DNA from: Arthrobacter sp. H-02-3
GTDB lineage: Bacteria; Actinomycetota; Actinomycetes; Actinomycetales; Micrococcaceae
Assembly (NCBI RefSeq): GCF_003097355.1
Contig: NZ_PYUI01000005.1
Span: 1 to 64,000, forward strand
Direction: 5' to 3'
DNA: 64,000 nucleotides
The first letter of the stretch is position 1. Each line of letters begins with the position of its first letter. Under the pieces are notes generated by a model. It searched no databases and was not told the origin of the DNA. It worked only from the letters and a program-made list of their open reading frames with translations. Shown in pieces: positions 1 to 64,000 of the stretch. The translations under genes and the position numbers were made by a program.

Positions 1-21
1 GCGCCTGCGGGAAGCAGGCGC
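1..21 (-). terminator. Hairpin downstream of the small membrane protein gene
   Basis: A perfect 8-bp inverted repeat (GCGCCTGC / GCAGGCGC) with a 5-nt loop lies 20 nt beyond the stop codon of the minus-strand gene at 42-221. A T-tract, if there is one, would be outside the window, so the terminator role is inferred from position. Confidence 0.45.
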
Positions 22-41
22 CGCCGCGGTTTCTAGCCCGG

Positions 42-221
42 CTAGAGAGCGTTCAGCAGGGCGACCAGACCGCCCACCAAGAGCGCTCCGGCGGTACCCG
101 CAGAGGCGCAGGCGATCAGCCCACCCGGCGAGGTGATGCTCAGACCGAAGCGGTGAATCAGAGGAACGATGACCCACCAGAGTCCGAGCGCAGCGAGGAT
201 GAGGACCCCAGCAATTACCAT
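42..221 (-). CDS. Small two-helix membrane protein, hypothetical
   Basis: This is a 59-residue protein with two hydrophobic segments (about residues 3-22 and 34-58) joined by a short loop with a basic residue, so an inner-membrane hairpin is likely. The ATG at 221 is chosen because an AAAGGCGG ribosome-binding site sits about 6 nt upstream; a longer reading in the same frame adds only Arg/Pro-rich, non-coding-like residues. I do not recognise a family. It is divergent from the SRAP gene. Confidence 0.6.
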   Translation of the reverse strand: MVIAGVLILAALGLWWVIVPLIHRFGLSITSPGGLIACASAGTAGALLVGGLVALLNAL

Positions 222-417
222 GGCATTCCGCCTTTCTAACCTGCGGGCGGGACACCCATAGGTTGAATCGAGTAGACGTCCCGGACGGGGCATCCGCCCT
301 CCTGTGTGCGGCCGACGTCCAGGTCGAGCAGAATGCCTGCCCGGTAGCGGTCGAACCGAGCCCAGAATGTCAAGGGCGGGTCCCATGCCGCGCTGGCTTG
401 TCAGGCAGAATGAGGCC

Positions 418-1134
418 ATGTGCGGTAGATATGTCATGTCCAAAGCAACAGGCGATCTCTTGAGTTACTTTGACGCCAAGGAGGTGGAGGGAAATCCGCC
501 GCCGCCCAGCTGGAACGTGGCGCCCACTCAAGATGTCCCCATCATCGCTGAGCGCTTGGATGAAGGCGTCGTCGAACGTAACCTGCTCATTGCTCGCTGG
601 GGCCTGGTGCCGTCCTGGGCGAAAGACATCAAGATCGGCTCCAAGCTGATCAACGCCCGCAGCGAGACCATCCTGGAGAAGCCGTCTTTCCGAAAAGCTG
701 CGGTCAAACGGCGGGCGATCCTTCCCGCGGAAGGCTACTACGAGTGGCAGAAGACCGAAGACGGAAAGAAGATCCCCTATCACCTGTACTCGGAGAGCGA
801 GCCCGTACTGGGATTCGCCGGGCTGTACGAATGGTGGGCGGATCCGTCTGTACCCGAAGATGACACCGCACGGTGGATGCTCAGCTGCACTGTGCTGACC
901 ACGACCGCCCAGGACGCGCTGGGGCATGCCCATGACAGGTCACCGGTCATCATCCCCACGGACAGATTCGCTGAATGGCTCGACCCGGACCTGACCGATA
1001 AGAACGACATCCAGCACCTGCTGGATTCCCTGCCCGAGCCGATCCTGACACCACGGATCGTCAGCACGAGGGTAAACAGTGTCCGGAACAACGGTCCTGA
1101 ACTCATAGAGCCCCCCGCTTCAGTGGCCGAATAA
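418..1134 (+). CDS. SRAP (SOS response-associated peptidase, YedK/HMCES) family protein
   Basis: A 238-residue protein. The family senses abasic sites in single-stranded DNA and forms a DNA-protein crosslink through its N-terminal cysteine after Met removal. The sequence begins Met-Cys-Gly-Arg, which fixes the start at 418 even though the frame is open further upstream. Other family signatures are present: the conserved Asn in NVAPTQ, the catalytic Glu in EGYYEW, and the histidine in GHAHDRSPVI. The length matches bacterial YedK. It borders the accessory island, but SRAP genes are common single-copy chromosomal genes, so it may be core. Confidence 0.93.
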   Translation: MCGRYVMSKATGDLLSYFDAKEVEGNPPPPSWNVAPTQDVPIIAERLDEGVVERNLLIARWGLVPSWAKDIKIGSKLINARSETILEKPSFRKAAVKRRAILPAEGYYEWQKTEDGKKIPYHLYSESEPVLGFAGLYEWWADPSVPEDDTARWMLSCTVLTTTAQDALGHAHDRSPVIIPTDRFAEWLDPDLTDKNDIQHLLDSLPEPILTPRIVSTRVNSVRNNGPELIEPPASVAE

Positions 1135-1387
1135 CCTCGGCCACTGCCGGAGACAACAAACCGTTACTGATCTGTGCGGATCACCAGAAGCTTGTGTCCC
1201 TCCGCCAGCAGCCTGTTTGCCTGCTCCGGTCCCATACCACCACTTTAGAACATAGGTTCGAATAGACGCGGCAAAGGAAAGCAGAAACCCGTCGGATTGC
1301 ACCGCCCAACGCGCTTCAGTCTGGGGAAGGGGTCGGACAATGAGCGAGCCTAGCGGTCGCCTTCTTCCAGGTTCGGGGCCGGCGGAA

Positions 1388-3037
1388 CTACTGTTCTTGG
1401 GTGGCCTGCACATAGTTGGGGAGCTTGAGTGCGAGATACGAGCCGATCGAAGCTGGAGTCACCACTGACTGACTCGTGAACTCCATGGCGTTCGCCTTTC
1501 GCTGGATGGCATCCGTAAGAGCCCGGGTCGAATCGCTGGTGGTAGATGTAAGTGCAGCCGCAACGAAGTCCTCAACTACGAAATCTGGGCGGGCATTCAG
1601 GTAACCCTTCGTGGAACGGTTATAGGTGCCGAGGATCGACGTGAGTTGCTTTTCATAGATCCCCGACCTGCCTTGGCCTCGGCCCCAGAAGTCGTTAAGC
1701 ATTGGCCGTGCCGGCGCGACATCCACGAGCCAGCGGTCGACGAGCGTTTTGATGTCTTCGGCGTACTTTCTTCTTGTCGTGGCCCGAGACGTTTGTCCGA
1801 GTGGGTTCTGAATTACGTTGAGCATGGCACTGGTAAGGGCAAAGGCGTTAACCGACCAGTTGGTGGAATTTGCATCCAGGGGATCAGCCGCGAGGAGAGC
1901 AGCAACAAAGGGTTCACCAAGAGCAACGACACGAAGTTGCCATTCGGATTCCAGTAGTCCAGCTGCTCGTTTAGAGAGGCCGCACTTAGAACCCCAGTCG
2001 GAGTCGAATGAATAGCTTGCGGCCCACTCATGCTGGGCCTCTACCCTGCACGTAGAAGTCAACTCGTAGTTAGCAGGGTCAATCGACGCCGCCTGAGAAA
2101 AGCACACAAGGGTGAGGAGATTTTTCCTACCGGGACGGCCCGGCCGGGCTGTCTCAGTACCAAATTTGAGGGCCTGATCTACAGCGTCGAAAGTGTCAGG
2201 GAACGTCGTGGCGTCCACGAGCCGTGAGCGGACAATTTTGCGTTGTTTGTCCCCACCCTTGTCCAGGCAGTACCAGTAGCTGACATCGTTGAGTCGATTC
2301 ACGTTGACCCGGACCGCTCGCTCCTTCTGATCCGCGGTAGGAAGGGGGAGGTCCATAATCTCCATCATGCCTTTGTGCTGAGCGTCGACTTTCTTCTTAA
2401 AGTTCTCTAGAAAGGTTCGATCATTACTGAGCATGATCAGAAGCATCCCCGTAAGTCCTTGCACGTCAGCGGTGTCCTCACGGCGCGCGTGCTTGACAAG
2501 GTTGCCCGCCGCCGCTTCCAGGTAGGCGTCGTTCGTCCGAGTGGCGTCGGGGTATCTGTCACCAACCAAACCTCGGAGGAAATACTCGGTCTCAGAGTTG
2601 TCAGCTACGGCTATAAGTGACGTCCCCGACTGCGCCCCGCGCCACTTTTTGATTGCGTAAACCCAATTCACATCGTCCGGGACCTTTCGGCTGACAGTTC
2701 CCTGCGTTGCCTCCCTGATGGCTTCGGCTGTCGACCCTGCACCTGCTGCGATGCGTTGCCACAGGTTCTCGGAGGATGGGGTGTCTGCCGAAGTTTTCTT
2801 AAGCGACTCATGATCCTCAAGCAATTGGGTGCTGAAGAGCGTCTTGCCGGAGCCTTGCTCACCGTAGATGGCGAGAATCTTGGTCTGCCCTCGAAGCCGA
2901 AGGACTCGAAACTGCTCAGCCAGATGGTCAGTCAGCGGCTGCCAAAAATCGACGAAGACCTTGTAGTCCGCGTACCTACCGACCCCCTCGGCCCTATCCG
3001 GATAAACGATTCCAACGCCCGAGCCCCCAGTAGTCAT
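1388..3037 (-). CDS. P-loop NTPase of unknown family
   Basis: A 549-residue protein with a Walker A motif GEQGSGKT at residues 59-66, preceded by a hydrophobic strand (KILAIY). The segment GMLLIMLSND may be the Walker B strand, but this is uncertain. No effector domain, transmembrane segment or known helicase motif is evident; the C-terminal half is mixed and soluble. An in-frame TAA lies two codons upstream, so the ATG at 3037 is the earliest start. No Shine-Dalgarno precedes it, but a TACATT hexamer ends 6 nt before the ATG, so a leaderless transcript is possible. It could be a sensor or motor ATPase of a defence system; the function is unknown. Confidence 0.7.
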   Translation of the reverse strand: MTTGGSGVGIVYPDRAEGVGRYADYKVFVDFWQPLTDHLAEQFRVLRLRGQTKILAIYGEQGSGKTLFSTQLLEDHESLKKTSADTPSSENLWQRIAAGAGSTAEAIREATQGTVSRKVPDDVNWVYAIKKWRGAQSGTSLIAVADNSETEYFLRGLVGDRYPDATRTNDAYLEAAAGNLVKHARREDTADVQGLTGMLLIMLSNDRTFLENFKKKVDAQHKGMMEIMDLPLPTADQKERAVRVNVNRLNDVSYWYCLDKGGDKQRKIVRSRLVDATTFPDTFDAVDQALKFGTETARPGRPGRKNLLTLVCFSQAASIDPANYELTSTCRVEAQHEWAASYSFDSDWGSKCGLSKRAAGLLESEWQLRVVALGEPFVAALLAADPLDANSTNWSVNAFALTSAMLNVIQNPLGQTSRATTRRKYAEDIKTLVDRWLVDVAPARPMLNDFWGRGQGRSGIYEKQLTSILGTYNRSTKGYLNARPDFVVEDFVAAALTSTTSDSTRALTDAIQRKANAMEFTSQSVVTPASIGSYLALKLPNYVQATQEQ

Positions 3038-3069
3038 GGGTTAAATGTATCGGTTCGCGCGATCGCTTT

Positions 3070-3638
3070 GTGACGCGACATACCTCCTTGATGAGCTCAC
3101 GACCAAAGGGGAAATTCAGCATCGTCGGAACCATCCACCACCCAAAAGATCCGTTCGAACGACTGTGGGCCCGTCGACTTTGGTGCCCGCTGGGAGGGCC
3201 AGAACTGAAGACCGCATCCACGGAATCCAAGGACAGAACTGAACGCTCGAAGCTCCGCAGCGAACTGCAAACGGCCGAGTCGAGCTTTGAGACGCTCCTG
3301 GCAGTGCCTCCGCTGAGCGTGGACGATATGTGCTCCGAATGCGCACGGCCGGCATCACACCACGGCTGGGTCTCACCACCCTACGACGGTCCCTGCCCTG
3401 CACGGCCAGGTTGGGCGGAACGGATGCGACAAGCTCCTGAGCTTCTTTTCGCCGCAACCGAACGCACAAAGGCGAAGGAGCCACCGGATCAGCCGAAGCC
3501 GCGTCCCCTCGCTGTCCTGCGGGGCTTCCGATCACCGAAGTATTCACCAAGCTCAGCGAGCTGCGTAACGAGCATCCGGACGCGATCGTTAAGCGGGGCC
3601 GAGCGAACAAGTGGGAGATTTGGCCCGCCGACGCCTGA
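3070..3638 (+). pseudogene. Frameshifted gene of unknown function
   Basis: Two adjoining frames look like one broken protein. The first runs from GTG 3070 (or ATG 3091) to about 3523 and contains a CSEC motif, a later Cys-Pro and a WAERM segment. The second frame, about 3525-3638, ends in a convincing C-terminus (LPITEVF, then NKWEIWPADA and TGA). Adding one G to the GGGG run at 3521-3524 joins them. A single-base deletion, sequencing error or programmed shift would all explain it. The coding strand is opposite to both flanking genes. The family is not recognised. Confidence 0.4.
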
Positions 3639-3732
3639 CCTCCTCGGCGCCTTATGGCGGTTGTCGACCGACCGCATGCCACCGGTCCACGACGGTTCCT
3701 GGGCTTTCTGTCCAGTTAGTCTTCGAGCGCAG

Positions 3733-5175
3733 TCACTCTGTCTCTACCGGAGGCCGGCGCAAGAGCTGTATCTCCTGGTAGGGGCCATACCGTCCGGTTC
3801 TCAGCTGGACATTGGCGATCCGCCAGCCCCGATCAACCGCTTCAGGGTGCAACTCGGTCAGAACTTCGCTTCCGGCACACAGGGCCACCTCCGTAAATGC
3901 ATCTGCACCATCGACGTTGGCGGTCAGGCCCCATGAAGTGGCGCCCAGGTTGAACTTTGGAGAGATTCCGACCGCTTCAGCTTGCAGCCCGATGAACAGT
4001 TCGTCTCCCCAAGGAAACGTCGAAGCCGGGACAAAATCCGAATCTGACATGTCTTGCAAAATACCTTCTACAGCGCCGCGCCACTGTTGACGGGGAACCT
4101 TGTCCAAGCCGAGCACACAGATGAATCGTGGGGCTTCCGACCGCTCGGCGATGGCCAGGTAGCGGCCGGAGTCCATCGCCACCATCCGCTGCACGGCGCC
4201 GGAATTCAACGTCCAGGAGATGTAGAAGGCGTTTTCGTAGTACTTATGCTCGGCAATCGGTCCCAACCGTGGTTTCTTCCTGACTATCGATGTTTCCTTC
4301 TTCTTAATCGTTCGGATGGTTCCGGGACGGCCAGCTACTGCGTCGGACACGGCCAAGACCAGTGCGTCCATCACTTCCCTAGTGACGCTCTCAGATTCTG
4401 CCAGGACGTCGTATTCACCGATGGGTCCCAGGCCGCCGAGCCGCAACCGCACGACCTGCCATCCGACGCCGGCGAGGAGGCCGTTGCGCGTTTTGTCTTT
4501 TTCTTCGTCGCCAGTGTGGGTATAGGCCGGGTCGACTTCGATGCATACCTTTGTCTTGGAGATAAGGATGTCCGGGGTCAGAATCGGAAAGTTGTTGCGA
4601 TGTGGTTCATGACCACACTGAATTGCGCTGCGGCCCTTGTGGACAGCAAACCCTGCAGCGACAAGCTTGTCTCTCACCTCCTGCTCCGTCTGTGAGGTAG
4701 AGAGATTACGAGATTGGATGACCGTGCCTGCGGGATATTTCGAAACCGAAGTCTTCGTTGTTCGCACAAAACTGCTCGGTTGCCAGCATGCGCGGCACTT
4801 CGCGAGGCTCTCGACGCCGGGCCGGGCAATCACGTCGTGGCCACAGTCGAGGGTCACCCGGCCGTACAACCGTTCTCCCACACAGCTCAGGCAGGCCAGC
4901 GATCCGCCGGCCGCCTGACGCCACCCCGATGCAGCACCGCACTGAACGACAGCGGACTCAAGGAACCTGTGCCCCGCGGAACAAATCCACCGGACCTTTA
5001 CCGGGGACGTGGCTGCAATGTCTTGGGGCCCGAACGGATTTTCTTCATCCCACATGTCCAGCACTTCTTTGTGCCTCGCCGCCACAGTGACTTCGGGTTT
5101 GGGCGCACGCCGGGCAAGACCTAACCGGGAACGATCGTCCGGCGTAAGTATCGGCCAGTCTTCAAGTGCTTTCAC
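3733..5175 (-). CDS. Zinc-ribbon protein with Vsr-like PD-(D/E)xK nuclease domain
   Basis: A 480-residue protein counted from GTG 5175, which has a G-rich stretch just upstream; a TTG at 5205 is an alternative. The N-terminal third resembles the treble-clef zinc ribbons of very-short-patch-repair-type proteins, with two metal sites: C65/H69 with C95/C98, and C111/H113 with C127/C130. A Vsr/PD-(D/E)xK core follows, with Asp in PDILI (residue 202), Glu and Asp in IEVDP (213 and 215), and GWQVVRLR (about 238-245). The C-terminal about 220 residues are unassigned. A DNA nick/cleavage role in phage defence or mismatch processing is inferred. No methyltransferase is adjacent. Confidence 0.6.
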   Translation of the reverse strand: MKALEDWPILTPDDRSRLGLARRAPKPEVTVAARHKEVLDMWDEENPFGPQDIAATSPVKVRWICSAGHRFLESAVVQCGAASGWRQAAGGSLACLSCVGERLYGRVTLDCGHDVIARPGVESLAKCRACWQPSSFVRTTKTSVSKYPAGTVIQSRNLSTSQTEQEVRDKLVAAGFAVHKGRSAIQCGHEPHRNNFPILTPDILISKTKVCIEVDPAYTHTGDEEKDKTRNGLLAGVGWQVVRLRLGGLGPIGEYDVLAESESVTREVMDALVLAVSDAVAGRPGTIRTIKKKETSIVRKKPRLGPIAEHKYYENAFYISWTLNSGAVQRMVAMDSGRYLAIAERSEAPRFICVLGLDKVPRQQWRGAVEGILQDMSDSDFVPASTFPWGDELFIGLQAEAVGISPKFNLGATSWGLTANVDGADAFTEVALCAGSEVLTELHPEAVDRGWRIANVQLRTGRYGPYQEIQLLRRPPVETE

Positions 5176-5366
5176 AGTCCCCCATCTCAGGATTCGAACG
5201 CGCAAACCTCTCTTTCAGACCGATGCTAGACCAGGGCACCGACGGAATGACCGCGACGCCCGGAGACCTCACAGTGAGTGCCGAGCGAGACTATGTGAGG
5301 TCCGGCCATAGACGACACTGTTCGGGAACCGGCCGGCGATGGGCGAAGCTATGGCATCCTCAAAAC

Positions 5367-5975
5367 ATGAACGCACCGGACCAAACAGCCCAAGTCCTCG
5401 GTCTGCAGGCGTGGGAGACACTTCGAGGATCCCACGCCGCCTACATGTCAGGCACATCGCCGACATACGACGAGGTCCTCACAGAGGTCGCCGACCGAAT
5501 CCGCGCGACGGCCAGCATCGGAAAGGCCGACATCGGGGCTTTACTGTTCTGGAAGCGCCTCCGTGCGGATACACCCTGGGTCCGCGAACTGATGGTCAAG
5601 CCCGAAACGGAAGTCAGGGAGATAACGGAGAAGGCCGTGTCTGCCGTCACCGATATGTCACTACCCGTGCCCAAGGCCGCTTCTGCTGGCCGGGCGGCGC
5701 TCTCACCGCTTCCTGGCTTCAAAACGGGAGACGCACTCGCTTCAGCCCTTCTGCTGGCCGCCGCTCCCGAACGAATGGCGGTATACGACGAGCGCGCCCA
5801 AACCGGACTGGAGGCCCTAGGTCTCTCACTCTCCCCTGCGCGCGGGAGGTACGGACGCTACATGGAGCTGGTCGAAGAAATGCGGTCAACGGCAGGCCGA
5901 TACGGGCACACTTGGTCCGCGAGGGATGTCGATACCGCACTCTTCTGGCTCGGCGGTCCGAAATCACAGCCATAA
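5367..5975 (+). CDS. Hypothetical protein, island gene
   Basis: A 202-residue soluble protein, mostly helical by composition, with no signal peptide or recognisable catalytic motif. It ends in a YGHTW-SARDVDTALFWL stretch that resembles the end of a compact helical domain. ATG 5367 is used because the in-frame sequence before it is not coding-like. The flanking gene at 3733-5175 is divergent, and the membrane-anchored gene at 6135 follows on the same strand after about 160 bp. I do not recognise the family. Confidence 0.6.
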   Translation: MNAPDQTAQVLGLQAWETLRGSHAAYMSGTSPTYDEVLTEVADRIRATASIGKADIGALLFWKRLRADTPWVRELMVKPETEVREITEKAVSAVTDMSLPVPKAASAGRAALSPLPGFKTGDALASALLLAAAPERMAVYDERAQTGLEALGLSLSPARGRYGRYMELVEEMRSTAGRYGHTWSARDVDTALFWLGGPKSQP

Positions 5976-6134
5976 AGCGTGCCGGGGGCACTCCAGTCCA
6001 GCACCGCAGCGCGCCAGTTCCATGGGTCAAAAATTAGACCGATATGCTGGCTTGACACAGCGTGGCACAGATAGTCGGCAGCGTTTTCCCATAAAGAGTC
6101 GCCCTGGGCTCGCGAGTCAAGGAGAGTCGGAGAC

Positions 6135-6971
6135 GTGGCCGAAAAGTCTTGGGTTGATTTTGCCCAGTTCACCCTTAACCTTTTCCTTGCAATAGTCACT
6201 GTCTCCTTGTTCATCCAAGGAACGAGAGACAGGCGACGGATAGCTGAGGACCGCAGACGCGAACAAGCGTCCAAGATCAGCGTCCACCGGTTTGACCGAA
6301 CGGAGCAGACGAGGCCTGATTCCTGGCGCGTGCTCGGCACGCGTGTCGAGATCCGCAATGACTCGGATGCTTCCATTTCGAGAGTCCACGCCGTCCACCT
6401 GACCTTGCCTTGGTGGCACGACTACGTGAACGCTCGCGGTAAGGTTGGCGTCGACCCCCACCAAAGGCAAGCCATACGCTTCGCCGGCCATGCCGAGCCC
6501 GGAGTCAACGACATTTCGATCCCTCCGGGGCAGAACGTTCACTATGACGATGCCCCTCTTTCCGGCCAAACCATCTTGCTGTACTTCACTGACGGGGCAG
6601 GTATTCAGTGGGTCAAGCGAGACGGCCAACTTTGGAGATTCACCACTGACACACACTGGCTAAGTCGCCTGTACCAGTGGATGTATTACAAACGGGGAAC
6701 GCAATGGCTTGTTGGCTGGCTACTTCCCTACGCGCGCCGGCGGTTCAACAATTTGGCACCGACTGTCCCGTTGTCGGCCCGGGTGGCCACGTTTCTTCTG
6801 GGCACGACGCCTGTCCCAGGCGGCGCGAGTGAGCCATGGCTGATGCCGCTCAGGGCTCCGAAGAAGGACTGGCCGTACCAGGAGTGGATCAACGGAATTT
6901 ACCTCGACCGGGCAGGCAACACAGATGCCGCTGCCGAACACGCCAACGCTGGCGAAACGCCTCAACCCTGA
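6135..6971 (+). CDS. Membrane-anchored hypothetical protein
   Basis: A 278-residue protein with one N-terminal transmembrane helix (about residues 10-28), followed by a basic, coiled-coil-like stretch (RDRRRIAEDRRRE) and a mainly beta, Trp-rich domain. The GTG start at 6135 has an AAGGAGAG ribosome-binding site. The topology suggests an inner-membrane protein with a cytoplasmic sensor-like domain, but the family is not recognised. The reading frame continues after its TGA stop for another 95 codons of coding-like sequence (see 6972-7256). Confidence 0.65.
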   Translation: MAEKSWVDFAQFTLNLFLAIVTVSLFIQGTRDRRRIAEDRRREQASKISVHRFDRTEQTRPDSWRVLGTRVEIRNDSDASISRVHAVHLTLPWWHDYVNARGKVGVDPHQRQAIRFAGHAEPGVNDISIPPGQNVHYDDAPLSGQTILLYFTDGAGIQWVKRDGQLWRFTTDTHWLSRLYQWMYYKRGTQWLVGWLLPYARRRFNNLAPTVPLSARVATFLLGTTPVPGGASEPWLMPLRAPKKDWPYQEWINGIYLDRAGNTDAAAEHANAGETPQP

Positions 6972-7256
6972 GGCGGTGCAATCGCTGTAGTCGGCGAATG
7001 GTTCTCCGAGCTGGACCGCCAGCGAACCGGGCTCCTGCCGAACAACGCTCAGCATCTGGCGCGGACGGCAGAACGGCTTATAGAGGATCTGATGAAGGCT
7101 GCGCCAAGGGATTTCAGCGGCGACGAGATCGAGCGCTTCGTGAAGTCCGTGGCCTCCCTACGCCGAATCGACGACATCTCAATTTCGAAGCTGCGCCATC
7201 CCGGGAACGCCCTTCGTTGGGCAAGGCCCGACGGCGCGGGAGCCGCTCCCGAATAG
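6972..7256 (+). CDS. Coding-like continuation in frame after TGA; no standard start codon
   Basis: Directly after the TGA at 6969-6971 the same frame stays open for 95 codons and encodes a plausible soluble helical segment (GEWFSELDRQRTG, then GDEIERFVKSVASLRRIDD), ending with TAG at 7254-7256. The first in-frame ATG is deep inside the segment, and there is no GTG or TTG before it. Options are stop-codon readthrough, a recent nonsense mutation splitting a 373-residue ancestor, or a separate gene with a rare start such as ATC 6981, which has GAGGCGG upstream. It converges on the minus-strand gene ending at 7419. Confidence 0.4.
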   Translation, partial: GGAIAVVGEWFSELDRQRTGLLPNNAQHLARTAERLIEDLMKAAPRDFSGDEIERFVKSVASLRRIDDISISKLRHPGNALRWARPDGAGAAPE

Positions 7257-7418
7257 CCAAGCCTAGCCCCTAGTCGGCCACCGGCGACGGCCCCGAGATG
7301 GAGTGCGTGCATGACCACCACGGGCAGCCAGGCCCGATAATTCACCCACCCCATCACACAAACCAGCACCCAGACCGGCAACCAGCCACACACCCTCAAC
7401 CCATCGGTGGATCGAGGC

Positions 7419-8222
7419 TTAGGGCTCCCGACCCTCGTCATCGCCATCTATCGATGCCTCTTCGGGGAAGCTCCTTGCGATTCTCTCAAAGTGCGCCATC
7501 CCTTTCGGCTGAAGGATCTCTCCCGCTGCCTGGCAATCCTTGGCCGCTCTCTTGGCGACTTCGACCGCTGAGGTGAGACGATCCTCTTGAGATAGCGACT
7601 CGTCTTTTCGTTGTTCGTCGGGCTCCAGGCCGTACTGCTCCAGCAAGGACCTCAGGAACTGACTCTCATCATCCGTGATGTGACTGGCCGCAGTGAACCA
7701 CCCCGCTTCGTTTTCGGTTGTCAGGGAGACAGCTTTCTGGATCAGGATTCGTGTTGTACGGGCAGCCTCGCGTTCAAGCTCCAAGGCTGCTGTGAGGAGG
7801 GCCTTGACGTCGCCCGTCGCGGCGTCCATCGTTGGCTCCGCATCGCCGAAGTTTCGGAAAAATGACCATTCTGGTTGCTCGGGATCGAGTCTTTCCAGGG
7901 CCCGACGAATAGGTTCGAATCCTTCGAATGGACGCTTGCTACCCGGGTACTCGCGGCGGTGAGCCCAGAGGTTTAGGATCTCTCGGGCACAGCGCTCTTG
8001 CGCCTCTCGTTTACATGAACTTTCGGCTGCCTCAGCCCCCGCTATCAGTTCCGCCACATAGTAAGCCATCCATCGGCCGAGAGTGTCGGTACTTTCGAGT
8101 TCCGCGGCAAGCTTCTTACCAAGCGCGACTGTTTGGACATAATTCGGTCCATCCGAAGCGGGGTCGGTAGACAAATATCTTGAAGTACTCATCCAGATAG
8201 CCCAATCCTCGGTCGACGACAT
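7419..8222 (-). CDS. Helical partner protein of the Cap4-STAND operon
   Basis: A 267-residue, acidic, strongly helical protein with no membrane segment or catalytic motif that I recognise. Start ATG 8222 is chosen because GGGAGA lies 8 nt upstream; ATG 8192 is an alternative. It overlaps the 3' end of the giant STAND gene by 107 nt, an unusually long overlap that implies coupled translation. A role as regulator, adaptor or chaperone of the STAND protein is inferred from the overlap alone. It is the last gene of a three-gene minus-strand operon. Confidence 0.65.
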   Translation of the reverse strand: MSSTEDWAIWMSTSRYLSTDPASDGPNYVQTVALGKKLAAELESTDTLGRWMAYYVAELIAGAEAAESSCKREAQERCAREILNLWAHRREYPGSKRPFEGFEPIRRALERLDPEQPEWSFFRNFGDAEPTMDAATGDVKALLTAALELEREAARTTRILIQKAVSLTTENEAGWFTAASHITDDESQFLRSLLEQYGLEPDEQRKDESLSQEDRLTSAVEVAKRAAKDCQAAGEILQPKGMAHFERIARSFPEEASIDGDDEGREP

Positions 8223-11200
8223 CGGTTCGTCTCCCAGAATAATCGAATGCTTTTCGATCAATGGTGACTTCGGCGACGAGATCCATCTTAAGCTCGTCGA
8301 GCAAGGCATCGAGGGACTCCGAATTTATTTGAACACGAATTCCTTGACTCCCTATGCTGCGTCCGCGCCCCTGCGGGAGCAGATCGTCCCAAGCCGACAC
8401 AGCGAACACGGGCTCGCTCAGTGCGGCTGACGGGAGCCAAAACCTCATATCAGGATCGGGTGTCAGATTGAGTACTGCCTGGACCTTCGCCGATGGTCGC
8501 GGTGGTGGATACCGCATTCCCGAGCCAAAAGGATCCCCCTCATCCATTCCATTCCTTCCTGAGTCGGCTACGATCCACCCCCGGAGCATGTAGCCCGCCA
8601 CGTCAATCTCGAGCTCATCCCCAGCATCCGGAATTCTGAAGTCAGTGGGGCTGCTTGCTGTCTGAAGAGCAGCCATAAGAGCAAACGAGCGACTAGGGTC
8701 GACCAGTGCGGTCCTGACCGTAGCTTCCTGCCGCCGGCGACTGTCATCCCGGGATGAGTCCTCCCAGACCGTGAAGAATCCGCTCTCGTCCGGAGTGACA
8801 ATGCGGAAGAAATCGCTAGGAGCCACCTTCCACCGCCAAATCGGATCGTCGGTTTCTGGCAAATCGAGGTGAGCTATCTTGGGCTCCGGATCGCGGCGGT
8901 CCGAAAGCCACCGACCGTCAGTTCTGGTCAGCGTGCTTGGTTCAAGCCACAAGGAAAATTCGTCGCGGTCATTTGACGGATCCTGGTACGACGGCCTGCT
9001 CGTAGCAAGCACGCCCGCTACCTCAAATAGCGAGTGAAAGGAGAGGTATGCATTGAGGTCCTTAATCTTGGGACGCTGCCCTCTGTAGGTGTGAGTCTCG
9101 TCTGGCTTGAAAATTTTCCGCGTCCAACGTTCGTCTTCCTCATGGGTTCCATGGAACTGTCCCTCCCACTGCTCCCGGATTATTGCAGCGGCCTCTTTTT
9201 CGACGTCGAGTGCGTCAAGACCAAAGCAGTCTGCAAGTGGCGCCATCCAGTTGTCTCGGAAGTCAAAGTCAAAATCGTAGCCGACATCATTCTGCTCGTA
9301 CCGCGATCTCTTGAAGCGGGTCCGCTCGTGGTATTCGAGGACTAGTGGATCCGGTCTGAGGGTCCCTATCCGTGCGAAGCGTTGCGCGTCCTGCTCGCCA
9401 AAAGCCGACAGCTGCTCTGCGTGCAGCTTCTTGACGATGGAGTCGACTCGGTCTCGTATCAGGATGTGTCGTGTCGCGCTTTCGATGAGGTTGGACAGTA
9501 ACGGCACGAAGTCCATCACTCGGCTAGCATCCGCAGTCGCCGCACGGTCGAGAGCGATCAGGAGCCAGAGAAGTGCGTCGTTGGCGTAGAAGACGAGACC
9601 ATTGTCTACGAACGCACCGGCTTTCTCTGATGTCGCAAATTTTGCAAGGGCATTGAGTTCGCTATGCGCTTGCACCTCACAGAGCATTCGGACAACGTGC
9701 GCGGCCCGCCAGCGCATATCTTCGTCGGGATCGCCTAGCGCCGCCCAGACATAGCCCGCTATACATTCACTGAGTGAAGTTGGAGGGGTCAGGCCTGCAG
9801 TCCATGGACCGTCAGCTGTCTGGGGCTCCACCAGATACTGGATGTGATCAATCGCGTCGTCCAGAACTAGGGTTGAATCCTCCTTCGATAATTGGCGAAC
9901 AAGCTTGGCCAGCAGCGCGAAACAGGCGGACGAATCGAGAAAGTCCCCTCTGGAGCCCAGCTCCTTGAAGGCCAAATTCAGCAGGTCAGATTGCGCCACT
10001 CCAGCGACACTTTCAATCGACTCCCAGGGGAGCTCCTGCCATCCTCGTGTGGCTATTTCTTCACTAAACCGGACGACAGAATGCCTTGCAAGATCGCCGC
10101 AAGCGTTGAGGAAGCCGGCGGGTGGCGACGCCAGCCTTGCCGCGAATTCAAAGAAGGACACGTAGTCAGAGATGCCAAAGCCGACACACTCACCAAACGC
10201 TTTGGCGATCCTGGACCAATCTCGACGAGGCTGTTTGAAGGCCACGCGAAGCAGGGCACCTCGCTGGTCGTAGGGTCCGGACCGCTCTTTCTGCCGGCCG
10301 ATCTCCATGTGTTCGACCAAGGTGAAGTCTAGGTTAGCCAAAGAGACTTCAATAGACTCGGAACTTGCAGGGTCTATGCGAGGTCCACCAAACCAGTCCC
10401 CGGAGCGGCGCTCGGATTGCGACTGGAACTTTGGGGGTTCATATATTCCACAAGGAAACCCGTTCCTCTTCGCCACAGCAACGAGTTGCTCGCTTTGTTC
10501 AGGGCGATTTCCTTGCATTCTGCAGAGGTCAAACGCAACGCGAAGAATCGTTTCGGTCGACTCCTTTTGAGAGAGGACTGCGCGCTCGACCAGAGGCTCG
10601 ATTGTAATTCGATCGTGAAAGGGACCGAACGCGAGAGATGGCAGGGGCGCTTGCCTAAGCCCACCGACTTCTGGATCAAGAAGCCCCCTAATAACTTCCG
10701 AGAACACGCCAAAATGTCGGTCTCGCCACCGCGACGCAATGGCGATCGACGAGCGGGCGCTGAGTGCAGCCACGGCTTTGATTGTTTCTTGATAGCCGAA
10801 ACCATCACCCATGTAGGGCTCGACTGCTTCAGCGAGCTGCGCGACTTTGTACGCCCGTTCGTCATCGTCTCCCCCTGGACCTGCTTGATGAGCTACGGCC
10901 AACATCGCGTCCCAGCGGTCTCTAATTTCATCCCCTACCTTGTCGGCAAGTGCCAACGCTGCATCAAAGTAGTGCTGCGACTCTTCTGGGCTTATGGAAT
11001 GAAGTGCCCGGGTTAGCTGGATCAATGAGTCAGTTCGGTCTTGAGTATCCTCCCGAGTCGCCACAATTTGCTCATAGGCTGAGTGCCCCAGCGAGAACGC
11101 AACTTGATCCATCTCGGGGATCGAAGCCATTAGACGGATCAAGGCATTAGTGGTCGACCACCAAAGCTCCGTGGCAACGGTCTCGTACCAGGCACGGAGC

Positions 11201-14200
11201 GTCTCATGGCTGTCATCTGAATTCGTTGTCAGGCCGAGAAGCCAGGCACATAACTTGGCTGCCTCATTCAGGAAAACCTTGGGCTCTTCGTCATCCCTCC
11301 TTTGTGGTTTGGGCAGCATTCCTAGGAGCTGCTGAAGTTCGGCATCGGCGTTGGCTGCAGGGTCGCAGGATACTCGCGCCCAGGCCAGCATCCAAGGGAC
11401 CAAAGGAGCTATATTCTGTCGATATCCGCGCCCTTCCTGTGTGGAGGCGTGGGTCTTTCCTTTCAGTTCCTCAAGGAGTTCGGGACCCGCAAGCTGGGCA
11501 TCTGTCAGATCTCCTCCAGTCAGGTACGTCCTGATTGCCCACGCCTTGAGTACGGTAGCTGAGGTGTGATGATGAAACCGCGAACCGAGCGCCTTGGGTG
11601 GACCGGCTGGCAGGTATTTGGACAAAATTGCAGATGCTCTGTCCTTTGAAATCAGGCCGTGCCTGAGGCAGGTAGCAATGGCTCCACAGATGGCAGCGAG
11701 CCCGTCGTCTTCCTGATCCAACCGCGATGTCTGGCTGAGCTCGATCTTGTTCCGGTGGTGGCGGAGAGTTTTCATAACCACCAGGGACGCATCCCTATCG
11801 AGTTGTGCATTCTGGCGAGTGGCCTGGGCTGTGATCGCCAACTGCAGATACTTGCTGGAACCCGAAGCTTTAAGTAAATCGTTGAGTCGTACGATTTCAC
11901 CTCGGGCGATGAGTCGGCTCGCGATCAATGTGCCCACGTCAAAGGCCGTAGTGGGTGGACGCCATCGGCTCAGGAATTCGGCGCAGGCCTCAGGACCATC
12001 GACGTTTAATCGCCCCATAGCCAGTTCGGCGATGTCTTCATGGCCAACCCTATGGTCTCGCTGTCTGTCAGATGGGAGCCGGATCCATCCATACATCCAT
12101 TCGAAAGCACTTCTTAGCCTGTTGCGGGCGTCGAGACGGCTGGACTCAGATACCGACATGAGAGCGCCCTCATATGCCAGATTGGATCCCGGCCAGTCTG
12201 AGCCGAGCGATCGGCTGGCCACCAGGTCCTCGATGGTTTGCGGATCTAGGAACTCTCCTGCGAGATCTGTGTTCTCCCTGATCAGCTTGAGACGGCGGGA
12301 ATGGCCTGCTGCCAGGGTCCCGGCTTTGAGTGCGAGTCTGGATGCCTCTAGAGTCCGTTCCGTTCGAAGGGCGGCCTTCAGGGCAAACTGCACGCGTTGC
12401 TGCTGGATCTCTTGGCGTTCTACGTCATTCGACTTCGGCAGGGCCTCCTCCGAGAGAGCTAGATGGACGAGTTCGTCGAAGCTTCCCGCCTCCCATAGCA
12501 GTTGGGGAAGGGAAGTCGCGGCGTAAGCGTTCTGTTCAGCCAGCAAGCGGAGCCCTGCGACTAGTGAGGTGAGTGCTTCGCCTGTCGCCCTGAAGTTGTT
12601 GCGGAACCACGTTTCAGTTGGTTCATCTCTGAATTGCACAGCATCGCCCAGTAGCAATAGCGGCCGACCTATGTCGCTGACAAAGCTCGAGACGAGCGAT
12701 GAGGAGGCCCCGCTGAGAGCAGCAATTACCGGCGTCGGTATGCGCGGGCGCAGAGTCGCAAGGACCCGGGACATCAGGTCTAAGGTTCCCGCGTCCTGCC
12801 CGGCGTCGTCACGAATGTGGGCGAACCACTTGTCGAGCAGGCTTTCGAAAGCGGACTCGGGTGATAGGTAACGCTCGCCAAGGATCGACAGTGAGTCTGT
12901 GACGGTTTGCGCGTCGCTCAGGACTTGGGCCTGCACTCTGGGGTTTCCCGACGTCCGTTTGTGGAATTCCCGGGCGTCGGCCTCCGGTACAGGGCCAAAC
13001 TTCAATTCGACGTGGTTTTTGGACTCCTCTTCATTCAGGCCAGATATGGGCAGCTGGATTGTGGTGGACGGAGAATTCAGCAGATGGATCCGTTCCGTCC
13101 TGCACAGCATGACCAGCCGCACGTTTGGCGGCAGGTCTTCCCGCAGGAGATCGACTGGAAACGGGTGTCCTGAGTTGAAATCCTCCGCGGCCATCACTGC
13201 GTTATCGGCGGCGTCGACAACCAGTACGAGTAGACCGGATGGGGTTGTCTTAGCTAAAAGGGTTGCGGCTGTGCCGACGCGCGCCAGAAACGCACGAGAG
13301 TAATCGCTCGCGGTTGCTCTGGCACTTTGGAACAGAGGCTGGCAGAGGCCGAGAGTTGCCAGTTCGTTAGCCATCTGGACTAGCCCCTGGCGATGCTCGT
13401 GACGTGGCTCACTGGACTTGCGGTAGGCTCCCAGTCCGTAGCAGTCGTAGGTGATTTTGACTGAGCCGCTGGGAAGATAATTACCGAGCTGTTGCGCAAA
13501 GACAGACTTCCCGACCCCGCCGGAAGCATGGACTATGACGGGTTGCGGAGCCTCGCTGATCCTTTCGGCCAACTCGGAGTACTGCGCCCTGCTGAAGATC
13601 GTCGCGGGAGTTACCAGCCGCGAAGGTGCTGGAAGAAAGCCATCCTCGGTCGTTCCTAGAGCGACGAGTACGTCGGCCCTGGTGATGGTGGACTTATCCA
13701 AGGTTGTGGCGCGCTTGGTGATGGCTTCTTTTAGTTTGAGGACGGCCTCGGGGTCGCTTCCGGGCAAATATGACGCAACATCATGTTCGAACTCTGCAAC
13801 CAGCGGTAGTAGGGAAGGGGCGGTGGTGTCGACCACGAATGCGCTACAGAACTGTGCCTCTAGGTCGGCGTCTTCCAAGGCCAGGTATCTACGAAGGAGT
13901 GCGACTTCGTCGCGGTCATCAGGATGTACAGTTCTTGACGCGACGTCGCTGAGCGCCTGCAATACTCGCGTATGTACGCTCCGGTTAGAGACGAATTCAA
14001 ATCTTGCCGACGTGGCCTGCGACGGTTGAAGCTCGTGGAGTTTCTTAAAGCGAGCCGCGAAGCCTTTGAGGGTTTTGCTGAGACCGTACATGGTCCAAGG
14101 CTCGTCCTGCTGAGCGGTCGAATGTTTCAGTTGTCGATAGACAACACGTCCGCCTGCCATTAGATCTTCCGAAATCAAGTACTCCGCGACGTCCACGACG

Positions 14201-14376
14201 TGCTCTCCGGCGGTCAACGTGCTCTGACCTTCAAGCTCATGTCTGGAAGGGCCCTCTATCGCTATTGACACGATGTTGGTGCCGGGACTCAGGAGCTCCA
14301 AACAGCGCCGTGCGGCCCAGTAGTAGTGGAATTGGTCCCCGTCCCTGCTAGTTCGAACGACGTCTGGGGTTGTCAT
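8116..14376 (-). CDS. Cap4-like nuclease / STAND ATPase, Avs-like antiphage protein
   Basis: A 2086-residue protein. Residues about 10-120 resemble the Cap4/DUF4297 dsDNA endonuclease domain: GDQFHYYW, Glu41, Asp62 and the QLK signature (Gln82, Lys84) of a PD-(D/E)xK site. A STAND-type ATPase follows, with Walker A HASGGVGKS at about 283-291 and Walker B LLVLVVDAADNA at about 382-393. Roughly 1500 residues of helical, repeat-like sequence then form the presumed sensor. This order (nuclease, STAND, long sensor) is that of Avs defence proteins, which bind phage proteins and cut DNA. ATG 14376 has GGAG upstream and overlaps the previous stop as ATGA. The phage ligand is unknown. Confidence 0.8.
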   Translation of the reverse strand: MTTPDVVRTSRDGDQFHYYWAARRCLELLSPGTNIVSIAIEGPSRHELEGQSTLTAGEHVVDVAEYLISEDLMAGGRVVYRQLKHSTAQQDEPWTMYGLSKTLKGFAARFKKLHELQPSQATSARFEFVSNRSVHTRVLQALSDVASRTVHPDDRDEVALLRRYLALEDADLEAQFCSAFVVDTTAPSLLPLVAEFEHDVASYLPGSDPEAVLKLKEAITKRATTLDKSTITRADVLVALGTTEDGFLPAPSRLVTPATIFSRAQYSELAERISEAPQPVIVHASGGVGKSVFAQQLGNYLPSGSVKITYDCYGLGAYRKSSEPRHEHRQGLVQMANELATLGLCQPLFQSARATASDYSRAFLARVGTAATLLAKTTPSGLLVLVVDAADNAVMAAEDFNSGHPFPVDLLREDLPPNVRLVMLCRTERIHLLNSPSTTIQLPISGLNEEESKNHVELKFGPVPEADAREFHKRTSGNPRVQAQVLSDAQTVTDSLSILGERYLSPESAFESLLDKWFAHIRDDAGQDAGTLDLMSRVLATLRPRIPTPVIAALSGASSSLVSSFVSDIGRPLLLLGDAVQFRDEPTETWFRNNFRATGEALTSLVAGLRLLAEQNAYAATSLPQLLWEAGSFDELVHLALSEEALPKSNDVERQEIQQQRVQFALKAALRTERTLEASRLALKAGTLAAGHSRRLKLIRENTDLAGEFLDPQTIEDLVASRSLGSDWPGSNLAYEGALMSVSESSRLDARNRLRSAFEWMYGWIRLPSDRQRDHRVGHEDIAELAMGRLNVDGPEACAEFLSRWRPPTTAFDVGTLIASRLIARGEIVRLNDLLKASGSSKYLQLAITAQATRQNAQLDRDASLVVMKTLRHHRNKIELSQTSRLDQEDDGLAAICGAIATCLRHGLISKDRASAILSKYLPAGPPKALGSRFHHHTSATVLKAWAIRTYLTGGDLTDAQLAGPELLEELKGKTHASTQEGRGYRQNIAPLVPWMLAWARVSCDPAANADAELQQLLGMLPKPQRRDDEEPKVFLNEAAKLCAWLLGLTTNSDDSHETLRAWYETVATELWWSTTNALIRLMASIPEMDQVAFSLGHSAYEQIVATREDTQDRTDSLIQLTRALHSISPEESQHYFDAALALADKVGDEIRDRWDAMLAVAHQAGPGGDDDERAYKVAQLAEAVEPYMGDGFGYQETIKAVAALSARSSIAIASRWRDRHFGVFSEVIRGLLDPEVGGLRQAPLPSLAFGPFHDRITIEPLVERAVLSQKESTETILRVAFDLCRMQGNRPEQSEQLVAVAKRNGFPCGIYEPPKFQSQSERRSGDWFGGPRIDPASSESIEVSLANLDFTLVEHMEIGRQKERSGPYDQRGALLRVAFKQPRRDWSRIAKAFGECVGFGISDYVSFFEFAARLASPPAGFLNACGDLARHSVVRFSEEIATRGWQELPWESIESVAGVAQSDLLNLAFKELGSRGDFLDSSACFALLAKLVRQLSKEDSTLVLDDAIDHIQYLVEPQTADGPWTAGLTPPTSLSECIAGYVWAALGDPDEDMRWRAAHVVRMLCEVQAHSELNALAKFATSEKAGAFVDNGLVFYANDALLWLLIALDRAATADASRVMDFVPLLSNLIESATRHILIRDRVDSIVKKLHAEQLSAFGEQDAQRFARIGTLRPDPLVLEYHERTRFKRSRYEQNDVGYDFDFDFRDNWMAPLADCFGLDALDVEKEAAAIIREQWEGQFHGTHEEDERWTRKIFKPDETHTYRGQRPKIKDLNAYLSFHSLFEVAGVLATSRPSYQDPSNDRDEFSLWLEPSTLTRTDGRWLSDRRDPEPKIAHLDLPETDDPIWRWKVAPSDFFRIVTPDESGFFTVWEDSSRDDSRRRQEATVRTALVDPSRSFALMAALQTASSPTDFRIPDAGDELEIDVAGYMLRGWIVADSGRNGMDEGDPFGSGMRYPPPRPSAKVQAVLNLTPDPDMRFWLPSAALSEPVFAVSAWDDLLPQGRGRSIGSQGIRVQINSESLDALLDELKMDLVAEVTIDRKAFDYSGRRTDVVDRGLGYLDEYFKIFVYRPRFGWTELCPNSRAW

Positions 14377-14798
14377 GCTTGCTCCACCCAGTCCAGTACG
14401 TTGGTGAGTCGCTCGGCATTTGGAGGGTCGCTGCGGACGTCGGCTTGCAAGGCGTCGTAGGTGTAGCAAGCGACAAGTTGCGAAACAACCCTTTGCGCAG
14501 ATGGGTTTCCCACCCAAGCCCGGGCGAACGTGGCCATGTAATGGACGTTGCGCGCGGAGAATCCGCGCACTTTCGGGAACTCGTTTCGCGGGCCATCAGC
14601 CAGTCTCCTGATGACGCCGCTCCACCATCCTGGGCGTTCCTGCCGGGTAGCGACGTCGTGCCCGGCGGACCAGAACAGGTCGACGGGCTGCGTGTCAACT
14701 GTCCGACGTGTCGTGCGGGCGGCAAGGACGCGGTTCTTGGACTCGCCGGTGAGGGTGGTGTGGTGCGTGCGGAAGGCGAGCTCGCGAACAGCTGTCAT
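14373..14798 (-). CDS. Orphan DUF1016 N-terminal (YhcG-like) domain protein
   Basis: A 141-residue protein matching the DUF1016 N-terminal domain (RQERPGWWSGVIRRLA, then FPKVRGFSARNVHYMATFARAW). Full YhcG-family proteins are about 340-370 residues and carry a PD-(D/E)xK nuclease after this domain; here the sequence ends about 45 residues later with no nuclease motif. The ATG at 14798 has AGGA upstream; ATG 14816 is possible. Its TGA overlaps the ATG of the Cap4-STAND gene as ATGA, so the two are translationally coupled. In YhcG proteins this domain is linked to DNA recognition; a sensing or toxin-control role here is inferred. Confidence 0.7.
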   Translation of the reverse strand: MTAVRELAFRTHHTTLTGESKNRVLAARTTRRTVDTQPVDLFWSAGHDVATRQERPGWWSGVIRRLADGPRNEFPKVRGFSARNVHYMATFARAWVGNPSAQRVVSQLVACYTYDALQADVRSDPPNAERLTNVLDWVEQA

Positions 14799-15102
14799 GC
14801 GTTCGATCCTATCCATCGGAGCCGGGCCCGTACGGTATGACGCCGCGCCCCTGACCACCGCGATCCTGCAGTCCTAGTCCCAGCGGGTGGAAATGTTGGC
14901 GGGAAGCGAACATGCGCTAGCTGAGGGTCGGCCGCGAACAATAGGTCTTCGGCTACGGCATCGCAGAAGCCGGCTTCCTCCCTGCCCCACCTCGACTGAG
15001 GCATGTGGAGGCGTGGGCGGCTGACACCTCATTCGAACCCCCATCTCCCGTGGACGTCCGGGCTGGCTGCGCCGAGGCCCGGAGCGCCGCACACAGGGGT
15101 GT
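14799..15102. other. Intergenic region, no clear feature
   Basis: About 300 bp between the start of the defence operon and the next possible gene. It should contain the operon promoter, but I cannot point to a convincing -35/-10 pair. No repeat or RNA gene is evident. Confidence 0.4.
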
Positions 15103-15357
15103 ATGACCAATTCTCGTGGCGGCACCCGGCTCCGCATTCTCGCATCCTCGTTCCAGAGCTTCCTCATCAAGACTCTGCTCTACGGCTTCGCCAAGGTGAA
15201 CCCCCAAGCAGCCGATTCCAACGAACGGAACCCCCCTCGCCTAGTCCAATTCCTGGGCGTCCTTCGGTCCAGCGTCACATCCTACGTCTCGTCGGATCAG
15301 ATGGCGCGTGACGTCATCCACGTCGCCATTGACCTCATAATTGCCCTGATTCATTGA
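15103..15357 (+). CDS. Possible small hypothetical protein
   Basis: An 84-codon frame starting at ATG with AGGGG just upstream and ending at TGA. Third positions are clearly GC-enriched, and the product has a hydrophobic C-terminal segment (VIHVAIDLIIALIH) that could bind a membrane. No family is recognised. It could be a real small gene, a remnant, or chance coding at the island edge. Confidence 0.3.
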   Translation: MTNSRGGTRLRILASSFQSFLIKTLLYGFAKVNPQAADSNERNPPRLVQFLGVLRSSVTSYVSSDQMARDVIHVAIDLIIALIH

Positions 15358-15411
15358 TTCTGTCGTGTGCGCCAGACCGGGGCCGAGGGTGCCTCGGCCA
15401 ACACGCGTCCC

Positions 15412-15666
15412 TTACGTTTTGATTCTGCACACTTGGGCTCCGCCCGCATTCCGTCGCAGGTTTTGAGACACCAAGGGTGCAGACACGCCGTTTGCAAGAA
15501 CAATCATCGTTGCCATTCCTGCCTGCGCCGAGAGCGGCCTCCTGCGTCCGTTCGGCTGAACGGGAACAACCAAACTGGCGCCGGGATAGATTTCGTACAC
15601 CTCGGCAACCCCATCTTCCCCGCTGTCTATGCGTTTCGCAGCGGGAGTGTCCTGATTGACTGACAT
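15412..15666 (-). CDS. Truncated exported protein (signal-peptide remnant)
   Basis: An 84-residue product beginning with a polar N-region, then RRRPLS and a hydrophobic core (AQAGMATMIVLANGVSAP) that looks like a late signal sequence. It stops about 25 residues after this core with no mature domain. Similar long N-regions occur in actinobacterial secreted cell-wall hydrolases, so this may be the 5' remnant of such a gene. ATG 15666 has a GGAAGGAAAG ribosome-binding site. A small intact protein cannot be excluded. Confidence 0.45.
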   Translation of the reverse strand: MSVNQDTPAAKRIDSGEDGVAEVYEIYPGASLVVPVQPNGRRRPLSAQAGMATMIVLANGVSAPLVSQNLRRNAGGAQVCRIKT

Positions 15667-15780
15667 CTGCTTTCCTTCCACGGGACACCGGCAGGATCGC
15701 CGGCTGATTCGACTCTCCCGGCTTGGGCACGGCGCGGTAAGCCACGAAGTCCGCTAAGTGGAAAACATGCCCGCAACCGG
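15667..15780 (-). promoter_or_regulatory. Structured 5' leader, possible riboswitch, type unassigned
   Basis: The leader of the 84-residue exported protein is rich in short inverted repeats. The clearest is CCGGC/GCCGG with a 6-nt loop, about 10 nt before the ribosome-binding site. Secreted cell-wall hydrolases in actinobacteria often follow c-di-AMP (ydaO-type) riboswitches, but I cannot match the conserved core of that class here, so only a structured leader is claimed. Confidence 0.3.
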
Positions 15781-16003
15781 CGCCACGGCGGCCTGTGGAG
15801 GAGAACTCACGGGCTGTTCCACGCCGGCGGACGGACGGCACGACAGCGCCCCGCTCATGCCTTGGCCCGACGAAGTACCCGCCTGACCCGACTAACGGCC
15901 ACTCCTGACCGGGCGCAGAACTGAACCCGAGGTGCTGCGGTCCATACTGCGACTACAGCTTCTCGGGTTCAGTTCGGTGCGCTGGAACCTCAATAACGCG
16001 CTT
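15781..16003. other. Intergenic region, nothing recognised
   Basis: About 220 bp between the leader of the truncated exported protein and the stop of the LamG-like gene. It presumably holds the promoter for the minus-strand leader. I see no gene or terminator with confidence. Confidence 0.35.
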
Positions 16004-17860
16004 CTAGGGGAGGAAGTACCCCGCGAGGTCGGCTATGAGCTGGGCGGATCCGGAGGACCGGTTGAACAGCGCCACCTTTCCATCCGAGCCGAGCGCCACC
16101 GAGACCAGGTTCGGTACCGTCTGTCCGGCGGAGAAGTTCAGGTTGGACGCGTTGGGCCGTGCTGAACCGTTCGGGTAGGCGGTGATGAAGCCGAAGGACT
16201 TGGGCGAGGTGACGGTGAGGTTGAAGACGGCTGCCAGGGCACCGGTGGGGACCCCGTTGGCGCCGGCGACCTGGACCGACACCGCGGAATCCGCGGCCAC
16301 CGGCTTGGTATTGCGGGTGTCCAGGATCCGGGTCGGGCCGACGGCCTTGAAGGCGCCGGTCGCGGTCGGTGTGCCGGGCAGATAGTAGCCGGCGACGTCG
16401 GCGATCAGCTGGGACGTGCCCGAGGAACTGTTGAACAGCGTCACCTTGCCGTCGGACCCGACCGGGACCGTGACGAGGTTCGGGACCGTCTGACCGGCGG
16501 AAAAGTTCAGGTTGGACGCGTTGGGCCGGGCCGCACCGGACGCGTACGCGGTCACGAAGCCCAGGGACTTCGCCTGGGTCACCGTCAGGTTGAACACCAC
16601 GGCCGCGACCGAGGCGGGGATTCCGTTGGCTCCCGCGACCTGGAAGGAGACTGCGGAATTCGCGCCGACTGCCGAGGAGTTCCGGGTGTCCAGGAGCCGG
16701 GCCGGCGAGAGGCTCTTGAAGGAACCGGCCGTCGCCGGCGTTCCGGTGACGTAATAGCCCGTCACGTCAGCGATCAGCTGGGAGGACCCGGAGGAACTGT
16801 TGAACAGGGCGACCTTGCCGTCGGCTCCCACCGGGACGGTGACCAGGTTCGGTACCGTCTGGCCGGCAGAGAAGTTCAGGTTGGACGCATTGGGCCGCGC
16901 GGCGCCGGAGGCGTAGGCCGTGATGAAGCCGACGGACCGGGGCTGGGTCACCGTCAGGTTGAACACCACCGCCGAGACCTTCGCCGGGATCCCGTTGACC
17001 CCCGCGACCTGGAACGACACCGCGGAATTCGCCCGGACCGGTGAGCTGTTCCGCGTATCAAGGACACGCGTGGGAGCGGTGGGGTTGAAGGTTCCGGGAA
17101 GCTGGCCACCGGCCTTGCCGGCTTTGATCACGACGTCGTCAATGTAGCTGTCGCCCGCCTGCCGTCGGTGCTCTGCGCCGAGCTGCATCTGGGTGACCGC
17201 GGTGAAGGCCGTGGCGACCTGCTTGCTGGAATAGAGGAGCTGGCCGTCAAACCACACCTCGATGGTGGAGGAGGCGCCGTTGGGGATTACGTGCATGACC
17301 AGGTGGTGCCACGTACCGAGCGGGACGTTCACTTTCATCGCGGTGTAGCCGAGCGTGCCGTCGGGCGCCGCTACGCGCAGCCACAGGGGGCCGGCGCCGC
17401 CGTTGGAGCGGTAGACGTCCACGAACCGGGTGGTTCCGTTGAAGAACCGGAACATGGGGACGTTGTTGCCCGCGACGCCTTCCTTGGTGACGTTGAACCA
17501 TCCGTCGGCGTAGACCTCATTGGTGCCCGCAGGAAGCGGTGCGGAAAAATTGGCCAAGGAACCAGCATCCGTGGTCACGTGAACATGGGCTGAGCAGCGG
17601 CCCGAGTGTTGTTCAGCCGAGGAGACGTCGGCCGTGCCGGTCCCGGCCGTGACGGGGGCGTTGAAGCCCGAAGCCGTGATGCTCCCCGATTCGAAGTTGG
17701 TCGCAATCACCGTTGTGCCCGGGTATTGGTTGGTAGGTTGAGGCGCCCCCGGCTGACAAGTCGGCGTTGCGGCGGACGCCGGACCGGCCCCCACCGCCGA
17801 ACCCGCCATCACCAATAGGCTCAGCGCTGCAATCACGCCCGCCCTCTGCAATCGAATCAT
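16004..17860 (-). CDS. Secreted LamG-like protein with three C-terminal repeats
   Basis: A 618-residue protein. A Sec signal peptide (about residues 1-30, ending PASA) is followed by a concanavalin/LamG-like jelly-roll domain (about 45-240; features include GWFNV, GTWHHLVMHV and DDVVIKAG). Three repeats of about 124 residues follow to the end. Each starts near R(V/L/I)LDTRN and ends LIAD(V/A/L)(T/A)GY(Y/F). No sortase motif or transmembrane anchor is seen, so it is probably secreted or wall-associated and may bind polysaccharide. ATG 17860 has a poly-G ribosome-binding site. It occupies the place next to tadC where Tad pilin genes usually lie. Confidence 0.75.
   Translation of the reverse strand: MIRLQRAGVIAALSLLVMAGSAVGAGPASAATPTCQPGAPQPTNQYPGTTVIATNFESGSITASGFNAPVTAGTGTADVSSAEQHSGRCSAHVHVTTDAGSLANFSAPLPAGTNEVYADGWFNVTKEGVAGNNVPMFRFFNGTTRFVDVYRSNGGAGPLWLRVAAPDGTLGYTAMKVNVPLGTWHHLVMHVIPNGASSTIEVWFDGQLLYSSKQVATAFTAVTQMQLGAEHRRQAGDSYIDDVVIKAGKAGGQLPGTFNPTAPTRVLDTRNSSPVRANSAVSFQVAGVNGIPAKVSAVVFNLTVTQPRSVGFITAYASGAARPNASNLNFSAGQTVPNLVTVPVGADGKVALFNSSSGSSQLIADVTGYYVTGTPATAGSFKSLSPARLLDTRNSSAVGANSAVSFQVAGANGIPASVAAVVFNLTVTQAKSLGFVTAYASGAARPNASNLNFSAGQTVPNLVTVPVGSDGKVTLFNSSSGTSQLIADVAGYYLPGTPTATGAFKAVGPTRILDTRNTKPVAADSAVSVQVAGANGVPTGALAAVFNLTVTSPKSFGFITAYPNGSARPNASNLNFSAGQTVPNLVSVALGSDGKVALFNRSSGSAQLIADLAGYFLP
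16007..17122 (-). repeat. Three tandem coding repeats of about 372 bp
   Basis: This region encodes the three repeats of about 124 residues of the LamG-like protein. They are highly similar, sharing NASNLNFSAGQTVPNLV and GFITAY-type segments, with many silent differences at DNA level. The pattern indicates internal duplication kept under selection. Confidence 0.8.
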
Positions 17861-18065
17861 TGATCTGCCCCCCTGCGTGGCTTCCACTCGATACGAAATC
17901 CCAGAAACCCTGAGGATTCGAGGCGCCACAGAAGCGCTGTGAGTAGCCGACGCACGAGACCGCTCATACTCCGACGGTGCCTGCCCCCAAGGTATCCCCC
18001 AGCAACTTGAATAAACCTTGGACCAGCGGCGATGCGGCGTCGGGGGCGCCGCCCGCCCGCGGGCA

Positions 18066-18668
18066 TCAGGCCGGGACCAGCCCCAGGAGCACAGGCACGA
18101 CGCCGAGGCAGACAAATGCCGGCAGGGAGCACAAGCCCAGAGGCACGACCAGCTTCACGCCCAGCGCCGCGGCACGCTGCTCGGCAGCCCGGTTCCGTTC
18201 GCGGCGAAGCCGGGCCGCTTGGGCATAGAGGAGGGCCGAGGACGGAGCGCCCGTGAGGGCGGCGAACGTGAGGGTGTCGCGCAGGGCAAGGAGTTCGCAC
18301 GCCTGGCCACCTGAACTGTGCCATGCCGTGTCCCAGTCCGCGCCAATGGCAAGGGCTGACACCACCGGCCGAAGCTGCCGTCCGAGTTCCTGCGGCACCA
18401 GGGCGGCGATGAGTTCCAGGGACCGGCCCAGTCCGGCTCCCGCATCCAGCATGGCGCCGATGAGTTCCAGCATCATGGCGGTGTCCCGCAGACCCGGATA
18501 GCCGGGCTGGCGGCCGGCCTGGGTCCCCCGACGCAGTCCGGACCCGTCCGCCGGGGCCAGGATTTGGCGGTGGAGTCTTCGGCGGACGCGGCCAGAGTCT
18601 CCGCGGACCATAATGGCTGCACCGGCAAGGCCGGCGGCCACCACAACTCCGGCGAGTCCGGGACTCAC
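18066..18668 (-). CDS. tadC: Tad secretion inner-membrane protein TadC-like (T2SS F family)
   Basis: A 200-residue membrane protein with an N-terminal hydrophobic segment, a central cytoplasmic F domain (ELIGAMLDAGAGLGRSLELIAAL is its conserved helical signature) and a C-terminal hydrophobic pair (KLVVPLGLCSLPAFVCLGVVP). It would be part of the platform for Flp/Tad pilus assembly. The GTG start at 18668 lies 13 nt after tadB. It is short, as actinobacterial TadC proteins are. The usual downstream pilin and TadE genes are not found. Confidence 0.8.
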   Translation of the reverse strand: MSPGLAGVVVAAGLAGAAIMVRGDSGRVRRRLHRQILAPADGSGLRRGTQAGRQPGYPGLRDTAMMLELIGAMLDAGAGLGRSLELIAALVPQELGRQLRPVVSALAIGADWDTAWHSSGGQACELLALRDTLTFAALTGAPSSALLYAQAARLRRERNRAAEQRAAALGVKLVVPLGLCSLPAFVCLGVVPVLLGLVPA

Positions 18669-18681
18669 GGCGGCGGTGGAG

Positions 18682-19644
18682 TCACGAGTGCGCTCCCGCC
18701 GCGGCCCGCACGAGCTTCGAAGACCACACCCGGCCGGCGGCGGTCAGGACCACCCCTGCGGCCAACGCCAAGAGGCCCCACGGATTTCCAAGGAGCGTAG
18801 CCATCGGGTCCACTCCCAGCAGCAAGCCGAGCCCCAAACCCGATACCGGCAGCCAGGTCAGCAAGCGGATGGTTGCCCGGGGCCCCGCCAAAGCCGTCTG
18901 CCGGGCACCTTCGGCGTCGTCCTCCGCCTCAAGGTGCGCGGCAAAGCGCGCCAGGACGTCTGCCAGCGGGCACCCGCTGGCCTCCGCGGTGTCGAAGCAT
19001 GCGGCGAGCTCGCCCCACACCCGGGCGTCGCGCCCGGCACGGACGCTCACGGCGCCGCCAAAGGCGGCTCCAGCGCCGCTGACCCCGCCGGCCGGCCCGC
19101 CGGATACCCTGCGGCGGATCGCCCGGGCCACGGAGGACCCGCCCAGGGCGGCCGCACGTGCGGCCGCGAGGACTCTGAGCGACTCCGGGTCAAGCACCGG
19201 CCCGGACGTGACTTGGGCACCGTCGCGGCCCGCGCCGCGGACTGAAGCACGGACCGAAGCGTCGACAGTTCTGTTGACCGCGGCCCCTTGCTCCGCAGCC
19301 TCCGCGCCGTACAGCACCCACAGTTCATCCCACAGGCGGGCGGGGGTGCGTCCGCCTTTCAGCAGCGCGGCCAGCTGCTGAACCACAACTGTCATGGGCA
19401 CGGCCCCCACCCCCGCGGAGCCTCCAGCCAACACGCGGCGGAGACCTGGGACGGCCCTCCGGCCACGACTGCGCAGACCTGTTGACCGACCCGGGCTCCG
19501 AGTGCTGGATGGCTGCTCGCGGGGCAGGAAACTCCGCGGGCCGGCGCCGTGCAGGGCATTGCGAGTGCGGCGGCCCGCCACACGCGGGGAGGGAAAGGCC
19601 AGCCGCAGGGCCAAGAGCAGGACGATGATCAGGAGCGCCGTCAT
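18682..19644 (-). CDS. tadB: Tad secretion inner-membrane protein TadB-like (T2SS F family)
   Basis: A 320-residue protein with an N-terminal membrane helix (TALLIIVLLLALRLAF), a long Arg/Ala-rich cytoplasmic part, an F-type segment (VWGELAACFDTAEASGCPLADVL) and two C-terminal membrane segments. Its ATG at 19644 overlaps the tadA stop as ATGA, which fixes this start over the earlier ATG at 19656. It is the platform partner of TadC in pilus biogenesis. Confidence 0.8.
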   Translation of the reverse strand: MTALLIIVLLLALRLAFPSPRVAGRRTRNALHGAGPRSFLPREQPSSTRSPGRSTGLRSRGRRAVPGLRRVLAGGSAGVGAVPMTVVVQQLAALLKGGRTPARLWDELWVLYGAEAAEQGAAVNRTVDASVRASVRGAGRDGAQVTSGPVLDPESLRVLAAARAAALGGSSVARAIRRRVSGGPAGGVSGAGAAFGGAVSVRAGRDARVWGELAACFDTAEASGCPLADVLARFAAHLEAEDDAEGARQTALAGPRATIRLLTWLPVSGLGLGLLLGVDPMATLLGNPWGLLALAAGVVLTAAGRVWSSKLVRAAAGAHS

Positions 19645-20978
19645 CGCGGGGTCCATGACTGCGGGTGTTCGGCTCCTGAACCCGGCGGGCGTGCTTCGGG
19701 CGCCGGGCGGGCCCCGGTGTTGGTTCCATCGGCTACCGCTGGATCCAGGCCGAGCCGGTCCGCCAGCCGCGGCCAGGCCGGGCCGAACCGGGCCCGGTCC
19801 CTCAGTACTTCCAGTGCAGCGGTGACAGCCAGCCCGGATTCCTGTGCTTCCATGATTCCGATGCTCGCGACCTGGCGCCCGGTCCCGCTCCGCTCGACAT
19901 GCACGACGGCGTCGATGGCACTCGCCACCTGCAAGCGCACGGCATCCTGGCCCATGCCGGCGAGCGCGCCGAGCGCCGCCAGCCGGGCAGGCACGGCCGC
20001 CGCAGCGTTCGCGTGAATCGTCCCGCCGCCTCCCGTATGACCGGTATTCATGGCCGACAGCAACTCCCGGACCTCCGCACCGCGGCATTCACCCACCACC
20101 AGCCGGTCCGGCCGCATCCTCAGGGCCTGACGAACTAGTTCGCCCAGGTCCACGGCACCCCCGCCTTCCAGGTTTCCGTGCCGGGATTCCAGCGTGACGA
20201 CGTGCGGGTGCACCGGATTAAGTTCCGCGGCGTCCTCAATGAGGACGAGACGTTCTCCGGGGCCGCACAACCCCAGCAGCGTCGCCAGCAGCGTGGTTTT
20301 CCCCGAGCCGGTGGCGCCGCTAATGAGGAAGCTCAGCCTGCACCCCACCATGCGTTCGAGTACGGACTGGACCAGCCCGCCGCATGCCCCGCTCCCGAAC
20401 ATGCCCTTGCGACCCAGCTCGGCCATCGTAAAGACCGAAGTCCGGCGGATTCGCACGCTCAAGAGGGTCCCGGCCGGGGAAATCGGCGGCAACACCGCAT
20501 GCACCCGGTAGCCGCCGTCGAGCCTGACATCGACGCACGGCGAACCGTCGTCCAGGCGGCGGCCGCCGGCTGCCACCAGCCTCGCCGCGAGCGCCCGGAC
20601 CTGCGGTTCCCCGGAAAAGAGGACGGGCGCCTTTTCCAGGCCGTTGCCGCGGTCCAGCCAGACCGAGTCCGGTCCGTTCACGAAGATGTCCGTCACAGCA
20701 GGATCCCGGGTCAGCGGATGCAGGGGACCCAATCCGCTCAGTTCCGCGCTGATACTTTCCACAGCTGCAAGGGCGCCGGCCGTGCCAAGCAGCCGTCCGC
20801 TCGCCTGGAGGGCCGCTGCGACCCGGGAGGGGGTTACCGGGGCGGAATCGGTCATGACTGACTCGCGCACGGATTCCAGCAACGCCGGGTCCAGAAATCC
20901 CTGCGAGCGGCGGCGGCCCGGCGCCCGCCGGGTAAGCCGTTCCGGTTCGGCGGGGTCCGCGGCCGAATGGGCGCTCAT
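19641..20978 (-). CDS. tadA: TadA/CpaF-family secretion ATPase
   Basis: A 445-residue hexameric-type ATPase for Tad pilus assembly. It shows Walker A GATGSGKT, the Asp-box-like LVLIEDAAEL, the RPDRLVVGE strand and the HTGGGGTIHAN region typical of CpaF ATPases. The N-terminal domain has the family pattern ISAELSGLGPLHPL, then VTDIFVNGP. The ATG overlaps the stop of the upstream ssd gene by one base, and the stop overlaps tadB, so the cluster is one operon. Confidence 0.92.
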   Translation of the reverse strand: MSAHSAADPAEPERLTRRAPGRRRSQGFLDPALLESVRESVMTDSAPVTPSRVAAALQASGRLLGTAGALAAVESISAELSGLGPLHPLTRDPAVTDIFVNGPDSVWLDRGNGLEKAPVLFSGEPQVRALAARLVAAGGRRLDDGSPCVDVRLDGGYRVHAVLPPISPAGTLLSVRIRRTSVFTMAELGRKGMFGSGACGGLVQSVLERMVGCRLSFLISGATGSGKTTLLATLLGLCGPGERLVLIEDAAELNPVHPHVVTLESRHGNLEGGGAVDLGELVRQALRMRPDRLVVGECRGAEVRELLSAMNTGHTGGGGTIHANAAAAVPARLAALGALAGMGQDAVRLQVASAIDAVVHVERSGTGRQVASIGIMEAQESGLAVTAALEVLRDRARFGPAWPRLADRLGLDPAVADGTNTGARPAPEARPPGSGAEHPQSWTPR

Positions 20979-22084
20979 CAGACGTCACCCCGGTCCAGGT
21001 CAAGGAGCCCTGCGGTGAGACGGCGGACAGAGCGCTGACGGCCGGCGTCGAGGAGGCGGCCGAGTTCCGTGGCCGCCGCCAGACCCTTGATTTCCGGCAT
21101 GACCCCGTGGAGGGGAAGCCCCACGGACTCCGCAATCAGTGGCGCATCCAAGGCAGCGCCCGGACTGGCCCGGACCACTAGCGTCGTATCTACCGGTGGA
21201 AGCTCCTGCGCCAACCGGGCCGTGGCGACGGCCGCCCGCAGCCGGGCCGGCGCCACGACCACGATCCGGTCGCATTCCCAGGCGAAGGATCGCACAGCCT
21301 CCCGTCCCCGGCCGATGTCCAGCACGACCAGCTCGCTGCCCCGCCGGGCGGCGTCGAGAACCACGGCCACCGAGGTCGCGTCCACGCCGGCTGCACCGTC
21401 CCGGGTGCCCGGCCACGACAGGAAGGAGAATCCCCCGGCCTTCGGGAGCGCATCGTCGAGCTGGGCGGGATCGATACTGCCGCTCGCCCCGGCCAGGTCC
21501 GGCCAGCGGAGCCCGGGAGCGTCCTCGGCGGCCAACGCCAGTTCCAGTCCGCCGCCCCAGGGGTCGCCGTCGATCAGCACCACGCGCGCCCCGAGCCCGG
21601 CGGCCGCCTGCGCGACCCAGATGGCGGCGGTCGTGGCCCCTGCACCGCCGCAGCCGCCCGTCACGCCTACAACGAGTCCGCCGGCTTCCGGCGCGCGGGA
21701 CCGGCTCAGGTATTCCGCCAGCCAGGCGGCGGCATCCGGCAGCACGGCGACGCGTTCGGCCCCGATGGCGGCGGCCAGTTGCCACAGTCCGTCGCCGTCA
21801 TCCTTGACTCCGACGAGCACCGCCGGCGCCCTCCTTCGAAGTGGCAACTCCCGGATGTCGCTGCCAACCAGTACGGCGCCCGCGGCGTCCCAGAAGGGCG
21901 CGGCATTGGCCGCGTCCCGGACTGTCCGCAGGTGGCCCCCGGCAGCGGCGACGATGCGCTCCACCTCGCCGCGCAGAACATCGGCGCCGGTGACGAGCAG
22001 AGTCTCCGCGGACTCCCCGGGAATCCACGGCCCCCCGTCCTGCGGGGGTGGCGAGTCCGGGCCGGGTGGCTGGTGCCTGTTCAT
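20978..22084 (-). CDS. ssd: Septum-site-determining/CpaE-like ATPase (Ssd)
   Basis: A 368-residue MinD/ParA-superfamily protein. A receiver-like N-terminal part (about 25-130) is followed by the ATPase with a deviant Walker A, GGCGGAGATT, and LIDGDPWGGG. This architecture and its place directly before tadA match the actinobacterial Ssd/CpaE proteins that position or regulate the Tad machinery and affect septation. It is the first gene of the operon and divergent from the polymerase gene at 22219. Confidence 0.87.
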   Translation of the reverse strand: MNRHQPPGPDSPPPQDGGPWIPGESAETLLVTGADVLRGEVERIVAAAGGHLRTVRDAANAAPFWDAAGAVLVGSDIRELPLRRRAPAVLVGVKDDGDGLWQLAAAIGAERVAVLPDAAAWLAEYLSRSRAPEAGGLVVGVTGGCGGAGATTAAIWVAQAAAGLGARVVLIDGDPWGGGLELALAAEDAPGLRWPDLAGASGSIDPAQLDDALPKAGGFSFLSWPGTRDGAAGVDATSVAVVLDAARRGSELVVLDIGRGREAVRSFAWECDRIVVVAPARLRAAVATARLAQELPPVDTTLVVRASPGAALDAPLIAESVGLPLHGVMPEIKGLAAATELGRLLDAGRQRSVRRLTAGLLDLDRGDV

Positions 22085-22218
22085 GCTGCCACTGTGCCTG
22101 TCCGGGAAGCGCAGCGTAACCGCCGTCGTCGGCTATGTGGACAAACCGGGCCCGGCCTCTGCAGCCTCGCCAGGCAGTGCGCACCGAGCACGCTCCGGAG
22201 CAGGGCAGAATTGACCCT

Positions 22219-23973
22219 ATGTACCTCCTGCTTGCCGCCCACGCCGACGGCGCGGCTCTCCAGGAACTCACGGCGGATGGCCTCCCCGCACCGTCCAATC
22301 CACAGCCACGGGTGGTGAGCGCCGGTGACCTCGCCGGCGTCGTCCGCGGGCTTGAAAAGCGGCGCCCGCGCTGGATCTGGCACCGCACGCAGGACTGGTA
22401 TCCGTCGCTGCTGCGGGCCGGCGTGGAGCTCGAGCGCTGCTACGACCTGACTTTGTGCGGTTCGATTCTGGCCCACTCGGAGTTCACCGCCCACACCGGC
22501 TATGCCCGGTCGGCGGAGAAACTCACGCAGGACGACGAGCTGCACCAGCCGCCGCGGGCCCTGCAGCCCCCTCCCCCGCCGCCGGAGCAGGGCGCACTCT
22601 TCGATGCCCCGGCCCGGGACCAGCGCCCCGGCCAGTCCCTTGAGGAACTCCGCGCCGAGTATGCCGCCCAGCAGGACGCGCTCCGCCAGGCGGGAGCCGC
22701 GCCGGCAACGGCCCCCGGCACGACCGGCGGTTCGGCCGACGCCCCAGACGCCAACCGGCGCCAACGGCTCCAGCTGCTGCTCGCGGCCGAATCCGCGGGC
22801 GCCATGATCGCCGCCGAAATGCAACACACCGGCGTGCCCTGGCGTGAGGAACTGCACGAACAGATCCTCGCGGACTGCCTCGGACCCCGCCCGGCTCCGG
22901 GCCAGCGCCCAGCCAAACTCGAAGCGCTCACCGCCGAACTCAGGCAACTGCTGCGCTCACCCGCGCTGAACCCGGACTCACCGCAGGAGCTCATGCGCGC
23001 CCTGCACCGGAACGGCATCGAGGTCAAGACCACCCGCCAATGGGAGCTGAAGGAATCCAGCCACCCCGCGATCGAGCCGCTGCTGGTCTACAAGAAGCTG
23101 GCCCGTCTCCACGCGGCCAACGGCTGGGTGTGGCTTGACGCGTGGGTCAAGAACGGCAGGTTCCAGCCCGAGTACGTGGTGGGCGGCGTGGTGTCGGGGA
23201 GGTGGGCGTCGCGCGGCGGAGGGGCGCTGCAAATTCCGCGCCAGATTCGCGGCGCCGTCCACGCCGATCCCGGCCACAAGCTGATCGTTGCCGACGCCTC
23301 GCAGCTGGAACCGCGGGTCCTCGTCGCGCTCGCGCAGGATTCCAAAATGGCCGAGGCCGCCCGGGACAAGGACCTCTACGCCGGCATCGCGGCACAAGGC
23401 TTCGGGGGCGACCGAGCAAAAGCCAAGGTAGCCCTCCTCGGGGCCATCTACGGCGCAACCACGGGCGAGTCCGGGCGCCTGATGCCCCAACTTGCCCGCA
23501 CCTATCCCCGCGCCGTGGGCTTCGTCGAGCAAGCTGCCCGCGACGGCGAAGCCGGGAGGACCGTCACCTCCCGCCTGGGCCGCAGCAGCCCTCCGCCGTC
23601 GGATCGCTGGCTGCGCAGCCAGCACTCGACTACCGCGGAAGAACAGCGCCGGGCGGACTCGATCGCCCGCTCGCGCGGACGTTTCACCCGGAACTTCGTG
23701 GTGCAGGGCTCGGCCGCCGACTGGGCGGCCTGCTGGCTGGCGGAACTGCGACGGCGGCTGCGCGACCTGCGGTCGGACGGCACCGCCGCGGCTGAACTGG
23801 TCTTCTTCCTGCACGATGAAGTGATGGTGCACTGCCCCGATGGCGCCGTCGAGGACTGCATCCAGGCGATCGAGGACTCAGCGGCTGCCGCCAAAGAGCT
23901 CCTGTTCGGCCGGATTCCGGTGGAATTTCCGGTCAGCGTGGCGGTCGTGGACTCGTACGACAACGCAAAATGA
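22219..23973 (+). CDS. Bifunctional 3'-5' exonuclease/DNA polymerase (PolA-like)
   Basis: A 584-residue family A polymerase lacking the 5'-3' exonuclease domain. Polymerase motif A is VADASQLEPRVLVALAQD, the O-helix region is AKAKVALLGAIYGATTG, and motif C is FFLHDEVMV with the catalytic His-Asp-Glu. The N-terminal exonuclease-like part is divergent. Proteins of this type are widespread in actinobacteria beside the Tad/Ssd locus and are thought to act in repair. ATG 22219 is used because the upstream in-frame sequence belongs to the intergenic region. Confidence 0.88.
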   Translation: MYLLLAAHADGAALQELTADGLPAPSNPQPRVVSAGDLAGVVRGLEKRRPRWIWHRTQDWYPSLLRAGVELERCYDLTLCGSILAHSEFTAHTGYARSAEKLTQDDELHQPPRALQPPPPPPEQGALFDAPARDQRPGQSLEELRAEYAAQQDALRQAGAAPATAPGTTGGSADAPDANRRQRLQLLLAAESAGAMIAAEMQHTGVPWREELHEQILADCLGPRPAPGQRPAKLEALTAELRQLLRSPALNPDSPQELMRALHRNGIEVKTTRQWELKESSHPAIEPLLVYKKLARLHAANGWVWLDAWVKNGRFQPEYVVGGVVSGRWASRGGGALQIPRQIRGAVHADPGHKLIVADASQLEPRVLVALAQDSKMAEAARDKDLYAGIAAQGFGGDRAKAKVALLGAIYGATTGESGRLMPQLARTYPRAVGFVEQAARDGEAGRTVTSRLGRSSPPPSDRWLRSQHSTTAEEQRRADSIARSRGRFTRNFVVQGSAADWAACWLAELRRRLRDLRSDGTAAAELVFFLHDEVMVHCPDGAVEDCIQAIEDSAAAAKELLFGRIPVEFPVSVAVVDSYDNAK

Positions 23974-24114
23974 GTGACCTCGGACACCATCCGTAACGTA
24001 CCCGTCGGTAGCGTTGTGTGGGCTCCATCACCCGACTAGGCTCGAAAAGGCCGGCGGATTCCCGTTCTTTCCGCTGGCTATTGCAATGACGCAAGGAATT
24101 GGGGAGGCACAAAT

Positions 24115-24372
24115 TTGGCTGGCATGTTTGAGATCGCACAAGCTGGAGACAAGGCGTATTTTTTTCGGCTGACGGCACCGGATGGAACGGTCGTCGCCGT
24201 TTCGCCGCTGTTCAGCTCCATTAAGAGCGCGGCGGCGGGCATTACCGCTGTGCGTGAGAACGCCGCGACCGGTCTGATTGTGGATCGTTCCGGCACTCAG
24301 CGGCGAGCCGCCAGCCGGCCGGCGGCAGTGGCACCTGCTGCCCTGGTGGGCAGCGGCGTGGGGGCCAGCTAG
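24115..24372 (+). CDS. DUF1508 (YegP-like) protein
   Basis: An 85-residue protein with one DUF1508 unit: FEIAQAGDKAYFFRL, DGTVVAVSPLFSSI, then AAAGITAVRENAATGLIVD. The TTG start at 24115 is preferred over the ATG at 24124 because GGGGAGG lies 7 nt before it. The Ala/Arg tail is not part of the domain. A paralogue with the same layout is at 54150-54458. The function of the family is unknown. Confidence 0.8.
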   Translation: MAGMFEIAQAGDKAYFFRLTAPDGTVVAVSPLFSSIKSAAAGITAVRENAATGLIVDRSGTQRRAASRPAAVAPAALVGSGVGAS

Positions 24373-24441
24373 CGGATCAGCCGGCAGGCCGGCGTAGAAC
24401 AGGCCGGCGTAGAATCGGCCGCACGCATCGCCGGGCGTGGC

Positions 24442-25122
24442 TCACACATCGATCCCGTAGAGCCGCGCACGGTCCCAGGGAACCGCCCAGCCCAGCTGTT
24501 CGAACAGCTGGTTCAGAATCATCCCGGTAAACCCCCACACCACCACGCCGTTGACGGTGAACGCGGGGCTCTGGAACGTCTGGCCGGCCCGGCTGACCGT
24601 GGCCATCACCCGGTTGTCCGGATCCAGCAGATCCCGGACCGGAACCCGGAACACCTGTGCGGATTCGCCGTAATCCACCACCCGGACGGGCGACTGGGCG
24701 GCCCACCAGGCCAAGACCGGGGTGACGAGGAAATTCCCCCGCGGCAGGGCCAGCTCGGGCATCGCCCCGAGGACGTCCACACCCGCTGGGTTCAGCCCCG
24801 TCTCCTCTTCGGCCTCTCGAAGGGCCGCGGCGATCACCGACTCGCCCGGGTCGATGCCCCCGCCCGGAAAGGCCACTTGTCCGGGATGGTCATCCAGGGT
24901 CTGCGCCCGCTGCAGCAGCAGAACGTCCAGATCGGCCGGAGCCAGCAGCTTCTCGGACACCGCCGGGACGTTGTCCAGCGCCCCGAAGAGCATCAGCACG
25001 GCGGCCTTGCGGACCCGTTCGCCGGGCTCGACGGCGAGTTCCCGCCAGCGTGGATCCGGCGCGGGCGCCGTGCCCGCCACGACAGCGGCAACGAGGTCGA
25101 CGAGGTCCTGGCGCGCGGTCAC
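24442..25122 (-). CDS. Nudix hydrolase, CoA pyrophosphatase-like
   Basis: A 226-residue protein with a complete Nudix box (GGGIDPGES to REAEEETGL) preceded by the [11 protein letters not shown] stretch typical of NudL/YeaB CoA diphosphatases. It probably hydrolyses CoA or a related nucleoside diphosphate derivative. Its GTG start overlaps the nth stop as GTGA, so it is translationally coupled to endonuclease III, an arrangement often seen in actinobacteria. Confidence 0.87.
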
Positions 25123-25988
25123 GGCTGCTTCCTCTGCGATTCCATCCGGATTTCGGCAGCGCGGTGCGTCTCGGCCAGAAGCCGGGCCAGCAGTGCCTCC
25201 TGCCCCGGGGCGAGCTCGTACTTCAACAGCTTCCTGGCCTTCTCCGGGTCGGTCTCGCCGGCGCCGTAGCTGGGGCACCAGTTCGCTACCGCGCAGGCAC
25301 CGCACGCCGGCTTGCGGGCGTGACAGACGCGGCGGCCGTGGAAGACGACGCGGTGCGAGAGCATGGTCCAGTCCTTCGGCTCGAACAGTTCGGCGACATC
25401 GGACTCGATCCGGACCGGATCATCGGAGTCTGTCCAGCCAAAGCGCCGGGCCAGGCGGCCGAAGTGGGTGTCCACGGTGATGCCCGGAATGCCGAAGGCA
25501 TTGCCCAGCACCACGTTCGCGGTTTTCCGCCCGACGCCGGGCAGCGTCACCAGGTCCTCCAGCCGGCCGGGCACCTCGCCGTCGTACTCGTCCACGAGCC
25601 GGTTGCACAGCGCCAGGAGGTTCCTGGTCTTGGCGCGAAAGAAGCCGGTGGGCTTGATGATGGCCTCGAGCTCGGCCGGTTCCGCCTCCGCCATCCGGCG
25701 CGCGTCAGGGTAGCGCGCGAACAAAAGGGGCGTGATCTGGTTGACCAGCACATCCGTGGTCTGGGCGGACAGCACAGTGGCCACCACGAGCTCAAACGGG
25801 CTGCGGAAATCCAGTTCCGCGTGGGCATAGGGGTACTGTTCCGCGAGGGCCCGGTTGATCCGGCGGGCCCGGCGCTTGAGCGCCAGGAGGGACTCCGACG
25901 CCCGCGGGGCACCGGGCTTGGTGCTGCGGGGGGCCTTGCCGCCGGATTCCTTGGTACCGGATTCCCTTCTGCCGGATTCCGTGGTCAC
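25119..25988 (-). CDS. nth: Endonuclease III (DNA glycosylase/AP lyase)
   Basis: A 289-residue base-excision repair enzyme acting on oxidised pyrimidines. The helix-hairpin-helix [13 protein letters not shown] contains the catalytic Lys, [11 protein letters not shown] holds the catalytic Asp, and the C-terminal [17 protein letters not shown] gives the Cys spacing (C-x6-C-x2-C-x5-C) of the 4Fe-4S cluster. The first about 40 residues form a Ser/Arg/Pro-rich extension outside the fold. It is followed by the coupled Nudix gene. Confidence 0.95.
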
Positions 25989-25994
25989 GGACGG

Positions 25995-27428
25995 CTAACC
26001 GCGTTCGATGTTGCTGAGGTCCCGCAGGACGCCGAGCCGCCCGTCCGTGTGCTGGACCAGGAATTCGTTGCCGCGGTCTTCAAGGGCCAGGACCCAGCCG
26101 CCGGGCTCGACGACGAATGCCGGCGCCCCGGTGCGCTCGTCGACGGCGGTGCGGGGCTGTGCGACGGCGAACCAGAAGGCCTCGTGCACGGGGTGGACGT
26201 CGTCCTCGGCGGCACGGCTGGCGGGATCGACGGTGGCTCCGATGGGTTCCTGCGGCCGGACCTGTTCCTGTGGCCGGACCTGAGGGTGGACCGTGGTGGG
26301 TGCGCTGCCGCCGGAGGCAGCCGGAACGCTGGCGGCCTGGGTCTGTTCCGCGGCGGTGCCGGTGGAAGCGGCCGGGGCAACGGAAGAAGTCGATGCAGCA
26401 GCCCCGGCCACGGCACCGGAAGCCGCGACGCCGGCGGCCTGGGTTTGTTCCGCGGCGGACGCCGGCTCAGCGGAGGGAACCGGCCCCGGGGACGGAGCCG
26501 ACGTCGACGGCGTTGACGGAGCCGACGCTGATGGGGCGGAAGCAGCGGACGGCGCAGCACCAGCCGTACCACCCGCGCCAGCGGGTGGCACAACGCCGGA
26601 AATCTGGGTTGCCGGCGCGCTGGAAGCCGCAGCGCTCGTCGCTGCAACGGACGCTGCACCCGCCGAAGCTACCCCGGGCGACGGTACAACCGGTGAAGGT
26701 GCTGCCGGCACGGCGGTCTGGCCGGCGGTGGCCGGTCGATTGTCCCGGCCTGCGGCCGCCCCGAAGGCGGCCGCCTTGGATTCGCCGGTTCCTGTGGCGG
26801 CCTTGGCCGGTTTGGGTGCCTTCGGCGTCTTGGGTGCACGGGGCTTTTGCACCGGCACAACGGCTTCACGGGCCACCACGTGGGCAGGCGCTTCCTCCCG
26901 GCCCAGGAAGTCGCCGGCAAAGAACGGGATCCACCGAGCCAGGACCGTGGCCGCGAAGAGACCCGCGGCGCCCAGGAGGGCTATCAGCATGCTCGGCACG
27001 AAGGCCCCGGCCGCGGCGAGAAAGAAGAAAGCGAGCGTAAAGGACGCCACGACGGACGCGAACTGATCAATCGACAGCGATCCGACCCGGATTTTCGTCC
27101 CCGGGCTGAGCCGGCGCGCCACGAACAAGACGGTGACAATGAGCGGCAGCACGATGCCCAGGCCCAGGAAGAAGAGGCTGCCCAGGTTCCACAGATTGTA
27201 GGAGAAGGCAAACATCGGAATGAGGGAGGCGATGAAGAGAAGCAGCGTGGAGCCGAACACGGTCAGATCCCGGATGGTGAAGGGACCCAGAATGGCTTCG
27301 TTCTTCTTCGCGGTCTTCTTGTCCACGGTGAAGCGCGGCGCGTCCCCGAACCCGGCTGGCCCCGGCTGCGCCGCGCCGCCCTGGTTCTGGGCGGGCGCCC
27401 GGAGTTGCCCGTTGTCTTGCTCGTTCAT
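25995..27428 (-). CDS. Membrane protein with long Ala/Pro/Ser-rich linker
   Basis: A 477-residue protein. About 40 polar residues precede two pairs of transmembrane segments (about residues 47-105 and 120-165), then an Ala/Pro/Ser/Thr-rich low-complexity linker of about 200 residues with near-repeats of AAEQTQAA, and a small globular C-terminal domain (about 400-477) ending GRLGVLRDLSNIERG. ATG 27428 has AAGGAGA upstream. The family is not recognised; the C-terminal domain resembles short beta domains that read out ligands, but this is speculative. It precedes nth by only 6 bp. Confidence 0.75.
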   Translation of the reverse strand: MNEQDNGQLRAPAQNQGGAAQPGPAGFGDAPRFTVDKKTAKKNEAILGPFTIRDLTVFGSTLLLFIASLIPMFAFSYNLWNLGSLFFLGLGIVLPLIVTVLFVARRLSPGTKIRVGSLSIDQFASVVASFTLAFFFLAAAGAFVPSMLIALLGAAGLFAATVLARWIPFFAGDFLGREEAPAHVVAREAVVPVQKPRAPKTPKAPKPAKAATGTGESKAAAFGAAAGRDNRPATAGQTAVPAAPSPVVPSPGVASAGAASVAATSAAASSAPATQISGVVPPAGAGGTAGAAPSAASAPSASAPSTPSTSAPSPGPVPSAEPASAAEQTQAAGVAASGAVAGAAASTSSVAPAASTGTAAEQTQAASVPAASGGSAPTTVHPQVRPQEQVRPQEPIGATVDPASRAAEDDVHPVHEAFWFAVAQPRTAVDERTGAPAFVVEPGGWVLALEDRGNEFLVQHTDGRLGVLRDLSNIERG

Positions 27429-27873
27429 TCCGTATCTCCTTAGCATGGCGGCGCCCTGGACAGCGCCGTCTAACGGCAGGCAAGGACGGGCCCGCTAACG
27501 GGTCCCGCCGCCTCCATCGGATGTCACAACTTCATCTCAGCCTAGCCAAGTGCATGGCCGATCACTAGCTGACAAGCCGAGGGCGCCCACAGCAGAATTC
27601 TCTGTATTTTCGGTTCCCCGGCGCCTCCGCCGGGCGCGGCGGGAACGGGCACGTCCGACCGCCGAAGAGACCACTCGGCGCTTAACAAACACCGCTCACG
27701 GCGCTCTTTGTGACGGGGCGCACGTTTGGTCGGACCCGCGTATTAGTGTTTATTGCAGAACAGCTCTTGCGGCACTGCCGTGATCTGCCGCCGCCCGACG
27801 TCGCGCATGCGGCCCGGCGCGGAGGCGGCACGAACGTCCGCTCAGCACGGATCGATGAATGATGAGGTTCACC
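27429..27873. promoter_or_regulatory. Divergent regulatory region before acsA
   Basis: A 445-bp non-coding region between two divergent genes. It contains a hairpin, CCCGGCG/CGCCGGG with a 4-nt loop, at 27617-27634. A half-conserved Crp/GlxR-like site (TGTGA, then a degenerate right arm) lies at about 27709-27724. acsA genes in actinobacteria are commonly Crp/GlxR targets, and a Crp-family gene is at 32315, but the site match is weak. The acsA ribosome-binding site GAGG lies 7 nt before ATG 27874. Confidence 0.4.
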
Positions 27874-29880
<2,007 letters not shown>

Positions 29881-29900
29881 CCGGCAGAAACAGGCCGGGG

Positions 29901-29966
29901 CGCCGGAGTGTTTCGACACCGGCGCATGACGACGGCGGCGCCTCCCCCCCGGTGGGAGGCGCCGCC
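29901..29966 (+). terminator. Two hairpins after acsA
   Basis: The first hairpin (29901-29924) closes on a TTCG tetraloop with GTGT/ACAC and CGCCG/CGGCG stems. The second (29934-29966) has a 13-bp perfect stem, GGCGGCGCCTCCC with its complement. There is no long T-tract, as is usual at actinobacterial terminators. Confidence 0.6.
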
Positions 29967-30076
29967 GCCGTTAATGTTGTCCGCGGATTTTGGCGCGGCG
30001 CGCAAAGTCCGCAGTAACGAAGGGTGTGGCAGTAACGAACAGCGCACACGGGCCGGGGCGCGATAGATTTGCTGAC

Positions 30077-30553
30077 ATGACTGAAGCCTCCCCCGCCAGC
30101 GCTGCCGGCCGCGGCACCATCCTTGTTCTCAACGGACCCAATTTGAACCTGCTCGGCACCCGCGAGCCCGAGAAGTACGGGACGGCGACCCTGGCCGACG
30201 TCGAACAGCTCGCCAAAGATGCCGGTGCGGCGCACGGGCTGGACGTCGAATGCTTCCAGTCCAACCATGAAGGGGCCCTCGTGGACGCCATCCACGCCGC
30301 ACGCGGGAAAGCGGTGGGAATCGTGCTCAACGCCGGCGCCTACACGCACACGTCCGTCGCCATCCGGGACGCCATTTCGGCCGTTGCGCTGCCCACGGTC
30401 GAGGTGCACATCACGAATGTGCACGCCCGCGAACAGTTCCGGCACCATTCCTACCTGTCGGACATCAGCAAGGCCGTGATTGCCGGCGCCGGGATCCTGG
30501 GCTACCGGTTCGCGGTGGAATACCTCGCCGGACTGCACGCGGCCAAAGACTGA
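30077..30553 (+). CDS. aroQ: 3-dehydroquinate dehydratase, type II
   Basis: A 158-residue shikimate-pathway enzyme that converts 3-dehydroquinate to 3-dehydroshikimate. Signature features are [14 protein letters not shown], the catalytic Tyr in [35 protein letters not shown], and [20 protein letters not shown] 30077 gives the expected length plus about 10 extra N-terminal residues. It stands alone here, away from other aro genes. Confidence 0.95.
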
Positions 30554-30586
30554 GCATGTCCCCTGTGGGGGCCGCGCAGGATCTGT

Positions 30587-30634
30587 GTCCGTGTCCGGGG
30601 TAGGGTCCGTGTCCGGGATGGGTCCGTGTTCGGG
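30587..30634 (+). repeat. Three short tandem repeats
   Basis: Three copies of GTCCGTGTCCGGG (the third with one change) at 30587, 30605 and 30622, with 17-18 bp spacing. They lie just before and at the start of the DUF2332 remnant and may mark the deletion that removed its 5' part. Confidence 0.6.
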
Positions 30635-30901
30635 CACCCTCCCCCGGTCCTGCGCTGCGTCGCCTCCGGCCCGGTGCCGCTGCCCGCGCCCGCGGAACTT
30701 CCCCGCGTGGTGTGGCGGGCCTGCATCGACCTCAATCCCGTGGATGTGCGCAGCCCTGACGACGTCCCCTGGCTTGAAGCCTTCGGCCGGCCGGAGCAGG
30801 AGTTCCACTTCGAACGGTTACTCCCGGGGGATCGTGATCGCCCGGGAGCGGCCCCGCGAGTGCTCGTGGCCGGCAACCGCAAGGAACAGCGCGTGGCGTA
30901 A
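30626..30901 (+). pseudogene. DUF2332 gene fragment
   Basis: An internal piece of a DUF2332-family gene. The segment WRACIDLNPVDVRSPDDVPW followed by LEAF and PEQE matches the conserved middle of this family, whose members are about 330-350 residues. The N-terminal half is missing, and the sequence after it diverges within 40 residues. The GTG at 30626 is only the first in-frame start codon. I treat it as a decayed remnant. Confidence 0.5.
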
Positions 30902-30909
30902 ATGCCGGG

Positions 30910-32094
30910 CTATTTCTTGACGCAGTGTCCGGACGAGACGGCGCCGCCCAGACCCGGTGCCTGGGCCGCGACGGGGCCGAGGTCGGTCATGGTGATAGCG
31001 AATCCGAGCGAGGACTCGGCGGTGGCCTTGGCAAAGACCACCCCTGCCACCTGCCCGTCCATGGTCAGGAGCGGGCCTCCGGAGTTACCCGGCTGCACGT
31101 CGGCGGCGAGCCGGTACACGTTCTCGGGCGCGGCATTGTTGCCGTAGATGTCGGGGACCAGCACGGTGGTGATGTCCTGGACCGTGGCCGGCTTGGACTG
31201 GAAGGGACCGCCGTGTGGATAGCCGGCGAAGGCCGCGGCGCTGCCGGACGGCAGGTCAGAGGTCAGGGGAAGGGGTGCCGACTGCAGGCCGTCCACCGCC
31301 ACGACGGCGAGGTCGTGCTGGGTGTCAAAGTACACAACGCGCCCGGGCAGGGCGCCGCCACCGGGCGTTTCCACCACCGGCTGATCGACGCCTGCGACCA
31401 CGTGGGCGTTGGTCACCACGCGTCCGGGGGCGACGACAAAGCCGGTGCCGGTCTGGTTCTGGCCGCACTGGTAGGCGGTTCCGGCGATCTTGAGGACCGA
31501 CGCGGCTGCTTTGTTCAGTGCCGGGGTATCCGTGCTCGTGTCCGGGACGGCGACCGGCTGGCCCTGGCCGATGCCGTCCAGCAGGGTGGGGATGCCCTCG
31601 CCGATCACTGCGGAGCGCAACTGGGCCATTGACGCCTTGACCGGGGTGGGCGTCACGCCGTCGATGAAGCCGATGACTTTGGATTCGGCGATCTGCTGAG
31701 ACACGAAGGGCACGCCCAGGGCCCCGATGCTGAATGCCAGCATCGACATCACCAGGGCGGACACGACGACGTTCACGCCTCCGCCCACGAGACGGTCCGC
31801 CGCCCGCAGGGGGCTGAACGGCATGACGCTGCGGATTCGCCGGCCGATCATGGTGCCTAGCCCGTTCCCCACGATCATCAGCAGGATGGCCGTGGCCACG
31901 ATGGCGGTCAGACGCCAGCCGCTGTCTTCCACGAGCCCGCTGACGATGGGAACGGACACGAATGCGGCGACCGCGCCCGCAGCGAATCCCGCGATGCCTC
32001 CGAGCGTCACAAGGAAGCCGTTGCGAAGGCCGTGGATCAGGTAGGACAAAAGCGCCACAACCAACACCAAGTCCAAAATGGTCAAGCCAAACAC
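30910..32094 (-). CDS. marP: MarP-family membrane serine protease
   Basis: A 394-residue protein. Four N-terminal transmembrane helices of CvpA type (about residues 1-165) anchor an extracytoplasmic trypsin-like domain (about 200-394). The catalytic triad is visible: His in TNAHVV, Asp in HDLAVVAV, Ser in QPGNSGGPLL. Two cysteines (in YQCGQN and the C-terminal SGHCVKK) may form the redox-sensitive disulfide known in the mycobacterial protein. MarP supports acid/oxidative stress tolerance and cell-wall processing in mycobacteria; the same role is inferred here. Confidence 0.92.
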   Translation of the reverse strand: MFGLTILDLVLVVALLSYLIHGLRNGFLVTLGGIAGFAAGAVAAFVSVPIVSGLVEDSGWRLTAIVATAILLMIVGNGLGTMIGRRIRSVMPFSPLRAADRLVGGGVNVVVSALVMSMLAFSIGALGVPFVSQQIAESKVIGFIDGVTPTPVKASMAQLRSAVIGEGIPTLLDGIGQGQPVAVPDTSTDTPALNKAAASVLKIAGTAYQCGQNQTGTGFVVAPGRVVTNAHVVAGVDQPVVETPGGGALPGRVVYFDTQHDLAVVAVDGLQSAPLPLTSDLPSGSAAAFAGYPHGGPFQSKPATVQDITTVLVPDIYGNNAAPENVYRLAADVQPGNSGGPLLTMDGQVAGVVFAKATAESSLGFAITMTDLGPVAAQAPGLGGAVSSGHCVKK

Positions 32095-32314
32095 CGGGGC
32101 TCCTCACAGACAGTTCAGCCACGATTCTAGCGGTGTAAGCTGAACGTTTGCCGATCGGCCGCCGGCCTGCCGGGTCTTCCGGGATCGGCGGGGACTTCCG
32201 GGACCCCGCTTTCGAGCCCTTCGGGCGTTTCAGTGCCAACTACGTCACAGACGCGCCAAAATTCTGAAAGAATGGCTGAAGCGCCCCAGCCGACACAGCT
32301 AGTCAGGAGATTTC

Positions 32315-32992
32315 ATGGATATCGAGGTATTGCGCCGCGCACCCCTTTTCGCCACGCTCGACGACGAGGCGTTCCGTCTGCTGACGGACGAACTCACCGA
32401 GGTGGACCTTTCACGCGGTGCCTCGGTATTCCGGGAAGGCGATCAGGGTGACCAGCTCTACTTCATCGTCTCCGGCAAGGTGAAACTCGGCCGCACGTCG
32501 CCGGACGGCCGAGAATCGCTGCTTGCCATCCTCGGCCCGGGCGAACTCTTCGGCGAAATGGCGCTCTTTGACCCCAGCCCGCGAACGGCGACGGCTACGG
32601 CAGTTTCCGAGACCCGCCTGGCCGGTCTCAAGAACGAAAGCCTCAATGCGCTGCTGCGCACCCGTCCCGAGGTTTCGGCCCAGCTGCTGCAGGCCTTGGC
32701 ACGCCGCCTGCGCCGTACCAACGATTCCCTCTCCGACCTCGTCTTCTCCGACGTTCCGGGCCGCGTGGCCAAGGCGCTCTTGGATCTGGCCGACCGCTTC
32801 GGCCGCCCCGCTACCGACGGCGTCCTGGTCGCCCACGAACTGACGCAGGAAGAGCTCGCCCAGCTGGTCGGTGCCTCCCGCGAAACGGTCAACAAGGCCC
32901 TCGCTGAATTCGTCCAGCGCGGCTGGCTTCGCCTGGAAGCCCGCGCGGTCGTCATCCTCGACATGCAGCGACTGCGCCAACGTTCCCGCTAG
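32315..32992 (+). CDS. Crp/Fnr-family transcriptional regulator, GlxR-like
   Basis: A 225-residue regulator with a cyclic-nucleotide-binding domain (about 1-120; GELFGEMALFDPSPRTATATA is the phosphate-binding cassette type) and a C-terminal winged helix (LTQEELAQLVGASRETVNKALAEF). The size and sequence match actinobacterial GlxR/Crp, which binds cAMP and controls carbon metabolism. ATG 32315 has AGGAG 6 nt upstream. acsA 4.4 kb away is a plausible target. Confidence 0.93.
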   Translation: MDIEVLRRAPLFATLDDEAFRLLTDELTEVDLSRGASVFREGDQGDQLYFIVSGKVKLGRTSPDGRESLLAILGPGELFGEMALFDPSPRTATATAVSETRLAGLKNESLNALLRTRPEVSAQLLQALARRLRRTNDSLSDLVFSDVPGRVAKALLDLADRFGRPATDGVLVAHELTQEELAQLVGASRETVNKALAEFVQRGWLRLEARAVVILDMQRLRQRSR

Positions 32993-33011
32993 GAAACCTG
33001 AGCAGCAACCA

Positions 33012-33048
33012 CGAAGGCCGGCCCCGGAATGAACGGGACCGGCCTTCG
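33012..33048 (+). terminator. Terminator-like hairpin after the crp-type gene
   Basis: A 10-bp perfect stem (CGAAGGCCGG / CCGGCCTTCG), extended by a CCC/GGG step after one mismatch, lies 20 nt after the stop codon. There is no T-tract. Confidence 0.65.
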
Positions 33049-33059
33049 GTCGTTGGTAC

Positions 33060-33185
33060 CCACTTGTCCGTGGGACATGCCCATTCTTCACAGACCCATG
33101 GCCGGGACATGCCCAGCCCCGGAAGCCAGGAATGGACATACCGCCAGCATGTCCAACGGCCAGCGCCAACGGAGGGCATGTCCTA
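33060..33185. repeat. Array 1 of GGACATG-type palindromic elements
   Basis: Six elements related to the palindrome GGACATGTCC, with CATG (or CATA) centres at about 33076, 33097, 33108, 33137, 33148 and 33177. Spacings are 21, 11, 29, 11 and 29 bp. The array sits between two convergent genes and has no coding potential that I believe. The same element forms longer arrays at 38262 and 47108. Confidence 0.65.
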
Positions 33186-33264
33186 GGACGGGCCAGCCCC
33201 GTCAGGCCGCCACACCCCTCAGGCAGTCACAAACCCTAGCCAGGCGGGGCCACGCGGTGTGGGC

Positions 33265-34176
33265 TTAACGCTCCCGCTGGGGTTCGCCGGCAACCGTCTT
33301 GGCGGCCTCGACTTCGAGCATGAGCCGGCCTTCTTCCTCGACGAGCTTGGGCTGGTAGACGTGGGCCTTGCGCTTGTAGCTGAGGTAGGCGATGCAGCCG
33401 TTGGCCTTGGCCATCTTCTCGAGCATGATCTCCGAGCCAGGAACCAGGAGTTCACCCAGGGTGCGGCCCACGGTGTTCTCCTGCCCCACCTCGTCGCCGA
33501 GCACCGTGGTGTCCCGTTCGCTGACAACCTTGCGGACGCAGACCCAGCGGCCCCAGACGCCCTTGCTGGCGAGCAGGGAGGGCTGCTGGTTCACGGGCAG
33601 GGTGGCAGCGAAGTAGCGGGTGTTGAACCGGCGGTGCGCGAAGTCGGGGCTGAGCCAGTTGACCAGGGGCTTGAGTAGATCCGTCCGCAGGGAGAGCCCG
33701 CGCTTGGCCAGCACGTCGGTGAAGGATTTCTCCTGGTCCGCCACGGCTTCCCGGGCGCGCATCCATTCCGCGCTGGAGGTCGACTCCACCGTGGTGGACA
33801 GGTCCGGGCCGGCCAGCAGGATGCCGGTCTCCTCGAACAGCTCACGGATGGCGCCAACCACATGGCGGCGCGCTAAGCCGACGTCGGAGGTCCCCATCTG
33901 CTCGGCCCAGTGCTGGGGCGAGGGACCAAGCCAGCCGACGGCGTCGTCGTCGGACGTTTCGAGCGATCCGCCGGGGAAGGCCAGGACACCGAGCGGGGAG
34001 GACCCCGTCCGGTACCCGAGCCAGGTCTCCAGACCCGTGGGCGAGTCCCGCAGGAGGATCACCGAGGAGGCGAAGCGCGGGGCGCGGGGCGTGCGTTCAC
34101 CGTGTTCAAGCCAGCTGCGTGCTGCTCCTTCAAGATCGGGGGGCAGAACGAACAGGCGACGTGCTAACTGAGGCAA
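33265..34176 (-). CDS. Nudix hydrolase (NUDT19-like, with insertion)
   Basis: A 303-residue protein. The Nudix motif is split: the AFPGGS half near residue 67 and the catalytic helix RELFEETGI near 113-121 are separated by about 45 residues, as in NUDT19/RNase-linked Nudix proteins. The substrate is unknown; CoA esters are possible for that subgroup. The TTG start at 34176 lies 16 nt after the RidA stop, so it is co-transcribed with ridA. No clear ribosome-binding site is seen. Confidence 0.8.
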   Translation of the reverse strand: MPQLARRLFVLPPDLEGAARSWLEHGERTPRAPRFASSVILLRDSPTGLETWLGYRTGSSPLGVLAFPGGSLETSDDDAVGWLGPSPQHWAEQMGTSDVGLARRHVVGAIRELFEETGILLAGPDLSTTVESTSSAEWMRAREAVADQEKSFTDVLAKRGLSLRTDLLKPLVNWLSPDFAHRRFNTRYFAATLPVNQQPSLLASKGVWGRWVCVRKVVSERDTTVLGDEVGQENTVGRTLGELLVPGSEIMLEKMAKANGCIAYLSYKRKAHVYQPKLVEEEGRLMLEVEAAKTVAGEPQRER

Positions 34177-34192
34177 AGAACTAACCGGCCTT

Positions 34193-34795
34193 CTAAGCGA
34201 ATTCGGCGATCAGTTCGACTTCAACAGGAGAGTCGAGCGGCAGGACGGATACCCCGACGGCGGAACGGGCGTGCTGGCCGGCATCGCCGAGGACCTGGCC
34301 CAGCAGCTCCGAGGCGCCGTTGATGACACCGGGCTGGCCGGTGAACGAAGGATCGGAGGAAACAAATCCGACCACCTTGACGATCCGCGTAATGCGGTCG
34401 AGGTCCCCGATCACACTCTTGACCGCCGCCAGGGCGTTGACGGCGCAGACGGCGGCGTATGCCTTCGCGGCTTCCGGGGACACCGTGGACTCGTCGGAGG
34501 CGCCTTCCGAGCCCGTGGACACCTTGCCGGTGGCTTCGAGTTTGCCGTTGATGAACGGCAGCTGCCCGGAGGTGTAGACATGATTGCCGGAAATGACGGC
34601 CGGAACGTAGGCCGCCACCGGGGCCGCGACGTCGGGCAGGGTCAGGCCCAGCTCCGCGAGGCGCTGTTCGACGGCGGACGACGCGCCCGTGCCGCCGGTC
34701 TGGCCTGCTGCGCCGGCCGTCGAGGCAGCGGTGCCTTCGGCGACGTTTTCCGGGTTTGCCGGCGTGGCCGGGGTGGCTTCAGAGGGGGTGCTCAT
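34193..34795 (-). CDS. RidA-family (enamine/imine deaminase-like) protein
   Basis: A 200-residue protein. The first about 40 residues are an Ala/Thr/Gly-rich extension not found in most RidA proteins; the rest is a YjgF/YER057c/UK114 fold (VYTSGQLPFINGK, AVCAVNALAAVKSVIGDLDRI, ELLGQVLG). The conserved Arg that binds the substrate carboxylate in canonical RidA appears only in HARSAVGVSVLPLDSPVEVE. Canonical RidA removes reactive 2-aminoacrylate; this divergent subgroup may differ. It lies between DUF4177 and Nudix genes in one operon. Confidence 0.85.
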   Translation of the reverse strand: MSTPSEATPATPANPENVAEGTAASTAGAAGQTGGTGASSAVEQRLAELGLTLPDVAAPVAAYVPAVISGNHVYTSGQLPFINGKLEATGKVSTGSEGASDESTVSPEAAKAYAAVCAVNALAAVKSVIGDLDRITRIVKVVGFVSSDPSFTGQPGVINGASELLGQVLGDAGQHARSAVGVSVLPLDSPVEVELIAEFA

Positions 34796-34797
34796 GG

Positions 34798-34953
34798 CTA
34801 CTGCTTCTCCCGCTTCAGGTAGGCAACAAGGCCGTTTCCGTCAGGGCCCGGAACAACTTGGACGAGCTCCCAGCCGTCCTCGCCCCACTGGTCCAGGATC
34901 TGCTTTGTGGCATGGATGATGAGCGGAATCGTGGCGTACTCCCATTTGGTCAT
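34798..34953 (-). CDS. DUF4177 small protein
   Basis: A 51-residue protein with the DUF4177 pattern: MTKWEYATIPLI, LDQWGEDGWELVQVVPG, then GLVAYLKREKQ. ATG 34953 gives the normal length for actinobacterial members, which usually sit between ponA and ridA as here. The function is unknown. It is divergent from ponA by about 37 bp, so the two promoters must overlap, or one transcript is leaderless. Confidence 0.85.
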   Translation of the reverse strand: MTKWEYATIPLIIHATKQILDQWGEDGWELVQVVPGPDGNGLVAYLKREKQ

Positions 34954-34990
34954 GACATAAAGCCTAGTCGTTGCCGGTAAAGTGGAAAAC

Positions 34991-37285
34991 ATGGCGACTG
35001 GTAAGAACCCTTTATTCGACACGGCCACCACCCTCGGAAAGATCCTTCTTTTCCTGGGCGTGAGCGCCATTTGTGGCGTCCTGGTGGCGGGGCTCCTGGT
35101 CCCCGCGGCGGCCGTTTCGGGCAGCGCGGCGAGCGGTTCGATCCAGTTCTTTGACACCCTTCCGGCAGAGCTGAAGGTCGATCCGCCGAGCCAGTCGACG
35201 ACGATTCTGGCCTCCGACGGCAGCGTGATCGCCAATCTCTACGCGGAGAACCGCACCCGCGTCTCGCTGGACCAGATGTCCCCGTACATCAAGGACGCGA
35301 TCATCGCCATCGAGGACAACCGGTTCTACGAGCACGGCGGCGTGGACACCACCGGCATCCTGCGCGCCCTCGTCAGCACCGCCCGCGGCCAGAAGCAGGG
35401 CGCGTCCACGATTACGCAGCAGTACGTGAACAACGTCATCAACTCCTCGCTGGAGGCCGAAGGCAAGGGTGACGAGGTCCTCCTCAACGGCGTCAACAAG
35501 GGCGTCGGGGACAAGCTCCGGGAAATGAAGCTGGCCATCGCCTTGGAGAAGAAGTTCACCAAGGAGCAGATCCTTGAGGGCTACCTGAACATCGTCTTCT
35601 TCAACCGGGACGCCTACGGCATCGAAGCCGCATCCAAGTTCTTCTTCAGCACCACCGCCAAGGACCTGACCCTGCCGCAGGCGGCACTGCTCGCCGGCGT
35701 CGTGAACAGCCCCTCCTTCTACGACCCCATCGCGAACCCGGACAACGCCAAGGTTCGGCGCGACCTCGTCCTTAAGGCGATGCTGACCCAGGGCAAAATC
35801 AAGCAGGCCGACTACGACGCCGCCGTCGCGACGCCGGTGGAAACCAAAGTCACCCAACCCCGCCAGGGCTGCGCCTATTCACAGACCGCACCGTACTTCT
35901 GCGACTACGTCTTGCACCTGCTCCTGAACAACCCGGCCTACGGGGCCGACGCCGCCGAGCGCGAGCGGAAGATCTTCCGCGGCGGCCTGACCATCAAGAC
36001 CACGCTGGACCCGCACGCCCAGGCTGTGGCCCAGTCCCAGGTTGATGCTTCGGCCGGCGCCAACCCGGACAAGTGGGGCGCCTCGTTGGTGTCCGTGCAG
36101 CCGGGCTCCGGCAAGATTATTTCCATGGCCCAGAACACCGTCTGGTTCCCGGCCGACGGCAAGTTCGACCAGACCCAGAATTTCAACGTGGACAGCCAGG
36201 ACGCCAAGGGCAACGACCTCAACGGTCTGGGCGGCTTCCAGCCCGGCTCCACCATGAAGCCCTTCACGTTCGCGGAATGGCTCAATGAGGGCAAGTCCAT
36301 GAGCACGCTGCTCAATGGCGCCGTGCGCCGATATCCGCAGAATTTCCCCTGGAAGAACACCTGCCCCGCCCCGACCGTCGGCTGGTATGACGCGACCAAC
36401 GGCACCCATGACCTGCAAAACGCGGAAGAGGGCTACTACAAGTACATGTCCGTCCTCGACGGGCTTGCCAACTCCATCAACACGATCACCTTCGCTACGG
36501 CGGCCCAGGTGGATCTCTGCGGGATCCAGAAGATCGTCGACGCCGTCGGCATCCACGGCGGCCTGCCGAGCACGGACAACCCCAATCCCCAGGTGCCGAT
36601 GACCACCCTCGGCAACCTCATCGGCTCCACCCAGACGGCGCCGCTGACCATGGCCAGCGCGTTCGCCACGTTCGCCAACGACGGCAAGTACTGCGAACCG
36701 ATCGCCATCGATTCGGTGACGGACGCCACCGGCGCCCAACTGCCGGCCCAGACGCCCAACTGCCGGGACGCGATCAATCCGGATGTGGCCCACGGCGTCG
36801 CGTATGCCATGCAGGAGGTGCTCAACCGCGGTTCTGGTGCGCTGATTGTGCCCCGGATTTCGACCAAGACCACCTTCCCGATCGCGGCCAAGACGGGAAC
36901 CAACGACTCCAACAGCTCCACTTGGGTGGCCGGTTACACCAGCGGCCTGGCGACGGCCACGTGGTTTGGCGATCCCCTGGGCAACCAGCAGCGGGCTGGC
37001 CAGAACGTCACCATCAATGGCAAGTTCTACAGGGGCATCGACGGCTACATGATCGCCGGGCCGCAGTTCTCGAACTACATGGCCCAGGTGGCGCCGGCCT
37101 ACGGCACCAATCCGTTCCCGGCACCGCCGTCGAACCTGCTGAACGCGCCGGCCCCGGTCGCGCCGCCGCGGGCGACCATCCCGACAACCCAGAGCACGGA
37201 TCCGGCCACGGCCCCCGCCGCCGACCCTACAACGGCCCCGACGCTGGCTCCGGCTCCGGCCCCGACGAAGTCCAGTAAGAAGTAG
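34991..37285 (+). CDS. ponA: Class A penicillin-binding protein (transglycosylase/transpeptidase)
   Basis: A 764-residue bifunctional peptidoglycan synthase. After one N-terminal membrane helix (about 14-37) comes the GT51 domain with the catalytic Glu in AIEDNRFYEHGGVD and the QGASTITQQ motif. The transpeptidase domain has SxxK in QPGSTMKPF, SxN in ANSINT, and KTG in AAKTGTND. A Pro/Ala/Thr-rich tail ends the protein. ATG 34991 is chosen; GTG 34982 would add three residues. The metallophosphoesterase gene begins 3 bp after the stop. Confidence 0.95.
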   Translation: MATGKNPLFDTATTLGKILLFLGVSAICGVLVAGLLVPAAAVSGSAASGSIQFFDTLPAELKVDPPSQSTTILASDGSVIANLYAENRTRVSLDQMSPYIKDAIIAIEDNRFYEHGGVDTTGILRALVSTARGQKQGASTITQQYVNNVINSSLEAEGKGDEVLLNGVNKGVGDKLREMKLAIALEKKFTKEQILEGYLNIVFFNRDAYGIEAASKFFFSTTAKDLTLPQAALLAGVVNSPSFYDPIANPDNAKVRRDLVLKAMLTQGKIKQADYDAAVATPVETKVTQPRQGCAYSQTAPYFCDYVLHLLLNNPAYGADAAERERKIFRGGLTIKTTLDPHAQAVAQSQVDASAGANPDKWGASLVSVQPGSGKIISMAQNTVWFPADGKFDQTQNFNVDSQDAKGNDLNGLGGFQPGSTMKPFTFAEWLNEGKSMSTLLNGAVRRYPQNFPWKNTCPAPTVGWYDATNGTHDLQNAEEGYYKYMSVLDGLANSINTITFATAAQVDLCGIQKIVDAVGIHGGLPSTDNPNPQVPMTTLGNLIGSTQTAPLTMASAFATFANDGKYCEPIAIDSVTDATGAQLPAQTPNCRDAINPDVAHGVAYAMQEVLNRGSGALIVPRISTKTTFPIAAKTGTNDSNSSTWVAGYTSGLATATWFGDPLGNQQRAGQNVTINGKFYRGIDGYMIAGPQFSNYMAQVAPAYGTNPFPAPPSNLLNAPAPVAPPRATIPTTQSTDPATAPAADPTTAPTLAPAPAPTKSSKK

Positions 37286-37288
37286 CCG

Positions 37289-38236
37289 ATGAGCCGGGGG
37301 AATGATCTGGCAAGCCGCGTTCGAAGCATCGGACGCGGCTTTGCCGTGACAGCCGCGGTCGGCACCGCAGCAGGGGCGGCCGCCACCGGTTACGGAATCT
37401 GGGAGAAGAACCAGTTCGTGCTCCGGGAGGAAACTCTCCCCATCCTGCCGGCCGGCTTCGGCCCGTTCCGGGTGCTGCACCTCTCCGACATCCACTTCGT
37501 GCCGGGCCAGCACCGGAAGGCCCAGTGGCTGTCCTCCCTGGCCGAGCTGAGGCCGGACCTCGTGGTGAACACCGGCGACAACCTCAGCCACCCCAAAGGC
37601 GTGGCTCCCCTCGTGGAGGCCCTACGTCCCCTCCTGGAATTCCCCGGCGTGTTCGTTCCCGGCTCGAACGACTACTTCGGCCCGCGCCTGAAGAACCCCG
37701 CCTCGTATCTATTCGGGCCCTCCGGCCAGAGCAAAGACCCACAGAAGCTCGACTGGCCGCTGCTGCGGTCCGAGTTTGGCATGTCCGGCTGGTTGGACCT
37801 GACCAACCGCTGCCAGTCCCTGGTGCTCCAGGGCATGCGCTTCGACTTCTCCGGCGTCGACGATCCCCACCTGCGCCTCGAACGGTACGCCGGCTGGCCC
37901 CGCGGTACCAAGGGCCGGGACTCCGATCCGCACGTGCGCGTCGCCGTCGCCCACGCGCCCTACCAGCGCGTCCTCGACCACTTCACCGACGACGGCGCCG
38001 ACCTCATCCTGGCCGGCCACACCCACGGCGGGCAGATCTGCATCCCGGGCTACGGGGCGCTGGTCACCAACTGCGACCTTCCCACCTGGCGGGCCCGCGG
38101 CCTGCACACGTGGGAAAGCAACGGCAGGGCGACGCCGGTCAACGTCTCCGGCGGCATCGGTACCTCCCGGTTCGCCCCGGTCCGCATCGCCTGCCGCCCC
38201 GAAGCCGTCCTGCTCACGCTGACCTCCCGCGCCTGA
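37289..38236 (+). CDS. Calcineurin-like metallophosphoesterase
   Basis: A 315-residue protein with an N-terminal hydrophobic segment (about 15-36) and a two-metal phosphoesterase core: LSDIHF, NTGDN, AGHTHGGQ. The usual GNHD block reads GSNDY, which is typical of this actinobacterial branch, so a canonical metal ligand may be altered. The active site probably faces outside the membrane. It is directly downstream of ponA, suggesting an envelope role. The substrate is unknown. Confidence 0.88.
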   Translation: MSRGNDLASRVRSIGRGFAVTAAVGTAAGAAATGYGIWEKNQFVLREETLPILPAGFGPFRVLHLSDIHFVPGQHRKAQWLSSLAELRPDLVVNTGDNLSHPKGVAPLVEALRPLLEFPGVFVPGSNDYFGPRLKNPASYLFGPSGQSKDPQKLDWPLLRSEFGMSGWLDLTNRCQSLVLQGMRFDFSGVDDPHLRLERYAGWPRGTKGRDSDPHVRVAVAHAPYQRVLDHFTDDGADLILAGHTHGGQICIPGYGALVTNCDLPTWRARGLHTWESNGRATPVNVSGGIGTSRFAPVRIACRPEAVLLTLTSRA

Positions 38237-38261
38237 ACCTGACCTCCCGCGGGCCCGAGGA

Positions 38262-38738
38262 ATGGACATGCCCTCCCCCGACGCTGCCGTCCGCGGGACA
38301 TGCCCTCCGGTGGCTCTCCTTCCCGTGGGACATGCCCTCCCCTGATCGCGAGCAATGAGCATGGTGCCATCAGGTCCACTCCAGGGAGCCAGGACTGGAC
38401 ATGTCCCGTGGGGCCGGGGCCAAGACTGGACATGCTCCCCGACGCTGCCGTCCGCGGGACATGCCCTCCGGTGGCTCTCCTTCCCGTGGGACATGCCCTC
38501 CCCTGATCGCGAGCAATGAGCATGGTGGCATCATCTCCATTCCACGGAGCCAAGGCTGGACATGCCCTCCCCCGGCGCTGCCGTCCGCGGGACATGCCCT
38601 CCGGTGGCTCTCCTTCCCGTGGGACATGCCCTCCCCTGATCGCGAGCAATGAGCATGGTGGCATCATGTCCACTCCACGGAGCCAGGGCTGGACATGTCC
38701 CGTGGGGTCCGGGCCATGACTGGACATGTCCCGTGGGG
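38262..38738. repeat. Array 2 of GGACATG-type palindromic elements
   Basis: Three tandem copies of a unit of about 130-133 bp (starting near 38263, 38427 and 38557; the first copy carries about 34 extra bp), plus a partial copy. Each unit holds several GGACATGCCC, GGACATGTCC or GAGCATGG elements. CATG centres are at about 38267, 38299, 38331, 38360, 38400, 38431, 38460, 38492, 38521, 38561, 38593, 38625, 38654, 38694 and 38725, that is, spacings of 29-32 bp with 40 bp recurring. It fills the gap upstream of the ABC exporter operon. Confidence 0.8.
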
Positions 38739-38838
38739 CCCGGGGAGCGGTACCCTGACTTCATTGCGGATCGTAATGACTGTCCGAGACCACGGGCCCG
38801 CCCACTGCCGGGTGAATACGGTCACATGATGGCCTAGG

Positions 38839-38859
38839 GTAGTTGCTACAGGAAACTAC
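38839..38859 (+). promoter_or_regulatory. Inverted repeat upstream of the ABC exporter
   Basis: GTAGTT and AACTAC flank a 9-nt centre, about 44 nt before the first exporter gene, within 38756-38902, the only non-repetitive stretch between array 2 and the operon. Position and symmetry suit an operator, but no regulator gene is adjacent. Confidence 0.35.
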
Positions 38860-38902
38860 ATTCAACGGTGCTCTCTACGCACGGGCGTCTTAAGAAGCAG
38901 GC

Positions 38903-40726
38903 ATGGCCAAGCAGACTTCATTCTTCACCTCCATCAGCCGTCTCTACCCGCACGTCAGGCCGATACTGCCCCGGCTGGTCATGGGTCTGCTCTCGGCGCT
39001 GCTGGCGAGCCTGATGGCACTGGCCATCCCCCAGGTGCTGCGCGTGCTGGTCAACGAATCCCTCAAGCCCGGCGGCAGCGCGGAAGCCGTGTGGACCGCC
39101 TCGCTCGTGATCCTGCTCCTGGGCATCGCCGAGGCCGGTCTCGTAGCCCTGCGCCGCCAGTTCGTCATCAACCCTGCCACCACCGTGGAGACCCGGATGC
39201 GGGTCTCCCTGTACGGGCATCTGCAGGACCTCACGGTGTCCTTCCACGACCGCTGGGGCTCCGGGCAGCTGCTCTCCCGCGCCATGACGGACCTGAATTT
39301 CCTGCGCCGCTGGATGGCCTTCGGGGCCATCATGCTGGTGGTCACCACGCTCACCGTGGTGATCGGCGTCGCGGTGATGTTCTCAATGAGCTGGCAGCTG
39401 GCCCTGATCTTCCTGGCCGCCGCCGTGCCGATCATGATCTACGGATTCCGTTTCCGCACCCGGTTCAGCAAGGTGGCCCGCCGCAGCCAGGACCAGGCCG
39501 GGGACCTTGCCACGACGGTCGAAGAATCCGTGCACGGCATCCGAGTGCTGAAGGCCTTCGGCCGCAGCCAAGAGGCGCTGGAGAACTTCAACGAGCAGGC
39601 CCAGGAGCTCCGGCAGACCGAGATTGCCAAGGCCAAACACCTGGCGACCTTCAGCCTTGTCGTGACGCTGCTGCCCGAGCTCGCCCTCGGCGCCGGGCTG
39701 GTCGTCGGCATCATGCTCGCCTCCACGGACCAGCTCTCCATCGGGTCCCTCGTGGCCTTCTTCGCCACCGCCGCTGTCGTGGCCGCGCCGGTCGAGTTCT
39801 GCGGCATGCTGCTGGCCATGGCCCTCACCGCGAAGTCGGCGGTGGACCGGCACTTCGAGGTCATGGACGCGCGGAACACGATCACCAGCCCGGACAAGCC
39901 GCGCCGGCCGGCTGAGCTGAAGGGTGCCCTAAGCTTCCACGATGCCTCGTTCGCGTTCGAGGACGCCCCGGACAAGCCGATCCTCAAGAACATCAGCCTG
40001 GACATCCGGCCCGGGGAGACCATGGCCTTGGTCGGCATCACAGGCAGCGGGAAGAGCGCCCTGCTCCAACTGGTCCCCCGCCTCTACGAGGTCACCGGCG
40101 GCGCCATCACGATCGACGGCGTGGATCTGCGCGAGTTCAGCGTGGAGGATCTGCGCACCGTCGTTGCCGTGGCGTTCGAAGACACCACGTTGTTCTCCAG
40201 TTCCGTCCGCGACAACGTCCTGCTCGGAGCGCCCGACGCCGGCCCGGCGGACAGCCGCGACGCCGCCCTGGAGGAAGCCCTCGACGTCGCCCAGGCCCAC
40301 TTCGCCTATTCGCTGCCGGACGGGGTGGACACCCTGATCGGCGAGGAAGGCCTGAGCCTCTCCGGCGGCCAGCGCCAGCGCATCGCCCTGGCCCGTGCCA
40401 TCGCAGCGAAACCGGCCGTGCTGGTCCTGGACGACCCGCTCTCGGCACTCGATGTGAACACCGAGGTCCTCGTTGAGGCCAGGCTCCGCGAAGTCCTCGC
40501 GGACACCACCACGCTGATCGTGGCCCACCGGCCCTCCACGGTGGCGCTGGCCGACCGCGTGGCTCTGCTCGAGGACGGCCGGATCACCGCCGTCGGAACC
40601 CACACGGAGCTGCTCGCCACCAACAGTCACTACCGCTACGTGATCGCCAGCCTGGACACGGAACCGCGGGACCTGGATTCAGAACTGTCCGCCTTCGAGG
40701 ACCGGTCCGAGGAGATTTCCCGATGA
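38903..40726 (+). CDS. ABC exporter half-transporter, subunit with degenerate ATP site
   Basis: A 607-residue fused permease-ATPase: six transmembrane helices (about 20-310) and a nucleotide-binding domain (about 340-590). Walker A is GITGSGKSA and the signature LSGGQ is intact, but the Walker B glutamate is Asp ([11 protein letters not shown]) and the Q-loop Gln is Glu (AFEDTTLF). That is the pattern of the non-hydrolysing partner in heterodimeric exporters such as TmrAB. Its TGA overlaps the ATG of the next gene. The substrate (drug, lipid or peptide) is unknown. Confidence 0.9.
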
Positions 40727-42588
40727 GCAGCGCAACATTCGGCACCGCCAACGAGGACAACGCGCACCTCACCAGGACCGAGAGCAAGGCCGTCCGGCGG
40801 CGCTCCCTGGCCCTGCTGGGTTCCCTGATCCGCCCCGTCCGGGCGCGTTTCTGGCTGACAATCGGCGCCGTCGTCCTGTCCCAGGCAGCCCGCGTGGCCG
40901 GGCCGGCGCTGATAGCCTTCGGAATCGACCACGCGCTCCCGGCCCTGCGGGCCGGCAACAGCCTGCCCCTCGCGTTTGCCGGCGTCGCGTACCTGGCCGC
41001 TGCCGCCGCTACGGCGGGCCTGACCGCCCTCTACGTCACGTCGACAGCCAGGCTCAGCCAGGCGATGCTGCTGGATCTTCGCGTCCGGGTCTTCCGCCAC
41101 ACGCAGCGGCTGAGCCTGGAATTCCACGAGAAATACACCTCCGGCCGGATCATCGCCCGGCAGACCTCGGACCTGGAAGCCCTGCGCGAACTGCTGGACT
41201 CCGGCGTGAGCTCGCTGGCCTCGGGACTGCTGTTCATGGCGTTCACGGCCATCACGGTGTTCGCCCTGGACTGGCGCACCGGCGTCCTGGTGCTGGCCGC
41301 GGGCGTACCCATGTACTTCCTGGCCCGCTGGTACCAGAAGCATTCCCAGATCGCCTTCCGCGAATCCCGGGTGGTCTCGGCCCGGCTGATCGTGCACTTC
41401 GTGGAAACCATGACCGGCATCCGCGCGGTGAAGGCATTCCGCAAGGAACGCGAGAATGCCGCGCGCTACGCCGAACTCTCCGAGGACTACCGGCGCGCAA
41501 CCGTCCGCTCCATCAACCTCAACGGCATCTTCCAGCCCGGGCTGGTGCTGATCGGCAATGTCTGCGTCGCCGTCGTACTGCTCACGGGCGGGTTCCGGGT
41601 CCTCAGCGGCGAGCTCGCGGTGGGCGTGCTCCTGGCCCTGATCCTGTCCACCAAGCGCTTCTTCCAGCCGGTGGACCAGATGGCCATGTTCTACAACTCC
41701 TTCCAAAGCGCCCAGGCGGCCCTGGAAAAGGTCTCGGGCCTGCTTGAGGAAATCCCCACCGTCCGGCCGCCGCAGACGCCCGTGGCCCTGCCCTACGCGC
41801 GCGGCAGTATCGACTTCAACGGCGTCGAATTCCGCTACGGCGACGGCCCGGTGATCATCCCGAGGCTGGACCTGCACATCCCCGCCGGCCAGACGGTCGC
41901 GCTCGTCGGGCAGACCGGCGCCGGCAAGTCCACCTTGGCGAAGCTGATCGCCCGCTTCTACGACGTCTCCGCCGGATCCGTCACGCTCGACGGCGTGGAC
42001 CTGCGCCAGCTCACCACCGAAGACCTGCGCCGCAACGTCGTCATGGTCACCCAGGAGGCCTTCCTGTTCAGCGGCTCCGTCGCGGACAACATCGCCCTGG
42101 GCCGGCCCGAGGCGTCCCGTGAGGAGATCGAGGACGCCGCCCGGGCCGTGGGGGCACACGCCTTCATCACGGAACTTCCGGACGGCTACGACACGGACGT
42201 CAACAAGCGAGGCGGCCGCGTCTCCGCCGGACAGCGCCAGCTGATCAGCTTCGCCCGGGCGTTCCTGGCCCGCCCGGCGGTCCTGATCCTGGACGAGGCA
42301 ACCTCGTCGCTGGACATCCCGTCGGAACGCATGGTCCAGCAGGGCCTCGCCGGCCTGCTGCGCGGCACGAGGGAGGCCGGCACGCGGGATACCAACCCGG
42401 CCGGGACGCACGGCGCCGGGCGGACCGCGCTCATCATCGCCCACCGGCTCTCCACAGTGGAGACGGCGGACCGGGTCCTGGTGGTGCACGACGGGCGCGT
42501 CGTCGAAGACGGCACGCCCGGGCAGCTGATCGGCGACGGCGGCGCCTTCGCCCGGCTCCACGGCGCCTGGAAAGACTCCCTGGTCTGA
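40723..42588 (+). CDS. ABC exporter half-transporter, catalytic subunit
   Basis: A 621-residue partner of the preceding subunit, coupled by an ATGA overlap. It has six transmembrane helices followed by a nucleotide-binding domain with Walker [11 protein letters not shown]-loop VTQEAFLF, Walker [12 protein letters not shown] and switch His (IIAHRLST), all canonical. Its signature is changed to VSAGQ. Together the pair makes one consensus ATP site (this subunit's Walker motifs with LSGGQ of the partner) and one degenerate site. A short Gly/Thr-rich insertion precedes the switch region. Confidence 0.9.
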
Positions 42589-42610
42589 CCCGCTCCCCCG
42601 CGGTTCGCAC

Positions 42611-42649
42611 GACGGCGTCCGGCGTCCGGTCCCGGCGTCGTACGCCGTC
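42611..42649 (+). terminator. Inverted repeat after the ABC exporter operon
   Basis: GACGGCGT and ACGCCGTC form an 8-bp stem about 22 nt after the stop codon. The intervening sequence is GC-rich and may fold further. It is probably a factor-independent stop for the exporter transcript. Confidence 0.45.
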
Positions 42650-42763
42650 TTCACGTCCTCGAACCCGTCCCCACGCACCGGTGTTCCACCCTATTTCACG
42701 CCCGATTTCACATCCGGGGCCATGATCGGATACTCTTGTGAAGTTGCTTTTGAAGCAACGGAT

Positions 42764-42840
42764 CGGGATGTGGCGCAGCTTGGTAGCGCGCGTCGTTCGG
42801 GACGACGAGGTCGCAGGTTCAAATCCTGTCATCCCGACCA
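42764..42840 (+). tRNA. tRNA-Pro (CGG)
   Basis: The full cloverleaf is visible. The acceptor stem CGGGATG pairs with CATCCCG, the D-arm has GCGCAGCTTGGTAGCGC, the anticodon stem CGTCG/CGACG encloses the loop TTCGGGA with anticodon CGG, and the T-arm has GGTTCAAATCC. CCA is encoded at 42838-42840. A terminator follows directly, so it is an independent unit. Confidence 0.97.
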
Positions 42841-42846
42841 CAGATA

Positions 42847-42886
42847 AAAGAGGGCCCTCCACGCGGAGGGTCCTCTTTTTCTTTGC
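42847..42886 (+). terminator. Rho-independent terminator of tRNA-Pro
   Basis: AAGAGGGCCCTCC and GGAGGGTCCTCTT form a long stem with a 4-nt loop, followed by a T-tract. It is the best canonical terminator in the window. Confidence 0.92.
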
Positions 42887-42952
42887 CCGCACTTTTGGTC
42901 CCCCGCGAAAATAGGAAAATCCTTCCGCCGGGGATTTGCGCCGCATGCGGCA

Positions 42953-42980
42953 CAGCCCCGGGAAACAGTCCCCGGGGCTG
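42953..42980 (-). terminator. Hairpin downstream of the repeat-peptide gene
   Basis: CAGCCCCGGG and CCCGGGGCTG form a perfect 10-bp stem with an 8-nt loop, 73 nt beyond the stop of the minus-strand peptide gene. It may end that transcript; there is no strong T-tract in either direction. Confidence 0.5.
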
Positions 42981-43053
42981 CGCTGGATAGCCGTGGTCGA
43001 TTTTTGTGACGCGGGCCGGCAGGCGCCGCGCCGGATCTGTCACATCGAATCTG

Positions 43054-43272
43054 TTACATCGGGTCGGGCCAGTTGCCGACGTTGAGCGAGTGGGTCATGG
43101 GATCGGGCCAGTTGCCGACCGCCTGGGCCGTGCGCATGGGATCCGGCCAGTTGCCGACCGCGGCAACGTGTGAGACATCGGTAAGTGAAGCAGCGGACAG
43201 CACGGCCGGAGCCGCGGCGGAGAATGCCAGTGCGCCCGCCAGAACGGCGCCGGCTGCAATCTTCTTCAACAT
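43054..43272 (-). CDS. Secreted propeptide with three VGNWPDPM repeats, candidate signalling peptide
   Basis: A 72-residue product. A Sec signal peptide (LKKIAAGAVLAGALAF core, cleavage near APA or LSA at about residues 22-27) is followed by about 45 residues containing VGNWPDPM three times with a 13-residue period; spacers are RTAQA and THSLN. The last repeat ends exactly at the stop codon. There is no other domain and no cysteine. Tandem short peptides behind a signal sequence, next to a divergent XRE-TPR regulator, fit a propheromone of RRNPP type. ATG 43272 is used; ATG 43284 would only extend the signal peptide. A small structural or antimicrobial peptide is an alternative. Confidence 0.75.
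   Translation of the reverse strand: MLKKIAAGAVLAGALAFSAAAPAVLSAASLTDVSHVAAVGNWPDPMRTAQAVGNWPDPMTHSLNVGNWPDPM
43057..43158 (-). repeat. Three 24-bp coding repeats, 39-bp period
   Basis: Copies at 43057-43080, 43096-43119 and 43135-43158 each encode VGNWPDPM. They differ only at third codon positions of Pro5, Asp6 and Pro7, so all changes between copies are silent. Spacers differ in both bases and residues. Confidence 0.9.
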
Positions 43273-43402
43273 AGAGTTCCTCAATAAGAGTCGGGGTCCT
43301 TAACCAAGTCAGCACTACCCTTGTTGACACACATTGTAAAATGGTTTCCACAGAGACTGTCAAGCATTTAGTACAAAGAATGTCCGGAATTAGGAGGTGT
43401 CC
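43273..43402. promoter_or_regulatory. Divergent promoter region between peptide and receptor genes
   Basis: This 130-bp region is AT-rich compared with its surroundings. On the minus strand, TTGACA (43363-43358) is followed after 17 bp by TTTACA (43340-43335), or after 19 bp by TACAAT, a good promoter for the peptide gene. On the plus strand another TTGACA lies at 43324-43329, without an obvious -10 at normal spacing. The two TTGACA/TGTCAA boxes form an inverted repeat with 28 bp between arms, which could also be the regulator's operator. AGGAGG at 43392-43397 serves the regulator. Confidence 0.55.
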
Positions 43403-44668
43403 GTGGGGAACGGATTTGGGGAGAAGCTCCGCGCGGAACGGCTCGAACGGGGCCTGACGCAAGCGGAACTGGGCCGTGACCTGTACTCCCCCAGCTATAT
43501 CTCACTACTGGAAACCGGACGCCGCGAGCCCACTGCCGATGTCATCGAAGAGCTTGCGCGCCGGCTCGAACTTGCCCCCAAAGCGCTCGAAGCCTGGAGC
43601 CAGCCGGTGTCCGTCAGCGACGCCGAATATGTGCTCGCGGGACTCTACGCCCGGCAGGCCTGGGACCTCCGCGACTACCCCGTGGCCGCCACCCACGCCG
43701 CCGCCGCCGCCAAGATCGCCCTGGAAGCCAAGAACACCAGCGCCTGGTGGAACATGACCTACATGCAGGCCGAGTGCCTGATCAAGCAGGGCCTCTGGCA
43801 GGAGTGCAAGGACGTCGTCCGGAATCTCCTGGAGCACCCGATGGCCGCGGAATCGGCCGGGCTCGGCGTCCGCGCCCAACAGATGCTCGCCGCCGCCTCG
43901 CAGGGGCAGGGCCAATTGACGGCCGCCGTCGAACATGCGCAGGAAGCGGTGCGCCTCTGCGCCCAGCTGCCCAAGGGCTCCACGATGATTATCGGCGCGC
44001 TGCGGGCGCTCATCGGCGCCCTGGCCGAGAGCGGCCGGCTGGATGAGGCCTGGGAGTACTGCCAGGCCATGAACGACCAGATGGATGACCACTCCATGTC
44101 CCAGCTCGCCGGCGAGGTGGCCTGGGTGATCGGCAACGTGGCATTCATGCGCCACGACTACGCCGAGGGCATCAAATACCACGAGCGTGCCGGCCGGCTG
44201 CTCTCCCCGGCGAACGATATCGACTTGTGGGCCCGGTTCAACAAGGCCTCGGCGGCGGTCCGGCTCTCCTCGGGGATCGTCGAACCCGAAACCCTGTCCT
44301 CGATCGAACGCGCCGAACTGGCCCTCTCGATTGTGGGCGGCAACAAGACCGACCAGCTGGAAGTCGCTTTTATCCGGGCCCGCTGGCTCTACCTCACCGG
44401 GGACATCGTGGCGGCCGTCCAGAAGCTGCGCGAGATCCACGCGGAGCGCGAGTCGCTGGCCCGACACACGGCCGGCGAAGTTTCACTGCTGCTGGGGAAG
44501 GCCCTCAAGGCCGCCGGGGAATCCGCCGAGGCCCTGGTCTACCTCGAGGAAGCCCAGAAGGAATTCAGCGCGGCGGGAGCCTCGGACCGGGTCCAGCAGG
44601 CGTTGGATGCCGTGCTCGAGATCCGGCTCGCCCAGCGGCGCGCGGAGGCAGCGTCGGCCGAAGCCTAG
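43403..44668 (+). CDS. XRE-family regulator with TPR domain, candidate peptide receptor (RRNPP-like)
   Basis: A 421-residue protein. Residues about 6-58 form a Cro/C1-type helix-turn-helix (RGLTQAELGRDLYSPSYISLLETGRREP). The remaining 350 residues are helical with repeated TPR-like pairs (YARQAWDLRDYPVAATHAAA, ALIGALAESGRLDEAWEYCQ, VAFMRHDYAEGIKYHERAG, EVSLLLGKALKAAGESAEAL). This is the architecture of PlcR, NprR and PrgX, which bind imported short peptides in the TPR groove. GTG 43403 is preferred because AGGAGG lies 5 nt upstream; GTG 43397 lies too close. It is divergent from the repeat-peptide gene. Other XRE-TPR proteins are not peptide receptors, so this role is inferred. Confidence 0.85.
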   Translation: MGNGFGEKLRAERLERGLTQAELGRDLYSPSYISLLETGRREPTADVIEELARRLELAPKALEAWSQPVSVSDAEYVLAGLYARQAWDLRDYPVAATHAAAAAKIALEAKNTSAWWNMTYMQAECLIKQGLWQECKDVVRNLLEHPMAAESAGLGVRAQQMLAAASQGQGQLTAAVEHAQEAVRLCAQLPKGSTMIIGALRALIGALAESGRLDEAWEYCQAMNDQMDDHSMSQLAGEVAWVIGNVAFMRHDYAEGIKYHERAGRLLSPANDIDLWARFNKASAAVRLSSGIVEPETLSSIERAELALSIVGGNKTDQLEVAFIRARWLYLTGDIVAAVQKLREIHAERESLARHTAGEVSLLLGKALKAAGESAEALVYLEEAQKEFSAAGASDRVQQALDAVLEIRLAQRRAEAASAEA

Positions 44669-44738
44669 CCCCGCCCCACAGGCCGTACGGCCGGGTCCCG
44701 TGATGGGCCCGGCGAACGGTGGCGGCGGGACCGCCGGA

Positions 44739-45749
44739 TTAGGCGAACGTCCGGCCGGTGAGCTTCTCGTAGGCCTCCACGTAGCGGCTGCGCGTGCGGG
44801 CCACGACGTCGGCCGGAAGGGCCGGCGGGGGCGTGTCGGAGGCCTTGTGCCAGCCGGAGGCCGGCGAGGTCAGCCAGTCGCGCACGTACTGCTTGTCGTA
44901 GGACGGCTGGGCCTGCCCGGGCCGGTACGTGGCCGCATCCCAGAAACGTGAGGAATCCGGGGTCAGCACCTCGTCGCCCAGGGTGATCACGCCGGTCGCC
45001 GCGTCGACGCCGAACTCCACTTTGGTGTCGGCCAGGATGATGCCGCGGCCGCGCGCGATGTCCTCGGCCTTGGTGTAGATCTCCAGGGTGAGCTCACGGA
45101 GCTTGGCCGCGACCTCCGCACCGACGAGGCCAACGACGGCGTCGTAGGTGATGTTCTCGTCGTGCTCGCCTACCTCGGCCTTCGCCGACGGCGTGAAGAG
45201 GGCTTCATCCAGCCGCGATCCGTCCACGAGGCCGGCGGGCAGCGGGATGCTGCACACGGTGCCGGACTCGCGGTACTCCAGGAGCCCGGAGCCGGTGAGG
45301 TAGCCGCGGGCGATGCACTCGACCGGGAACATGTCCAGTTTTTTGCAGATCATCGCCCGGCCCTCGACGGCGGCGGGAACACCGCCGTCGACCGTGGAGG
45401 CGAGGACATGGTGCGCGACGCCGAGCTGTTCGAACCACCACAGGCTCAGCTGGGTCAGGATGCGTCCCTTGTCCGGGATCTCGCTGGCCAGCACGTGGTC
45501 GTAGGCGCTGATGCGGTCGCTGGCCACCACCAGGACGCAGTCCTGGCCGATGCGCTCCGTGATGGCCGCGTCCGCGGGGACATACAGGTCACGGACCTTG
45601 CCGGAGTAGACGTGCTGCCAGCCCGGCAGGTCCTGCGTGGCGGTGTCCAGACCGCCCTTGGGAGGGGTGCCGGACGGTGCGGGGCCGGACTGTGCGGGAC
45701 CGGACTGTGCGGGGCCGGGGGTCGAGGCTGCGGGATCCGTCACGGTCAT
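44739..45749 (-). CDS. purC: Phosphoribosylaminoimidazole-succinocarboxamide synthase
   Basis: A 336-residue SAICAR synthetase of the purine pathway, which joins CAIR and aspartate using ATP. Landmarks are YSGKVRDLY, VVASDRISAYDHVL, VECIARGYLTGSG, RGIILADTKVEFG and TPDSSRFWDAATY. The first about 35 residues are a Ser/Gly/Pro-rich extension with repeated AQSGP units. The ATG overlaps the purD stop as ATGA. Confidence 0.96.
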   Translation of the reverse strand: MTVTDPAASTPGPAQSGPAQSGPAPSGTPPKGGLDTATQDLPGWQHVYSGKVRDLYVPADAAITERIGQDCVLVVASDRISAYDHVLASEIPDKGRILTQLSLWWFEQLGVAHHVLASTVDGGVPAAVEGRAMICKKLDMFPVECIARGYLTGSGLLEYRESGTVCSIPLPAGLVDGSRLDEALFTPSAKAEVGEHDENITYDAVVGLVGAEVAAKLRELTLEIYTKAEDIARGRGIILADTKVEFGVDAATGVITLGDEVLTPDSSRFWDAATYRPGQAQPSYDKQYVRDWLTSPASGWHKASDTPPPALPADVVARTRSRYVEAYEKLTGRTFA

Positions 45750-47056
45750 GCCTTCGCTTTCGACGCGGCCGGGTTGCCCGGCGTCGTCACCTGGATTTGA
45801 CCGCGGGCAGCCTTGCGGCCGATGTCGGTGCGGAACTGGCTGCCGTCCAGCTGGACGAGTTCGACGCCGTCGTACGCCCGTTCCCGGGCCTCCACGAGGT
45901 CGGTGCCCAGCGCCACAACGGCCAGGACGCGGCCGCCGGCGGAGACCACGCGGCCTTCCTCGTCCAGCTTCGTGCCGGCGTGGATGACGTGGACGCCGTC
46001 CAGCGCGTCAACCTTCTTCAGGCCCCGGATGCGGTCGCCCGTCCGCGGGGTGCCGGGGTAGTTCTCCGCGGCCACGACGACGGCGACGGCGGTGTCCTTG
46101 GACCAGCGCAGCGGCTGCACCTTGTCCAGTTCGCCCTTCGCGGCGGCCATGAGCAGCCCGCCGAGGGGTGTCTTGAGCCGGGCCAGGACGGCCTGGGTTT
46201 CGGGATCACCGAAGCGGACGTTGAATTCGATGACCCGCGTGCCGCGCGAGGTCAGTGCCAGGCCGACGAACAGGACGCCGACGAACGGCGTGCCGCGGTG
46301 GGCCATCTGGTTGACCGTGGGCTGGGCGACGCGGTCGATGACTTCCTGGACCAGGCCGTCGGGGGCCCATTCCAGAGGGGTGTACGCTCCCATGCCGCCG
46401 GTGTTGGGGCCTTCGTCGTTGTCGAAGATGCGCTTGAAATCCTGTGCCGGGGACAGGGCGACGGTGTTCCGGCCGTCGCAGAGGACGAACACGGAGACCT
46501 CGGGGCCGTCCAGGAACTCCTCGATGACCACGGTGCCGCCGGCGTCGAAGCAGCTCTGGGCGTGCGCCAGGGCCTCGTCGCGGTTGGAGGTGACCACAAC
46601 ACCCTTACCGGCGGCGAGCCCGTCATCCTTGACGACGTAGGGGGCGCCGAAGGTGTCGAGGGCGTCGGCGGCTTCCTCGGCATTGGAGGCCACACGGGCC
46701 ATCGCCGTGGGGACGCCGGCCTCGGCCATGACCTCCTTGGCGAAGGCTTTCGACGCTTCCAGCTGGGCAGCGGCCTTGCTGGGCCCGAAGACCGGGATGC
46801 CGGCGGCTCGGACGGCGTCGGACACTCCGGCGGCGAGCGGCGCCTCCGGACCGACCACCACCAGGTCCACGGTGAGCTTGACCGCGAGCGCGGCGACGGC
46901 GTCGGGATCGTTCGCGTCGATCGCATAGGTGGGGACGAGCGCGCTGATGCCGGCGTTGCCCGGGGCCGCGTGGACCTCGGACACGTTGGGGTCTGCAAGC
47001 AAGGATCGGACAATGGCGTGTTCGCGGCCGCCGGGGCCGATGACAAGTACCTTCAC
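45746..47056 (-). CDS. purD: Phosphoribosylamine-glycine ligase
   Basis: A 436-residue ATP-grasp enzyme (GAR synthetase) of the purine pathway. It starts MKVLVIGPGGREHAI and contains VVVGPEAPLAAG, VKDDGLAAGKGV, NTGGMGAYTP and EFNVRFGDPETQ. GTG 47056 has GGAG 5 nt upstream; a longer open frame upstream runs into the repeat array and is not part of the gene. purC follows, coupled by ATGA. Confidence 0.96.
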   Translation of the reverse strand: MKVLVIGPGGREHAIVRSLLADPNVSEVHAAPGNAGISALVPTYAIDANDPDAVAALAVKLTVDLVVVGPEAPLAAGVSDAVRAAGIPVFGPSKAAAQLEASKAFAKEVMAEAGVPTAMARVASNAEEAADALDTFGAPYVVKDDGLAAGKGVVVTSNRDEALAHAQSCFDAGGTVVIEEFLDGPEVSVFVLCDGRNTVALSPAQDFKRIFDNDEGPNTGGMGAYTPLEWAPDGLVQEVIDRVAQPTVNQMAHRGTPFVGVLFVGLALTSRGTRVIEFNVRFGDPETQAVLARLKTPLGGLLMAAAKGELDKVQPLRWSKDTAVAVVVAAENYPGTPRTGDRIRGLKKVDALDGVHVIHAGTKLDEEGRVVSAGGRVLAVVALGTDLVEARERAYDGVELVQLDGSQFRTDIGRKAARGQIQVTTPGNPAASKAKA

Positions 47057-47107
47057 AGTCTCCAAGGGTACGTGGTGGACCCCGCAGGCTCCTAAGCTGT
47101 GTCGGCC

Positions 47108-47775
47108 GCTGGACATGCTCAATCTTCCGCCCGGGAGATGCCCGGACATGCCCCGGCACCGCGTAATCCGTGGGACATGCCCAGTCCCGGCCGCAGCCAC
47201 TGGACACAATGCCACCATGTCCGCTCCCGGATACCAGGGCTGGACATGTCCCCCGGGCCAAGGAGCATGTCCAGTCCCCGGGACGCGGCCACGGAGCATG
47301 TCCATTCGCTGCCGAGGGGCGGCGGAGCGTGCCCTTCCGCCAGGCATGACATCACTCCTCGGCCCGCGATCTTGCCCGGAAACTCCCCCGGACATGCCCA
47401 CTCCCAGGGACGCGGCCAATGAGCATATCCATTCGCTGCCGAAGGGCCGCGGAAGATGCCCTTCCGCTAGCCAAGTGGCCGCGGTACATGCCCTTCCGCC
47501 AGGCACGACATCACTCCTCGGCCCGCGATCTTGCCCAGAAACTCCCCCGGACGTGCCCGGTCCTGGCCGCGGCCACTGGACATAATGCCGCCATGTCCGC
47601 TGCTGGATCCCGTGGCTGGACATGTCCTCCGGGCCAAGGAGCATGTCCATTCCCCGGCACGCGGCCCAGGAGCAGGTCCATTCCCCGGGACACGGCCACG
47701 GAGCATGTCCATTCGCTGCCGGGTGGCCGCGGAGCATGTCCTTTCGTCGGGTCGCCGGGGAGCATGTCCACTCGC
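47108..47775. repeat. Array 3 of GGACATG-type palindromic elements
   Basis: About twenty elements related to GGACATGTCC in both orientations (GGACATGCCC and GGAGCATGTCC forms) fill the divergent gap between purD and the molybdopterin oxidoreductase. Centres lie at about 47114, 47147, 47176, 47216, 47245, 47266, 47297, 47328, 47393, 47424, 47455, 47487, 47552, 47592, 47621, 47642, 47673, 47704, 47735 and 47763. Spacings are mostly 28-33, with 21, 40 and 65. Larger duplications with offsets of about 159 and 376 bp show how it grew. Confidence 0.8.
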
Positions 47776-47814
47776 TAGACAAATCCGGCGGCCCTGCGGC
47801 TACGAATGGCCTGT

Positions 47815-49404
47815 ATGACAACGCCCAGTATGAAGCCCAGCAAGCGGTCCCGCGGCGCCACAGCCCTGGCCGCGGTGGCCGGGGTGGCCGCCGCCGCCGT
47901 CGTCCTGTCCGTCGCGGAACTGATTGGTGCCTTCTTCACCACGCGGGCAACGCCCCTGATTGCCTTGGGCTCGACGTTCATCGACTTTACGCCGCTATGG
48001 ATGAAGAACTTTGCCGTTGAAACGTTCGGCACCAACGACAAGGCGGCGCTGTTCGTCGGCATGGGTGTCACGATCCTGCTCCTGGCGTGCGTGCTCGGCA
48101 TTGTGGCCTACCGGAAGTGGGCCTTGGGCGTGGCCGGGGTGCTGCTGATGGGCGCCGTGATCGTCGGGAGCGTGGTGACGCGGGCCAGTGTCAAACCGGT
48201 CGACGCCGTCCCGTCCCTGATCGGCACCGCGGCCGGGCTGGTGGTACTCCGGTTCCTGATCACGCGGCTGTGGCGGATGCAGAAATGGCCGGACCAGGCG
48301 GCCGACCTCGCAGCGAAGGAACCCGAGCGCCCGGCGACCACCCGGCGCGGATTCTTCGCCGCCGCCGGCATCACCGCGGCCGCCTCGGCCATTGCCGCCA
48401 CCGGCGGCCGGATGCTCAGCGCCGCCCGCAGTAACGTGGCGGCGGCGCGTGAGTCGCTGCAACTGCCCGCACCTGCCAAGGCCGCCGCCGCGGTCCCGGC
48501 CGGTGTGCAGTCCAAAGCCCCCGGCGTCACTCCGTGGCTGACCCCGAACAAGGATTTCTACCGAATCGACACGGCCCTCAGTGTGCCGGAAATCAACGCC
48601 CAGGACTGGGAGCTGCGCATCCACGGCCTCGTGGAACAGGAGGTCAGGCTCACCTTCCAGGACCTCCTCGACGCCCGGCTCATCGAATCCCATGTTTCCT
48701 TGACCTGCGTGTCCAACCCGGTCGGCGGCAACCTCGCCGGCAACGCCAAATGGCTGGGCATGCCCATCCGCGACGTCCTGAAGATGGCACGGCCCACGCA
48801 GGGCGCGGACATGGTGCTGTCCACGTCGGTTGACGGCTTCAGCGCCTCCACCCCTTTGGAGGTCCTCCAGGACGACCGCGACGCGATGCTGGCGATCGGC
48901 ATGAACGGCGAACCCCTCCCGCTCGAACACGGCTACCCGGTCCGGATGGTGGTCCCCGGGCTCTACGGCTTCGTCTCGGCCACCAAGTGGGTGGTCGACC
49001 TGGAAGTGACCCGGTTCGCCGACAACAAGGCGTACTGGACCCAGCGGGGCTGGTCCGAACGGGGCCCGATCAAAACCATGGCCCGGGTGGAAGTGCCCAA
49101 GTCCTTCGCCAAGGTCCCGGCCGGGAAAGTCGCGCTCGGGGGCACCGCATGGGCCCAGACCCGCGGCATCACCAAGGTCGAGGTGCAGATCGACAACGGT
49201 CCGTGGACCGAGGCTGTGCTCTCCGATGAGGCCTCGCTCATCACGTGGCGGCAGTGGTCCTTGGACTGGGATGCCACGCCCGGCCCGCACTACATCAAGG
49301 TCCGCGCCACGGACGGCACCGGCCAGGTGCAAACGGACAAGCGGGCGGATCCGGTGCCGGACGGCGCCTCCGGCTGGCAGTCGGTCATGGTGACCGTGGA
49401 ATAA
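47815..49404 (+). CDS. Membrane-anchored molybdopterin-dependent oxidoreductase (sulfite oxidase fold)
   Basis: A 529-residue protein. Several N-terminal transmembrane helices (about 15-155) precede an Arg-containing linker (TTRRGFFAAAGITAAAS, partly twin-arginine-like) and an extracytoplasmic sulfite-oxidase-type molybdenum domain. In that domain the cysteine of LTCVSNPVGGNLAGNAKW would ligate molybdenum, and YPVRMVVPGLYGF is conserved. A C-terminal Mo-co dimerisation domain follows (GGTAWAQTRGITKVEVQID). The substrate is unknown. No Shine-Dalgarno precedes ATG 47815; TACGAA lies 8 nt upstream, so a leaderless mRNA is possible. Confidence 0.87.
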   Translation: MTTPSMKPSKRSRGATALAAVAGVAAAAVVLSVAELIGAFFTTRATPLIALGSTFIDFTPLWMKNFAVETFGTNDKAALFVGMGVTILLLACVLGIVAYRKWALGVAGVLLMGAVIVGSVVTRASVKPVDAVPSLIGTAAGLVVLRFLITRLWRMQKWPDQAADLAAKEPERPATTRRGFFAAAGITAAASAIAATGGRMLSAARSNVAAARESLQLPAPAKAAAAVPAGVQSKAPGVTPWLTPNKDFYRIDTALSVPEINAQDWELRIHGLVEQEVRLTFQDLLDARLIESHVSLTCVSNPVGGNLAGNAKWLGMPIRDVLKMARPTQGADMVLSTSVDGFSASTPLEVLQDDRDAMLAIGMNGEPLPLEHGYPVRMVVPGLYGFVSATKWVVDLEVTRFADNKAYWTQRGWSERGPIKTMARVEVPKSFAKVPAGKVALGGTAWAQTRGITKVEVQIDNGPWTEAVLSDEASLITWRQWSLDWDATPGPHYIKVRATDGTGQVQTDKRADPVPDGASGWQSVMVTVE

Positions 49405-49440
49405 CCGGGGTATCCGCACCCGGCACCATACACTTGCTGC

Positions 49441-50457
49441 ATGGCTTTGAACCCGCATGCAACTTTCACAGTCGACTCCGCCGTCGAACTGGCAGTCATC
49501 GAACGCAGCGGCTTCGTGGAGTCCCGCCACATCGGTTCGGCTGTGGTGATGGCCGCGGACGGAACCGTGGTGATCGAGCTCGGCGATGTCACCGCCCCCA
49601 TCTTTGCCCGGTCCACGCTCAAGCCGCTGCAGGCCCTGGCCTCGATGCAGTCCGGCGTGCCTCTGCGGGGTGCCCAGGTGGCCATTGCGTGCGGCAGCCA
49701 CATCGGATCCCTTGACCACATGGATGTGGTGGAAGGCATGCTCAAGGCGGCCGGAGCCAAGGAAGACCAACTGCAGTGCCCGGCCGACTGGCCGCAGGAC
49801 GAGACGGCCCGGAACTGGCTCGTCCAGACCGAGCGCGGCAAGTCCAGGCTAGCCTTCAACTGCTCGGGCAAGCACGCGGCGTTCCTGTGGGCGTGCACGG
49901 AGAACGGGTGGGACAAAAACAGCTACCTCGAACCCAACCACCCGCTGCAGCAGCGCATCCGCTCCGTGATCGAGGAGTACTGCGGCGAACGCATTGCGCA
50001 TCTCGGGATCGACGGCTGCGGCGCGCCGGTGGCCGCCGTCTCCCTGACCGGTCTGGCCCGGGCCTACTCGAAGCTGGCCAAGGCTCCGGGCGACAAGAAC
50101 TCCAACGCGCGCGCCGCCACGATCGCCACCTCCATGCTGGACTACCCCTGGGCCGTCCAGGGCCGTGGACAGACCAACACAATCGTCATGGACGAACTCG
50201 GCATCCTGGCCAAGATCGGTGCCGAAGGGGTGCTGGTCATGGCCACCCGGCAGGGCGTCTCCGTCGCCATCAAGATGCTCGACGGCAACGTCCGGGCCAC
50301 GACCCTCGTCGGGCTGACCCTGCTGGCCGCCTCGGGTGCCGTCGAAATCCCCGAAGTTTCCAGCGTGCTGGACAAAGTAGTGGACCCCGTCCTGGGCGGC
50401 GGACGCCCCGTCGGCAAGATCCGGCTCGGCCGGGCCGTCGCGGCACTGCTGGACTGA
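49441..50457 (+). CDS. Asparaginase (type II-like, AnsA2/Rhizobium class)
   Basis: A 338-residue protein of the asparaginase family found in Rhizobium etli and actinobacteria, unrelated to E. coli AnsB. Landmarks are ESRHIGSAVV, IFARSTLKPLQALA, AIACGSHIG, FNCSGKHAAFL, GIDGCGAPVAAV and PWAVQGRGQTNT. It hydrolyses asparagine to aspartate and ammonia. The coding end (LLD, TGA) lies within a fourfold 14-bp tandem repeat. Confidence 0.87.
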   Translation: MALNPHATFTVDSAVELAVIERSGFVESRHIGSAVVMAADGTVVIELGDVTAPIFARSTLKPLQALASMQSGVPLRGAQVAIACGSHIGSLDHMDVVEGMLKAAGAKEDQLQCPADWPQDETARNWLVQTERGKSRLAFNCSGKHAAFLWACTENGWDKNSYLEPNHPLQQRIRSVIEEYCGERIAHLGIDGCGAPVAAVSLTGLARAYSKLAKAPGDKNSNARAATIATSMLDYPWAVQGRGQTNTIVMDELGILAKIGAEGVLVMATRQGVSVAIKMLDGNVRATTLVGLTLLAASGAVEIPEVSSVLDKVVDPVLGGGRPVGKIRLGRAVAALLD

Positions 50458-50500
50458 CACTGCTGGACTGACACTGCTGGACTGACACTGCTGGACTGGG
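50445..50500 (+). repeat. Four tandem 14-bp repeats across the asparaginase stop
   Basis: The unit ACTGCTGGACTGAC occurs at 50445, 50459, 50473 and 50487 (the last with two changes at its end). The first copy encodes the final residues and stop codon. Extra copies are in the 3' untranslated region, consistent with replication slippage. Confidence 0.9.
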
Positions 50501-50656
50501 ACGTCCGCTCCGGTCCGAGGCAGCCCGGCTGCCCGGCGGCCGGTCACGGCCGATCACGGCCGATCACGGACCTTCCGGACCGGCTCTGTCGGTGGCATAG
50601 GCTGGTGGGAGGCCGCCGGGCGGCGGCCGTGACATCGCCAGGCTGGAGGCAGGAAC

Positions 50657-51076
50657 GTGGCCGTATCGCGCCGACGCATCGCCGTGGACGAGGGCCGCGC
50701 GGCGCTCGCCGCATGGCAGGACGCCACCCCGGCACTGCCGGGAGCCACACTGCCGGGAGCCACAGTGCCGGGAAGCGGGGCCGCCGGCACCGTCCCGCGC
50801 AGCACAATCGCGACGGCGGTGCGCTACTCGCTGGAGGAGGTCACCGCCCGGGCACCCGGCAACTCCGTGGAAGTGCGCGTCCCGCCGTTCGGCGTCACGC
50901 AATGCGTGGAGGGCCCGCGGCACACGCGCGGCACTCCCCCGAACGTCATCGAGTGCGACGCCGCCACCTGGCTGGCGATGGTCAGCGGGCAGCTGAGCTG
51001 GGCGGATGCCGTCGCGGCCGGCAAGGTTGCCGCCTCGGGACTGCGCGCGGACCTCTCGGCGCTCCTGCCCCTCTAG
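50657..51076 (+). CDS. Sterol carrier family (SCP2-like) protein
   Basis: A 139-residue protein matching the actinobacterial sterol carrier family: [71 protein letters not shown] micro-repeat (LPGAT twice, then VPG) sits at residues 26-38. GTG 50657 is used, with AGGCAGGAAC before it. The ligand is unknown. Confidence 0.8.
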
Positions 51077-51093
51077 GGCATGGACAACACGCC

Positions 51094-51717
51094 CTAGCCT
51101 TCCTGGTTGCGGGCCGCCATATCGCCGACGCCAGGCGTGCCACCGGCGAGCGCGTAGCGCTGCAGCACCGCACCCTTCGGTGAGGCGACGACCGGCTCGA
51201 TGAGTGTGAGGTTCGTCGGAACGACCCCGTCGGCGAAGACCTTCTTTCCACGGCCGAGGAGGATCGGATACACCCAGAGCGTGAGCCGATCGAAGAGCCG
51301 CTCGGCGAACAGGGTCTGCACGAAGTCAAGACTGCCGATGACGTGGATGTTGGCGTGCCGGTCGCGCAGTTCGCGTACGGCGGCGACGACATCAGGACCG
51401 AGCAGGGCGGAGTCGGCCCACTCGAGAGTCGGCGTCTGGCGCGAGGCCACGTACTTCGGAAGGCGGTTGAACAGCCGCGCGATGCTCCCGTCCGCGTGCG
51501 GCCAGTACGCGGCGAAAATGTCGTAGGTTCTGCGCCCCAGCAGCAGCGCGTCCATCCCCGCCATCCCGGATTCGACCTGCTCGCCGACGACCTCGTCCAA
51601 GAGAGGCGCTTGCCAGCCGCCAAACGCGAAACCGCCGTCGGCGTCCTCGTCCGGGCCGCCGGGTGCCTGCGCGACGCCGTCGAGTGTGGTGAAAAGGTCG
51701 ATATGGATGAGTCCCAT
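51094..51717 (-). CDS. Dihydrofolate reductase-family protein (RibD C-terminal type)
   Basis: A 207-residue protein of the RibD C-terminal/DHFR-like fold: GLIHIDLFTTLDGVAQAPGG, LLGRRTYDIFAAYWP, NIHVIGSLDFVQTL and LWVYPILLGRGKKVF. These proteins are probable NADPH-dependent reductases with unknown substrates. ATG 51717 has GGAG 6 nt upstream. Confidence 0.85.
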   Translation of the reverse strand: MGLIHIDLFTTLDGVAQAPGGPDEDADGGFAFGGWQAPLLDEVVGEQVESGMAGMDALLLGRRTYDIFAAYWPHADGSIARLFNRLPKYVASRQTPTLEWADSALLGPDVVAAVRELRDRHANIHVIGSLDFVQTLFAERLFDRLTLWVYPILLGRGKKVFADGVVPTNLTLIEPVVASPKGAVLQRYALAGGTPGVGDMAARNQEG

Positions 51718-51844
51718 GCCGGGCTCCTTCTCTGTCGCCCGTCGTCGCCCCGGCGACGGGATCACTTCGAGGCTGTCACAGGATCCCACTGCGAAGCAAC
51801 AGGTATCGACGGCTCGACACGAGTCCCGCTGTGCATCCGGCCCC

Positions 51845-52606
51845 TCAGCCCCGGCCGATGAACGGCATGCCGGCGGCCGTGACCACGAGGGACCCCACAT
51901 TGGCCGACGCCGGCATCCCGGCCATGAGCAGCACGGCCCGGGCGGCGTCCTGCACCGGAAATGTCGGCTCGGCCCTGCGGCTGCCGTCGGCTTGCACGGC
52001 CCCGGAGCCCACTCCGATCTCGTCCATGAGATCCGTGGCCGCATTGCCGATATCGATTTGTCCGCAGGTGATGCCGAACCCGCGCCCGTCGAGCTCAATG
52101 CTCTTGGTGAGCCCGGTAATCGCGTGCTTGGTCACCGTGTAGGCCACGGTCTTGGGCCGGGGCGAATGGGCCGCGATGGAGCCGTTATTGATGATCCGGC
52201 CGCCCTGGGGCGACTGGGCCTTCATGGCACGGACGGCGGCGGCGGCGCAGAGGAGGGATCCCGTGAGGTTTACCGCTACGGTCGCGTTCCAGTCCGCCAC
52301 CGTAATCTCGTCCACCGAGGCGGCGGGGCCGAACACGCCGGCGTTGTTGAACAGCACGTCCACCCGCTCCCACTGCTCCAGTGCCGCGGCGAAGAGCCGT
52401 TCGACGTCGGCGGGGACGGTGACATCGCACGGTACCGCGAGCGCCTGGCGGTGGCCGGCCGCGGTCTCCAGCAGTGGCTCTTCCCGCCGGCCTGCGAGGA
52501 CCACCCGGTAGCCCTCGGCCAGCATGAGCCGGGCCACCGCCCGGCCGATGCCGGATCCTGCTCCGGTGACGACGGCAACCCGTCCGGGGGTGTGGTGCTG
52601 GCTCAT
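51845..52606 (-). CDS. Short-chain dehydrogenase/reductase
   Basis: A 253-residue classical SDR. The cofactor motif is TGAGSGIG, with Arg residues after the second strand (AGRREEP) favouring NADP(H). NNAG is present, the catalytic Ser is in NNGSIAAHS, and YTVTK carries the Tyr and Lys. The substrate is unknown. Confidence 0.9.
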
Positions 52607-52738
52607 GGGGGTCCTCCTCGACTGGTGCGCGCGTGCGCCGTTGCCCGGCCAGCCTACCGCCGAGAGGGCCGGTCACGGCAGTGTTGCGCGCCCCGGCTGC
52701 CGCGAACTGCCCCCTCATGAGGTCGGGCGGACGCGGCC

Positions 52739-53086
52739 CTAACGGGAGTCGTCGTCGCGGTCCCTGATCTGCCCGTTGCCGATCCGCCCGTCCCGGATCT
52801 GTCGCCCCGCGCGGTAGCCGGACCAGAACGCCAGGACCAGCAGGCCGGCGCCGATCAGGGCAACGCCGGTCCAGGTCTCGGCGCCCATGAAGACCAGCCC
52901 CTGCGGCACGACGGGCCGGGCGGCCAGCGGGGCATAGGCGAACCAGCCGAAGTCTTCCTGCGGCACCGGCCGGGCCAGCAGGACCAGGCCCGCGAGCAGC
53001 ATCGCCAGGGCAACGAGCGGCACCGCCAGACGGCCCAGCAGACGCGTTCCGGCAGGGCCGGCGTCCCGATTCCCCCGCGGATCCAT
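52739..53086 (-). CDS. Small membrane protein, hypothetical
   Basis: A 115-residue protein with two transmembrane helices (about 17-39 and 71-92), a Pro-rich outside loop, and a charged C-terminal tail with repeated I(G/R)DG/NGQIRD units. It resembles small uncharacterised Arthrobacter membrane proteins by composition only. It is divergent from the CHAD gene. Confidence 0.65.
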   Translation of the reverse strand: MDPRGNRDAGPAGTRLLGRLAVPLVALAMLLAGLVLLARPVPQEDFGWFAYAPLAARPVVPQGLVFMGAETWTGVALIGAGLLVLAFWSGYRAGRQIRDGRIGNGQIRDRDDDSR

Positions 53087-53149
53087 GGCCCTACTGTAAC
53101 CGGTACGAAGGGCTCTGTCCGGGCACCGGGGAAGTCAGTACAGTAAAGC

Positions 53150-54067
53150 ATGGCGACCACCACGGGGGATGTTCTGCAGGCCTATCTGGGACAACAACTG
53201 GGCGAGCTGCGCCGACACGGCCCCGGCGCCAGGGCCGGACAGGCGGAAGCCATCCACCAGATGCGCGTCGCGGCCCGGCGGCTCCGTTCGCTGCTGGCCA
53301 CGGGACGAACCCTCTTTGCCGCCGGCGCCGCTGATGACATCCGCACCGAGCTCCAGTGGATCTCCGGGGTGCTCGGCGCCGCCCGGGACCCGACGGTGGT
53401 CCAGGACCGGCTCAGGGAACTGCTCGCCGAAGAGCCTCCGGGGCTGGTTATTGGTCCGGCGGCCGAACGGATCGACGAAACTTTGGATGCCTCCGCCGCC
53501 GCGGGCATGGAAAATGTGATCGTGGCCCTCGACGGCGAACGCTACGCCCTCCTGCTCGGCCGGCTGGCGGAGTTTGTCACCGCCGTCCCGCTGACCGCCA
53601 AGGCCTCCCGGCCTCCGCATAAGACTGTGCGGAAGCTCGTGGCCAAGGATGAGGCACGGCTCAGGCGCTCGGTGGACGGGTTGGCTCCGCGGGCCGGCGG
53701 CGGACCGGGTACCCCTTCCGACGCTGAAGCCGCGTCCCGGGATGAAGGTCTGCACGAGGTCCGCAAATCGGCCAAACGTCTGCGCTATGCCGCCGAGTTC
53801 GCCGCTACCGTGGCCGGGAAAGGGGACGCGAAATGGCTTTCCCGGACGGCCCTGGCGGCGCGGCACATTCAAACCGCGTTGGGCCTGCACCAGGACAGCG
53901 TGGTGGCACAGACCCTGCTGAGTGAACTCGGACGGCGTGCCGCGGGCAGCGGCGAACCCGGGTTCACCTTCGGGCGGCTGCACGCCCGCGAGGGCCAGTT
54001 GGCCGCCCAAGCCGAGGCGGACTTCGCTAGGGCCTGGAAGAAGTTCCCCGGGCCACGGGACCGGTAG
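53150..54067 (+). CDS. CHAD domain protein
   Basis: A 305-residue protein consisting of one CHAD domain: two helical halves with conserved IHQMRVAARRLRS and LHEVRKSAKRLRYAAEF, whose His/Arg/Lys residues bind inorganic polyphosphate in characterised members. There is no linked CYTH domain. It probably acts on or senses polyphosphate. ATG 53150 has no strong ribosome-binding site. Confidence 0.88.
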   Translation: MATTTGDVLQAYLGQQLGELRRHGPGARAGQAEAIHQMRVAARRLRSLLATGRTLFAAGAADDIRTELQWISGVLGAARDPTVVQDRLRELLAEEPPGLVIGPAAERIDETLDASAAAGMENVIVALDGERYALLLGRLAEFVTAVPLTAKASRPPHKTVRKLVAKDEARLRRSVDGLAPRAGGGPGTPSDAEAASRDEGLHEVRKSAKRLRYAAEFAATVAGKGDAKWLSRTALAARHIQTALGLHQDSVVAQTLLSELGRRAAGSGEPGFTFGRLHAREGQLAAQAEADFARAWKKFPGPRDR

Positions 54068-54149
54068 CCGGGCTGCGCGGCAATCGGATCAGCGCGGCCC
54101 CATCCGTTCAGCGCCTCATCCGTTCAGCGCCCCATCCGTTCAGCGCCGA

Positions 54150-54458
54150 TCAGTGGCGGGCACGCGTCCTCTTCCCGGCCGCCAGCGAGCCACCGGTCGC
54201 GGGCGCTGAGCGCCCTGCCGTGCCGAGGGCCCGCCGGATCACCCGCGGCGTCGAGCCGTGCCGGGCGGCCGGGGCATCGGAACTGCGGTCCCGGATCAGG
54301 CCGGTTCCTGCGATCTCCCGCGCCTGGGCGACGCCGGCCACCGCCGCCCTCTTGCTGGGAAAGGTGATGGAGACCGCCATCAGTTCGCCCGCACCGTCCA
54401 ACATCCGAATGCGGTAGCCGCCCTCGGGCGCGTCCACGAGCTCGAAATATCCCGCCAT
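54150..54458 (-). CDS. DUF1508 (YegP-like) protein, second copy
   Basis: A 102-residue protein with one DUF1508 unit (YFELVDAPEGGYRIRMLDGAG, then KRAAVAGVAQAREIAGTGLI) and a basic Ala/Gly/Arg tail. ATG 54458 has GAGGAG 7 nt upstream. It is paralogous to 24115-24372. The function is unknown. Confidence 0.8.
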   Translation of the reverse strand: MAGYFELVDAPEGGYRIRMLDGAGELMAVSITFPSKRAAVAGVAQAREIAGTGLIRDRSSDAPAARHGSTPRVIRRALGTAGRSAPATGGSLAAGKRTRARH

Positions 54459-54715
54459 TGCACACTCCTCGTTCCATGTATCCCCCGCCATATCCCGTGC
54501 CGGGATATTAGTAAGTATACTTACTTGACGGCCGGGCGAAAGCCCCGAAGGCTTCGCCGGCTGCACGCCCGGACGGGCGCCGGAACGCCGCCGGGCCGGC
54601 GCTTGGCATGCTCAGGCGCCCGCCGTGGGCACAATTCCCTTGAGGCACAATTAACGTCGGGCACAGTTCAGGGGCGCGGTTGACGGACGCCGATTAAGCG
54701 CGTGTCAGCGGCGGA

Positions 54716-56587
54716 TCAAGGGCGCGGGGTCCCGCCGTGAGCCGGGTGTCCCGCCAGCCCGGCGTGTTCGGCTGGTCCGGGGTGGCGCGCGGCGCCGCCC
54801 GCGTCCAGCGGGGTGTCGCTGCGGCGGACACCGTCATCATGGAGCTCCAGTGCACTCATGATGAGGGCGAAGTGGCTGAAGGCCTGCGGCGTGTTGCCCA
54901 GCTGCCGGCCGGCCTCGACGCCCCACTCCTCACTGAGGAGTCCGACGTCGTTGCGCAGCGCCAGCAGGCGTTCGAACAGTTCCCGGGCCTCATGGCGCCG
55001 GCCCGCCCCGATCAGGGCCTCCACCAGCCAGAAGGAGCACGCCAAGAACACCCCTTCCTCGCCGGGGAGCCCGTCGCCGCTCTCCGTTGGCAAGTAGCGG
55101 CGCAGGAAGCCGTCGTGCGTCAGCTCGCGCTGGACGGCGTCGATGGTTCCGATGATGCGCGGATCATCCGGCGGAAGGAAGCCGACCCGGGGCAGCAGCA
55201 GCAGGCTCGCGTCCAGTTCCGGCCGCCCGTAGGACTGCACGAACGTGTTGCGTTCGGCGTCGAACCCGTTGGCCATGACCTCGGCGTGGATGGTGTCACG
55301 CAGCTCCTCCCAGCGGTCCGCCGGGCCGGTCAGGCCGAAGTCCCGGACGCCCTTGACCATGCGGTCCGCCGCCACCCATGCCATGACCTTGGAGTGCGTG
55401 AAGTGGCGCTGCGGACCGCGCATTTCCCACAACCCATTGTCCGGTTGGCGCCATGCCGTCTCAAGGTGTTCCATGAGGGCCACCTGGACGTCCCAGGCGT
55501 CGTCGGTGTGCTTCAGCAGGGAGTTCCGTGTCAGGGACAGGCAATCGAGCACCTCGCCCCAGACGTCCAGCTGCAGCTGCCCTGCCGCGCCGTTCCCGGT
55601 GCGCACGGGAGCGGAATTTTCGTACCCCTTGAGCCAGGGAAGTTCGGTCTCCGGCAAGCGGCGCTCCCCGTGGAGTCCGTACATGATCTGCAGATCGGCG
55701 GGATCCCCGGCGACGGCACGGAGCAGCCAGTCACGCCATGCACCGGCCTCCTGCGTGTAACCTGCGGCCAGCAGCGCCTGCAGCGTCAGCGTGGCGTCGC
55801 GGAGCCAGCAGAAGCGGTAATCCCAGTTCCGGATGCCGCCGATCTCCTCCGGCAGGGACGTCGTGACGGCGGCGACGATGCCGCCGGTGGGGGCAAAGGT
55901 CAAGGCCTTGAGCGTGATCAGCGAGCGCTGGACCGCGTCGCGGTACGGCCCGGTGATCGTGCACTTGGCAGACCAGCTGTGCCAGAACTCCTCAGTGGAC
56001 ACCAGGACCGCTTCCGGGTCCACGGTGCGCGGCCGGGCGAGGTGGCTGGGGCTCCAGGTCAGCACGAAGGGAACGCGCTCCCCGGCCGTGACGGTGAAGT
56101 CGCTGACCGTGTGCATCCGCTCGCCGCGCAGCGGCGCCTCAGTCACGAGGTAGACGGCGTCAGGCCCTGCAACGGCGTGGATGCCGTGCTCGTCGTGGCG
56201 GACCCATGGCACAATGTGGCCGTAGTCGAACCTCAGCGCCAGCTCGCCGCGCATCCGCACGGTGCCGCGGACGCCCACTACGATCCGCACGATGTCCGCC
56301 ACCTCGTCACGTGGCGGCATGAAGTCAATGATCCTGACCGCCCCCTCGGGCGTCTCCCATTCGGTCTCCAGGATCAGGGTGTCTGCGCGGTAGCGGCGCC
56401 GGGTGCATTCACCGCCGCCTGCCGGCGCCAGCAGCCACCGTCCGGCCGCGGGCGTGTCGAGCAGCGCGTTGAAACAGGCAGGCGAGTCGAAGCGCGGCAG
56501 GCAGAGCCAGTCGATGGAACCTTCTGTACTGATCAGGGCGGCGGTGTGCAGATCGCCGACCATTGCGTAATCCTCGATGCGTGCCAT
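54716..56587 (-). CDS. Glycoside hydrolase family 15 protein (trehalase/glucoamylase-like)
   Basis: A 623-residue cytosolic protein. Conserved features are IEDYAMVGDLHTAALIS and GSIDWLCLPRFDSPACF at the N-terminus, GGIRNWDYRFCWLRDA (catalytic Asp/Arg region), and FLACSFWLVEALIGAGR and LLSEEW (second catalytic Glu). Actinobacterial members include trehalases, so trehalose or a malto-oligosaccharide is the likely substrate. A Pro/Gly/His-rich tail follows the domain. The long plus-strand frame over this gene is its shadow. Confidence 0.9.
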   Translation of the reverse strand: MARIEDYAMVGDLHTAALISTEGSIDWLCLPRFDSPACFNALLDTPAAGRWLLAPAGGGECTRRRYRADTLILETEWETPEGAVRIIDFMPPRDEVADIVRIVVGVRGTVRMRGELALRFDYGHIVPWVRHDEHGIHAVAGPDAVYLVTEAPLRGERMHTVSDFTVTAGERVPFVLTWSPSHLARPRTVDPEAVLVSTEEFWHSWSAKCTITGPYRDAVQRSLITLKALTFAPTGGIVAAVTTSLPEEIGGIRNWDYRFCWLRDATLTLQALLAAGYTQEAGAWRDWLLRAVAGDPADLQIMYGLHGERRLPETELPWLKGYENSAPVRTGNGAAGQLQLDVWGEVLDCLSLTRNSLLKHTDDAWDVQVALMEHLETAWRQPDNGLWEMRGPQRHFTHSKVMAWVAADRMVKGVRDFGLTGPADRWEELRDTIHAEVMANGFDAERNTFVQSYGRPELDASLLLLPRVGFLPPDDPRIIGTIDAVQRELTHDGFLRRYLPTESGDGLPGEEGVFLACSFWLVEALIGAGRRHEARELFERLLALRNDVGLLSEEWGVEAGRQLGNTPQAFSHFALIMSALELHDDGVRRSDTPLDAGGAARHPGPAEHAGLAGHPAHGGTPRP

Positions 56588-56807
56588 GACACTTACAGTG
56601 CCACACCGGCTCTCCGGGTTCGAGGAGGCGGCACGATGAGGGCGCCCGACGACAGCGTCCGCAGGCAGCGCACGCCTCGGGGCACGACGGCGGCGCTGCG
56701 TGCGGTGCTGACGGGGCACGACGGCGGTGCTCACCGGTGCTGCGCGGGCGCGGCGCAGGGCCTTCCCTGTTTGCGGGAGGCCGGGCCCGCGGGGCTAGGA
56801 TCCATCC

Positions 56808-57689
56808 ATGCTGAAACGGAACTTCGGATCATCGTCACTGCAGGTCTCCGCCCTGGGCTTCGGCGCCGGGCACATCGGCTACGACGACGTGACAGAACGC
56901 CAGGCCCATGCGCTCCTGGACCGGGCACTGGAGCTGGGCATCAACTTCATCGATACGGCCCGGGGCTACGGGTTGTCCGAGGAACGCATCGGATCCTGGC
57001 TCCCGGCGCACCGCAACGACGTCGTCCTGTCCACAAAGGTGGGCTACGGCGTCGAGGGCGCCACGGACTGGAGCGCCACCGCGGTGACCCGCGGCGTCGA
57101 CGAGGCGCTGGCCACGCTCGGCACTGACACGATCGACGTCGTCTTCCTGCATTCCTGCCCCCTCGAGGTGCTGGAGCGGGGCGATGCCGTGCAGGCGCTG
57201 CTTGCCTGCGTGGACGCGGGCAAGGTCCGGGTGCCGGGGTACAGCGGCGAGAATGAGGCCCTCGCCTGGGCCGCCTCGGCCGGCGTCTTCGGCGCCGTAC
57301 AGTCGTCCGTGAACCTGGCAGACCAACGTTCCCTCCGCGAGGTGCTGCCCGGCGCGGCGCGGAGCGGACTGGGAGCGGTTGCCAAACGCCCCCTGGCCAA
57401 CGCGCCGTGGCGGCACACGGACCGCCCCACCGGCGTGTACGGCGAGACGTACTGGCACCGGCTTCGTGAGATGGACCTGAAGCCGGAGGCCGATGACTGG
57501 CAGGGCACGGCACTGCGGTTCTCGGCGTTCAGCCCCGGCGTCTCCACGGCGATCGTCGGAACCTCGCAGCCGGCCAATCTGGACGCGGCGGCAGCCGCCG
57601 TGGTGCGCGGGCCGCTGCCCGACGCCGAGCGGCAGCGCTGGGAGGCGGCGTTCGCCACGCATGCCGGCGACTGGGCCGGAGAGGTCTAG
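56808..57689 (+). CDS. Aldo/keto reductase
   Basis: A 293-residue NADPH-dependent aldo/keto reductase. Conserved parts are the start LGFGAGHIG, the catalytic Asp/Tyr region NFIDTARGYG, the Lys in LSTKVGYG, the His in DVVFLHSC, and the cofactor end TAIVGTSQPANLDAA. The natural substrate is unknown. DUF72 and APP1 genes follow on the same strand. Confidence 0.9.
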   Translation: MLKRNFGSSSLQVSALGFGAGHIGYDDVTERQAHALLDRALELGINFIDTARGYGLSEERIGSWLPAHRNDVVLSTKVGYGVEGATDWSATAVTRGVDEALATLGTDTIDVVFLHSCPLEVLERGDAVQALLACVDAGKVRVPGYSGENEALAWAASAGVFGAVQSSVNLADQRSLREVLPGAARSGLGAVAKRPLANAPWRHTDRPTGVYGETYWHRLREMDLKPEADDWQGTALRFSAFSPGVSTAIVGTSQPANLDAAAAAVVRGPLPDAERQRWEAAFATHAGDWAGEV

Positions 57690-57727
57690 GCGGGCCGGGG
57701 CACGGAAGCGGAGGGGCACGGACCGGC

Positions 57728-58498
57728 ATGGCAGAGCACATGAATACTGACCGCACGGGCACTGTGCGGATCGGGACGTCAGGCTGGAGCTATGACCATT
57801 GGGAGGGGGTCCTCTACCCGCCGGGCCTGCCGGCCCGGGACAGGCTGGCGCACTACGCGGCCCGCTTCGACACCGTGGAACTGAACGCCAGCTTCTACCG
57901 CTGGCCCAGGGAGGACGCGTTCGCCGGCTGGCGGCGCCGCCTGCCCGATGGCTTCGCCATGTCCGTCAAGGCTCCGCGCGGCCTGACCCACGGCAAGAAG
58001 CTCTACGCCCCGGAGGCGTGGGTGGAGCGCATCACCCGGTGCTGGCACGAGCTCGGCGACAAGCGGGCCGTCCTGCTCGTCCAGCTGCCGCCGGACTTCG
58101 GGCGGGACGACGCCCGGCTGGACTATTTTCTCGCCGCGCTGCCCGAGTGGATCCGCGTCAGCGTGGAGTTCCGCCACCCAAGCTGGGACGACCCCGGCGT
58201 GTATGCCCTGCTGGAGCGGCACGGCGCGGCGTACTGCATCATGAGCGGTGCCGGGCTCCCGTGCGTCCTGCGCGCGACGGCCCCGTTCGTCTACATCCGG
58301 CTGCACGGCCCGGACCGCGACGCGCTCTACGCCGGTTCATACCCGGACGAGGACCTGCAGTGGTGGGCAGCGCGCATTGGCGAATGGCGGGCGGACGGCA
58401 AGGACGTCTTCGCCTATTTCAACAACGACGGTGGCGGCAACGCCGTGCGCAACGCCGCCGCACTGCGCCGGCTGCTGGGCGAATCGCTTCCCTGGTAG
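57728..58498 (+). CDS. DUF72 protein
   Basis: A 256-residue TIM-barrel-like DUF72 protein: IGTSGWSYDHWEGVLYPP, FDTVELNASFYRWP, FAMSVKAPRGLTH, SVEFRHPSW, VYIRLHGP and VFAYFNND. Family function is undefined. ATG 57728 is used; an internal ATG 12 nt later is possible. Confidence 0.9.
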   Translation: MAEHMNTDRTGTVRIGTSGWSYDHWEGVLYPPGLPARDRLAHYAARFDTVELNASFYRWPREDAFAGWRRRLPDGFAMSVKAPRGLTHGKKLYAPEAWVERITRCWHELGDKRAVLLVQLPPDFGRDDARLDYFLAALPEWIRVSVEFRHPSWDDPGVYALLERHGAAYCIMSGAGLPCVLRATAPFVYIRLHGPDRDALYAGSYPDEDLQWWAARIGEWRADGKDVFAYFNNDGGGNAVRNAAALRRLLGESLPW

Positions 58499-58603
58499 GC
58501 CGCGCGTCGCGGGGCGTCCGGCTCCCGGACCGCCGTCGCGGCACTACGGCCTCGGGCTAGTCACACGCACGGCGGGAGTCCGGCGCTGTGGGAGAGTGGG
58601 GGC

Positions 58604-59671
58604 ATGGAATTGGCGTCACAACCAGCGCATCAGCAGCCCGTGTCCGGCACCAGGGCCTTTCGGCTCGCCCACTGGGTGTCGGACACCGTCAATGGGCTGC
58701 GCCTCAAGACGGCCCGACGCTGGAAGTTCATCCCGCAGACCGTCGCCTATCAGGGCTACGGCTCGACCGAGTGGGTCCGGGTCCTGGGCCGGGTGGTCCT
58801 CACCAGCAAGCCCGTGCCAGGCAGCAAGGCAGAGCGACTTGTCCAGAACGGCAACCAGAACTTCCGCGGCTGGCGCGCCTTCACAAGCGTCCCCGTCCAG
58901 TTCACCGAGGTGGAGATCCGGCTCGGCGGCGTCACCACCCGCGTCCATGCGGACCGCGGCGGCCTGGTCGACACCGTGGTTCCCGTGGCGTTGACCCCGG
59001 GCTGGCATACGGCCACGCTGCGGGCCGAGGGAACGGAACCGGTCGAGGCCAGGATTTTCGTGATCTCAGCCGACACCAGGCTGGGCATTGTCTCGGACAT
59101 TGACGACACGATCATGGTCACGGCGCTCCCGCGGCCCTTCCTGGCGCTGTGGAATACCTTCGTCCTGAACGAACGCGCCCGGATGGCGACGCCAGGCATG
59201 GCTGTTCTGATGGACCGGCTCAAGGTCGAGCACCCCGAGGCCCCGGTGCTGTACCTGTCCACCGGGCCGTGGAACGCGGCGCCCACCCTGGCCCGCTTCA
59301 TCGCCCGGAACCTCTATCCCTCGGGCGCCCTGCTGCTCACGGACTGGGGCTTGACCCACGACCGCTGGTTCCGCAGCGGCCAGGAACACAAGCGGCGGAA
59401 CCTTGAACTCCTGGCCCAGGAGTTCCCGAACATGCGCTGGCTGCTGTTCGGCGACAACGGCCAGCACGATGAAGAAATCTACTCCGGCTTCGCCCAGGAG
59501 CACCCGGACCGGGTGGCCGCGATCGGGATCCGGCAGCTTTCGGCCAGCGAGGCCGTCTTTGCCGGCGGCCACTCCGATTCCGGCGACCACTCGGGATCCT
59601 CCGTTCCTTGGATCTACTCTCCCGATGGCGCCGGACTCGCCAAGGGCCTGCAGGACCTGGACCTGCTCTGA
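58604..59671 (+). CDS. APP1-family (DUF2183) phosphatase-like protein
   Basis: A 355-residue HAD-like protein related to yeast phosphatidate phosphatase App1. The catalytic motif is DIDDT in LGIVSDIDDTIMVT; LYLSTGPWNAAPTL and LLFGDNGQHDEEIY provide the Ser/Thr and acidic sites. The N-terminal 150 residues form a beta-rich region of the same family. Lipid phosphate is the presumed substrate. Confidence 0.87.
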   Translation: MELASQPAHQQPVSGTRAFRLAHWVSDTVNGLRLKTARRWKFIPQTVAYQGYGSTEWVRVLGRVVLTSKPVPGSKAERLVQNGNQNFRGWRAFTSVPVQFTEVEIRLGGVTTRVHADRGGLVDTVVPVALTPGWHTATLRAEGTEPVEARIFVISADTRLGIVSDIDDTIMVTALPRPFLALWNTFVLNERARMATPGMAVLMDRLKVEHPEAPVLYLSTGPWNAAPTLARFIARNLYPSGALLLTDWGLTHDRWFRSGQEHKRRNLELLAQEFPNMRWLLFGDNGQHDEEIYSGFAQEHPDRVAAIGIRQLSASEAVFAGGHSDSGDHSGSSVPWIYSPDGAGLAKGLQDLDLL

Positions 59672-59707
59672 GCTAGGTCTGCGCTGACGTTGATCCGGGT
59701 AAGGGCC

Positions 59708-61237
59708 TCAGCCCGCCGGGTGCGGCGGTTCGGCGTCGGCGTCTGGCTCCTGCTGTCCGACGGCGGCGGCCCCGGGCACGTGCGCCGCGGACGCCGCGCG
59801 GCGGGCCGCGATCACCTCCTGCAGCCAATAGTACGAGGCCTTCGGCGTGCGGACCTGGGTGTCGAAGTCGACGTGGACCAGGCCGAATGGCTGCCGGTAG
59901 CCGGCGGACCACTCGAAGTTGTCCATGAGGGACCAGACATAGTAGCCGCGAAGGTCCACGGACTCGGCGGCGCCGCCGGGGCGCGTGGCTTCCAGAGCCG
60001 TGCCGATGTGGTCGGCCAGATACCTTAAGCGGCGCTCATCCGGAATGATCCGCCGGTCCGCCGCGGCGTCCCGGACCACGACGTCCTCGAAGCTGGCCCC
60101 TCCCTCGGTGATGTAGACCGGCGGCAGGTCCGGGTAGCGCTCGGCCATCTCGGCCAGGGCGACGGCCATGTAGTCGGGCTTGACCGGCCAGCCGTAGGCC
60201 GTGTGCTCCGTGTCCGGGAACGACGCTATGTGGAACGGCGCCCCGGGCGTCCCGCTGAGGTCGTCCCCCATCGCCTCCGCCATGCCCGGCGGCACGGCCC
60301 CTTCTCCCGGGCCCGAGCCGACGCGGGTGGGCATGTAGTAGTTCAGGCCGTAGAAATCCAGGGGCTGGGAGATCAGGTCCATGTCCTCGCTGGAGGGGCT
60401 GAAGGAGGAGGAGAAGAACGTGGCTGCGCGGATGACGTCGGGGTACTTGCCAAGCAGCACGGGATCCGCGTAGAGCCGGTTCTGTGCCACGTCCATGAGT
60501 CCGGCGCTGAGCTTGTCCAGCGGGTTGGCGCTGGCCGGGACCATCGGCGAGTAGACGTTGGTCATGCCGATTTCGCCCCGTACGTTGGCGGCACGCAGCG
60601 CCTGGAGCGCCAGGCCGTGGCCCAGCAGCTGGTGATGCACGCTGGGCAACGCCTTCAGCATGAGAGCTTCGCCGGGCGCGTGCATGCCCAGGGCGTAGCC
60701 GTTGGTGGTGACGGTCGCGGGCTCGTTGACCGTCACCCAGCGGTCCACGCGGTCCCCGAAGGCAGCCGCGGCGATGGCGGCGAACTCGCCCAGCCGGTAC
60801 GCCGTGTCCCGGTTCATCCAGCCGCCGGCCTCCTCCAGCGGCAGCGGGGTGTCCCAATGGTAGACGGTGGCCATGGGGGAAATCCCGTTCTCAAGCAACA
60901 GGTCGATCAGCCGGTCATAGAAGCCCAGCCCGGCCGGGTTCACCGGTCCGCTGCCGCCGGGCTGGATCCGCGGCCAGGACAGCGAGAACCGGTAGGAATC
61001 GATCCCGAGGTCCTTCATGAGGGCCACGTCCTCGGGCATCCGGTGGTAGTGGTCGCAGGAGACCGCGGGGCTCTGGTCCTCCACGATCGCTCCGGGCTTC
61101 GCGGCGAAGACGTCCCACCCGGACGGGCCGCGGCCGTCCTCATCGAGCGCGCCCTCGATCTGGAAGGCGGACGTCGCCACGCCCAAGGTAAAGCCGGGCG
61201 GAAGAAGGGCGGCCAACTCCTTGGCGGAAGCGTTCAT
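59708..61237 (-). CDS. Glycoside hydrolase family 1 beta-glucosidase
   Basis: A 509-residue cytosolic GH1 enzyme. The acid/base Glu is in WVTVNEPA and the nucleophile Glu in VYITEGGAS; the N-terminal signature FTLGVATSAFQIEGA and YVWSLMDNFEW are present. An Ala/Pro-rich tail of about 30 residues follows the barrel. It cleaves beta-linked glucosides or galactosides. It stands alone, with no transporter next to it. Confidence 0.94.
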   Translation of the reverse strand: MNASAKELAALLPPGFTLGVATSAFQIEGALDEDGRGPSGWDVFAAKPGAIVEDQSPAVSCDHYHRMPEDVALMKDLGIDSYRFSLSWPRIQPGGSGPVNPAGLGFYDRLIDLLLENGISPMATVYHWDTPLPLEEAGGWMNRDTAYRLGEFAAIAAAAFGDRVDRWVTVNEPATVTTNGYALGMHAPGEALMLKALPSVHHQLLGHGLALQALRAANVRGEIGMTNVYSPMVPASANPLDKLSAGLMDVAQNRLYADPVLLGKYPDVIRAATFFSSSFSPSSEDMDLISQPLDFYGLNYYMPTRVGSGPGEGAVPPGMAEAMGDDLSGTPGAPFHIASFPDTEHTAYGWPVKPDYMAVALAEMAERYPDLPPVYITEGGASFEDVVVRDAAADRRIIPDERRLRYLADHIGTALEATRPGGAAESVDLRGYYVWSLMDNFEWSAGYRQPFGLVHVDFDTQVRTPKASYYWLQEVIAARRAASAAHVPGAAAVGQQEPDADAEPPHPAG

Positions 61238-61353
61238 CGACAGGACCCCTATGTAGTTTCGGTGGTGGTTGACTGATCTTAGGCCTCACCCCGGAGCGGG
61301 CGCCACGGCCTCGCCGGTTTGACGGACGCCGGGGCATTGGCCAGTGTTGATCC

Positions 61354-61926
61354 GTGCACGTGAAAATTGAACACGCCGTCGACCGCCGGCCGTCGGCACG
61401 GCCCGGGCCGCGCCGGCAGGGAGCTGTTCTCGTCGCTTTTCTCGCGGTTTCCCACACGGTGGCCTACCTGGCCTCGCAGGTCATCAGCAACGCCGGCGGC
61501 TGGTATGCGGCGGCGGACAAGGCTCCGTGGACTCCGCCGGGCTGGGCCTTCGGATCGGTCTGGATGATGCTTTACACGACCATGGCCGTGGCTGCATGGC
61601 TGGTGTGGCGGCAGCGCTCCGGAAGGGGCGCCGGGGTGAAATCCGCGCCGGACGCCGGGCAGCACAACGGCGCCATGACGGTCTACGGCATCCTCCTGCT
61701 CCTGAACGTGGCCTGGGCGCCGCTGTTCTTCGGCATGTATCCGATGATCGGCACACCAGCCCTCTGGCTTGCTCTTCTGGTCATCGTGGCGCACGCCGTG
61801 GCCGCTTCGGCAACCACCGTCCTGTTCGGCGTCGCCAGCCGGGCGGCGGGCCTGCTCATGCTGCCCTATGTCTCGTGGATCGTGTTCTCCTGCAGCCTCA
61901 ACGTCTACGCGGCCGCCAACAACTGA
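61354..61926 (+). CDS. TspO/MBR family protein
   Basis: A 190-residue membrane protein with five helices. Typical features are KAPWTPPGWAFGSVWMMLYT, the Trp-rich second helix, NVAWAPLFFG and SRAAGLLMLPYVSW. TspO proteins bind porphyrins and affect tetrapyrrole and stress responses. GTG 61354 gives about 25 extra N-terminal residues; GTG is the only start near the divergent promoter. Confidence 0.9.
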   Translation: MHVKIEHAVDRRPSARPGPRRQGAVLVAFLAVSHTVAYLASQVISNAGGWYAAADKAPWTPPGWAFGSVWMMLYTTMAVAAWLVWRQRSGRGAGVKSAPDAGQHNGAMTVYGILLLLNVAWAPLFFGMYPMIGTPALWLALLVIVAHAVAASATTVLFGVASRAAGLLMLPYVSWIVFSCSLNVYAAANN

Positions 61927-61944
61927 GCCCGGCCCCCTGGCGGC

Positions 61945-62334
61945 TCAGAAAACCGACGTCTCCGGCCCGAAGAGGAAGTCCTTGGCGTGAGCCACCGCCT
62001 TACGGAAAGCGTCGTTCCGCAGTCCCACGAGCTGCTCAGCCTCGTCCGCCGAAGGTTCCAGGTACTCGGTGAAACCGGGCCTCAGCACCCAGATATCACC
62101 CGCGGGCGGCAGGTAGAACACGCCAAAGGAACGGTGCTGGTTGTCCTCGGCGGTCCAAACCGGAACCACCGCCAGCGCCGCGCCGGTATCGACGTTGATC
62201 CATTGGGCCCGGGGCAGCGGGGCCTCGTGCGCCTCCGGATCCAGGAACGGTGCCGTGCCTTGGCCCCAGCGCTTCTCGAAGCGTTCGTGGAACACCGGCA
62301 TCAGGTGTGAATCGTAACGGCGCCAGGCGCTCAT
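61945..62334 (-). CDS. Hypothetical protein, soluble
   Basis: A 129-residue protein with no membrane segment. ATG 62334 has a strong GGAGGAGGAG ribosome-binding site. The sequence has a charged N-terminus (SAWRRYDSHLMPVFHERFEKRW) and ends with a helix containing ETSVF. I do not recognise the family. It lies upstream of neither heat-shock gene in the same frame but on the same strand after the J-domain gene. Confidence 0.7.
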   Translation of the reverse strand: MSAWRRYDSHLMPVFHERFEKRWGQGTAPFLDPEAHEAPLPRAQWINVDTGAALAVVPVWTAEDNQHRSFGVFYLPPAGDIWVLRPGFTEYLEPSADEAEQLVGLRNDAFRKAVAHAKDFLFGPETSVF

Positions 62335-62401
62335 GGACGTTCTCCTCCTCCGTGGGAGTGGCTGGTGATTGGGGTCGGCCGCCAGGGCCAATAACCCCTG
62401 C

Positions 62402-62809
62402 TCAGTGACTTCTGCGTGGGGGCTGCTCCCGGCGGTGCTCTGGTTCCCAGCGGACGGGGAACACCCGCAGAAGCGGTTCCCGGCGCCGGATGATGCGCAC
62501 CGGGATGTCACGGCCGCCGTGTTCGGCCCCGCTCGTCGACGTGCCGGCCGGGCCGGCCGCCCGGCGCCCGCCGGCGTCGTAGTCCGCCCGCATCCTCGGG
62601 TCCCGCAACACGGCGAAGGCGTCCAGGATCGCGCTCACCTCGCCGGCACCGGAATCGCCGGTACCGCGACCGGCCCCGGAGCTTCCGGCGTCGGGATGGT
62701 GCAGGCGCATCAGCGCCCGAAAGGCGCGGCCGATCTCCTCCCGGCTCGCGTCCGGAGACACGTGCAGGAGTGCGTAGTAGCCGCGGGGGTCGGGGTTGTT
62801 CGAGGGCAT
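62402..62809 (-). CDS. Short J-domain protein
   Basis: A 135-residue protein with an N-terminal J domain: YYALLHVSPDASREEIGRAF, the HPD tripeptide in RLHHPDAG, and VLRDPRMRADYD. The remaining 60 residues are Arg/Gly-rich and lack the Gly/Phe and zinc modules of DnaJ. It would stimulate an Hsp70. It lies next to Hsp20 on the same strand but after a hairpin. Confidence 0.87.
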   Translation of the reverse strand: MPSNNPDPRGYYALLHVSPDASREEIGRAFRALMRLHHPDAGSSGAGRGTGDSGAGEVSAILDAFAVLRDPRMRADYDAGGRRAAGPAGTSTSGAEHGGRDIPVRIIRRREPLLRVFPVRWEPEHRREQPPRRSH

Positions 62810-62832
62810 TATCGGGCTCCGCCGTGTGAAGC

Positions 62833-62869
62833 CGGAGCCTGCGCCGGGCCTGGTGCCCGGCGCAGGCTC
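62833..62869 (-). terminator. Strong hairpin after hsp20
   Basis: A perfect 16-bp stem (GGAGCCTGCGCCGGGC and its complement) with a 5-nt loop lies just after the hsp20 stop codon. It separates hsp20 from the J-domain gene and may act as a terminator or attenuator. Confidence 0.75.
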
Positions 62870-62875
62870 CCGGGA

Positions 62876-63304
62876 CTACTTGCCGATCTCCTGCAGGTTG
62901 TCCTGCGAATGGGTGATTTCAATCTTCCGCGGCTTGGCCTGTTCCTTCACGGGGACGCGGAGGGTCAGGACACCGTCGGCGTAATGGGCCTTGACGTTCT
63001 CGGTGTCCAGGGTCTCGCCCAGGATCAGCTGGCGGCTGAAAACACCGCGGGGGCGCTCGGAGACCGTCAGTTCCACATTGGGCTGCACGGGGTCCCGCCG
63101 TTCCGCCCGGACCGTCAGGACGTTGCGTTCAATATCGAGCCCGATCGAGTCGACGTTGACGCCCGGGAGGTCAAAGGCGACGACGAATTCGCCGTCCTCC
63201 TGCCACGCGTCCATGGGCATGGCGGCGGGGCGCGCCGTCGTTCCGAAGACCTGCTGGGCGAACCGGTCAAAGTCACGGAACGGGTCCGTCCGAATTAACA
63301 TCAT
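62876..63304 (-). CDS. Hsp20/alpha-crystallin small heat-shock protein
   Basis: A 142-residue holdase chaperone. The alpha-crystallin domain spans about residues 36-128: [28 protein letters not shown], and the signature [14 protein letters not shown] 63304 has AAGGAG upstream. It is divergent from the HspR-like gene at 63443, which probably regulates it. Confidence 0.92.
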
Positions 63305-63442
63305 TTCCCACTCCTTCAGCGCGAATTGGCTCCATTTTCTCCATCACCCGTCACCGTTTTTCTATGGTGAGGGGTATAGATTTTTTATAGCACCGGTGAC
63401 ACACTGCTGCAAGGGGGAAATCGCAGCAACGGGAGGAAAACC
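63305..63442. promoter_or_regulatory. Divergent hsp20/hspR promoter region
   Basis: A 138-bp AT-rich intergenic stretch. TCACC at 63350-63354 and GGTGA at 63365-63369 form a small inverted repeat, and a TATAGATTTTTTATAG tract at about 63374-63389 supplies -10-like hexamers on both strands. The classical HAIR operator (CTTGAG, 7-8 bp, CTCAAG-type) is not present. GGGAGG serves the HspR-like gene. Confidence 0.5.
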
Positions 63443-63730
63443 ATGGCGGAGAGCGGGTCGGAGGCAGGTCTTTACGCCATCTCGGTGGTGGCACACCTGG
63501 TGGGCACGGGACAGCAGAACATCCGGCTCTACGAGCGGCGGGGACTGCTCACCCCGGACCGCACCGCAGGCGGCACACGGCAGTACAGCGATGCTGACCT
63601 CGCGGTGCTGCGGCGGATCGGCGAACTCCTGGAAGAGGGCCTGAACCTGGCCGGGGTGGCCAAGGTGATGGAACTCGAGGCCGCCAATGCGCGGCTGCGC
63701 GCCGAACTCAAACGGGCGCGCAGCCGCTGA
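63443..63730 (+). CDS. MerR-family regulator, HspR-like
   Basis: A 95-residue MerR-type winged-helix protein: YAISVVAHLVGTGQQNIRLY, ERRGLLTPDRTAGGTRQYSD, then ELLEEGLNLAGVAKVMELE, close to the HspR pattern. The C-terminus is a short coiled coil with no effector domain. HspR represses heat-shock genes with DnaK as co-repressor. Divergent placement suggests that it controls hsp20. A GGGAGGAAAA ribosome-binding site precedes ATG 63443. Confidence 0.88.
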   Translation: MAESGSEAGLYAISVVAHLVGTGQQNIRLYERRGLLTPDRTAGGTRQYSDADLAVLRRIGELLEEGLNLAGVAKVMELEAANARLRAELKRARSR

Positions 63731-63753
63731 CGGGGCGTAGTCCGTGCCCGGGC

Positions 63754-64000
63754 TTAGTCGGTGCCGGCGTCGGCAGTGGACAGCGTTCCGGTGATCCGCT
63801 CCCCCGGAATCCGGGCCGTCCGCCAGGTATCCAGCGCAATGACCCCGCCCAGCACCACGAGCGAGATCGAGAAGGCGCCCAGGGCATCGGTCATCCAGTG
63901 GTAGCCGAGGTAGAGGCGGCTGACTGCCGCGAAGAAGATCCCGATCCCCGCCACGATGAAGGCGATGATGGCCGACCGCGGGTTCTTCCGGCGCGAAAAG
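63754..64000 (-). CDS. PAP2-family phosphatase, partial (5' end outside the window)
   Basis: The C-terminal part of a membrane phosphatase continues beyond the window edge. The visible motif SRLYLGYHWMTDALG (Ser-Arg, His and Asp of the third PAP2 motif) lies between hydrophobic helices. The reading frame is open to base 64000. The substrate is probably a lipid phosphate or pyrophosphate. The final 20 residues are a polar tail. Confidence 0.8.
   Translation of the reverse strand, partial: FSRRKNPRSAIIAFIVAGIGIFFAAVSRLYLGYHWMTDALGAFSISLVVLGGVIALDTWRTARIPGERITGTLSTADAGTD

What the first reader, a model, noticed from the sequence alone, without database searches (positions are those of the whole stretch)
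43054..44668. Candidate actinobacterial peptide-signalling cassette: triple VGNWPDPM propeptide divergent from an XRE-TPR receptor
A 72-residue Sec-exported product carries VGNWPDPM three times, the last copy at its very C-terminus, and is divergent (130 bp) from a regulator with an N-terminal helix-turn-helix and a TPR-rich C-terminal domain. In Firmicutes, exported propeptide plus HTH-TPR receptor is the hallmark of RRNPP quorum sensing (PlcR/PapR, NprR/NprX, PrgX/cCF10). I am not aware of a described system with this peptide in actinobacteria. The tandem repeats would yield several mature peptides per precursor. No oligopeptide importer or protease gene is adjacent.
Basis: partly seen in the sequence, partly recalled or inferred. 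Interest (0 to 1): 0.95.

Follow-up and report, generated by a model that had tools for sequence, protein, structure and literature searches.

The report
Likely actinobacterial WP-peptide signalling cassette
Bacteria of the Arthrobacter group carry a small gene whose predicted exported product repeats the peptide VGNWPDPM and which sits back to back with a gene for a predicted peptide-sensing DNA-binding protein; the pair recurs in relatives with matching peptide variants, so it is likely a peptide signalling system that resembles one known from another bacterial phylum.

Summary
In detail: a 72-aa ORF (43272-43054, minus strand) with a signal-peptide-like start carries VGNWPDPM three times, the last at its C-terminus, 130 bp from a divergent HTH-TPR gene (43403-44668, plus strand). 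The 30 best receptor loci in the genus (the window's included) all carry the pair; the 6 of 150 genomes without the exact motif carry variants (GNWPNPM, GIWPDPM, GNWPYPV). Of 67 distinct intergenic regions, 63 share TTGAC(A)-N28-TGTCAA; its left 20 bases occur once per genome in 10 of 10 genomes. The pair persists where neighbouring genes differ. Paralogous TPR proteins without HTH lie beside exported-type peptides with other cores (VNWWPN, IGWWPN, VGYWPF) and, in 7 of 10 loci, a GGDEF gene. In 17 of 28 loci outside the window's family, distant HTH-TPR homologues face a small signal-peptide-like ORF; 11 of these end in CC. The receptor model is an HTH plus TPR superhelix with PlcR, NprR and Rap among its fold matches. 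Best reading: an RRNPP-like peptide-pheromone system of Actinobacteria, not found described in the papers searched. Export, processing, re-import, binding and regulation are inferred. No wider regulon was seen, and signal-less ORFs with the same motifs are unexplained.

The parts
43054..43272 (-). 72-aa propeptide gene (ATG 43272; stop 43054-43056; in-frame upstream TTG 43284)
   Evidence: homologues
43192..43272 (-). predicted Sec signal peptide, about residues 1-27
   Evidence: sequence; rough rule; no dedicated predictor run
43135..43158 (-). repeat 1, VGNWPDPM (residues 39-46)
   Evidence: conservation
43096..43119 (-). repeat 2, VGNWPDPM (residues 52-59)
   Evidence: conservation
43057..43080 (-). 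repeat 3, VGNWPDPM (residues 65-72), at the C-terminus
   Evidence: conservation
43324..43363 (.). conserved element TTGACA-N28-TGTCAA with inner GTAAAAT and CCACAG; candidate operator or overlapping divergent promoters
   Evidence: 63 of 67 distinct intergenic regions at exact spacing; left 20 bases once per genome in 10 of 10 genomes; inverted repeat
43392..43397 (+). AGGAGG, likely ribosome-binding site of the receptor gene
   Evidence: sequence
43403..44668 (+). HTH-TPR receptor gene, 421 aa (alternative start GTG 43397)
43415..43594 (+). N-terminal helix-turn-helix domain (HTH_31/HTH_3)
43607..44647 (+). about eight TPR-like helix pairs forming a superhelix; conserved W115, W116, W241, N245, W276

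Best explanation
The window holds an ORF with a signal-peptide-like start and three VGNWPDPM repeats, divergent from an HTH-TPR regulator gene, and the two likely form a peptide-pheromone cassette in which the predicted-to-be-exported, likely trimmed (V/I)GNWPDPM peptide would be taken back up and would bind the TPR groove to switch the regulator at the shared intergenic element. Shown: the two genes and the repeats; conserved pairing, orientation and intergenic element; a conserved motif between free spacers; a core that varies with receptor clade and paralogue; a confident HTH plus TPR-superhelix model; oligopeptide-binding proteins elsewhere in the genome. Inferred: export, cleavage to the mature peptide, re-import by an Opp-type permease, binding, and autoregulation (activation or derepression is not decided). 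The evident target is the pair's own promoter region, so the circuit is most likely autoregulatory; further targets are open. A sister version keeps the exported-type peptide but has a TPR protein without HTH, next to a GGDEF gene, so there the output would be c-di-GMP.
Confidence: 0.76

Rival explanations
1. The small protein is an exported repeat protein with a job of its own (cell surface, metal or antimicrobial), and the HTH-TPR protein is its neighbouring regulator that senses something else.
For: Divergent regulator-target pairs are common (recalled); the conserved element lies only at this pair, as expected for a dedicated local regulator; the motif is short and holds Trp and Pro.
Against: Only the core is conserved while spacers are free and copy number runs 1-5; beside other receptors a single copy at the C-terminus suffices (L205, L206, L208, L209); the core changes with receptor clade and paralogue; TPR-only relatives without DNA-binding domain keep the peptide neighbour.
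Confidence: 0.13
2. It works by the described mechanism but senses the cell's own export and peptide uptake (a self-sensing or timing switch) rather than population density. This overlaps with the best explanation and is not exclusive of it.
For: Only the pair's own intergenic region carries the conserved element; no adjacent importer or effector gene beside the HTH-TPR pair.
Against: Hard to separate by sequence; multi-copy precursors and cores that differ between species suggest a diffusible, pherotype-like signal (inference).
Confidence: 0.3
3. The small gene is a multi-core RiPP or bacteriocin precursor and the regulator controls its production.
For: Leader plus tandem identical cores is a layout seen in some ribosomal peptide precursors (recalled).
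Against: The leader looks like a Sec signal peptide; the neighbours read around the window's pair (ABC exporters, tRNA, purC, purD) include no tailoring enzyme, and they are absent in several contexts where the pair remains.
Confidence: 0.04

Closest known systems
PlcR/PapR and NprR/NprX (RRNPP family, Bacillota)
   Same: HTH plus TPR receptor and adjacent short exported propeptide with the active peptide at its C-terminus; PlcR-PapR-DNA is the highest-ranked RRNPP entry in the fold search (rank 7)
   Different: Different phylum; core GNWPD(P) with conserved Trp-Pro; divergent gene order with a conserved 40-bp element; in the PDB sequence search PlcR matched only in the HTH; common descent not tested
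Rap/Phr (RRNPP, TPR proteins without HTH)
   Same: TPR-only receptor beside a short exported propeptide; tandem pheromone copies are known there (passages of PMC11343458)
   Different: The TPR-only paralogues here lie beside a GGDEF gene in 7 of 10 loci examined, where Rap acts on other proteins; a Rap-type N-terminal bundle was not looked for
AimR/AimP arbitrium (phage)
   Same: HTH-TPR receptor and short exported peptide (recalled)
   Different: Chromosomal here; no relative of the window's receptor by tblastn in 50,697 phage records or in the receptor scan of viral contigs
Actinobacterial gamma-butyrolactone signalling
   Same: Cell-cell signalling in Actinobacteria (passages of PMC4748050)
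   Different: Small-molecule signal with another receptor family (recalled); here a gene-encoded, apparently linear peptide

Membership tests
RRNPP peptide-pheromone systems | Receptor with N-terminal HTH and C-terminal TPR superhelix | tested here: met
   Pfam HTH_31/HTH_3 above cut-off, TPR families below cut-off; AF2 model pLDDT 88.2 with paired helices; TPR superhelices, among them PlcR, NprR and Rap, as fold matches
RRNPP peptide-pheromone systems | Adjacent gene for a short propeptide with an export signal | tested here: met
   position control; signal peptide by a rough rule only
RRNPP peptide-pheromone systems | Conserved pheromone unit at or near the propeptide C-terminus | tested here: met
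   118 of 120 listed homologues end in GNWPDPx; five of six TPR-only partners end in their core; Sinomonas and Tersicoccus precursors carry a few residues after the last copy
RRNPP peptide-pheromone systems | Extracellular proteolytic maturation | not testable with these tools
   needs mass spectrometry
RRNPP peptide-pheromone systems | Re-import by an oligopeptide permease | tested here: inconclusive
   10 SBP_bac_5 proteins in the genome, none shown to carry this peptide
RRNPP peptide-pheromone systems | Direct pheromone binding in the TPR groove that changes DNA or partner binding | not testable with these tools
   Only conservation of W115, W116, W241, N245, W276 and of an intergenic element
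RRNPP peptide-pheromone systems | Common descent with RRNPPA receptors | tested here: inconclusive
   Profile search of solved chains matches PlcR only in the HTH (residues 6-61, E 2.8e-5); no tree built
Rap-type TPR receptors | TPR receptor lacking HTH, paired with an exported propeptide | tested here: met
   TPR-only paralogues L010, L205, L206, L208, L209, L210 with adjacent divergent exported-type peptides; layout only
Rap-type TPR receptors | Phosphatase or anti-activator action on response regulators | not testable with these tools
   not assayed; neighbour is a GGDEF gene instead

The most novel reading that the evidence does not exclude
Actinobacteria own a large, so far unnoticed class of peptide-pheromone systems: exported precursors with a variable C-terminal code built on x-x-W-P (the Arthrobacter family, a neighbouring family, and genomes of Streptomyces-like size) or ending in Cys-Cys (other families), each facing its own HTH-TPR receptor; and a TPR-only branch in which the peptide controls a GGDEF(-EAL) enzyme of c-di-GMP turnover instead of DNA. 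Signal-less ORFs that string together the ligands of both branches would be internal agonists or decoys.
Probability: 0.55. Interest if true: 0.95.

Novelty: new variant of a known kind. Interest (0 to 1): 0.9.

Why it matters
Passages of PMC10075063 place RRNPP-type peptide quorum sensing in Bacillota and their mobile elements and say that actinobacterial signals are typically small molecules; a passage of PMC4748050 names cyclic or modified peptides and gamma-butyrolactones for Actinobacteria. An unmodified, gene-encoded peptide code with its receptors in soil Actinobacteria would open cell-cell signalling there to direct test: each predicted pair names its own synthetic peptide. The TPR-only branch would link an extracellular peptide to c-di-GMP. 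Distant homologues of the receptor also occur on Streptomyces plasmids, in a genus known for antibiotic production.

Tried and rejected
Phage or plasmid origin of this receptor: no relative of the window's receptor in 72,556 plasmid records (E<=1e-10) or 50,697 phage records (E<=1e-5) by tblastn, none in viral contigs. Seven viral contigs matched the two-copy DNA pattern; none holds a receptor relative, and only L198 has an ORF with the motif twice, not judged real.

Regulon search by the intergenic element: only the pair's own site in 10 of 10 genomes.

Synteny as the sole reason for the pairing: rejected, because neighbours differ between clades.

In those 80, 40 hold an ORF with two or more GNWPD: 33 signal-like, 7 not, and one of the 7 (L141, Promicromonospora) I judge chance; the other 40, many from other phyla, I dropped as chance although at least L092 and L147 lie beside a receptor and were missed by the ORF rule. 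Named real cases are Arthrobacter, Pseudarthrobacter, Sinomonas and Tersicoccus.

The class-wide two-copy GNWPD pattern rang in 3 of 394 genomes: the window's own, one other of its genus, and one (G619) I judge chance. That sample held few close relatives, so it only shows that the exact core is not widespread; receptor profiles reach further.

Pfam and NCBIfam scans of the small protein gave nothing above cut-off. VIA lists eukaryotic LGN first; families not listed there are not excluded.

Literature: searches (listings) showed no paper on this motif in signalling or on an RRNPP-like system in Actinobacteria; the single 'GNWPD' paper (listing only) is on influenza neuraminidase and irrelevant. 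The library lacks most subscription papers and all preprints.

Full report
OBSERVATION. On the minus strand, ATG 43272 to the stop at 43054-43056 encodes 72 residues with a lysine-led hydrophobic N-terminus and VGNWPDPM at residues 39-46, 52-59 and 65-72. The receptor gene starts most likely at GTG 43403, five bases after AGGAGG, and ends at 44668; the gap between the two starts is 130 bp. Pfam finds HTH_31 and HTH_3 above cut-off at the receptor's N-terminus and TPR families, each below its cut-off, behind. The small protein matches no Pfam family and no NCBIfam family above cut-off. Around the pair lie two ABC exporter-type genes (38903-42588), a tRNA-Pro (42764-42840), purC and purD.

THE PROPEPTIDE FAMILY. 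A search of 5.8 billion proteins gave 364 homologues at E<=0.1, of which the best 120 were listed and read. Among the 120, 65 have three copies of the motif, 29 four, 24 two, 1 five and 1 one; 118 end in GNWPDPx. The repeats were picked by a pattern containing GNWPD or near forms, so near-invariance there is partly by selection, but the next residues were not in the pattern and are P in 363 of 365 and M in 360 of 365, against widely varied spacers. At the DNA level 409 motif copies, picked by a degenerate pattern from all loci held, use four Gly, two Asn, four Pro and two Asp codons: the amino acids are kept while codons drift.

CONSERVED PAIRING. The receptor is in 150 of 150 genomes sampled in the genus (four matches are partial, one of these with a stop). 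The 30 best receptor loci (L009, which is the window, and L012-L040) all have the divergent propeptide, L019 with one copy only. 144 of the 150 hold an exact GNWPDP match (for most of these adjacency was not read one by one). I read the six that lack it: all six have the gene in place, with GNWPNPM (four, one of them beside the receptor fragment of G093), GIWPDPM (one) or GNWPYPV (one). In one search, 101 of 103 receptor hits complete at the N-terminus (E<=1e-60; many are the same place in overlapping loci, 68 distinct intergenic sequences) had the divergent propeptide; L204 and L211 did not. Part of that set was brought in by the peptide, so 30 of 30 and 6 of 6 are the fairer figures. Gene order shows that this is not mere synteny: ABC genes and purC around the pair in most Arthrobacter loci, purC alone in the 58-60% group (L133, L165, L170), neither in Tersicoccus L101 nor in Arthrobacter L109, L117 and L161 (the L161 peptide is).

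CORE FOLLOWS RECEPTOR. Cores beside HTH-TPR receptors: (V/I)GNWPDPM/A in Arthrobacter, AIGNWPDPM in Sinomonas, VGNWPDP(S/A/T/F), FVGNWPDAV, ARVGNWPDAS, GPGNWPD, TPAVGNWPDRF in Tersicoccus, and VGGSWPT three times beside a 27%-identical receptor in another family of the order (L207; signal-like by eye, missed by my rule). Paralogues that match the receptor only from about residue 65-75 on, thus without the HTH, have other cores: VNWWPN followed by STQK in the own genome (L010), and, at the very C-terminus, VNWWPN (L209), VGWWPH (L208), IGWWPN (twice, L210), VGYWPF (L205) and VNNWPG (L206). In another set of loci (L064, L109, L117) TPR proteins without HTH go with (V/S)GNWPDG/S. In the own genome and in G002 and G210 both systems exist with different cores.

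A c-di-GMP LINK. TPR-only genes lie beside a GGDEF gene in L205, L206, L208, L209, L210, L161 and the own-genome copy L285: 7 of 10 loci looked at. In the other three the held stretch ends soon after the TPR gene (L109 637 bp, L064 215 bp) or inside it (L117), so nothing can be said; a GGDEF string in L064 is not in an open frame of such a gene. GGDEF was found by its motif; only the own-genome protein was put to Pfam, and is HAMP-GGDEF-EAL. In L205, L206, L208, L209, L210 and L161 the GGDEF gene lies downstream of the TPR gene on the same strand; in L285 it lies on the other side of the peptide gene.

INTERGENIC ELEMENT. Of 67 distinct intergenic regions aligned, 63 hold TTGAC-x-N28-TGTCAA at exactly that spacing (x is A in 62), with GTAAA(A)T inside nearly fixed; many of these are close relatives. 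The four without it include L101, L203, L165 and L170, the last with TGTCAC in the same place. In the window it is 43324-43363. The left 20 bases, with up to 3 mismatches, occur once per genome in 10 of 10 genomes, each time at this pair. I read it as overlapping divergent promoters plus operator; which strand uses which half is not settled. The lack of other copies argues for autoregulation and against an obvious regulon.

WIDER RELATIVES. A profile of 14 broad receptors (A2) finds E<=1e-40 matches in 61 of 296 genomes of the class, 28 of 114 genera (genomes unnamed). In 33 distinct loci a small ORF with signal-peptide-like start lies within 450 bp divergently upstream in 22, in the same direction upstream in 5, convergent downstream in 2, in the same direction downstream in 1. 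Without the five loci of the window's own family it is 17 of 28. Eleven of those 17 end in Cys-Cys; among all 1090 small ORFs of loci L217-L258 (some overlapping) 14 do. WP near the end is seen in DWPWI, NWPKCC and WPGMCC (three loci), and by eye in SIEWP (same direction) and DIGWP (farther than 450 bp). One of the 17 (L220) looks doubtful. L213, L218, L219, L224, L225, L230 and L246 show none. Plasmid records of named Streptomyces, Kitasatospora, Nonomuraea and Streptosporangium hold such receptors; on a Streptomyces goshikiensis plasmid an annotated hypothetical protein with signal-like start and CC end lies downstream in the same direction. Six other plasmid regions read gave no clear peptide, except a DIGWP-bearing ORF in L292 without clear signal.

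MECHANISM AND LIMITS. Export, trimming, uptake, binding and switching are inferred from this anatomy. The genome has 10 oligopeptide-binding proteins. Tandem pheromone copies and C-terminal pheromones are known in Rap-Phr (passages of PMC11343458).

UNEXPLAINED. Several Arthrobacter genomes hold ORFs without signal peptide that carry IGNWPDPM copies, sometimes with IGWWPN or IGWWPH: L154, L115, L102, L129, L138, L142, L179, and L278-L282 and L284. In L154, L115, L138 and L142 a gene for a Val-Pro-rich, apparently exported protein lies beside; in L102 and L129 I did not see it. That one ORF can carry the cores of both receptor types suggests a link to both, but their role is open.

LITERATURE. 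No paper with this motif in a signalling context, and no RRNPP-like actinobacterial system, appeared in the listings. Passages, not whole texts, were seen of PMC10075063, PMC12700828, PMC9765709, PMC11343458 and PMC4748050 (it names cyclic or modified peptides and gamma-butyrolactones as actinobacterial signals).

Noticed in passing
L154 3383-3592, L115 1524-1901, L102 3701-3898, L129 3221-3415, L138 5769-6053, L142 7790-7942, L179 5490-6020; L278-L282, L284: Signal-less ORFs with one to four copies of IGNWPDPM, some mixed with IGWWPN or IGWWPH, with no receptor relative in the loci; in four of the six loci read a Val-Pro-rich, apparently exported protein gene lies beside.
   Followed up: partly
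L285 4883-7896 (G000 contig 10): Second cassette of the same genome: TPR-only gene, exported-type peptide ending VNWWPNSTQK, and a HAMP-GGDEF-EAL gene.
   Followed up: partly
L277 1931-2035 (G000 contig 4): A 34-aa ORF of the same genome ends exactly in GPVGNWPDPL, without signal peptide; may be chance.
   Followed up: no
window 47173-47774: Eleven degenerate 27-nt direct repeats, six of the ten steps at 31 nt, in larger duplicated blocks, on the 5' side of purD.
   Followed up: no
window 38903-42588: Two adjacent ABC exporter-type genes upstream of the pair, kept beside it in most Arthrobacter loci but not seen in more distant ones; whether they export anything of this system is open.
   Followed up: partly
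window 1-16000: G+C is 0.57-0.62 against 0.65-0.73 in the rest of the window; possibly acquired DNA.
   Followed up: no
L222, L247, L249, L251-L258: Small signal-peptide-like ORFs facing distant HTH-TPR genes end in Cys-Cys in 11 loci; unexpected as a peptide code.
   Followed up: partly
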